Shown here: positions 1 to 64,000 of the stretch, piece after piece | Layout: each line of letters begins with the position of its first letter | Position numbering within the stretch: position 1 is the stretch's first letter | Assembly (NCBI RefSeq): GCF_041260155.1 | Contig: NC_091931.1 | Coordinates: 34,999,326 to 35,063,325, forward strand | Origin: Ptychodera flava | Lineage: Eukaryota > Hemichordata > Enteropneusta > Ptychoderidae | Direction: 5' to 3' | DNA: 64,000 bases | The notes under the pieces: model-generated | What the model was told of the DNA's origin: nothing | Databases searched by the model: none | Seen by the model: only the letters and a program-made list of their open reading frames with translations | Translations under genes and position numbers: made by a program

Positions 1-275
1 TTTTTCGGCGCGCCCTTCGGTGCGTAACTTTAATATCAGTCATATTTTTCAGCACGCCTAACTTTAACATATCAAGCATACATACATCAGAGATATCTGT
101 ATGTTCAATATTTTTCAGCGTGCTCTTCAAGCTCATTACTTTATATATCATACATCTTTCAGCATGCCCTTCAGGTGCATGACTTTAATATACAAGGCAT
201 ATATATCAGAGATATCAGGATGTTTCATATTTTTTGGCGCGCCCTTCAGGCGCCATACTTTCAGAGATATCTTGA
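1..275. repeat. Degenerate tandem repeat at left edge
   Basis: About five imperfect copies of a unit of roughly 45-75 bases follow each other. Each has a GCGCGCCCTTCAGG-like core followed by ACTTTAATAT and, in several copies, ATCAGAGATATC. The array runs off the left end of the window, so its full extent is unknown. No coding potential is evident. Confidence 0.6.
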
Positions 276-1685
276 TGTTTGCTAAGTGAAAGTGTACCAT
301 TATGAAATCTGCATTTCATATGAAAAGGATGACAAATTCCTGATACTTTTCTGTTCTCTCTGTGAGAATTCAGTATGAGAAGCAACATGCACAAATATTT
401 CACAATATATATTTGATACAGTGACTTATTTTAGAGATAGAACCAGATATGAACTGAATGGCCTCGCGTGCACATTTTGTAAAGTACTTCTTGGGTGAAC
501 TGTGCCTATGACAAAGATAAAATAATGATGGCGTAAATAAAACATACATACAGACATACATACATACAGATGACGGACGCCGTGTCATACTATAAGCACA
601 CATTGGTATACCAAATGTATGCCAAAAAAAATAAATAAAAGCAAAATCAGCTTATAAACATTGGAAAATTTACAGAATTAAAACTTTTACAAATCATTTA
701 CATTACATTGTTTTTATTCCCGAAATTAATCCAATCTATCTAAATTTGACATTATCCCCACTGTATTGCCCAATGAAAAAAAAGAAAAGAAACCATTTGA
801 AAAATTATGATCCAACAATATCTGTCGATGCAAGTGCAAATGGCTGAGCAGGCTCTTGACTGGCAGAGGTCGCGTTTGCGTATAATTTCTGCATATTTCA
901 CATAAAATTGCCATGTAGAACGAGTTGACCTACTTCACAGTATCTCAATGCGCCCAAAAACGATACAATCATCTGTGCCGCGCCGTGTAGCAGCAAAATG
1001 AGTTCGTGACCTTTGAAGTACGCGTTTCAAAAAATAAATACCCATGGGAACCTGCTCACCACGCCACGCAACTCATGTACAGCTGACTATGGTGCACTTG
1101 TCAGGCGATGGTCGATGATTCTGGTTATTGCCTATATTGTCAAGTTCAATGCCTAATTTACGGAAACACGAACTCTGTCTAGTGTATTCGAAGCTCTGCG
1201 TACAGGTTGTGCAGACGGCCTCTACCACGTGGTGTCCTGTGGACAGTGTGGTACAAGCCGTCGGCCTACCACCGTACCGCCGGGAAACGCAGACCTATTG
1301 TACGCAGGAGCTAGCCTACTGCTGCTGATTTAACATCAATGCCAACATGGAAATCTCATGAAAAATTTGTCATTGTTGGTCATGTCGCTAATACAATCTT
1401 GAAAAGCAGACTGTCAATACGTCGCCATAATATTATGCTGATCTCAGCGGAACCATGCCGGAATATAAATTCGCTGACACACACACAAGATTGAAAAGTG
1501 TCACTCTACATCTCATTCTCAGAGAAAAATGCATTGATCAAATATTATGACGCTTACCTTCGATAATCTAGCTTTTGGTTCGCTATGTCCAGAGTAACCC
1601 ACACGATTCTTAAAGTCAAACGTCGACACGACGACATCAACAGTCAAAACTCAAGATTAGCGATCAGCGCGGCCGAGTGACTGAA
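276..1685. other. No supported gene
   Basis: AT-rich sequence with a short (CATA)n run near 541-567. I see no exon with splice sites and recognisable protein, and no clear repeat boundaries apart from the start of the LINE target-site duplication at the right end. Confidence 0.5.
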
Positions 1686-2139
1686 TTCAGAAATCACTTT
1701 TTTTTTTTTTTTTTTTTTTAAAAGGATAAATTTATTTCAACATAGTCACAAATAAAACAAATCTACATAACTGTGAATGCGTTAAAATTACAATGCGTCT
1801 TGTGTGAAAAAACAAGTAATTATCTGTTTGATTACAAAGATCATCATATGAATGCATTCAGGATGCATTCTTCTCCTTCCAGTCTTACAAGGCTTGAAAA
1901 CTTTGTGATAAAATCCTCAGTTTTGTTCATCATCTTATAAATGAAATACAATGTATTCATCCATGAGGAGAGATGACATTTCAATTGCATGACATAGGAT
2001 TGAAGGGAAACTTTAATCCCATCAAGAGTAACCGAATTTCGAATATTCCAAACTGTATATTTTACAAAGGAAGTAATACAGTAAATAATGTCAGATGTTG
2101 CATTATTATCATTTTCGATTCCTGCAATTGCTAATCTTT

Positions 2140-3352
2140 TTATATTGATATTATTATCAAAGTTGTGGTTTCTGACAAAGAAAGAAATACATTTCTGCCA
2201 GATTTCTTTAACATATTTACACTCAAATAAGATGTGTTCAAGTGTTTCTTCTTGGCCACAAATATGGCATTCCCATCACTTAAATTGAAAGTTTTGGCCA
2301 AGCTTCCTGTGACTAGGCCTCGATGGAAAATCTTCCAATTTAAATCATTTACTGAATTGCTGACAATTTCTGTTGAATTAAGACGGCTGAACAGAGTAGC
2401 TTTGTAACTGTCAGTAAGACTTAGATTCTCAGCCCATTTTTGACCAATCTGACCTCTGACTGCATGCCATTTCTTATCAACTAATTTCCAATAAAGTGAC
2501 TTGGTTTTGACCTCACTTTTTGTCAGACCATAATTCTCTAAGTCTAAGATATCATAGTTTTCTTCATTTTGGATGTTTGAAGAAATGATTTGTTTCCAGG
2601 AATCAAATAGCATTGAGGAGTGTTTCATACTCTGTTTTGATTTCCTCTTGCACATGTCTATTTGTACCTCCTCTAATTTTTGCAATTATTTCCCATTGTT
2701 GAAGCCAGTCATTTCTGTCATCATTCCAGATGTCCTTAAGCCTTAAAATTTCACTCTTTGACCATTTGTCATAAAAGAGGACACTTCCTTCATTCTTAAT
2801 ATTGTCGTTATACCACAGAACTTCTCTAAGAAGATTCTGTTTTGATGTTGGCAGATTCACTCTTGTAAGTCTAAGTGACTTCCAGGTATTTAACATATCC
2901 CCATACACCATTGGGGTTCGTTTGTTGTTGACTTTGAAATTGAGATGGAGGTAGTGATAATCACTATTAAGTTTATTGTCATAACTCGCTATGAAATATT
3001 TTGATAAGCTGGCCCATTTAGGGGTCCCCTTATCTGGATTTTTCTCAAATAGTTTCATAAGCCACTTTAATTGGAGTGCATTAATTTTTTCTTCAATGTC
3101 GACAACTTTTTTGCCACAGTCATCATATCTTTGAATGAAAATACCCCTTTTTATAACTTCTCGTTTACCTCTCCAAATAAATTTCCATAATTTACTATTT
3201 GCTTCATTAATAATTTCCTTAGGTACGTGATCAAATGATGCCAGGTACCATAATTTTGATGCAGCCAGCATATTAGCTACTATTGCTCTGCCTTTAAACG
3301 ACAGATTTCTAGTATTCCAGATCTTAAGGCAATTCGTAAATTTTTCCATCAC
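2140..3352 (-). pseudogene. LINE pol remnant, C-terminal part
   Basis: This is the main surviving coding part of the LINE. Two overlapping open frames (2603-3352 and 2140-2685) must be joined by a frameshift to give the continuous end of a reverse-transcriptase polyprotein. A second frameshift is needed to read the terminal CCHC zinc knuckle near 2215-2290. The catalytic reverse-transcriptase core and any endonuclease domain are missing through 5' truncation. It is not an active gene. Confidence 0.8.
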
Positions 3353-3368
3353 TGTTTTCCAGTTTTTT

Positions 3369-3404
3369 GCTCACGTGTGAACACGTGAGCATATGTCGCG
3401 GCGA

Positions 3405-3447
<43 letters not shown>

Positions 3448-6000
3448 TGGTCCATTTTCTCAAAAACGGCTGAACGTATTTCAGTCAAATTTGGTAGACA
3501 TCTTCAGAATTCAAATGGCTAGAACTGAAAAGGTTTTGGTGGGCGTGGCTTGGATATTAATGAAGTTATGAAAGTTTTAATTTTTCTGTTACGCCGCGTA
3601 TGACAAGTGAAAACAATCGACTGTTGTGAGGGCGCTGTGAAATGTGCTTGTCCAGGTTGGCTACAGCTGGATAGCTCTGGTTTCAACCACGGTCCCTCCG
3701 TGTTTCAACCTCGTATTGAACATTAAAAATATGATATTTTATTACTCATTCAACTCACTATTCAAGATAAAATATCGTTTAGCAAATTAGCTTTATCCTT
3801 GGTAATTGATTGTTTCCCTCGCTGCTCGATCGCCAGAAATGAGTACATACGTTCTCTACCTAGCCTCATGGCATGGAAGTGCTGATGAATAATAACTTTG
3901 GGTCAAAGGTATTGAAGTGTCCAATCAGGTTCGTGCACAGAGTCCAAGGCCATGACCTACTTCATGTACTTCTGCACTGTTTTGATTTTGCTTCGCCAAG
4001 AAACGTGTTCGTCATTGTCCATAGAAGTATGTTTGCTCTCCTTTGAGGTTGTTTGTGAAACAAATTCCGGGATAGGCCTTGGAATGCATACGATCGGCAT
4101 CGCGGCAGTGCATGTAGCTAGCCCTACGAGTATGACGAGAGTGTCCGGCTTTGGCTACGCCGCCTCCCACCTCCGGTAGGCGGCGTAGCCAAAGCCGGAC
4201 ACTGTCGCCATACTCGTAGGGCTATGCATGTAGCGTACCATGTTTGTGTAACTGCCGAGCTCAACATGCATTCACGGTTGATACTCGTGTACAATCATGA
4301 TGTGTTCAATTCTGATGAAGATTCATAAGTCTTACTTTTGCAGTGTTTTTTTTCCGTACGATAATCCCGACAATACTGTTACTGTTAGACGAGGTGGCCA
4401 TTTTATGATAAGTTTCAATACTGCACAGCTACATAGCGTCACTATCGTGTGATCGAGGTACAGCGTTGTTGAACGGGATACAGAAACTCTGCAGAGGGAG
4501 AAACGATCGTTGACATGAACAGTCAATGTACTTCAGCACGTAGTCCGCAGATAGCGGATCGAGAAAATAAACGTGTCCCAGTAAATAACGGAATATTTAT
4601 GTACATTAACTCGATATTAATCAAATTTCCAGCTCATCGCAAAAAAATGTATTGCAAAGATTAATTTGTCACTGACAAATACTGCACTGTATGGAAAAAA
4701 CAGTCTGTAGAATAGTTCAACTTCAAGTGGTATTACCCGAGACAAACACTTGTGTTGTCAATTTTGATTTCATTTCATAAACTTCATACTTCATCGAGTA
4801 TCGTGTATTTCAGCCTTTGTGAAGCCATTTTATTGATATTTTCAATTTTTGTCTTGGCTTTGTTGTGGAACATGTTGAATCGTCTACGTGGACATGTAGG
4901 CAAAAGTGTGACAGGGTCGAAGTGACTTGGGTATCTGGGGCCGACCAAAACCAGTGTGAATTACTGGGGTCAAAGCGGACAGCGGCCGGGATGACGTGTT
5001 CCCCAAGCGAGCTACCTTCAGAAGTCTGTTTCATCGCAAAAAACGTCAACTTTTAAAACCCGTCATTTATTTACTGATGTTATTCTCAGCATCACAAACA
5101 TATACGCCTCTGCTATGTATCACAGCAAATAGTTATATTTGAGCGCCCCGTAAATGAGATTCTCGTTTTTTTGCGAACCCGGAAGTGTGTCTTGCTCAAT
5201 GCATTTCCTACCCATAGCGAGGGAAACTGCCCGCGTTCCCATGCTCCCATGCACCCTTTTTCAATGCCAGTGCAACGCCATCTTTGCAAAATTTGTGGTG
5301 GTATGCTCGTGTGATGGAAAACCTCTCTTATTCTAACAATGACGTAGTTGACTTTGGACTTCGATTTCGTAAATGTGATGTCCATGCAGTGAGTTTGGGT
5401 TGGCGCGCTTATAATGCAATCTTCGCCCGCCTGCGGTCCGATATCCCGCATTTATTAGCGATATTTATCTGTTTTGACTTGACCAAAGTTGGCAAAACTT
5501 GCTATGTACATTAAAGATACTATGATACAAGATTATTGAAAGTCATTTGACATTTTTTTCAGCCAATTCCCAATATGCATATTTAATGAACCTTCCAAAT
5601 TAGGGATATATACTGGCATTTACTTGATAAAATTTGGCGAAACATGCTGTGTACATTGATCATTATACCAGGTTATAACAGTATTGAAAGTCATTTTGCA
5701 TTTTCATGTCAGCTAATTCATAATTTGCATAAATAGCTAACAAGCTTTCACGGTTTGGCATATAGAGCTTGAAGGACTTGACCAAAGGTAATTACACATG
5801 CTATATTGTGATACAATGACAGTACTCAAAGAAATTAATTATTTTTATTTCAGCTAATTACATATTTGAATACTTAATGACCTTTAGAATTGATCTGTGG
5901 TGAAATTCATTGTGTTGATCATAACACTTTAAATGTAGCAAAGCATGTAGCAAAGGTTCAAACTTGCACATAAATGCAATATATAATGAAACACGTGAGC
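3369..6000 (-). mobile_element. Pearl/HINE-like (Helentron-type) element inserted in the LINE
   Basis: The low-coordinate end is a perfect hairpin (3369-3390: GCTCACGTGT, GA, ACACGTGAGC) followed by a (TCTG)n microsatellite at 3407-3447. The other end (5991-6000) is ACACGTGAGC, matching one hairpin arm. Between 5470 and 5940 there are three diverged copies of a unit of about 150 bases, marked by CAGCCAATT or CAGCTAATT at 5560, 5710 and 5851. Sub-terminal inverted repeats, a tandem-repeat core, a tetranucleotide microsatellite and a terminal hairpin are the features described for pearl/DINE-type elements related to Helentrons. LINE coding sequence stops at one edge and resumes at the other, so this element inserted later. 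No protein was recognised inside. The family assignment is inference. Confidence 0.65.
4119..4224. repeat. Long near-perfect hairpin
   Basis: Arms of about 49 bases (4119-4167 and 4176-4224) start TAGCCCTACGAGTATG and share a GTGTCCGGCTTTGGCTACG core, separated by about eight bases. Only a few mismatches are visible. It sits within the larger inserted element and could be a separate small foldback insertion. Confidence 0.75.
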
Positions 6001-6189
6001 ATTTTCAGTTCATATCTGGTCTCTAGATGTGTTACTGTTTCCAAACCCAACTCCCAAGATCTATAAAACCTTGTTTGAAAAATCGATCCCTTCCACTGAA
6101 TCAGTGCGGTTTTTAAAACTCCCAACCCATAAACCTTTGGATTTCTTTTTGTTCAGCTTTGCACCTGTTGCTTTTTCAGAAATCACTTT

Positions 6190-6465
6190 GTGTAAAATGT
6201 TTTAGTATAGCGCCCTCAAACATACTTATTTAGCCTCTCATAGACTTATACAGGCCACAAATTTTCTTTTACTCATAACTTGATAAATTCGCAAAGCACA
6301 ACCACCAAAAACTAATCAGTTCTTGCAAATTTGAAGAACAAATTGTGTGCGAAATGTGATCGGAATCTGCCAAGCCGTTTTTGAGATATCGTGCTAACAG
6401 ACAGACACACACACACACAGAAACGCCTAAACCATAACCTCGCTGCGCGCATGCGCACGCGAGGT
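6190..6465 (+). mobile_element. 3' end of a third hairpin-terminated element
   Basis: A GC-rich hairpin at 6437-6465 (arms beginning ACCTCGC and ending GCGAGGT) is preceded by an ACAG/AC microsatellite at about 6393-6420. Before that lies the phrase GCCGTTTTTGAGATATCG, related to AAAACGGCTGAACG at 3463 next to the other microsatellite. The arrangement matches the terminus of the neighbouring pearl-like elements. The left end was not found. Confidence 0.45.
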
Positions 6466-6645
6466 AAAAATGACAAGATATCTTTCCTTCTCATTGATGC
6501 AATTATTTTCCTTTGTTTCATAGGTTTTCTGTAGAAAGATGCTTTTTTATGAACAAAATAACAGTTAAAAAAGGCAGTTTTTGTCATTATTAGCTGTGCT
6601 TTTATGGTTTCAATGTTACACAAGACAAGTCATCGTTGATGACAC

Positions 6646-7922
6646 AGTCCCCACTTGTTAATATGTACTTTGATTACAGGTCCTCAGAGAGGATAGAGTT
6701 CTCTTCATTAGGTCTGTGATAAAAATACTTTTGAATAAATTCGCTTGATACATGTCTGAGTTGTAGTTCAGGACATGAAAAAATCGTAATAAAATGGCCA
6801 CATGGTGGCCATATTGGATCGTATCACAAAACAAATCAATGTGCATATGTATGACTTAGGTCAATGTCCTTGTACCAACTTTGATTAAAATCGGTTGAGA
6901 TATGCCTGAGTTATGGCTTTGTACATGAAAAAATCATAACAAAATGGCCGCACAGCAGCCATATTGAATCGTATCACAAAACAAATTAATGTGCATATGT
7001 ATGTATGACATTGGTCAATCTCCTTTTACCAATTTTGAATAAAATCGCTTGATACATGTCTGAGTTATGGTTCTGGACATGAAAAAAGTAATAAAATGGC
7101 CACACGGCGGCCATATTGGATCGTATTACAAAACAAATCAATGTGCATGTGTATGACATAGGTCAATGTCCTTGTACCAACTTTGAATAAAATCGGTTGA
7201 GATATGCCTGAGTTATGGCTCTGTACATGAAAAAATCGTAACAAAATGGCCGCACAGCGGCCATATTGGATTGTATCACAAAACAAATTGATGTGCATAG
7301 CTATGACATTGATCAATGTCCTTGTACCAACTTTGAATAAAATCTGTTGAAACATGCCTGAGTAATGGCTCTGTACATGAAAAAATCGTAATAAAATGGC
7401 CGCCTGGCAGCCATATTTGATCGTATCACAAAACAAATTGATGTGCATATGTATGACATAGGTAAATGTCCTTATACCAACTTTGAATAAAATCGGTTGA
7501 GATATGCCTGAGTTATGGCTCTGTACATGAAAAAATCGTAACAAAATGGCCGCACAGCGGCCATATTGGATTGCATCACCAAAAAAATTGAAGTGCATAT
7601 CTATGACATTGGTCAATGTCCTTGTATCAACTTTGAATAAAATCAGTTGAAACATGCCTGAGTTATTGCTCTGTACATGAAAAAATCGTAATAAAATGGC
7701 CGCCTGGCAGCCATATTGGATCGTATCACGAAACAAATCGACGTGCATCTGTATGACATATGAAGTAATCCTTGTACCAAGTTTGAATGAAATCGCTACA
7801 GGCATCTCTGAGATATCTGCGTGAACGGACGGACGCACGGACGGACGGACGGACGCACACACGGACGCACGCACGGACATGACCAAACCTATAAGTCCCC
7901 CCGGACGGTGTCCGTGGGGACT
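6646..7922 (+). mobile_element. Pearl/HINE-like element with 150-bp tandem repeats
   Basis: The left end carries AGTCCCCAC (6646-6654). The right end is a hairpin at 7894-7922 whose last bases are the reverse complement, GTGGGGACT. Between them are seven copies of a unit marked by AAAATGGCC at 6791, 6941, 7093, 7243, 7393, 7543 and 7693, a period of 150 (once 152). Alternate copies resemble each other more closely (CGCCTGGCAG versus CGCACAGCGG), giving a 300-base higher-order period. An (ACGG)n tract at 7824-7880 precedes the hairpin. The design matches pearl/DINE elements of marine invertebrates. No protein is encoded. Confidence 0.75.
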
Positions 7923-8284
7923 AAAAAGGTCCTCTCAGACACTGTACACATCAGATTTGGCTAAAAAAGCTCTCTATGGCTGCTCAGTAGATTTAATTGG
8001 ATGGTTGGCAAGTCTTAACACCCATCAAAGTTTTTGATTCACTGCTTTTTCCTCTTTGATATTAATGATTGACATCCATTTCTGTACAACAGTTCAGGAC
8101 ATCTGGTTAAGCAGAGAAAGTGTGAAATACATTCACAGCTCATTCAAAATACAGCTTATTCAAAATGTACTGTATTTAAACTTTAAGATTGACACTTTGA
8201 AATTCCTATCTTACAACTGACATGTCAACAATTTCACTAAAACATAGAATGACTATTTAAAATATAAATATATGTAAAATGTAA

Positions 8285-8287
<3 letters not shown>

Positions 8288-8374
<87 letters not shown>
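8288..8374. repeat. (AT)n microsatellite
   Basis: About 85 bases of alternating A and T with one interruption near 8348. Confidence 0.9.
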
Positions 8375-8403
8375 AACTTTATGTCCATCTTTTGTTTTAC
8401 CTT

Positions 8404-8535
8404 TGTCGCGCCCGGGGGGGTCACCCTGTTTTAGAAATTTGGAATAGGGGGGTCACCCTGTTTTCAAAATTTGGAATAGGGGGGGTCAGCCACTTTTTGA
8501 TGTCGGCAAAAAATAATCCACCGCCCCCCCCCCAG
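8404..8535. repeat. G-rich short tandem repeat
   Basis: A unit of about 38 bases, reading roughly GGGGGGTCACCCTGTTTT then AAATTTGGAATA, is present two to three times, followed by a C-rich run at 8521-8533. G-run/TCACC and C-run/TGACC motifs also occur at the ends of the transposon at 55.5-57.4 kb, so this may be an element terminus. Confidence 0.5.
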
Positions 8536-9725
8536 GCCGAAGAAACTGACCAGTCCCTTATGCTGATAGACAACCATTGCCAAAAGGCAGCAAAACTCCG
8601 CAACGATTTCGAGCTAAACTGACACAGTATTTCATATCCCTGCATCAAATGAAATTGAAAACACAATCCCATCAGTGACATTTGGTAAAATTTTCCCATG
8701 AATCATATCTTAAAATTAAAAAGAAGTGAAACAAAGACGTCTTGTACTTAGCCGATCAACAGCACAGTGTGAACTGTGAAGTGGCATCTGCATTGCCTGC
8801 ACATAAAAGCAACTCAGCATACCTCAGTATCAAATGGTCTGTTTCTTATGAAAACAACAACTGGCAGTGAAAGTTGTAATAGTCACCGGTAAAAACTCTT
8901 CACAGATGAAAGTATAATTGTTTCAAACGAATGAAACTGCAGGTTTTAGAGAAGGAAAACCAATGGGGGATGCGCGGAGTGGGACTATTCTATTTAGGTG
9001 ACGGATTATAAATAAACTGGATAACGTAGGATTTTCCTCACAATACTGTAAAAGGAATTCCAATGTCCCCTTGTTTTACATTTTGTAACATAAGTAATAG
9101 TTTTGCTGCTCTGAAAAGTAATTAAACAAACTCTAACGACCCATTATACTCTTCTAACCTCTCTGTAGTTGAGTTTTACATGTAACACGGATGAACAGCA
9201 CACATGTACATATGTTGGTTTTACTGAGGAATGCTGTTCAGTGGAATGCCAACCCCTGGTCACAAATTAGTTTATGGCTCTAGTATGATACTTATCAGTG
9301 ACTTTGTATACATATTGTGTAGCCCATGGAGCACTCATGCAGCCAGATCAAGTATCAAGTTTGAGGTGAATTACCAAAGTGCTTTGGTAATTACCGATCA
9401 AAGTCTCAATATCATCAGCGAAGTTGCTGGGTAATTAGCAAGTTTGGTGTCCGGATAAGTCGTAAAACCACTGTAACACTGCTGAAAGTGTTACTCTAAA
9501 TGATGAGTATATGGTATGGAATTTCAGATTCTGAAAATTTTATTGTCTCCCACTGAGAAATTTACATTTGGCTTCATTGACTTAATGAGTTAAATAATGA
9601 ATGGGTTCCAGTGTGGAATGTGAGATAGCGTACATATCATAAAGAACAGTACAAGAAAGACAGTTGTTTTATTTATGACATAAAAAGGAGTCTGTTGCAG
9701 ACATTCAATGCAGTATTAGCATGGA
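8536..9725. other. No supported gene
   Basis: I looked here on the minus strand for the missing last exons of the upstream GST-like gene and found none that keep the reading frame. A few AG-bounded open stretches hit stops within a few codons. No repeat with clear ends was seen. Confidence 0.45.
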
Positions 9726-9883
9726 CAGGGATGTAGAAAATTTTGGTTACAGGTGGCCAAAGTAAAAGTATATGCCGTTACAAGTAGTCCTGATTTTTTA
9801 CTAAAACTAAATTTTCACAGCCGGCAAATTTTAGCTGACAGCCGGTTGTTTTTGCCGGCTGCAGGCTATGTTCTACATCCCTG
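9726..9883. mobile_element. Short MITE with 13-bp terminal inverted repeats
   Basis: CAGGGATGTAGAA (9726-9738) is perfectly inverted as TTCTACATCCCTG (9871-9883), giving a 158-bp element. Inside are several CAGCCGG and GCCGGCTG words. CAGGG-type termini are common in hAT elements, but no convincing 8-bp target duplication is visible. Confidence 0.6.
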
Positions 9884-10084
9884 ATAGATACTGGCTTTCA
9901 GTGTGGAAATCTTTTGAAGATATCTAATTAAGTAATAAACATTGAAGAGTTTGCATTCTAACTAACGCTTTGACTACATTAACACAGTACAGCTGACATG
10001 ATGACGTGCAATTTGATGAGTTAGAGACACTGTGAGTGCGTAGCTTTGAGAGTTGACATAAAGACTGGCAGTGTGGAGACTTAC

Positions 10085-10212
10085 TGAGTGTTAAGCTGAC
10101 TGAGATGAGCTGGAATGTTTGCGTTGAGAGAAGCAATGAATGACATCCTTGAGGAATACACAGCTCGAATCACAAAGGCTTTCATGTTTTGTCTCATGAA
10201 CGTTGTGAAATC
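10085..10212 (-). CDS. GST-like gene, alternative exon version b
   Basis: The acceptor follows CTGTTAG and the donor is GTAAGT. It encodes 42 codons plus two bases, starting DFTTFMRQNMKAFVIRAV and containing NIPAHLSQLN. Like version a it starts at phase 0 and ends at phase 2. Splicing a to b would shift the frame and meet a stop (TGA) within six codons, so only one of the two can be used in a transcript. Confidence 0.55.
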
Positions 10213-13200
10213 CTAACAGACAGTAAAAGCACACAATATTCAGCGTGAGCAAAGGATGACAGAACAATTATGCTGCATTACAAGCATTCTAAATGGTACG
10301 CTTATTTTCTTTCCGCTGTTTTAGCACGACTTACTTCTTATATTTCTCAGTCACTTGTTTGGGGACATTTTTATCTTGCAATAGAGCTTCTCCGCTGGCA
10401 TGTATCGCTCTCAACACAAACCCAAATGTGTTACTGTACATAACCGGAACAAAATCCTGTAAATTGTTTGACAAACGGCAGACTTAAAGAAAATGACAAA
10501 TCCAGAAATTTGTCAACATCTCACACCACAATAAATACTGGGGCCTGTGAACACCTGTTTCTTTGACCAATGGTTTCACAATTGCCAAAAGTGGTATATT
10601 TGAAATGTTAACCTAAAGTGAAATGAATTAGCCAGGGCTCAAAATTACAGTTCTTAGTCCCTTGTCTCAGAATAATCAAACCTTACCTGGGACTACTAAT
10701 TTCTGGAAATGGTTCTCAAATGGGAATACAAGTGTCTTGTGTTTATTTGTTTTAATCTGCCTGATTACCTTTTACTCTGTTTGATTATCCTACATAAATA
10801 GAAACTCAGTATTTTGTGGTATAGTTTCATACAACATTTCAGCTTGAAAGTACTTTCATGCATTATCACAACAGGGAGCCCAGAAATCTAGTTGTTGTGG
10901 TTGTTGTTGTTTATATTAGTCTTGTTGTTGTTGCTGTTGTAGTTGTTGTTGACCAATATGATTCAACGAACATAACTATTGTTTTGTTGTTGTTTCAAAG
11001 GTAATGTAGATGTCATGAGAAACACTACAAGGACACTATCATTATTTGACCCATTAGTCCTGTTTCAAAATGACCTACATTACACGTCCTGCACACATGT
11101 ACTGCATGTTGTGATTGGTTAATCCGCTTCTCTAAGGTCCACTTTCGGAGCAGTCATTGGAGGGACCTCATGTGTTAGGTCTCATTATTATGTATTATTC
11201 AATTTACAGCTTCCTGATTGGTTAATGTGTAGGTCCGGTCCTCCAGTGTTCACTGCCTCATTATGCAATGTCCCATGTACTTTTGGATGATGCCTGCATG
11301 TGGTCGCAGCTCGATCCCAGTATATGAAGAAAGGTACTCATGCCTAGTATTTGTATTTGATAAATTTCTTGATCAAATCAATTTTGCATTTCTCCAAGAG
11401 TTTGCGAAAGATATTCATACATGTCTGTCCAAAGATCGGTATATGTAGGTTACGATCGGTACGACTGACCCACAAGAATCTATGACGGCTGGCACCAGCT
11501 TTAGTCGGTTGACTGCGAACAACTGTTCTCGCAATTTTCGATCTTTGGAACATGGTAATTGGCCTACTGAATTATATAATGAACCCCATGTGTTTCCCTT
11601 GGAGCTCTATTGTTTCATCTTGTCATTCACAGGCCTCACTGTTGTCGATGCGGCCAATGCCTCTGTCAAATCAAAATGAAAATGTAAAGCGTGAACTTTG
11701 TACGTAACCAACAATTGGAAAACAACGAGCCAACATACCTGTAATGCATAAAGGGACAGGGATAAGTAAAAACATGGAAATTTTACGCATGAAGGTTTGT
11801 CGGGCATTTTTCGTTGTAACTTTCGGCGGATCCGTCAACATCACGAATAACATATTACTTCAGCGGTAGCCAGGAAGCACGTGGGACATTGCATAATGAG
11901 GCAGTGAACACTGGAGGACCGGACCTACACATTAACCAATCAGGGAGCTGTAAAGCGAATAATACATAGTAATGAGACCTTACGCATGAGGTCCCACCAA
12001 TCAGCGTAACGCAAATGGACCTTAAATTACCAGATGAACCAATCACTGATGTTGGTACATATGTCATGGACCTGACTTATGAAACAGGACTATTGCAACT
12101 CTCTCCCAATGTGCAAACTGAACCTACCGAGTATGAGAGTGTACGGTGGGATAGAGTTGCATTGGTTAAATAAATGATAGTGTCCGTATAGAGTTTCTTA
12201 TGACATCTACATTACGTTGAAACAACAACAACAACACAATAGTTATGTTTGTTGAATTTTATTGTCAACAACATAAACTACACAACTAATATAACCATAA
12301 ACAACAATACAAACAACAACAACAAGATTTCTGGGTTCCCTATGCTGTGACTATGTTGCTTGGCTGAGAGCATGAAAATTGAACTAGATAATTAGATGAT
12401 GTTAAAATATGATATTAAACTGTTGGTCAGATTGTCAGATACAGTAATAACATACTAGTAATTTAAAATAAGCCATACAGCTTGGGTATGAGGGGACTAC
12501 CTGATGTCTTCTTGGGAATACTAATTTAAATAGTTGTCCACTTGGACTACCTTGCAAAAATTAATTTTGAGCCTTGCTAGCTAAGGCAATATTTAACAAT
12601 TTAACTGTAGCAGCATTTATACAGCCATCCTCGTTTCCATTCCTTTTCCTGGAGTACAATGTCTTTTGACGCAAACATGTTCATTTCATTTCTAACTATA
12701 TTATCACCCTTGGACCACAGTCAATCCACAAATTATGGAAGTGACCATGGTTGAACCATTACGGAGTTGTAATATACTCACATCTGTCAAGCCTATTTCC
12801 CATTCTTGCCACTGTCTGGCTTGTGCTTTTTCCCAAGGATCATCAGGATAGAGCTGTATGCCGGGTAATACACTATCCAGAAATTCTGTGATTACATTAG
12901 ATTCATACAGGGAGCAGTCTGGGACACCCTACAGGCAACAGAAATGTGTAAGATTGCATATTGAGGCTGGTAGTGTAGTTTTTACTATGACATTGGCAAA
13001 GTTTAATGGGAACATTTTCCTTTTTGCTAAATCTAGGTTGATTTACAAAATCACAGAACAGTTACAGTGCACTATCTTCAGTGAATTTCTGCTACGTATT
13101 GAATATTAGAAGTATCTATTTCACTTTTTGTATGTCACTTTAATCAATGCTTACGTGCAAAGATAAATCTGCCTCTCCAAGTGCTTATGCAGAATGTGCC

Positions 13201-15857
13201 TTGGGGACAGATATTTGGACTCTCAAACTTTTATGATATTCTCTTGGTCTACCTCTTATCTGGGCTTATTTTGAAGCTTACTGACCAAATAAATTTTCCA
13301 CCAGCATAGTTTTGTGAAAATTGGAAATTTCATTTTCCCTCATAGAGTTATCACAGAGACAGCAGTCATTTCCAATGTCAAAGATTGGTAAATATTGGAT
13401 AATTCATCATTCTCATCAGCCTCCTCTCATACAAAAATTTCACGGTAACTCCTGAGTTTCATTCTTGCTTTTGAAAGAGAATGGTTGAACATTTGCTTGA
13501 AAAAAGTTTGGGCATAAGTTAAGTCATGCACTTTCAAGGCACAAACTACCTTCAGTAAAAAGTACAATCTAATGAACTCAACTGACCTTTTCAAATACAA
13601 CTTACAAGTAACCTTAGAGAATGTTATCAGTCAGACCATCTTTTGCTGGTAAAGGCTTTGATCTTGACACTTTTAAAGAACTCACCTTCACATTTTGCAC
13701 TGTCAACGCTGGGACTTTACCGTTTGGATTTATCTTTAGATATTCTGGTGTTTTCTGTTCCACTGTCATGAGATCCACTTCAACCTGTTGAAAAATAACA
13801 ATCTAAATCAAACCAGGCCCACAATGATATAGGGTACATGTATTTATAAAAATACCGCAAAAGATGCATGTGGACACTGGCGCAGCATATTGCCTGATAT
13901 GAAATGGAGGGCAATGCATGGCGACAATGTCTAAGTGCATCCTTTGTGTATTTTCATAGCAACCTCATTATCATACATCTTACATTCATAACAGTGGCGT
14001 CAAATGGGCAGAATGTTGACCATTTTCATGGTATCTATTTCAGGCATCTATTTGGAGATATTGTGGCGGCACATAAAAAAACTCATACCCTTTTCTTGAT
14101 CTAAATCTTATTTTAGGACCCCTGTTTTAGACCAGTGTGGCTTTGAACCTGGGTCAAAAGCCATAAAGTTGAAATTTGTAAAGCGTTCTTGAGCAAAAGT
14201 AGGGATGTGCACTGTTATGGCACAGCAAGGCCTTTTGCAAATTTGTTGTCATTTGCAAAGCCATAATTTGCCAAAACACATTTGGTTATATCTGAAAATT
14301 TGGTGAAAGAACATGTTTATCTGGATGGATTAAATCATATCCCATTTTAGACCATGATTATACTGAAATTTAAACCCCTATTTTCAGGCATGTCACTGAA
14401 AAACCAACTCCTAAGGGTGGTAAGTGCATTCATAAGGTCTTTAAACTGTTGATAACTCCCACCCCAAACAAGAAAACCTGTATTACACTTCATGATCTCT
14501 TCAAACTTTTCAAAGATGATTTTCATTAAATGCTCAGATTGTCTGCCTTTTCAGAAAAGGAATCATCAGTTGCAACATTGTCACATCCAAAATTTGAATT
14601 TCATCTTTTACAGACCTTACAGTCTCACAACTGTCGTTCAAAATGTCACTCAGAACTTAAGTCAGCTTGTTGCTAGAAAAATCAAACAGAAGTAAGAAGA
14701 CTCTTTTAATAGAGTTCTAGAAATTTCACTCGTTCACTGATGAACATACAAGAAATTACACTGACTCATGCATACTGGCAGACACACAATGTATCTACAT
14801 CTTTTTTAAACAGTCAATTCCTTGTTCTTGATGACACTGGTGAATGAAGTTACCTTGTTCCATGACACTGCTTTCTCAATAAGTGTCATTCTCACTCTCC
14901 TTGCACATGGACTGGGTTCACTATCGTATAATGTGATACCATCTTGAAGACGAAACTTTCTGAAAGGTGCAAGTTTTGTAAAAGTCAACAACAAGAATAT
15001 ACAAAATTGATGACACAGTCCCCACTTGCTAATGGGTACTTTGATTACAAGTCCTCGGAGAGGACAGAGTCATCTTCATTAATTGGGTGTGTGATTAAAA
15101 ACAAAATGGCCATGCATTTGCAGGACAATAAATTTGCATGAAGTTTGTGCAAAGTATACTTATGTACCAAATATCAAGGCAATCTGGCTAGAGGTTTGAG
15201 TTGTAGCATTTTGACAGAGTTGGCCTTTTTTACCTCCTTTGGATGTTTTTGCAACAAACATGTTTGTTTGGCTACATAGACAAATCGACAAAACTACTTA
15301 AGGAAATGGAATTGTAGCACAGGAAATGCAGAAATACGACATCAAAACTTACATTTCTGTCCCTTGTATTAATCCTGTCACAACCAGACTTTGGCCCAAT
15401 ACCATTGTTTTCAATGGTGTGGTTGCAACCATGTGCAGGGAAATGGTTAACTATAGTAGAATGCATACATCCTGAGACTACAATTGAGGAAAGCAACAGT
15501 ACCAGTAATGCTCATGGTTGTCTTTAAAGCCACAATAGCTGCTAATGTGTTAAATAAAATGATCTCAAAATATCCTGAGTTTTCCAAGAGTTTTCTTTAA
15601 ATAAGACCCATTATAATAAAGACTTAAAAAGTGTATAACACTGTCATAAGTATCGAAAGTGGCATGTAAATTCAAAAGTTTTAACATCACGTGACAGAGA
15701 AAATAAAGATTACAACGAAAAAATGTCAGCCATCGTGTGTTGTGCACAAGTAAATGGCATCATACCTTTTCTTGGATGATTACAATGTGTATCTGCACAA
15801 AGTACTGCATTTTTTGTACTTTCCCGTGGGACACCATTTTATGAGTGCGGCAGCCAT
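10085..15857 (-). CDS. Glutathione S-transferase-like protein (partial, multi-exon)
   Basis: A minus-strand gene with very short exons: 15857-15820 (tentative start), 14959-14854, 13784-13686, 12928-12782, then 10456-10335 or 10212-10085. The frame is continuous across all GT-AG junctions. The tentative first exon encodes MAAALIKWCPTG and completes a Lys codon at the join. The next exon gives ITLYDSEPSPCARRVRMTL, the next EYLKINPNGKVPALTV, the next SLYESNVITEFLD and YPDDPWEKAQARQW. Together these are a GST N-terminal thioredoxin-fold domain, including the cis-Pro VPAL and the glutathione-binding ESNVI region (E-S/D-x2-I), with a candidate catalytic Ser or Cys in the SPC segment. The following exon begins the helical C-terminal domain. 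The rest of that domain was not found in this window. The expected role is glutathione conjugation or a related thiol reaction in the cytosol. The class is unresolved. Confidence 0.75.
10335..10456 (-). CDS. GST-like gene, alternative exon version a
   Basis: The acceptor follows a TTTACAG and the donor is GTAAGT. It encodes 40 codons plus two bases, starting DFVPVMYSNTFGFVLRAI and containing NVPKQVTEKY, the beginning of the helical GST C-terminal domain. It joins in frame to exon 12928-12782. It is similar to the next downstream exon (10212-10085) in start, end phase and residue pattern. Confidence 0.7.
10629..12583. mobile_element. Foldback element with long inverted repeats in a GST intron
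   Basis: Two arms of roughly 650 and 700 bases are inverted copies. The outer ends read GGCTCAAAATTA at about 10636 and TTAATTTTGAGCC at 12561. Both arms contain a (GTT)n or (AAC)n tract (10890-11000 and 12220-12325). The inner ends are almost identical (11217-11280 against 11879-11943, sharing GGTCCGGTCCTCCAGTG). About 600 bases between the arms show no coding sequence. It lies wholly between two GST-like exons. The exact target duplication is unclear. Confidence 0.8.
13185..13553. mobile_element. MITE family A, diverged copy
   Basis: This copy reads GTGCCTTGGGGACAGATATT near its start and ends with CTTTCAAGGCACAAACTACC. It aligns along its length with the better copies at 45676-45944 and 52260-52634, including the internal GAAAGAGAATGGTTG. 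Its flanking TTAA is degraded. It lies in a GST-like intron. Confidence 0.6.
15011..15110 (+). mobile_element. Solo left end of the 150-bp-repeat element
   Basis: The stretch from GACACAGTCCCCACTTG through ACAAAATGGCC matches the left end of the element at 6646-7922, including TACTTTGATTACA and GTCCTC-GAGAGGA. The tandem core, microsatellite and hairpin are absent, so this is a truncated or diverged copy in the first GST intron. Confidence 0.65.
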
Positions 15858-17274
15858 TGGATCGTCCAAATCAGTGGGCAGTGATAGTCTTCTACAAACG
15901 TCACTCATTAAGCACATTTACACAAACCAACTTTGGTTTGAAAATAAAATCATGACATGAAATTCACAGCTATTGAGCCTTTAATTCATTCTAGCTTATT
16001 TTATTGTAGCTTTGTTAATACCAGTGAATTTTGTGACGGACTCATACCCTCAGATTATTATTGAAAATGTGTCCAATTATCTAGCATTGTGGCCCAAGAT
16101 GTTTCTGAGATCGACAAAGTCACTGGCATCGCCAAAACTGTAAAATAATAGTAATAATGTACATCCTCCCAGCCTATAATTGACATTAGCAAAGTTTGCC
16201 CTCCATCATGTACTCGGCTATGCCTCGTACATTATTTCATGCAAAGTTTGCTTTGTCTTTTACATGCCAGGAAGGGTTACATTATTGCTTAAATACGTAC
16301 AAGCAAATTGAAACTAAGTACACGTAAAACAAAGAGCATAACGTGATTATTTAACATTTCACACAACTTAGCTAAAGAATGTTCTGTACAATAAAATGAC
16401 ATCAGATATTACCTGACAATGGACAATGGACACCCTGCATCCAAATGGCGTGTAAAATTGAAAATTATAATAATAACTGAAGGTAAAACTCAACTGTTGG
16501 TGCATTATTTTTGTTCTACATGTTTGCTAGCCATCAATTTTTCTTTTACTGCCATCTGTGGTTTGATTATCTTTTCAATTTCAGACATATCTCGGAATCT
16601 TCTAATACGCCGTATCTGCCAAGCCCCCCCCCCCCCCCCCCATAATGCCACCTGGTTCATTCCTAGATTTATGAAACCAGAACGGCATTTTGTGCATTCG
16701 GTCGGGTCCCAGAGCCTGGACTTTAGACAGTACAGTTTTTTTCAGTTCATGATTGGTAACTTCTGACCAATCAAAACCCTTTCAATTGACAATGCACGCG
16801 CGCTATATGCACTCACTCTGAAGCTTCCTGTACAGTATCTTTACTAAACCAAGAACCCATGGTGTTTTACATCCGTAACTGACCCGGGAGCTGACCATAC
16901 CATGTCTTCGTTGAGCTAGCTGAGAACGGTGCGCCAACGGCCAACTCCACACTGATCAGCTGAAGGCTTATGGCATGATAAACTGTACCTGCATGCATGT
17001 TGATTAGTGAGGTCAAAGACTTCTCGGTGATAGTTCACGAACGTTGTTTTGATTGAATGCACGGGACTTTACGAGACTTTCTCTTAACCTCTTACAAAAC
17101 ACAAAGTGACGATCTTTATAAAAGTAAAGGGATTATTAAAAGATAAATATTTAGAAGCTAAGATATTTAGAAGCTAACAAATTCATCATTGAAGTCACAA
17201 AATTAAATTGTTGTTGGTCGATTTGGAGAATATATTTCCGTGCCAAATTATATTTGGGAAAGAGGCTAAACACT
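15858..17274. other. Intergenic region between divergent GST-like and TTC29 genes
   Basis: No exon was recognised. The segment includes a run of C at about 16624-16641 and an inverted pair of CCAAT boxes at 16750-16773 (TGATTGGT, six bases, TGACCAATCA). It separates two genes transcribed away from each other, so it should hold both promoters. Confidence 0.5.
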
Positions 17275-17288
17275 GTCACTATAGCAAC
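17275..17288 (+). promoter_or_regulatory. Candidate X-box (RFX site) upstream of TTC29
   Basis: GTCACTATAGCAAC fits the RFX X-box pattern RYYNYY-N(1-3)-RRNRAC with a two-base spacer. It lies just upstream of a probable non-coding first exon ending at a GTTAGT donor near 17394, about 940 bases before the start codon. RFX factors drive ciliary genes, and TTC29 is one. A chance match in non-coding sequence is possible. Confidence 0.45.
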
Positions 17289-18231
17289 TGGGAACACTGC
17301 AGCCATCTTGGATTTAGACGCGGGCAATGGCTGAAGAATTTTCGAAACTTTAGAAGTGGAGGTACTATACTTTCAGTTCTCCTTTGACCAAAAGGTTAGT
17401 ATTTATCGAGTTCTGAACATTCAGTCAGTCAAAAGTACGATCACATTCTCATTCTTACCACACGACTTTCCACCCATGGATAGAATGTGCCTCCTGCTTG
17501 TGGGTTTACACAGTACTTGTTTACATTTTCCCCAAGTGTAGACCTACATGTAATCTCATAATCTCAAACCAGATTAATGGTGACATTTTCATTTTTGAAA
17601 TCTGTTGTTGAAATCTGTTTCCGAAAAAGCACACTGAGCGCTGCCATTACAAAAGTATGATGGTGTACATAATTGATCTGTGAAATATTACATTGACGTA
17701 ACAGGTACAGTAGTCATCGATCCGAGTCAGGCGAAGCACGCAATATAATTGTCCGAGCACGCAGTATGGATGGCATTGTTTTTTCCGTACCTCAGGTTGT
17801 TTGATACTTTCATACATTATCAGGAAAAACTATGAACATGAATCCGCAAATATAACGCGAATTCTTCGAGAGTAGTGGCTGATTTTGGAAGAGTCCAATA
17901 ATGGTCATTGTTTTGCATCAGGGGTTCCTCTGACCAGTTTTACTATGAACATTTTACAGTCTATGATACAATTACTGGAGATAGAAAACAACGAAAGTGC
18001 TGGCCATGATTACACTGTTTGTGTACATACCAGTACATCATTCCTACATACAGCCTTACAGGGCTTGATTCTGTGTCATGTGTTCTACCCCCATGGTGTT
18101 GTAAAATGACAGGGGATGTGCTGATCATGACTTAATTCAGAAAGATATTTACATCAAACAGTAGATATTGCATTGGATTCTTTAAATACCCATTGAAATT
18201 ATGTTTTATTCTCACAGTGGTGATATTGAGT

Positions 18232-21200
18232 ATGGCGGCACCCTTGCCAGCCATCCAACCCAAGTCTGGGTATGGACAAAGCTCAGGATTCCAGCAACAA
18301 ACCATCCAGCAACACAGAATTCCTAGTCCACCAAGTAAAAGTACAGCAAGTGGCTCAAGATCAACGTATAGGCCTGGACAAAAGTTACTCGGGAAAAGAG
18401 AAAGGGAACTACAAGCTAGACAGCAAATGCTCAGAGCCAAACAACCAGAACTTTCACATATAGATACTTCTAGGTATGTATAAGTCTGTATGCGACTGCA
18501 GGTTTGTCACTAACAATAGCTGCACTCATGCAACATCAAACACTACAGGAACCTACTGTTAAAGTTATTATTGACACAGGCTTTATCTAACATGCCCTCA
18601 CGAAAGTCTTCTTAATTACTCTTTACAGGTACAGGAATACCTATTTCCATACATTATGCATAGAAATGCTGAAGGATGGCTTCCACAGGTCGTTTTCGGA
18701 GCTTTTTGCTCTTATCAAGCAGCAGAAGGCAGAACGAGAGGCAGCGGGACCTGACTCACTAATTTGGAATATTACATTATTAGAGGATGAATTTGATAAG
18801 TTAGACAAATTGAAACAATATTTAACAGAAGCTGAAGCAGCTCTCAGAACGGGTGAGTGTATGAGTTAAACTCATTTATCTATTGTGGATGCTTGCATTG
18901 GAAATCAATAGTAGTGCTTGTATTTATTTGACAAATTTTACCCATTTTGGCAGGTTTTATTCATATTCAGTATTAGTTTTTACTTTTGGCTTCTGTTTGT
19001 TCCTACTTTCTAATATATCAATAACTTTTTACATTCTCCTTGTACAGGTAATATGGAGGCTGTCTATGCAGCACAGAATAAACTAGCTGAGTTCTTTTCA
19101 GCAACAGGAGATTACTGGCTCTCTGCTCATTTTTACGACAATTGTCTTGAGACGAGTTTGCAGATTAAGGGAGATGGAAGACGGAGAGAAGCTGAGGCCA
19201 ACTGTAACATTGCCTTGGGATTTGAACACAATAGTAAGTAATGTGAATAATCGTTTTAGACTTCTGTGTAACCGTTTACTTTTTTATAGTTCCCAGATGG
19301 AAAAGCACTGAAAGAGTGAGGTGTCAATATGTTTGAAACTTTGTCAAAGAGTACAGTTAGCCTAGACTTTGTTTTCCATGAGCAGTGATAGCAAAAATTA
19401 ATCTACTTTTATCATGAAGCACATTCTTTATTATTAAAAACTTCAGACTTTAGATTTTTACCTTCTCGTGTCTATTTATAGACAGAGAAGGTATTAGAGT
19501 TGAAAACCAGTATGCTGGTGTCAACTACTTCCGTCTGTCAATACTTCCGTCTGTCAAGATCCGTTGACGTCATATGCTATTGTGATGGGTCATATCATAA
19601 ACTGGTGGGGGTGTTCATGGTTCAGGTTGAGGTGTAGGAGAACGATTTTGAGCTGTGACAAAAATCAAAAGGGTCTTAGCGGCATAGCCACAGTGTTACA
19701 TGTAAGCCTTTCTCCAAGGCTCTTAGTTGACTACGATCTATTACAGACTACTGAGCTGACGTTAGGGGTACTCACTTTGTGTTTGCTCACCCTGTGTGCG
19801 CTAGTGTTTGGTACTGAGTTGCGTGGATATCCCCTCATGGCCTCACGTGATATGGGCCTGTTGCATAATCTGCAGATAATCATATGCCTCTGAGTCTGAA
19901 AACGGTCATTGTGTAAGCCTGTCGGCATTTTCCTTGCATTTTTTCTCATTTAACTTTGCAAAATATCGGCGAGTACCTCAATATTTCAAGATAACTCTTT
20001 CTTCCCAATCGTTTCCTTGAGTTTCAGAGTCATATGAACGAAAATGAGTGAAAGTTTTAGACAGGAAAATTGGACGTAGGCCATGTTCAATGTTTACAGT
20101 ACAATCAGAAGTTTATGTGGAGGAAATAACTAACAAACACTATTCATGATGCCCGCCCTCTAGAGGCAGACCTTCCTATATGAAGTACAACATTTGATGC
20201 TTGTGGAAAGCTTGACCACACAAAGGAGCACTTTAACTTTTAGAAAATGACATAATGAATAAGAAGCTATTCTGAAAATGTCAAATACTGAGAAAAAATG
20301 CGCAAATATTCAAAATAAACAGGTTAACTGACTGGTCAGCTATAAAAAGCAATGAAAATGTTTATGATCAAAAGTTTTTGAGATGCGCACATTTTAACAA
20401 ATACAGAAATTATTAACATTATAAATATAAGACCAAACTATTTTTTCAGGGATGGGACAGGCTGGAAATGAGGGGTGAGAGACAAAGGCACTCTTATGCT
20501 GCATGTGGATGCAGCCACACCATTTCATTTACAGCATACTTATTCACTGTGTTGTGTTCAAGTTCCATATTGTACTGACTGTCATACAAGGATAACATAA
20601 GCAAATCAAATCAAATTAGAAAAGGATCTGTTGTGTGGATTTTGCTGAACACGGCTGATTTTAATATTTCGCCTACATATTTGGTATCCAGCAAAGGCAT
20701 ATTTTGATGTAAAGTCAAAATTAACACTACATTGCTGACAATATATGTTACCGTTTCTGTATGAACTTTATTTTTTTAAATTATAGAAAGTACTTCGAAC
20801 AGATTAACAATTATCGTGATGTCAACCCATGATTTTACATCACAAAGACTGTAATTCTGCCAATTTTTTTTATTTTTCAGTCATTTTATAAATTTTGCAC
20901 TGCACAAGATGATTGAACAAATTGCAATGTTTGAATCTGTAAACTCAAAGAATAATCCTTTGGTCACAGATTAAATTATTTTTTGAAAAGAAATTTACTC
21001 TTAAACACTTTTAGCATATATTCTTTACACGGTCATGTATTTCAAGGAAAATATGCCTATTAAAAACAGTAATTTCTTCACTTTCAATTTCTTTTGAATA
21101 CTATGACAATTATCAGCCATGAGGTTTTACAAACACAAGACCAGATAAGCGTTCATTTCCACAGGACTCTTTGGAATATCCCTTAAAAACAGTTAAAAGT

Positions 21201-24200
21201 GACTTAAAATGATCACTTGGTATACATTTAATTTACAGATGCCAGGTTGTGTATTTCACATGCACTCAGGTCAGTAGGGAAGTGCATCATTACTTTTTTG
21301 GACTGTTAATTCTTATTTCTGAATTATTTAACCTTTTTTCCACACTGAACTATCTTTAGGCAGTTTATACTGTATAGCTTAGAATTTTTTTTGATTGATG
21401 TATTTAATCATCTTTTGGGTTCTTTGGGTCCATATCTCACCTCATGCCCCTACATCATCAACTATTTACCAATAACTCCAACAACCAATTACCTGACCTG
21501 GCCACACATTAGAGAAGGTACAGCGTCATTGACGGTATTTTTTATAATATAGGGGAGAATTTTATGTTGCAGGGATCTCTTGTTATTCATTTTTTCATAA
21601 TTTTGTAGCTGTCTTGATCTGTCTTGTCTTGTCTTTGCTGTCTTTTACTACAGTGCTACGCTCCTGTCTCTAAGTTCTAACACTCATGTGATTATCTAAT
21701 TCACAGAAACTTATGACAAAGCTGCAGAACACTTTGAAACATTTTACAAGTTAGCATCCAGGAACACGCACTGGAGGACGGAGGAAGGACTGAGCTTACA
21801 TGCCATGTCCTGTGATCATCTCAGAAGGTTGTACACAGAAATGGCAGAAAACCTACAGAAGGGTGAACAGAAAGACCTAAAGCAAGCAATACAGTACCTG
21901 CTCAAAGCATTTGAAATGGCCAAAGAAAGTAAGTGAAAAAAGTATGACACTCTTTGACTGAAGATTCCATCATCCAACCTGGCTATACTGTTTCAACAGG
22001 CAAAAATTTCCTTTTGTCATCGTGAAATTCTGATCACTGATCTCGTAGAGTTTTCTCATCCAGATGACCCAGTGTGGCCTTAATCAAAGGATGAACGATT
22101 GCTTTGATTAATCAGTGCATAATTGGAAAGGGGAAAAGTGAGAGCTTCAATATCATTTGATTTTTGAAGTGAAACAACACGAAAGAAAGCATACTCTCAA
22201 CAAAAATATACCTATACTGGAAAATGTTTCATTTGATCCGGCCCACATTTCTTGTAATTTGTACTGTTAAATACTCAATATCATGAAAAACTAATTTCTG
22301 CCTTGATTATTGTGCACTGCCAAAAACTTGATATTAAGTTGACTGAAAGTGATGGAGATTTACACTTTGAAACAGTTTGTAACCTGGAATTACTCATCCC
22401 TTTCATTCAACTTTCCATTGAGTGGGAGTTGAGATTGTATTCAGTCACATATTGTGTAAAGATCTCATTTTCTCAAAATGTCAAACAAATTTTATTCCTC
22501 ACAGGTGGAGACACTGCTGAAGAAGGCAAGTCTAGTTACAGGTTAGGCTTGGCCTATGAAACCATTGGAGACCCTGAAACATCTCTAATGGTAAGCACCA
22601 ACAGATATTGAAAATAAACCAAATCAAGAAACTTTAAACTTCTCTTCGCTTTTAACTACAAAATCAATACTCTATTGGATATTATCATGTAAAATGTAGT
22701 GCTCTCATACCATGAAGATTGCATGACCATTGGTAAAATTCCTTTTATGACTTGTGATTTATTAAATCTGTACATTGTTTGTTAATGCTCAAGTACAAAC
22801 TATTGCCCCAAGAACTGGAGACAATACTGGCTTCAACAGTACTGATTTTAATGCACCTGACATAAAAGAGTGTCACCATGACGTGTTATTATCATTATCA
22901 AAGGTCATAAATGCCATTTGAATGACTGTTTGTGTTCTGTTATTGAAACATTTGTCCATGTATCTTCTGTTTCATTAGTACCATCAAGGATATATGGAAA
23001 TATGTAAACAATTAGATGACCAAGAGGGAATGGGCAAAGCCTGTGAAGCCATTTCTGACTCATACAAAAGGTGAGCAAATTAACTCTACATTTATGTATT
23101 TATTTTTGCATAAGCCAAATTGAAAGACATATTGCCAGAGGGATGGTATATCCAATATGCGAAATGAGTTATGCAAACTCGCAATTAATTAACGTTGAAA
23201 AATATCTTCAAATAGTTGGGTGTGGTGAATTTTTGCTCAGTGCTATTTTGTATTTATCGTTTCAGCCAAGGCAAAGCAGATGAAGCTATTCGTTACCTTG
23301 AAATGTTTGCAGACGTGGCAGAAAGAAGTGGGCAAGAGAAAGCTCATGGAAGAGCCAGTGCTTGTCTTGGTACCATATACAATGTACAGGTAAGATGATA
23401 ATAAATGAAGGTACAGGCGAACAATCAACTTTTCATAACAGACTTTTTGATTGTGTTCTTGGTTGGCAAACATGCTGCCAAGGGTTGAAGGAAAATCAAT
23501 ATGCATTGGAAGAGGGCGCTCTACTTGTAGTCATAAATGAAAATTCATAGGCACTGGCAATGAAGTTATTCAGTAGTGCAAATATTGATCAGATATCATG
23601 AGTTTGTAGTATTCCTATCCTATATTTGTGATGCAACTGCAAATATTGAATAAATATTATTACAAATAATCTTCTTCACAATGAGCCTATTGAAGATCAT
23701 CAACATTACTGTCACAATATTCTGTTACTTCCAGCATGGTTGGGGTAGAGTGACCGAGCTTACAGTGACTTGTTTGCTGCTGATAACAGCAGCAATACAG
23801 CACACATTTTTCAGGCACTGAGCACACTAAGTAGGCCATTCTGACAATACTGTAACAATTACCACTACTTGCCTGAGTTGTCACATGCTTCAGTCTGGCC
23901 ATTATTTGCTTTGTCCTCATTAGTGCAAAAAATTGTGATGCAAAAAAGACCTGTTGTATATATCTTATGAAAACTGATATACCAGTAGACATTATTTTGA
24001 AATGTTTTAGCCAGTTCATAGCTTGCTTTAAGACCCTTGAAATGAGTTGAACAAGCCAGTACCTAAAGTGACATCGAAAAGTATGAAACCTCATACACAT
24101 GCACCAATAATGTATTTTCTACTTTCACAACAAGGGTCACTACCTGAAAGCAGCCGAGTTCTTTGGCAAGGCTTACAACATAGCCCGTAGCACTGGTGAC

Positions 24201-25217
24201 ATCCATAGCACTAGTGAGACCAGAGTGAACTATGGCATTGCCAGCGCACATCGTGTCCTCCTCAACTTTAGCGACTGTGTTGAGAAACCAAGCAAGAAAA
24301 GACTTGGTGTCTTGATTGACTGGAAGAATGTACGTGGTGAACAGTTTGCTGAACCTATCAAAGATGAGCCTCCAAAAGAAGAGCCACCAAAAGGTATGTC
24401 CCGACTGAGTTCTTTCATTTTTTTGTCTACTCAATAAACAATTACGTTTACAACTTTTATAGCCAAAGTGAAAGCCACTTAGATCCTTGTGTGTTTAGTT
24501 TATGCAGATAGCAAAGAATGCAGAGCTAGAATCAGAACATAAATGTTCTGTTTGTAGCCAGTTAGAGGATCAAAGCAATCATCAGTAGCTGGGATGTAGT
24601 TGTTTACCCTCTGTTATATACATGTGTCTAACAACTTCATTCAAAACACTGTGCTTAAAGTTTTGGAAAAGCGAGTCAGTGATGAAATGCAGACCAAATT
24701 GTGAATTGTCAGCTGAATAATTTGGCAATTATCAAACTGGTGGTCATTCAAAAGCTAAGGGGAAGAGATTTTTGTTTCTAGACAATTATTCCATACTTGA
24801 AATGAAGAACATCTTTTTTTCTCTGAAACCAAATATCAAAATCTTCAGCATACTGTGCTCCAGTAGAATAGCCTGGTTTGCGTTAGTTTTTCAACCAGCA
24901 TAGGTTTATACACAGTTAGGGGGAGAGTAACAGTGGTTTCAATCGTCAATACATCCACTGATTACATCGTGAACCGAGTAAATCGAGTTCGTGCTGTGTG
25001 TCCACCATTTTCATGAAGGCCAAAGAAACACTGAACTTCTTCAACTGATGAATTCCCATGTCGTTTTTTTCCAGAAGAAGAGAAGAAAGAAGAGCCCAAG
25101 GAGGAGGAGGAAACAAAAGAGGAAGAGAAAAAGGAAGATGAGACTGCAGAGGGAGGGGAAAGGGCAGAGGGGGAGGTTCAGGAGGGGAAAGAGGAGTCAG
25201 AGAACATGGAAGAATAA
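18232..25217 (+). CDS. TTC29: Tetratricopeptide repeat protein 29 (TTC29)
   Basis: Nine coding exons: 18232-18473, 18629-18852, 19048-19233, 21707-21928, 22505-22590, 22979-23070, 23266-23389, 24135-24393 and 25075-25217, all GT-AG and in frame, giving 525 residues. The start is the first ATG (MAAPLPAIQPKSGYGQ) in an exon whose acceptor is at 18217, implying a 5' non-coding exon upstream. A basic, Gln-rich N-terminus is followed by the family segment LKDGFHRSFSELFALI (about residue 95) and TPR helices from roughly 155 to 430 (GDYWLSAHFYDNCLE, RLGLAYETIGDPETSL, KGHYLKAAEFFGKAYNIA-like units). The tail (480-525) is almost all Glu and Lys. The family acts in motile cilia and sperm flagella. Human TTC29 is about 475 residues, and the acidic tail accounts for much of the excess here. 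Confidence 0.9.
19459..21520 (-). mobile_element. Possible hairpin-terminated element in TTC29 intron 3
   Basis: A hairpin at 19459-19493 (TACCTTCTCGTGTCTAT against ATAGACAGAGAAGGTA) is followed by two TTCCGTCTGTCAA words. The arm sequence GAGAAGGTA recurs at 21512-21520. This mirrors the layout of the pearl-like element at 3369-6000, but I see no tandem core, so the outer limit is tentative. Confidence 0.35.
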
Positions 25218-25402
25218 GGAAATTAAATAAGTGATGAAAATTTATTATGCAGGATTTCTTATTTAGTTTTTGTTCATCAGAGTAAACGAAGAATACAAAG
25301 GCCAAACATTGATTTTGACTTGCATTAAAATATTTTATACACCATGGCACTCTGTTGTAAAAAAATTTGATTGTTATATATATTTGAACATATGTAAATA
25401 CC

Positions 25403-25408
25403 ATTAAA
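25403..25408 (+). terminator. TTC29: Probable TTC29 polyadenylation signal
   Basis: ATTAAA, the commonest variant signal, lies 186 bases past the stop codon. Confidence 0.4.
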
Positions 25409-25539
25409 GTCTTGTTGTCATAGCACTGTATATAGTCTGAAAGAAGACCGACAATTATGAATAAGAGTGCATTGTTATAATTTTATGTTGTGTTGTGTTC
25501 TAAGGTAAATACAAAATTTACACCACCACTGTCCATGCT

Positions 25540-26023
25540 AGACTGAAAGATCCATTGCTTGAGGGCGCACTCTACGCCTCTCCCTGAAGTGTGATACTGA
25601 CAAAAAGGAGAATGTCCTCTCCATTGCAGAAACTTCTGAGGGCCTTCCAAACACTTTGAATTTCTCACTGCCTCGATGACATGTGAGGTCAATCTTTCCA
25701 TTTTTACAGAAGTAAAGAACGTAAAATTAGGATTGGCAGAGTTGTTGCCTTACTGTGGATATAATACTGCAGGGAAATCACAATGTTTTGTCTGCCTGTT
25801 GTTGACATTCCAGGAAATCGGCGGAGTCATATGCTAATTTTTGATAGTGCACTATGTTGGCTGCATGGGCGTGGCGTAGACCTCAAAACTGCCCATAAAT
25901 TTCTTGGCGAAATGAGATTGGTTGCAACAAGATTCTGTTGCCGGTCAGTAATGTTACAGACCGCGTCCAGTTGTAAGAGGCGGTACAGTAGAGAGCGCCC
26001 TCAAACAATGGATCTTTCAGTCT
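25540..26023. mobile_element. MITE with 36-bp terminal inverted repeats
   Basis: The arm 25540-25575 (AGACTGAAAGATCCATTG, then GAGGGCGC) is inverted at 25988-26023 with about three mismatches. The 484-bp element has no coding capacity. GAGGGCGC-type words recur at several other places in the window. Confidence 0.7.
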
Positions 26024-29000
26024 ATGTCCATGCTGGGCTCCAGAATTTGATTTTGGAGAATGTACATATCTTGACAGTGCAGTCCTTTACTGCATTTAGC
26101 TTGATCTGTGTTGAATAGGTCTGTGGTATTTTCTGAAGAATAACTGAGTGCATATGGATTGAGTCCACCAATTTCATACAGTGTTACTCTGAGTTATGTT
26201 AGCAATGCTGACAAGTTTTTTACTTTGAACATGAATACATTCCAAACATGTGGGAACCTGTGTACAGTTTGGTATTTGCATAGCCAATTATCTAATAAAA
26301 TCAGTGAAAACACGATTTTGTAGACTCTGTTTCAAATTCACTTGTCTGAAGGTTTGATGTTGCAAGATTGAATTGCAAAATGTTGTTTGATGAGTATGAT
26401 TTATGTAGGTCTTTGAGTTCATGAGAATCTGTGTATGAAACTGCACTCTGTTGAGATCCAACACAGCTGATGTACTAGGTAAAAATTTGGTGTTGCCATG
26501 CAGTCATTGGAAGATCTGAATAATGAACCAGGATAGTTATTGCTCACAAATTATCACATTATATTCCATAATTGTGCTGATCATTTTCATTCTGTGTTGA
26601 GTTTGCAGGATTTTTGCAGACTGCTCCAATCTCAGTGATTCTATTTTTATTTTTTAAAAGTGACAGGCCGCAGGCTACCTATGTCATATTGGCCGTGCCA
26701 AAGTCTTCAACTATTGAAAGAAAAACGTGAGCAAGGACGTCCATAAAAAGACTGAATGCATCACAGGGCATTGTTAACCTGGGTTACTTTTTATTCAAAT
26801 AATTACATATTAGGCTACAGCATATCAAACTGCATGTGATGGGGAGGGTGGCAGGTTTATTTCCAGTCCCTGTGCCCAAGGTACTGCATGGATGCAGTCA
26901 CTTCTTGAAAACAAAGAGGTTGAACTGAAAACAGACAGTACAAAACTGAACCGCTGCAGTCCTGGCTACATGCTCGAGGGTTTGCAATCATAATAAACTG
27001 TCAAAAATCAGAGAAATATCCAGGTGTTTCACAAGGTTATACCATCATGTGTAGCAGAACTTTTGTGTACATCTCATTATCTTGTCCTGGCATGTCCATG
27101 TCTATATCTTTTGATACCCTTTCGAGTCCCAGAATGTTTAAGACGTTGGCCCCTTGTTATGAGTGTAGAAAATATATATCAATCTATTAAAGATGAAGTG
27201 GGTGTATTTCTTAAATATTCATAGTGGTATAGCTAGCTGGGACATTTAAACTTTACTTGAAACTATTGAAAGTTTATTTGAAACTGCAATAATTATCAGT
27301 GACCTCCAGTGTGATATACAATGTGAGTAAGGCCTGCTTCGAAGTTTTTTTTATGATGGCTATCTTAGACAAGCTGGAAGTCTCTGATAATTGCTGAACT
27401 TTCAGGTAGTTCACACCTCACAAGTGAAGGAATTTTAACTTTTGCTCAAACTTTCCTCTGTGAGACTCATAATCTTTCTTTCACCAAATCCAGAATAAAA
27501 ATCAAGGTCACTGTAAAGTATGGTACAAGAGAAACAACCTAAAATTTACCAAAATTCAAAATGGCTGCCATCCCTGTGTTAGCTTCATGGACAAAAATTT
27601 AATTTCCGATTTCAAAAAACTAAGGTGGTTAAGATTTTTATTACACTAAGAGCTTTAAAATCAGCCACAGGTAGATCAGAAGAGTCTGAATATCTGTTCC
27701 CAAGGTGCATTCTATCTGAAAGTAAACTTTCAAATATTAAGGTCGTCTGGATGGTATATTGTGATAGCATCTTGAGTAGATGGAATTGTTGATGTTGATT
27801 GATGAATGTGCGTGTTATTTTACAAAAATAATTCTCAGGACAAAGTTAGTTCCAAGTTCCAACAGTTTAATAACCATTCAATAAAACCATAAATAGATAA
27901 AAATTTCCATACCAGCAATGCATTGATAATTGACTTAAAACTTTTTGTTACCATTCCATACTGTGAAAACATTATTGTAAATGTAAAAGTACATGCCGTC
28001 TTGATGTAAGTCCATTCTGAAGATCTCCAATTGTTAACCAGTTTGGGATGACAGTGTGGCCCCTTTCCAAACTGTGAAACCTGACTTTTTTTATGCTGCC
28101 TAATCACTAGCAAGAATAAAGATTAAAACCACAACCATGTTGCGTGAAGGTAGGTAACATATGCCGGCATGATAACCAGTGTCACTTCAAATGTGTAATA
28201 CAGTGTTGACAGGTTTTTTCCTCAAAGCATACAGGTAAGAGCTGATCAGTGTTGACATCTGATGTCTGTTTAGCAAAATCCGGTTACTTTGACTCGAACA
28301 AGGAAATTCGTCAACTGTAAATCAGTGATTCTTGATCGCATCTTACAGGTTGATTCGGAAATGGTACCTCAAAATGGAGTCACTTCCATAACCACAAACA
28401 TGGTAATTCCACATAACCATTCTACCTGTATGCATTACGATGGAATATAAACACTGCGGCACTGATGGGAACCATTCGGTTATTCACATGAGATTCAAAG
28501 ACCATGCAAAGACTTGGTAGACCATGTCTCTACGGGCTATGCGTGCTGAAAGGAATCAGGCCAATCAGAATCAACCTTATGTATCCACACTTACAAATGA
28601 GTTTTTATGTTCATCACATGTTCTTTTGATAGCTGACAGGAATAACAGATAGGTTCCCAGGCATGCTACAGTATCTATATACTTGCTACATTAATGTAAT
28701 ATTGGAGGGGAAAACCATAGCTCAGTGATCATTGTTTACCAGAAAAACAAATCTAAACCTCTTTTTCAATTTTCATACCCATTTTAAAATCTACTAGTTA
28801 TTATCATTTCTTTTGTGTGACTGTTTATCATTAAAACATCAAAATTTTCGAAAGCCAAAAACATGTTTTTTTGTGTTGTGTTTGGTTTGTTCTGATTTAA
28901 TGTCACTTTTCATTCGTAGTTTCACTTGATTTCATTTTTGGTCAAGATTTGTTATGGATCTTTAGCTTATAGGAATTAGCTCCCAATAGTTGGCCTAGTT

Positions 29001-29181
29001 GACGTAATGACCTCAGTATCTTACAATAATCACTGAGCGAATGATAGTCATTATTTTATATTATATTTAAAACACTTCAAATTACACTCATAAGCAACTA
29101 TAAAGCATATCATTTGTGAATGTGGTCAAATCCATATTGTGTCAGGTGTCATAGTCATGGCTGATCGAACCAGTGTCAGAG

Positions 29182-32100
29182 TTATTCAGCGTAACTCTGA
29201 CGTACCTTGATGGAGTCCAAGGCACGGCTAATGTCGCCACCCTTGGCTTCCAGCAAGTGGCTCAACCAACCGCCCTCATCGTCAAATCCCATGTCCAGCA
29301 TCTGTTTCAGGGCTTCGCCAACCTTGACATTCTTAGGTGGTGGATTCTGCAGATCTGGCATGATAGAGGAACCACCAGCTGGAGCTGAATCGCTGACCAC
29401 AGTCCAGTCATTGTCATCACTGGAACAACCTTCTTTGGGACCCATATCCAAGTCCTGATCAAAACAATCACAAGATAATGACATGTTGCATTATTGTGTG
29501 CACATGGTGCATATGAATGATTTGTGACAGGTTAATGTGTCTACTGATTGCAGCCCTCTCATCTACCTATCAAGTTTATTGAAACGGAATTCCACACTAT
29601 TCAGGCAAGTGCACAAGATCTGTCCATACAATGTTCAATGTTGAACTTGATTGCTTTCATTAACATATAGCGTACAACAATCAATATTTTAAACCTTTAT
29701 AGTATAAGACTAAGAGCATCATACCACATATTGAACAAGTACATAGATGAATCACTTCAACACTATAGTAAACTTTATATGAATGAATACTGTTTTTTCA
29801 CTCATACAACACATTAGATTCTTTCTCGAGTACCAATAATTACAGCCTTAGGGAATCATTCTAAATTTGATATCTTTGAAAGAAATCTCCACAGTAATTT
29901 ACATACTTTACAAATTACCCTTAATTTTTTCATCTCATTTAAAAACTACTATTTCAAGTTTCCAAGGGCGAAATGGATAGTACAATTTTAGGTATCAAAG
30001 GCCTTAAGGGTCATATACATACCATTGGAGACTCATCTACATTGGCAGTGCTTGCAGCATCCCCACCCTGCTTGCTTTCATCTTGCACCTTCTTTTCTGG
30101 GTTTTGCCCGCTTTCGGCTTGTTTGGCTGCTTCAGTCTGGGCGCGACGGTTTTGGCATCTACCACTGCGGCCAGCGGGGCCGCCACCACATCTACGACCA
30201 CGCCAACCACCTCTAGCCCCCGGTCCTTTGCCACACCGTCTTCGCATTTCACGATGTTCCACGTCAACATCTACATCGATTCCTACAGAGCAATGTACAC
30301 TTGTCAGAAAATGAATGATATCATTGAAAAACCTGGGCTCACAACTCCATCAAACAAGTCACTCACTCTCCGACCATAGGCCTTGTAAGAATTGTCAGGT
30401 ACATCCTACACTTATCATCTGTAGAGGAAGACTTTGAGTGCATGACAAGCAAGGCTGTCTTCATAACAAAAAGATTTACCAACAACAATATATTACACTT
30501 TTCCAAATTGTATTGATTAGTAAAACCTGCATACATCTCCACAGGACTTATTCTTTGTAATATAACTGAATAGCACTAAATTTGTCATGATGTCAGAGTT
30601 CCATTATTGATATGCAAATACAAATATTTGTCTCAAAATTTCGACAAGTCTATCGGCATAGGAATCATGAAAATGGTACTTTGATACTGCCAATATTCTG
30701 AATGTACCTAAATTATGTGCTAAAATATGACCTTACACAGGGGTCATAAAGAAAGATGTAGTAATTGAGATAAAATGTTGTCAAAATTTCTGTTGTCAGC
30801 AGTAAAATATCTCTATATTTTATAATTAACCTACTATCCCGATTAGCACTATTCAGGTGTTGGAAATACTTACCTAGTGGAGACAACATTTCAGCGACTG
30901 CATCACCAACTTCCTTCAAGTACTCGGCATGAGGTAAATCTTCAGATCCTTCCATCGGTTGCTCCTTGGCTTCTCCATCTGCTGATTGGCCACTGGTCTC
31001 TCCGCCTTCCTTCTGCTGTTCCTGGCATTTCTGTTGCTGTCTCTCCCACATGCGGCACCAGCGTTGGGCCATTCGGGGACCAATATCACCAGTCATGAAA
31101 CGCCACAGACCAGGACGAAATGTGAAGCCCTATGATGAAAAATACAACACATTGTAGGGTGTATGTCTGTATGAAAATTTGGCAGCAGAATTTGACTTTC
31201 ACCTTTTTTTTAATCATGTGCAGCACAAACTCAAATGCTATGGCTTTACTAATATTGGCAGGATCTTTTATTTTCTTTCATTGGTAGAACTGTTGTCACA
31301 ATAAACTTTTAGTTGAAACAGAGAAAATTTACTGCACAGACTAGAAGTGTCTACTGTCTATGGTGTCAATGAGTTCAATCATGCATATGATGATCATTGC
31401 AGTAGATCCAAGCCACCTACTGGTCTTATGTGTATTTTTAAATAAATTCTGAAAAAGGAACTTCAGAAGCATTTGGTTTCTTCTTTGTTTTGAGATATAA
31501 TGTTTGTTAATGCATCTGAAACACCATCATGACTATCATACAATCAGAAGATGACATGCCAACAACAAACAAAGTTGAAATAAACCAATTTCAAGTCAGT
31601 CAAATATTATTACAATTTGCAGTTTCATTTAGGTATACAAAATATTGCTTATTTGGTAAATCTAACCATATACAAGAATGAATTTTGCGAGATCATGAAC
31701 ATTTTTTCCATACATTATGAAAAATGTTCTATTTAAGGAAATATTACTCAATGTGGAAACATCCACGTTAGTGTTTACAGCGGTTATGACCCACTATAAA
31801 TTAGACAAAGACTCTAGTACAGTGGCTTAATCTCAGACAAATCCTGTACTTGTGTGGTGTTCTGATTGATACACGATAATCGTTTATTGAGTTATTTACT
31901 CAAGGGATTACTGTTTTGTGGAGATATCTAATGTGCTTCATTGTACAAAAGAAAGATCGAGCCACATGTCTAGTCAGTTGAGTAATTGTTAGAGGTGAAT
32001 CTGTCTGTGACTGTTTCATTCACATCCAGTTTACAAAGAGTTCATAGACAGTTACCCGCACTTTGTTGTCATGAATATACACTGGTAGTGTTGCGAAATA

Positions 32101-33854
32101 TGCAGATTTATCTTTACTTACTCCCATGTGGCTCCTTCCAATTTGAGGTTTTCGGATCTTGATCATCTCATGCTCAGGGTGCAGCCCTTTGCCTTCACAT
32201 CCTTTGCACAGGTCGTAGTCAGGACACACCACACACTTGAAGCGGGGTCCAAATATACGACCATCACATCCATCACACACCACACCGGGATGGAAAGCAT
32301 TCTCATTTCCTTTATCTCCATCCTGCTCTTTCTTGGCTGTCACTGAAAACAATAAAACAGAATTTGTTTTTTAGCTTTGTTCAAATTTATCATGAAATGG
32401 AAGCATATATGGTATAATGCTATACCTGACAAATCGAGTGCAATGTATGATTTACTGGTCTCTTTTGTACCGGCAAAAAAGATGAAATATCATTTAATTA
32501 AAATCAAAGAAATTAATGTCTTTCAAGGATATCATAAACTGAAATATTGATGTTTCATGGTAAATTGCAGGAAGATAATTGAAAAGCACTATATGAATGA
32601 TGTTTGTAGGTATTGTAATACAACTGTAAAGTTGTTTTCTTTTAACTTACATTTGATGTAGACCCTAAATATTTCTTCATTTAGTTGTCCATATGCATCA
32701 ACCAGTTCCTCGTCACTTGAAAATGAGATCAAGTCTCCCTCAGAGTCTGAAAATATAAATGTATTGTTTTGCTATAATGAGACGAATGATCATGCAAGTG
32801 TTACTCATCCGTATGTATCAGCTGTTTTTGAAATCAGCCATGTTGGATGACTCAGCACAGGAGGACCTTGTTTGTTGACAAACAATAGGTAGTTGTACAG
32901 TCACAGCAGTGGACCCTGGGGTCAGAGAGGGACCAAAATGGCTGCTCTCAATTTAAGCTTACTAACTGTGAGTCAGGGATCTGTCACTCTGTGTTTAGGG
33001 ATTGTGCATCTAAAGTAATCCTGTTAGCCACACAGAATGACAAGGTTGACCAGCTGTTGCATTCACGATAAAAACAAATCCCATATGACTCATGATGTCA
33101 TGATTCAGCAAATGTTTCTGCGTTTTGCACTCGAATTTTGTGCTGTCAGTTTTATTTCATTTATAGGACCTTTCCTTCTTTTCCCTCAGCTTCAGCTGGC
33201 TGTCATACATTTGTATATGGTTATACAACACTCTTTGGTCGGTTTAACTCTCTTCTTAAGAATTTTAGACATAAATACCAAAAGCCATTCTTCCCTCTGA
33301 ATTCCCGTTGTCTTAAAAACTTATTTCAAAATATATTATCAACAGTGGTCAAATATAAATGTGAAGACAGAAAGTTCTATAAGTAAGCAATCCTGTACTA
33401 ATTGAATGTGCACAAGGTTATAGCCCCACTTTCAACATCCCCCTGCAACATTTTACAGACAAATATGCACAGATTTTTATGATTCTACGATTTGTGCGCT
33501 GGAAATGTTACCCTTACTACAATGTTATTGTCTACATGATTATGGTCGTGAAGCTGATAAAGGGGTAAAATATTTAAGACCTGAATGATTTACTTTCGGT
33601 AATGCTCAGGTATTTTTGTTCGCATCTCAATGATGTAACAATGATGATGTAGGCAATATGTACACGCATAAGAAGGCTTTACCTCTGTACGACAGAGTGA
33701 AAACATCTGGGCTTCTAAGAGATGGGAACACTTGCGTTATCTTCTTGGACAGGTATTCGTAGTTCGTTGACACATCTTGGTCCACGCAAAATCGACGGAT
33801 TTCTGGTGAACTGCCGTCGTCACGGTGCAAATAAGCTTTCACTGTCAGAGACAT
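29182..33854 (-). CDS. SQSTM1: Sequestosome-1 / p62 autophagy receptor
   Basis: Six coding exons on the minus strand: 33854-33683, 32746-32651, 32342-32122, 31129-30874, 30282-30023 and 29454-29182, giving 425 residues (human 440). The PB1 domain (1-90) starts [14 protein letters not shown] and has the acidic OPCA segment [15 protein letters not shown]. The ZZ zinc finger (about 106-150) has [15 protein letters not shown] and CPDYDLC. The conserved [18 protein letters not shown] leads to an Arg/Gly-rich linker. The LC3-interacting region is DDNDWTVV (W352-V355). The UBA domain (about 384-420) has [17 protein letters not shown]. p62 polymerises through PB1, binds ubiquitinated cargo and tethers it to autophagosomes. 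The start was chosen at the ATG opening the PB1 domain. No KEAP1-binding STGE-type motif is visible. The gene is divergent from SREBF. Confidence 0.95.
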
Positions 33855-34665
33855 ACTTGTGCTGTGGTACAAACATAGATTAAAGAAGAAAAACTAAGTG
33901 TGGAACAACACTGAAAATGAAACATCAAAGTTTCAGTATCTGCTGCAAGAGTAGAATAAATTCGCAACAAAATTATAATACAGTATCTTTAAAGCTTACG
34001 CGTACAGTTATTTTCACGTCAAAGTAATGCTAATGGAGATTTGTCTATTTCTGTCAGTTGTGGTACCAATCGACACTGAACGTGGTAGTATGCTGTGGTT
34101 CTTCGTACTGTAATCAACAATTGAACTCTTCTGTCCAAAACGGCTGTGTTTTATACGATTATTTGGCTTTCCAGATCTTTCTCTGTTGACCAATCAATAA
34201 TGATAGGGTCTGTAAGTATATGCAAATCCTCAGGAAATTACAAAATACCTTTTCTGACCCACCAATGACGTACTAAATTAGTGTTGCTTACGCGCAAAGG
34301 TTTGTGCGCAGACTTAAAAATAGCTTATGATGTCACTGTATACTAAATTTAGATTCAGTGTCGTCACGATGATTTCACTTTTTCTTTTTGGCTGAATCAA
34401 GACAGAAAATTGAATGTTTTGATTTTTTTTATTGTATTAAATTGAAGAAATTCAAAAATTGAACTAAAAGAATGCGAATCAGCAAAAAAGTATATGACCT
34501 TTCGGTTTGACCGCAATATGACTTTTGACCTTCTTAGCATACAAATCTACAAAATTTACATAAGTGAGGCACCATGACGTCAAATCGTACGATGAAATTC
34601 TGTTCGTCTGATTGGCTTAGTTCTCGTGGCGATACTCATGCCTTACTCCAGTATCAACAGCAAAT
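33855..34665. promoter_or_regulatory. Shared divergent p62/SREBF promoter region
   Basis: 811 bases separate the two start codons. A full CRE (TGACGTCA) lies at 34575-34582, CCAAT boxes at about 34190 (plus strand) and 34610 (as ATTGG), and an antioxidant-response-like TGATTCAGC on the minus strand at 34391-34399. NF-Y sites are usual in SREBP promoters and ARE sites in p62 promoters. No consensus sterol response element was seen. Confidence 0.55.
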
Positions 34666-37600
34666 ATGGCGGATGAAAACCCGTGGCTGTCGTCCGCTGA
34701 TCCTATCCAGGAATTAGGATCAACGATGGATCCTCCGCAGGACCTCGATAACATACTCTTCAACGATTTTGACGGTAAGAATTATGTAGATTAATTTTCT
34801 TTGTTATTCTTGCCTCAGTACACGAGATATCACTGCAGTACTAAAGGGGCAGTCGCGTCACGCAAACAGTCCAGAAAGTGATAGTAAATTCCTCATCCAA
34901 ACTTCATTTGAACTTGAACTTTCGCATTTACCAATCATGTAAAGATAATTTCTCCATCAATAGTAGAAGCCACGTTGCTCAGCCAATTCAAATCGGCGGA
35001 GGAACGCTTGCAGACAATCTAATTTTTAAGTCGAGCACCTAGATTGCTAGTATACACAGACTTCAGAGGAACTATATGCCCGTTCCTCTACTCTACGCGG
35101 TGCGTCGATGTTGGTGCTCTCCAGTGTGTTGAATCTGGCTCAAAATATACGCTATCACATTTTTTATCATTGTCTGAAAGCCCAGTATATATAAAATAGA
35201 CTTTTGTACTGTTATGAAGCTAATGTTTCAACTGTTACTTAATATCAGCTGGATTATTTTTACTTCCGTGTTTATATTGCTACATAGTGTGTCAAAATAT
35301 AATTCACTGTGACTCGTCCTGTTTAATCGCTGATTTTTCAAATGTGAATTTTTAAGCGGCCATGTCAAGGGTTTATTGTATTATGACATATCTCTTGGAT
35401 GTATCTCTAGGCTCTCTGCTATCAGTTTTAATATAATTTTTCATAAAGACATGCACAAATATGTTTTCTAAAGTAAGCAAAAGATGGCAACAAGGCAGGT
35501 TGTGATTGGCTAGTAGAGCACATGGCCTGATGATACATCATAATCATAATGAGATGAGCTTGTGTGGAAACAGCTAAGAGGTGGAGCTAGCTCTAAATTC
35601 GGTCAGTTGCTGTGAAGTTCTCGTCAAGACGGTTTCGCCTCTCAGTGGTCCAAAACAATTATCATGGTACCAGCTGGAAGTCCCCCAGAAGAAAATGATA
35701 TATTTTGCTACTGTGTCATTGGGATTACCTGAGGTTGGTTGCATGTCGCAGTACATAAGTTCTGTTTTATTGTCCACATTAGCATTTGATTATGAAGTAC
35801 TGTACTATACCTGCATGGTTTTCTCACAGATTTTAATATTTTTTTCTCTTTCAGAAATGATGAATTACATCAACTCAGATGATCAAACAGCACCAACTGA
35901 TGACCTTTTCAGTGAACCGTTTGATAGTCCTACCTTGCATGACCCAATGCTGCCACAAAGCATTCAAGTGAAACGAGAACCGGTAGACATGCTAGATAGC
36001 ATTACTCCAACTTTGACATTCCTGCCCTCGCAACCACAAGAACAACAGCTGGCACAATTGCAGGCAGCACTTCAGCAAACCCAGCAGCAGCAGCAGCAGC
36101 AACAACAAGCAGTTCTGAACTCCCAAGTGTTGAGCACAACCCCAAGTGTACCGCTTTCTCCTACAACAAGCATTCAGTCAAGCCTTCCACTCTCCCCAAC
36201 TCCAAGTATTCAGTCTGTACCATCACCATCTGCAATCCAACCGCCCATGCAGACAAGCCCTATTCTGACTCAGACTGCTACTCACATTCAGGCAATATCA
36301 CAAAGTCCAGTACAACAGACAACCACTCAACCTACATTTCAACAGGTGAGAAAATAGTTTGGAAAGCAATGAAGGTGCATGCGTCTTTTTGTTCACAACA
36401 TATTTTGCCTGTGCCTGTGAGCCTTGAATTTTACAGTAGTACATAGCCAAGTAGTATCGAACAGGTCAAACAATTCTTTTAAAGCCTATAAATTATCAGA
36501 TACAAAGGCAATAATGTTTTAGTGCTGAGTAAATAAATGTAAGCTTGGACATTCATTGTCGAAAAAAAATGGCTTCCACTGTGCCCAAATATGGTGTGGC
36601 TTTTATTAGAACAGCACTCTGCATTTGCATTAATAATAATGATAAATGTCTTTGTTTACAGAAGTGCAGGGATACCCAGGGTAGTTACATAGATAACAGT
36701 TTATCAGCGCATTTCTATAATATATAATATGTTTATCACGAAAGGTTGTCATTTTCCCAAGCTAAGCCTCCCGACAAGATGATAGACAAAGTGACTCTTG
36801 TTATATTTTTTCTTCTTTGGTGTGCAGGTGTTACTGCAGTCTCCTGCAGTTACAGCAACTTCTGTTCCCGTGGTGACTACAGTTACGACAACGCCTTTGT
36901 CCACTATAGTTGGATCCGCCAACATTCAGTTAACCAGCATTCCGGTAGTCAAAGTAGAGACGACAGATAAACTTCCCATCAACAGACTCAATGGAAACAA
37001 CAAGGGTGCTCCGGTTTGCAAAGGAGAGAAGCGATGTGCTCACAATGCTATTGAAAGACGATACCGGTCAAGCATCAATGACAAAATTGTAGAACTGAAG
37101 GATCTTGTCCTGGGCAGTGAAACAAAGGTGGGCATAACATAATTTGAAGTAGTAGTGGCCGTAGTTTTAAAGTGACGACTGCAGAATCAGCAGTTAAACT
37201 GTTTTAATGGGCTTTTTGGCATTTAGTTTATTCTGTCTATGCATGTTTCTATATTCAGGTAAAAGCATTGAAGTGAATTTGGTTTTTGTTACTCATTCTC
37301 AATGTTTTAGATGAACAAGTCTGGAATTTTGAGGAAAGCGATTGAGCGTATCAGGTATCTTGAGCAGTCGAATAAACAATTGAAGCAAGAGAATATGCTG
37401 TTGAAGATGAGTTTGGGTAAAATTCAAGGTAAGTACTACCAGTGCGATTCTTCGATTCCTGTTTGATTTTTCAGCTTCAACACTGCAATCATTTGAAGTT
37501 TGTCTGGAGAGAAAACCCACCCCTTTGATCACTTATCTTATCCAGGTAACGATTTGCAAGTGAGACAAGAGGCAGTTGGAGAATTAAGTCCACCACCATC

Positions 37601-40600
37601 TGATCCAGACACCCCAGTTCGAAGCCCGAGCAGCAGTTACACTTCTGGACCGGAAAGTCCATCCATGTTTGACGAGGCAGACGTCAAGCCACCCATCAGC
37701 CTGCAACAGAAGCAGCAGATTGAAGTCAAGAATGAAAAGCAAACAGTTGGCAGTTGTGGCATTTTGGATCGCACAAGGATGACTCTGTGTATGGTCATGT
37801 TTGGTGTCCTGCTTTTCAATCCATTCAAGTCACTAATGGGAGGAACTGGTGGGGCACTGAACAGTGCTGATTACAATCAGATGCACGGTGGTAACAGACT
37901 GTTGCAAATGGATGCCTCTTCTTCTGGTGAGACCTATTTCTTTGTATCTCTGCCATGCAAAACAAATTGCATACTGCCTTTTGAAGGCAGAGTACTGCTC
38001 TCTCAACTCAACATTGTGAACTCTACCAATAGGACCAGCTGGTACAATCCCCCTTATAATGAATATTTCTTCTTGTGAAATTGCAATGGAACAAAAAGAA
38101 AGAACTGCAGTGCATGTAACTGCTCTATCGGTGTCACAAGACTTCTTTTACAGAATGGTTCCTGTTGCAGTATTTTGAGACTAGAGAGCATATACTTTTT
38201 TAAGGTTGGCTAATCCCAGAAAGAAATTAATGACATGTTTCAAATGTAAAGAAAACAAGATTTGCAATTGCTAACTTCGGTATTGTGCCAACACTACATA
38301 ACCCTTCAGAAATTTATTTTTCGTAAGGTAGTGATGAATGTTCTTGAATTTTTCTGAACTGCAAATTGCAAAGTAAATCACACCACAAGCTAATTTAATG
38401 AACTATAACAGCATAAACTCTCAAGCAACTCCTGGCATGATTTCTGTCAAGTGAAAAAGGTTAACAAACTTTAATATCAGCATTATAGCATTGTTAAATT
38501 TTGAGGACATGGCCGTTAAAATAAATGTCGGTTGACACCGGGCATAAATCATCCGAAAGCTTTGACCTAACAGCCTGACTTCATGATTGATATGTTGCCT
38601 TGTTTTTCGCTTCAGTAGTGGAACAGACCATGTTTGATTGGCTGTTGCCCACCCTACTCATCTGGCTGATTAATGGGGTCATGGTACTGGGCGTTTTCAC
38701 CGGAATCTTTGTGTATGGAGAGCCTGTCTTGCGCCCTCATTCTGAAGCAGCAGTGAAGTTTTGGAGGTACAGAAAGCAGGCGGATACAGATCTTGATAGG
38801 GTAAGGGTACCTCAGTGAATTTTGTGGTTGCATGCAAATAAAAGTATTGTTGATGAATATGCACATATACATCTGCATATAAAAATGGAAAGATTACTTT
38901 TTAGATACCAGCAACTTTACTGAAAATACAACATTCTGATTTGAATTAGCAATAGTTGTCATTTGTGAGCAATTATGTTGTATGAAATTTTCTCAAAGAG
39001 CATTGCATGTTCTTTGTCCAGGGTGACCATGCAGCTGCTGCAGGCCACTTGCGCACATGCTTGACTGCACTTGGAAGACCGTTGCCAACATCCAAGTTGG
39101 ACCTTGCAGCTAGCATCTGCTGGAATGTGTCCAGACAACTCCTCAATCGTGTGTGGGTTGGAAAGTGGTTGGCCAGAAAAGCAGGTGGAATCAAAACTCA
39201 AGGTGGAAAATCAACAGATGCCAAACTCTCAGCACGTGATGGGGCGATGGTTTATCATAAATTGCACCAACTGCAAATGACAGGTAAAGATTAGAGTAAA
39301 ATTTAGGCGGCTACCCCAAACTGAAGATAAGAATTCAATGTTTGGATAGTCAGATATTGCAAGGGACCTGAGATTTGCAGAGGTGAATCTGATGTCAGAG
39401 TTGTCATATTGATTTAAACACAAAAGTGTCATATTGCGATGATGGATTGACACTGTGTCCTGTTTATAAAAGATGGGTCAAACTGGACTTCAACTTCATT
39501 TGAACTTTCCCAGTTCCTCGGAAACTACAGATGTTAATTAGTTTTGGAAAACTGTATTTATACTCACAGAAGCAGGGGTCAATCTTGCAGCTGTTGATGC
39601 AAGCTGCTAGTATTTCGTTACACTTTCAATACCAATTGATGCTATAAATAATTGTTTCGACAAGTATCTAGTTTGTAGGCCTCAAAACCTGTAGGGTAGC
39701 CTTCAACCTTTTTTGTCTCCAATTTTGCTTCAGGTCACGAGAGTGGTGGTTTTATTAGAGGCATCAATCTTGCTCTCAGTGCTGTCAATCTGGCTGAGTG
39801 TGCAGGCGATGCCATCTGCAAAGGAATGCTAGCTGAAATCTACACAACTGCCGCACTCCAAATCAAGACCACCTTCCCAGCGTCGCTTCACTTCATGGCT
39901 GTAAGTATTAAAATCTAAGACAGATGACCAAATACCATCTGCATGAAATCAAAAACGTGTGTGTGTATCAGTGTCATTGAAAACTATTTGCACAAACAAC
40001 CGGGTAGCATGCATTTGCATATTCATGAGAAAGTCCCTTTCAGTATGCCTGACATTCTCTGCACAAACATCACACCACCTGACAATCGACCAATAGACGT
40101 AATGTTGTGACAAATTCAAGCAATTTCTATCCATCTTCTTTCCAGAGGTACTTCTTGAGCCGTGCCAGACATGCCTGTGCGGCAAGTGTTGAAGCTAGGC
40201 CAACTTCCCTGGAATGGCTTTTCCATCCATTGGGTCATAGATTTTTTGTTGAGGGCAAGTGGAATTACAAAGCAACTGATGATCTGTACAGCATCACAGG
40301 CAATCCAGGTAAGTGTAATCATTTTCCAGTAAATCCAGCCATTTGTGTTGTTCGCAAAGTACCTATATTGATCAAAGTTAGATTAATTTTCAAGTAGAAT
40401 ACCAAACTGAATTTTTTCTTTGCGTTTTTTGCAACATTTGACTGTAATCTGTTTCAAGGCCAAAAGGGCACCCCTAATTTCAATGAATTGCTTTGGTAAA
40501 TACGGTTGCCCATATCTGCTTGTTTGTGTAATTTGTTACAGTTGATCCACTGTGCTATGTGAGTCAGGCATTTAGAGAGTGCTTGCTGGAGAAGGCTCTG

Positions 40601-43600
40601 TACAAACTGGTAATTCCTGAGTCCACAGACGGCCAAAGCCCTGGGTAAGTCTTTCCTGCTACGAGTGCATGTTTTTGTCCAGTATGTTTTTGTGAGTTGA
40701 CAATGGTTCTACTCATAAATAATGATCTGTGGTGTTCTACAGACCCAGAAAGCTGAAAAGATCACGTGATGGCTGTGCAATCAAACCTGCGTGCACAAGC
40801 ATGTAAGGAAATACATATGTGCGTTTGTGCAAACAGGTTTGAATGAACTCTGTGGTCCAGTTGAATCTGTCGCATTTGCCTATCAAAGCTGTTGTGATTA
40901 ATAAATTTTTCAACTGTTCTAAGTTTCATATCGTTGATATAACGAATGTGCACTATTTCTTTCCCAGACCATCCGATGCTTTACAATACCTGCAACTACT
41001 TGGAGACTGCGCTGATGCTGCCAGTGCACCAAAACAAACAAACTTTACCATAGGAGCTGGTAGCTCCTCTTTCACTGGTAAGTGGAGACTGTCTGTTAAA
41101 AAAATTAAACCAGACGTGACATTGCTTAATTCCGTACAGGTAATATGGCCTATGCGTTAATGTAGATTTCAAGGATATCGACTAATTTTCATTCCATGAA
41201 AACTTGTAAAAACTATATTGGTTATTTTATGTCTACAGAACAAACAAATTGTCCCATGCAGTTTGGTGTCTTAAATGAAAAAAGTATTTTACTTCAATAG
41301 AAGCATTGTTCCTGATGTGATATAACTGAATTAACTCAATCAACAGCATTCTCTTAATTTAAAAAATTAATGCCAATGTAAGAGATCTGAATTATTCGTA
41401 TAATTGCATTACATTGATTTTACTCGATATTGAAACAGCTCTAAAACATTTTCATTAAAATGTAATGATCTGTAGGGGAGGACCCAGTTTCCAAGTGGTG
41501 GTACAGTGTTCTTTCAGTAGCAGCACACTGGCTGGCAGGAGATGACGATGCAGCCATGAGGCACTACGGATACATTGAAAGTATTCCAAAACAAGTTCAA
41601 GACTCCGAAGACCCCATTGGCAGAGCAGTACTGTTTGCCTTCAAAGCCAGACAGACGTTGGCATCAGAGAGCGACACTCAGAATTGCATATCGCTGTGTG
41701 ACAAAGCAGGAGCCCTGCTCAGAGAGAGCATAAACTACCCGTCAAATCATTCCACAGCACTTATAACCCAGGTACGTGTGACTGTTCAGTTTTGTGCTTT
41801 CGGTAATCATAATCATTCACAATAATGGCCTTACATATTCATTATGTACATATCACCAAGCTGTTACATTTGACATAACCATGACAATTGATTACAATGG
41901 ATGCAGTTGCAGAAACTGGAGAGGTTAAAGTGATATTCATTTCATTTGACTCTAAAACCATTATGAGGGATATCAATCACAGTTTTACTTCAATGCACTT
42001 CGTCTCAAAATAAAATGGTCCAGTATTTGGAATTAATTTGAAGTGTATAGGTTGCAAAACGTGTTTGCATCAAGTGATCAGATGATGGCAGTGTACGTCA
42101 TGCATGGGCAAGCTTTGTTGTAGTGACTCTGCTAGATTTTATGTGTGTTGTGAGGCATTTTGCTATTCCTGATGGTTGGTTATGGACATGAATGAGCTCA
42201 GTATTGGAGAAATTAAAGTTTCTTTGTAAATGTAAGTTGTTTTTGTGGTGGTATTTTCAACAGCCCGCGATGGGAGATGTTCCTGTACACCCAGCATAAA
42301 ACATGCTTGTCCAACTGTGGTGCATTGTAGTTGCATTGCAAGTTCTCGTCAAAACTTTGCGATGCATCTGCGGTGCAATCACAGTGGCAAGACTAGACAA
42401 CGAGAGGAAGCCGTGAACACAGAATCTGTCAGTCAGTGTTGTGTTAGTGTTTGCATTTACAAGTGTGTGAGTTTATATGGCAATTTGCAGTCATGTCGTG
42501 TTAGTTAGTTTTTGCATTTATAAGTGTGTGAATTCATGTGGCATGGCATTGCTAAGCTCTTTGTGTCAAATTCTTTATTTCATTTTCTGTATGTTAGAGT
42601 TTCATACTAACATAACATGCTGTGAAACTAACATTAACCTGCCACTCATTCCTTTTGAATCAGGCTGTCCAGCTCTTAGTTTGTGACTGGTTGTTGTCGA
42701 CACGCACATCGGCTTGGCAGAAGCAGCACTGTTCCCCATCGGAAAGCAGTACCTGCAGTCCATCAGAGTTGCTGTCCTTCCAGAAAGACATTGCAAGCCT
42801 GAAAAAAATCTCTCAGGTTGAGTCAGCAGCAGTTCCCAGGGTATATCTTCATGAAGCAACAGCCAGACTCATGGCAGGGGCTAACCCTGCCCGCACCCAA
42901 CAGTTGCTAGATAGGAGTCTTAGAAGGCGATGTGTGAATTATCAAAGTAAAAATGGTGAGTGAACGAAGTAGCATTTGAGAGCAGGGATTATGTCCTTTC
43001 TTGGTGAATGCGTAAATTTTAAAAGCCGTTTTATGACAGGGAACCATTTCATTGTGATCATATGTCATAAACACTGCAGTGGCCTAGGTTAGGATTAACT
43101 AATTCAAGCATCTGTTCCTCTCCCCCATGAATTGTTACTGAAACTAGCAAACTGAATGCCATATCCAACAACATTCATGCCAGACAAGTTAGTGCTGTTG
43201 CTATACTGTTGCATAAACTGTTTGTTAACAGTTTGCTTCCTATGAAATTGTGAATATCAGATATTATATGGCAATTACTTGTGAAAAATCTGCTTCCTTC
43301 ATAATACCTTATAGAAATCTTAGTGAAAATTTTGGGTTTGCCTCATCTCTGGTGTGTACAAATGTTGTGTGTTGTCATTCATGTATTTGTATGTGATTTC
43401 TTATAGGCAATGAGGAGAGTTCAACAGTACTTGGTGAAAGAGAACATGCAACAGCCTTGGTGATGGCATGCAAACACTTGCCGGATGCCCTGCTATCCTC
43501 ACCTGGTTGCAAAGAAAGCATGCTCACAGAAGCTGCCAAATCACTTGAAAAACTGGGTGACAAGAGGGCGCTGTTGGACTGCCAAAAGATGATTTCAAAA

Positions 43601-43636
43601 CTGAACAGTGGAACAGCAGAGATTGCTGGCCGTTAG
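34666..43636 (+). CDS. SREBF: Sterol regulatory element-binding protein (SREBP)
   Basis: Fourteen coding exons: 34666-34774, 35855-36345, 36828-37127, 37311-37428, 37546-37926, 38616-38800, 39022-39283, 39734-39900, 40146-40308, 40542-40644, 40968-41077, 41476-41771, 42664-42955 and 43407-43636, in frame, 1068 residues. An acidic activation domain ([22 protein letters not shown]) is followed by a Gln/Pro/Ser-rich region with a poly-Gln run. The bHLH has the SREBP-specific Tyr ([16 protein letters not shown], near 270-285), then a leucine zipper ([18 protein letters not shown]). Residues 353-359 (LSPPPSD) match the FBXW7 phosphodegron. DRTR at 414-417 precedes transmembrane segment 1 (about 418-433), the usual site-2-protease context. 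A short luminal loop contains NRLL, a possible site-1-protease site. Segment 2 is about 473-500. The rest is the SCAP-binding regulatory domain ([20 protein letters not shown]). It activates sterol and fatty-acid genes after release from ER/Golgi membranes. Confidence 0.95.
36070..36108 (+). repeat. CAG/CAA repeat in SREBF exon 2
   Basis: A run of CAG and CAA codons encodes about eleven Gln within the Q/P/S-rich activation region. It is a candidate length polymorphism. Confidence 0.85.
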
Positions 43637-44535
43637 GGCAGTTGAAATGAACATGTCAGAGTCAGAGGCACTTCATTGCATATAGTTGGTAGACAATTAT
43701 TCTCAGTGTAGTTTTGGCATCTAAATTTAATGTGCAAAGTAGACACGCTGTAAAGTGTAGTGTTCATTTTAATCCACATGTCAGGCGTTTCAGTTTTACA
43801 ATATTGCTTTCAAGTAACAACACTTACACTTCTTGTACAATTTTTGTTGTATGCCCAGTCAATGAAAAAGTTGGTGCAATGCCTAGAAAAAGGCAAAAGA
43901 CAGTGTCTCATATCTTTAACAAAAAATATTTGCAGCATCTGCTATTCTTAAAATAATACTATGTAACAGTTTACATATGTGCTATGATGAACTGCAAAAA
44001 TTTTCATGTTAGAAGAATGGACAGATTATACTCTCTTCAGTTCTTGCATTTTTTTTTACTCTATGGTCTTGTACGCAATAAGTTGTGATCATGTTGGTAG
44101 ATGGATAGCTATGAAGTACCCCTGATGCTCAACTTTCCAATTCACTTTACAAATATTAATCAAGAGTTTATTTATTGAGAATCGCTTTGCAGAGTATTTC
44201 TTTTCTATGAAGTCTTAAGAAATCCTAAACATTCCTTTGAGATGCTGTGTTGCAGAAAGGATGTTTTGTTTTACAATTTGTGTCTTTGTATATGTAATCA
44301 AGATGAAAAGAAATTACACTTGAAACAAGTGGTACAAGGCAACAAAATTAAATTTGTTAATTTCTTGATTAAACGCAGTTAATCTTACATTCTTGTGATG
44401 GGTGTTTGGTATTTATGCAAGCATGCAAAGTGTTGTTAGTGTGAGTGTTTTCTCAGTACACAGTGGAGGGACCCTGAATGGTGGTCGCCCAGGGTTTATG
44501 GATCGGCCAACTGATTAGATTTTCAATTCAATAAA
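43637..44535 (+). terminator. SREBF: SREBF 3' untranslated region and polyadenylation signal
   Basis: About 0.9 kb of AT-rich sequence after the stop codon ends at AATAAA (44530-44535), followed by a T-rich stretch. No alternative reading frame of interest was seen. Confidence 0.5.
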
Positions 44536-45149
44536 TCTGTTCAACCTTTATTATCATCATGTGTACTCAGCTCCACTTCACTTCCCTTGATTAAATTTGG
44601 CATTGTTTGAATGATATCAATGTCAACTTGCACAGAAAAACCTTGTTGAACAGGAGAGTTTTGTATCACAAATATTTGCTAACGAGTTCTGTACATAGTG
44701 TACACTTGTCCACGTTGAAAAAGAAACTACTATCGAATTTTTCACAAAATGGCCACAGAGGGCGCGCTCTGTATTATCCTCCGAGAGAACGGACGAGGGC
44801 GAGGATGGGGTGTACGAAGTTTTCACATCTGGATCAACCTTGTTGACGGTGTATTCCGATGGAGTGAGAACTGGCTTTACAGATCTGATGACAAATCTTT
44901 GGTGGACTAAAAGGAAATGAAGTCCTCTGTATTCCTACGGCTGAAATCATACATTTCGTAATGAATCTGAACGTGAAAGTTTCGCTGAACAGCGAGATTC
45001 AGCCTGGGGTGTATGGAATTGTTTAGCGAAAAATGGGTCGAAAATACAGGCCCCCACTTCCCACTTAGTACCTGGAGACCCCCTTTTAGGACAGAGTAGG
45101 CAGGTCACACAATATTGAATCAATGGGCTGTCTAACTTTCAAAAGATAG

Positions 45150-45502
45150 TTAAAGCCCCAGTGCTGCTAACTTTCGATGGTTTTTCATTATTTTTATTTT
45201 ATAAATCAATTGCAACTTCTTATTCTACTCCCCAAAGAATGTTGAAACACCCACTATTTAGCTTGTCAACTTAGCGTCTATATGTGTAAAATGCATGAAT
45301 ATTGTTTACATTTGAATTCTAGTCCGGACCAGAAGTCAGTTTTCAACAATTACAATGCACTTTACAACCATAGGGGCGGAGTTGACAAGCTGGATACTGT
45401 GTATATCAACATTCTTTGGGGAGAAGAACAAGGAATTGTGGTTCACATTCAAAGTAAAAATGGTGAAATTATCATCAAAAGTTAGCAGCACTGGGGCTTT
45501 AA
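45150..45502. mobile_element. Foldback MITE flanked by TTAA
   Basis: The left arm starts TTAAAGCCCCAGTGCTGCTA, and the right arm ends with its reverse complement at 45502. The symmetry continues inward through CCCCAAAGAATGTTGA (left) and TCAACATTCTTTGGGG (right) and on to GCTTGTCAAC. Arms of roughly 100-130 bases therefore enclose a short middle in a 353-bp element. TTAA at both ends may be the target duplication. Confidence 0.75.
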
Positions 45503-45675
45503 ATACTTAAACTCTATTTTTTAGGTACTCCGTTTTTACAAAAGAGCAGATGTTTTCCTTGAGCAGATCGTCACGAACAAAGAAGTACTGGAAGACCCGA
45601 ATGGCAGTGTAGTCGTTTAGATACGATTCCCTTCGGCATTCCCTGCTACATTTCAGTTCGACCCAATTAGCATGA

Positions 45676-45944
45676 TTAAGGTAGAACGCACCTCGGGGAC
45701 AGATATTCGGACTCTCAAATTTCTACAATTTTTTTTTCAGATCTTCCCCATAAGTTAACACAGGAATGGGGCCATTTTGAATTTCAAGTATCGGTAAATC
45801 TTGGGTTGTTTCTCTTGTTCCAAAATTTGCACGGTGACCCCCAGTTTTTTTTCTTGATTTTGAAAGAGAATGGTTGGAAGATTCCTTGAGGAAAGTTTGA
45901 GCAAAAGTTGAAGTCTTTCACTTTCGAGGCGCATACCACCTTAA
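45676..45944. mobile_element. MITE family A, intact short copy
   Basis: It starts TTAAGGTAGAACGCACCTCG and ends CGAGGCGCATACCACCTTAA, imperfect inverted ends of about 20 bases with TTAA at both edges. Internal landmarks are CGGACTCTCAAATTTCTAC, TTAACACAGGAATGG and AAAGAGAATGGTTGGA, shared with the other three copies in the window. Confidence 0.75.
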
Positions 45945-48900
45945 ACGTTTACTGACGCTCTGCGATGAAGCAGGATCCACTCGATTCTGTCATTCGACCT
46001 TGTTAGAGTAATGTGTTGGCCACTGAGGGTCAATTTATTTATTCATGGTATTTTGAACCACCTTCGCTATATTTACAGATCGAGATTTCGTTCCTCACAT
46101 GCTCTGTAGGAAGGGACGGTTATTACTGCGTTGTATTAATTGATCATTAAAACACCGATAGGCGTGCGTCTACACCAGGGCAATGGCCATGACTCACGAC
46201 GGATAGCGGGAGGTGTAGGCGAGTACCGGACGATATCTTTGAAGTCGCGCTGGTTGTGTTGATGCTCCCGTGCAAATTATGATAGGGTGTCTGAGCATTG
46301 CAGGTTGGCTTTGTCAACAAAATGGCAATTTAATTATATTGCTGTGTAGTTTCATAGTGCAAAGCATTTTCCAGGATACGCTGGTTCTTGACTACCGGGT
46401 GATGATGAATTGTTGTAAACAGGCAGAGGAATTTAAGTGCATCATTTCAGTGACATAAAAGTACACAGCTGCTGAGAGTTAATCAGCAGATACTTTGAGA
46501 TACCGGAATGCCATGTATGGTCACTGCAAATCGAATGAGCTTCCGTCGACTTTTACGGCCTATAAAACGACACAGGATAAATGCCTTGCGCCGGCATTTA
46601 ATGTTCGATAATGAAAAATAATCATTCTAAGTGAAATGAATGATTTCATTCTCGTGACTTTCGCATTTTTTCTTCATAAAGCTATAATGCTCCCTTTCTT
46701 TGTAAATGTACATTTGTAGATAGACGGACGAACAAAAAATCAAATCACGGCCCGCATCTTAACAAACTTTGAGATTTGAAACGGGCATTTTGCTGGCCCA
46801 GTTCACAATCAATCATGCACAGGTATGCCAAACGAAATAATATTACTTAACGACCATGTTCCATGACATGCAGGTATCCTTAGACAACACTAGATTCAAA
46901 TCTTGTGAATTTTAAATCGCACATAGCCCTATGGACAGGGATATGCACATCACCACGCACGTATAATGGGGCTCTAAAAGTAAAAAAAAATTACCGCTAC
47001 TCTGCACAATGTCATAATTCTCTTTCCACAAAAAGAGACTGATTCACGATCACATGATTCGATCAACCCCTCTGTAGCCTAACTCTTTGCAAGATTTTCA
47101 AGAGTTTTACAAGTGGACCTTTATAGCATGCTCAGCCTGGCATTGAAAACGTGGAGGGGCAACTAATGGATATGATTAACACCTTGTACTGCAGTGTAGG
47201 TGTAATCTGTGGGTAATGGCTATGAAACGTGAAGAAGCTGACTTCGACCACGGGCGATTAGCCGAGAAACGGCTTGCATGCCGTAATCAATGGTACCAGG
47301 TACGCGTTGTACATAAATCATGTGATAGCGAGCCATAAGTACTTTCACCTCGCTTGGCCATGCAAGCGCCGCGCCCCGCGAAAAACGAATGAGGCGGTTT
47401 CTATAGACTTGTTTTTACGCAAAATTGAAGATTGCTATTTCAGATGCCATGTGATTCGGTGACATTCTTTCGTTCACTTAATAGATAATTGTAGGCATTT
47501 CATTTGTTCTGTGCTTTCATGTCGACCAAAATTATGACCGCGGTACATTCCTTTTTCGAATTTTACAGTCGCTACGTGAAATTGCAGAGAATTCTCATTT
47601 GAGAATGTTTTGTTGAATAGCACATACTAAGGTGCAGCGAAGTTACTAGTGGAGCAAGAAGCCCTCAATCTCGTACACCATGTCGTACAAATTTACAAAA
47701 TCTTCACATAGTTTGATTTCGCCAACCTTGTTGCAACGCCGTACCAAGTACATCGTAACACCTTATCTCTGCCACAGTTTTATTGCCATCGAATAACGAC
47801 AATAAGTATGCTGATTAAACGTACCGTTACCACAAGAGAAAGGTGTGGCGAAAGGCTGTAAGAGAAGGTATATTTGTTCGAATCCCAGATAGTTGGCAGT
47901 CTGCCATACCCTCGTAGCTATCATAAATGAACTCTTCATATTCACTTTTGCTCTGTTTCCCGTTTCATTGAATATCTCACCAGAGGTCTTGCGACTCGCA
48001 CACTCGACTTCAATTAGACCCGCACCAAGTCCCAAGCTGTACCAGACGAGCAAGTGATACGGCAACGGCAGGCTAGGTCGTAAGAGGTGTAAGGGATTGA
48101 TACAATACAGTCTTGTCCAAACACAGGGTCTGTATCTGCGATACCTCAACCATATAAATGTCAGTCTGCAGGCAAGAGCGGTGACGTAATAGTATACTTG
48201 CAAACAGCTACACCGTCGAGTGATGGAAAACAATAATTCGTCACTCTCCATGTAAACTGCCACTTTATCACTTTATGACGACTTCATACGAAGTACATGG
48301 TAACACCTTACCTTTTGTTACTTACTCAATAACGAAAATGTGAACATCTGATAGTGAAACTTTTGAATGAATGCTCAGAATTACTTTTTCCAAGATAGCT
48401 CATGAAGGACAAACACGGTCTCAATGTGTGCTGTTTATGTTCATGCATGTTAGTGTGTATATGTGTAACAGTATGTAAGTATGTCTAAATGTTCGCATAT
48501 ATATACGTACGTCTTTCCAAATGAAGTTTGATTGTTTTGCGAACGGAAATAATGCATCATGCCTGTGTCGCTGTGCTGTTCCCTGAATGACGGAGACTTG
48601 TGCAAAGATTTGCCGGGATTGGACAGAAAAGTAGGCAAGATGACATAATGCATTTTTTGTCTTTTCATGCATTTACATCGTAAATTCATAAAATACTGCA
48701 AACTTGTCGTTAAAGCTTGTCGTGAGGATGGTAATCATGTGATTTCGAAGTCCTATACTAGATACGATGGAATGAAGTCATTTGCAGATGGTTGCGCTAT
48801 GTTATTGCGAAGTCCTTAGTCTTCATGTATAATATGCTCGACACAAAGTCGTCCGACAACAAAGGTGACTCCGAACTGTGTCGCGACCGTATCGCGTCCT

Positions 48901-49139
48901 ATCAAACACGGTATCTATTTGACAACCTGTTGATGCTTTAGCACCATGAACAAATAAAGCAATGACATGTTGTTACGTACGTGTGGATACTTCAACAAAC
49001 GAAAGTCAAATATTTAGAATAGTTTATCTTTTTAGGGTACCTCGCTTTCCAGCTATTAATTGCAGCTGTAAGACATTTTGCAGACATTAGTATCCAGGCA
49101 TACACTGTGGACGGACAGCCTCATGAGAAGACGTTGAAG

Positions 49140-59681
<10,542 letters not shown>

Positions 59682-61403
59682 GGAGCATATACGCAGGTGA
59701 TAAAATTTGGGTTAAAGTGTTTTTAAGGGTGACCCATGGTTCAATCTTTGAACAAGTAGTTGTCAGCAAAACGAATGAATCTACACAGAACACGCCCTCT
59801 TTCTTGTGAAAATACTATAATAATGTGTGGTGAACAGTCGATAAATGTGATTCAGAACTTTACCTGGCCTCATTAAAGTAATACCAATTCATCTTCAGTT
59901 ATGTCATCTTTACTTCTATGGATTCAGGGACAAATTTGTCTTAATTCCAAAGGTGTATATGTCATGAAAAGACAAAATAGCTTTTTAAGCCAACCACTAA
60001 CCCAATGCAGATAATCTGATCCATGACATGAGTGTCAAATGTAAAATAGTTCGCACACACGTACATATATCAGAAATTTCTTAATCTCTTCCGAATCGCT
60101 TCTGCTTACGGTGTCCCTTTGAAAATACCTTGAAACATTAAAACGACTATTTAAAATAATAAAACGATGAAATCATTTTTCCAAAGACCGTCACCTTGTC
60201 ACTTTCAAGGAGGTACGTCTCCCGAAACAGAACCACTGCGTTCGGTCATTTTCAAGGCTTGTTCAGACTGTTAACCCTTTGGGCAACACAGTAAATTTTT
60301 GTCGCCTTTATAAAATATACCCCTGTCAAGTTTTGTCAGATTTCTGCCTAAATTTTGGTGAAAAACTGTAGCCAATGAAATGTGATGTCCCAGTGATCCA
60401 AAATTATCAAAAGAATTACAAAAAAATCATAAAATTTGGAAAAAAGTTTACTAAAATTTTGGCGGAAAATTACAGCATTGAACAGAGAGATTCAATTAGA
60501 TGCACTGCGTGTAACAATTCGCAAGTCACCTTTCATTATAGTCAGAGCTATTCCAGATATGGTTTACGTTTTCGGTAATGTAGCTCCTTTGACAGTTATT
60601 AGGATCCGTTTTAGCTTATATATAGGACATCCAATAACGTTCTAGTGGATACGAAGTCATCTCGATGCGACAGATGAGTAATCCAAACCGCTGAGGGCAT
60701 GACCACATGTACCGTTGTCTACAATGTGACTGATGTTACATCGCGAACAGCGATACTTCGTGATGTGTTGGACGGACAATAGCTGTACCTTGCGATGATA
60801 TCATAAGAGTGTGTGTTTCAGAAAACGATTATATTTTGTCATTGATCTCCCTGAAGGGTGTCGATATACAAGTATCAGCCTTGCAAACTCGACGCATTGT
60901 TATGTTATCATTGACGACTGAAACCTAGTGAACTCTACGACATTTGTACACATGCCCGCAATGAAATCATAGTGCACATGTAAAGACTGACTGTGTTGAA
61001 AAGATGAACACATAGCATTTCGACATGTGTTTGGAAGTTGAACAACTTAAAGAAACTATAATGTTTTGCAACAGAAACAAGAAAATGCGTTAAAAACTAC
61101 AGCTAATTGAGCTTTAATTAAGGAAAATGAATCGGCACCATTGATCTGATCCCCAGGAAAGACTGAATGACATTCAGTCACTGTGAATGCATCACATGAA
61201 ATTCAAAAGTACTTACTATATACGCACCAGAAAACACGGGCTGGCAAAGTTTGGTACAGTGATGTGCAACGAGTCTGCTATTTTGAAAAGGCAAGTGTAA
61301 GTAAAAATTGTCCATTCAGGCGTAAGAACAATCAATTTATTTGTCCCGTAGAAGAACAATAAGCCTATGACGCCAAGACGGTTGAGGGTTAATAGTTAGT
61401 TCA

Positions 61404-61617
61404 AACACGATTGAAATTAATTTGGGATAATTGGATAATGAAGTATCGTCGATTTAATCAACAAATGTAATCTCGTCTACTTTTCTTTTTACATTACACA
61501 CTTGCTTTGATGAGTAATTTGCAATATTGCAACATTCAGCTATACGGCACCTCACACTTTTGAGAAATTTGAATAATAGGAAAATCCAATTATCCCAAAT
61601 AAGTTCCAATCGTGTTT
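61404..61617. repeat. Short inverted-repeat element
   Basis: AAACACGATTG through GGGATAATTGGAT (61404-61436) is inverted at 61584-61617 with a few mismatches, enclosing about 150 bases. It is a possible small MITE or hairpin. No target duplication was assigned. Confidence 0.55.
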
Positions 61618-62637
61618 TCCATAAATTGAAGAAACAAAAAAAGCACCTATAGACCTTTTTTTTTCGTAGGAACATGGTTTTATGCAATGCACCCATAGAT
61701 GACATCTGATACATAGTATGTGCATGTATTTGGCGCCTATGAAGATACAAAGCTTATCTGATGCGCTGCAGCATCTGCGGCTGTGCATGCATGCATGCAT
61801 ACATGGACAAACAAACACAAAAACAAACACAGAGACACACATTTATGTGAGCGTGTGCACACACACACTTTGCTGACTGAAGAAGATATTTATACGGACA
61901 TGTGAATTTAAGTGTAACATTCAGTGTAAAACAGGGAATTACTGGAATTTTTTCATTTGACAGAATACAAAAATGTGCCATGAGCATCCTAGAGGCATCG
62001 AAGTACAAGAGAAAAGATATCTCCATTACATCCATTAGTCCTGGAATACACCAAATAGTGTTTCTGATATCTGTGTAGACCTATGTGGAAATATCTTATG
62101 GAAAACAATATTTTGTGGTTTATTGAAACTGTCACAGGCCTTTTTTCTCTGAACTCAGCATATTTACGTAATCTTCGTTATTGAATGGCGTCCCCTGGTA
62201 GACAATATTCATTGTATGCCTATGAAATGAAGCGTGCAGTACCCACCCTTAGAAATGTCCACGGCCCTGCACCCCTCCCCACAGTTTGACGCTGTGTACT
62301 GAGACGGGAAAGAGTAGCGATAATGACATATTTTGCTGACATATTTTCATGGCATATTTCGACCGTATCTAGAGTGAGAGACAGTCCTCCATGACCTCCG
62401 GCGTGAGAAGTTCATAACTCATAAATTCATTGGAGTAAGGCTTTCTTTTGATTTGTCAATAAAGTCTATTGACCGTGCCTTCAAAGTATTTTCATTACAC
62501 GAATAATGACACTGCGTACTGCATGAAAGAGCTGATGTTGTTGACTCGTTATTTCAATGATGAACTTGTGTCACACGATAGCGTTAGGCGTTTGCCAAAA
62601 TTGCACGAGCAACTTGGATGAATATGACACAATGTGT

Positions 62638-62720
62638 GTGTGTATGTATGTATGTATGTATGTATGTATGTATGTATGTATGTATGTATGTATGTATGTA
62701 TGTATGTATGTATGTATGTA
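62638..62720. repeat. (TATG)n microsatellite
   Basis: About twenty uninterrupted TATG units, the same tetranucleotide family (on the other strand) as the 400-base array at 58846-59253. Confidence 0.9.
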
Positions 62721-64000
62721 TTATGCAATGCGCAACTTAGATGGCTAGATCGTTTTAAAATTTACTTTTAATTGTTGACAGTTTATCAAATCATGAAATT
62801 GCAACTTCCAGTTTGCCCGAAACTGGCAATCTCGGTGCCAACACACTTCACAGCAGGACTTAGGCCTACATACACTACATTTCAGTTGTGGTTTATGCTT
62901 TACGGTATTCTTTGGATATGCACTCGATCTTTACTTTATTCTGTTCTTTAAGCGTTAGCATGTACCGTGACATGATATACAGTGTGTTTAATGCGTTCTT
63001 TGAAAGGTAGTATAGGGTCGTCAATCACTCCCAAATTTGAGCATAGGTATACGCTGGAAAGTTCAAACCACAAAGTATAAAGTATTTCCCATTAAAAGGG
63101 GGAGGGCGTGTCAATCTGCATGTTTGGCCAAAACTTACATCAAAACTTTCGCTTCGTTTTCAAAACCGCATTGGATATGCACATACTGTACATACGGAGT
63201 AGCCCAGGGTCTTGAAGAAGTGTTTTATTGCGACGAATGCTAGTCTTGAACAAGCTAGAATGAGCTGAATGATGATGATAATAATGAACATTCTGCCATT
63301 TTGTTTTGTTGATATTATTCACATGATTTTTGGTCTAAAAATATCCCCTTTTTGCCTGTACATATATGCAGGCAATTTTAACAAGCTTGGCACTGGGCAT
63401 TGCAATGTATCTTTAACCCTTTCACCAGTATGACATGGGGGATCTCTACTATACAGAGGAAAATGGGGGTGAAAAGTTTCAAAGAGTAGAAGACACACCG
63501 TGATTGATATTAAAGTACAAAAACGTTGCCGTGTTGGCTTTTAAGTATTTTACTCTTGAGGTCAATCGAGACTCCCGACGTGTAAGATCAACGGAAAGAA
63601 ATTCATGCAGCGTATACATTTTTCGATGACATCGCAATATGAGGTGAGAGGGTTATTCACGAGGCGTTCAATGAAGTGCAAAACATTTGAGGTTATTCTT
63701 GAACAAAGTGTGTTCGACACTTTTGTTCAAATTTTCGGGGTCATTTTGCCGCCTCCTATAGAACAAATACTTTTCTGGTTTGTAGCGTGCATGCTTTACG
63801 GTAACATCGAAGCATATAGCCACGCTGAGCTGCCCGAGCCCGTCGATGAAAAATTCCGTGTGTCCCACCCTTGAGTACTCGGGATCAAACCCTATTCTCT
63901 TGACCGACAGCGTTTTCGCCATAAAGAAGTTTATTACAATGTCAGACCTGTAGCATCGTGGGTAATTCTTCAGTGTTCGATGCGAACCCAGGTTCCTGAT

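Follow-up and report, generated by a model that had tools for sequence, protein, structure and literature searches.

Does a gene on the minus strand of this window, the whole 64,000-nt stretch of DNA that was analysed, carry two neighboring exons of which each mature mRNA can use only one? Exon A (10335..10456, minus strand) is 122 nt long, runs from phase 0 to phase 2, encodes DFVPVMYSNTFGFVLRAIHASGEALLQDKNVPKQVTEKYK plus two nucleotides, and lies between the acceptor TTTACAG and the donor GTAAGT. Exon B (10085..10212, minus strand) is 128 nt long, runs through the same phases, encodes DFTTFMRQNMKAFVIRAVYSSRMSFIASLNANIPAHLSQLNT plus two nucleotides, and lies between the acceptor CTGTTAG and the donor GTAAGT. 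Both exons are open and have GT-AG splice sites, the donor GTAAGTC is common to both, and a 122-nt intron separates them (10213..10334, minus strand). An earlier note on this DNA had proposed the two as tandem and probably mutually exclusive, and the coordinates, strand, phases, splice dinucleotides and intron length that it gave are all exact. The matching residues that it had listed are present too: both translations start with DF, and M, N, FV, RA and N-x-P line up, the last of them after a two-residue gap; an S is shared as well. We consider it probable that A and B are a mutually exclusive pair. The best explanation, which we hold to be likely, is that an old tandem duplication in a soluble GST-like gene gave rise to both exons and that they are used as mutually exclusive alternatives.

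The host appears to be an animal gene that encodes a soluble GST-like protein. Upstream of exon A, on the same strand, are three GST exons: E1 (14854..14959, minus strand; KFRLQDGITLYDSEPSPCARRVRMTLIEKAVSWNK), whose first base completes a codon and which belongs to the N-terminal thioredoxin-fold domain; E2 (13686..13784, minus strand; VEVDLMTVEQKTPEYLKINPNGKVPALTVQNVK), which runs from phase 0 to phase 0; and E3 (12782..12928, minus strand; GVPDCSLYESNVITEF...EWEIGLTD), which ends in phase 0. Judged by position, E3 would supply the end of the N-domain, the linker and the start of helix alpha4. The introns between E1 and E2, E2 and E3, and E3 and exon A are 1069, 757 and 2325 nt long. Together, E1, E2 and E3 encode a GST N-terminal domain, with Pfam matches to GST_N_2 (5.7e-15), GST_N_3 (1.9e-13) and GST_N (1.6e-12), all above the cut-off, and thus the thioredoxin fold that marks the soluble GST family is present. 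A phmmer search of the PDB matched 232 distinct sequences up to E 1, with 4mf7 the best (1.5e-12), and most of the best 60 of these 232 carry a GST label. Pfam gave no match to a C-terminal family up to E 1. By position, only the start of the all-helical C-terminal domain falls in A and B, and these two exons, taken alone, are not recognized against bacterial GSTs. The intron between E3 and exon A also holds a foldback element of about 1.5 kb (10870-12345), whose inverted arms include 172 nt at 87% complementarity and outer arms at about 79%; blastn detected no second copy of it in the window.

The resemblance between A and B can be quantified. Their alignment covers 40 residues with one two-residue gap, and 11 of the 40 are identical (D, F, M, N, F, V, R, A, S, N, P), an identity of 28% over 40 codons. 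The local BLOSUM62 score is 51, a value reached by none of 5000 shuffles of B (mean 17.8, sd 3.6, maximum 43). As a stricter control, we scored against A every open AG-GT segment of 98-160 nt that runs from phase 0 to phase 2 on either strand of the window; with overlapping ones treated as separate, these number 1106, and only A itself and B scored at least 38. The identities at codon positions 1, 2 and 3 number 14, 26 and 12 of 40; codon shuffles reached the observed identity in 0 of 5000 trials at position 2, 714 at position 1 and 1501 at position 3, and different codons are used at 6 of the 11 identical residues. Because the identity is concentrated at codon position 2, it is as expected if A and B both stayed protein-coding, and it has the pattern that two copies long under protein-level constraint after duplication would show. 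Over the first 27 positions, the similarity follows a helical periodicity (102 of 5000 shuffles reach the same). No third copy scoring at least 39 exists in the six frames of the window; a plus-strand match at 52882 with a score of 38 looks like chance, and E3's best other match, scoring 43 over 24 residues at 35986 on the plus strand, was likewise taken as chance.

The pair also has the features by which mutually exclusive exons have been predicted, as set out in sections of PMC3228551: a length difference of 2 aa (limit 20), equal phase, GT-AG splice sites and a relative score of 22% (limit 15%), the last computed with our own gap costs and not with WebScipio itself. According to the same sections, only 0.56% (90/16180) of other exons on the Drosophila X chromosome have these features. 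That A and B are homologous, duplicated and frame-exclusive exons in a GST-like gene is, as a reading of these comparisons, well supported.

One of the two copies, more likely B, could be a relic, a former alternative exon that is now rarely or never spliced and is being lost. We regard such a loss as unlikely, while granting it a real share of the probability. The two exons have just 11 of 40 aligned residues in common, the case for their use is drawn from sequence alone, and codon usage marks neither of them as strongly coding. In a codon-usage score trained on 1292 codons from exons hand-picked in the window, A ranks 264 and B ranks 352 of the 896 segments left after those overlapping the training exons were dropped; because neither exon is separated from the background, this test is uninformative either way. 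However, both frames are open, the splice sites are intact and the donors match the consensus. The conservation at codon position 2 is unlike neutral drift since the duplication, although it is compatible with a recent loss of constraint.

We now consider the reading frame. E3 joined to A and E3 joined to B each read through to a two-base overhang. Joining A to B shifts the frame into a stop, as the earlier note had stated: the product reads KYKKISQRS*, and the stop is the sixth codon past the A/B junction codon. Skipping both A and B leaves phase 0, which is out of frame with any next exon that suits A and B. Both lengths are two nucleotides above a multiple of three, and a transcript therefore stays in frame with a shared phase-2 exon only if it contains one copy and no more. 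If the pair is mutually exclusive, the transcript would join E3 to either A or B, and whichever of these is used would continue into a common downstream exon entering at phase 2. Inclusion of both copies would lead to an early stop, and inclusion of neither would lead to a frame shift against the shared exon. Within the window, GST N-domain exons lie only upstream of A, with none between A and B, and consequently B can be fed only from E3. It is unlikely that B is part of a second gene copy, since E1-E3 are the sole N-domain exons found and only 122 nt lie between A and B.

The frame consequences could also have a regulatory use, in which the pair acts as an on/off switch: the joint inclusion or joint skipping of A and B would be regulated and, as a poison event, would reduce the amount of protein made. 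The prompt stop after A and B would serve such a switch, and the intron length and branch-point distance permit the splicing of A to B. A poison event, however, has no need for a second frame that is homologous, protein-like and helix-periodic at equal phase, and we assign this explanation a low probability.

We return to A and B as mutually exclusive alternatives and ask how exclusion could work. The claim that each transcript can use only one exon divides into two parts: the reading frame does forbid A together with B, while exclusion by splicing itself has no visible cause. The intron between A and B is long enough for normal splicing, and therefore it is the frame, not the spliceosome, that visibly forbids their joint inclusion. 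Of its yUnAy branch-point candidates, one, a CTCAC, is 89 nt from the donor and 33 nt from the acceptor, and the other is 111 nt from the donor and 11 nt from the acceptor; the AG exclusion zone is 58 nt long. By these motifs, steric exclusion is unlikely, as a human survey sets its threshold at under 50 nt between the upstream donor and the branch point (PMC5740500). In RNA duplex tests, one of six pairings, the end of the upstream intron with the A-B intron, had a z of -2.69, and the other five ranged from -0.81 to +1.22. The best contiguous helices did not surpass those of shuffled sequence (12, 39 and 39 of 40), and z for five local folds ranged from -1.59 to +0.67. These duplex, helix and fold tests, applied to this locus alone, gave no convincing signal of a docking or selector RNA structure. 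Because a steric block is unlikely and no docking structure is convincing, the reading frame itself probably keeps A and B apart, most likely together with the decay of wrong messages. Frame-incompatible lengths are common among such exons: of 629 human clusters of mutually exclusive exons, 377 (60%) have them (PMC5740500).

The choice between A and B may be set by competition between their acceptors. Viewed by eye, the acceptor of A follows a poor tract, with an AG-free zone of 24 nt, and the acceptor of B has a T-rich tract with the CTCAC ahead of its splice site. Exon A would then have the advantage of lying nearer to E3, with a poorer-looking tract and branch-point candidates, and exon B would have the better-looking ones.

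Either choice would be completed by the common phase-2 exon. An unproven candidate lies at 9041..9110 on the minus strand; it has a phase 2 entry, reads AAKLLLMLQN... and is in frame from A or B. As read by eye, it runs into a stop after 70 nt unless it is spliced out earlier, and searches with GST profiles and against the PDB gave it no homology support. In the three frames of minus-strand positions 1-9990, Pfam detected no C-terminal GST exon, and its two matches there, PXA (0.0012) and zf-RVT (0.00014), are both below the cut-off. All six frames of the window, divided into 2868 stop-free segments of at least 15 aa, were also scanned with two profiles built from 31 and from all 92 of the 92 fetched bacterial GSTs; this recovered E1, E2 and E3, and the next best segments had E values of 1.2 and 4. 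The search for a next exon beyond 10085, to which the earlier note had pointed, thus recognized no C-terminal GST exon in the 10 kb that are left of the window, part of which is tandem repeat and retroelement-like sequence. A tandem array downstream of exon B, at 6730-7795, comprises 7.1 copies of a 150-bp unit, and a second array, with units of about 180 bp, lies at 56191-56822. Long open stretches at 1844-3370 on the minus strand resemble retroelement remains, and the below-cut-off zf-RVT match is in this area.

As no next exon is identified within the window, A and B could in principle each have a downstream exon or polyadenylation site of its own, with isoforms that differ across the whole C-terminal domain. 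Their equal exit phase and the GTAAGTC donor on both fit one common partner instead, and divergent partners are, in our estimate, slightly less probable still than a poison switch. Finally, although an identity of only 28% over 40 codons might raise the idea of a chance resemblance between unrelated open segments, 0 of 5000 shuffles and the uniqueness of the pair among 1106 segments reduce its probability to a negligible level.

What would a swap of mutually exclusive A and B change in the protein? Following the GST topology that we assume here, E3 ends inside helix alpha4, and A and B encode the rest of this helix and the following loop. The earlier note had assigned the two exons to the start of the helical domain. 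By position, this assignment needs a correction, as E3 already holds the first part of alpha4, which A and B continue. Against bacterial alpha4-alpha5 regions (the region pattern matched 33 of 92 bacterial GSTs, and 32 were used), A and B rank 752 and 576 of the 1106 segments, not above background, and consequently it is mainly their position that places them in the helical domain. In a profile search with these same regions, neither A nor B is among the best 21 matches. Adding A or B to E1-E3 changes the score against the profile of 92 GSTs by +0.0 to 0.1 bits (137.6 and 137.7, versus 137.6). An alignment with nine bacterial GSTs is good as far as roughly the RQW in E3 and becomes loose after that. 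Weak alignments do extend further: E3-B aligns with four Paraburkholderia plasmid-borne GST records over residues 4-92 (30-33% identity, E 1e-3 to 3e-3), the A isoform aligns to residue 156 with the plasmid GSTs H4, H6, H9 and H10 (29-31% identity), and E3-B aligns with LigF (4xt0) at 25 bits for the whole query, the candidate exon at 9110 included.

According to a study of LigF and LigE, the C-terminal domain has alpha4 as its first helix, this helix and alpha3 form the canonical dimer contact of most GSTs, and the active site lies in a cleft between the domains (PMC4777856). With alpha4 at the dimer contact and the active site between the domains, the swap could affect the pocket or the dimer, or the two together. 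It would exchange the later part of alpha4 and the next loop, which border the substrate pocket and contribute to dimers in GSTs generally, and an altered substrate range, as the earlier note had suggested, may reasonably be expected from it. More tentatively, and with somewhat less than even confidence, we propose that the gene keeps one glutathione site and exchanges the later alpha4 and the loop to yield two enzymes that differ in their pockets or in their dimer partners, their exons kept apart by frame only. If so, the locus would be a natural two-state test of the contribution of helix alpha4, in which a small pocket and dimer element is exchanged within one gene, and a simple model for exclusion by frame alone.

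Animals are thought to widen the substrate range of their GSTs mostly via gene duplication. In a delta-class GST gene of Anopheles, all variants share the N-terminal exon and differ in which of several 3′ exons they use, and the gene combines a fixed glutathione-binding domain with exchangeable substrate-domain sequence, as proposed for A and B. In the Anopheles gene, large exons exchange the C-terminal domain, whereas A and B would exchange about 41-43 residues. Frame-incompatible clusters in human (PMC5740500) and those predicted in Drosophila (PMC3228551) are described, in sections of these papers, as homologous neighbors of similar length and equal phase whose joint inclusion shifts the frame, all of which applies to A and B. 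In contrast to these clusters, A and B are known from their sequence only, and their host is a GST-like enzyme; the word ‘glutathione’ is absent from the main text of both papers. Drosophila GSTO2, GSTT3, GSTZ2 and GSTD11 resemble the present gene in that splicing of one GST gene gives protein variants, most of the Drosophila GST splice variants being kept across 12 species (sections of PMC4195677). Unlike A and B, the variants of GSTD11, GSTZ2 and GSTT3 differ by 5′ exons and 5′ UTRs, and PMC4195677 nowhere uses the term ‘mutually exclusive’ in its main text. Exons 4a and 4b of OGDH share with A and B a metabolic enzyme as host and a very short intron, of 118-131 nt in birds and mammals versus 122 nt here; their exclusion depends on distant branch points close to the donor (PMC7969005), which the AG pattern between A and B disfavors. 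Among the open-licence PubMed Central papers listed by searches for a GST with mutually exclusive or duplicated exons, none describes one, judged by title and the start of the abstract. A and B are likely a new case of a well-known mechanism for making protein variants.

A pattern search of viral contigs gave eight matches, and none was confirmed. The window also has features other than the GST-like gene. On the minus strand, the region 29185-33893 has Pfam matches to a ZZ zinc finger at 32023-32370 and to a UBA domain at 29185-29490, with no Pfam match in the stretch 33630-33893, and it is suggestive of a sequestosome-1/p62-like gene. The microRNA mir-33 sits inside an SREBP gene. A mir-33 precursor lies at 42315-42384 on the plus strand of the window (Rfam RF00667, 69.9 bits), and about 5 kb from it a plus-strand open stretch at 36795-37139 has a helix-loop-helix match; the two together are consistent with an animal SREBP gene.
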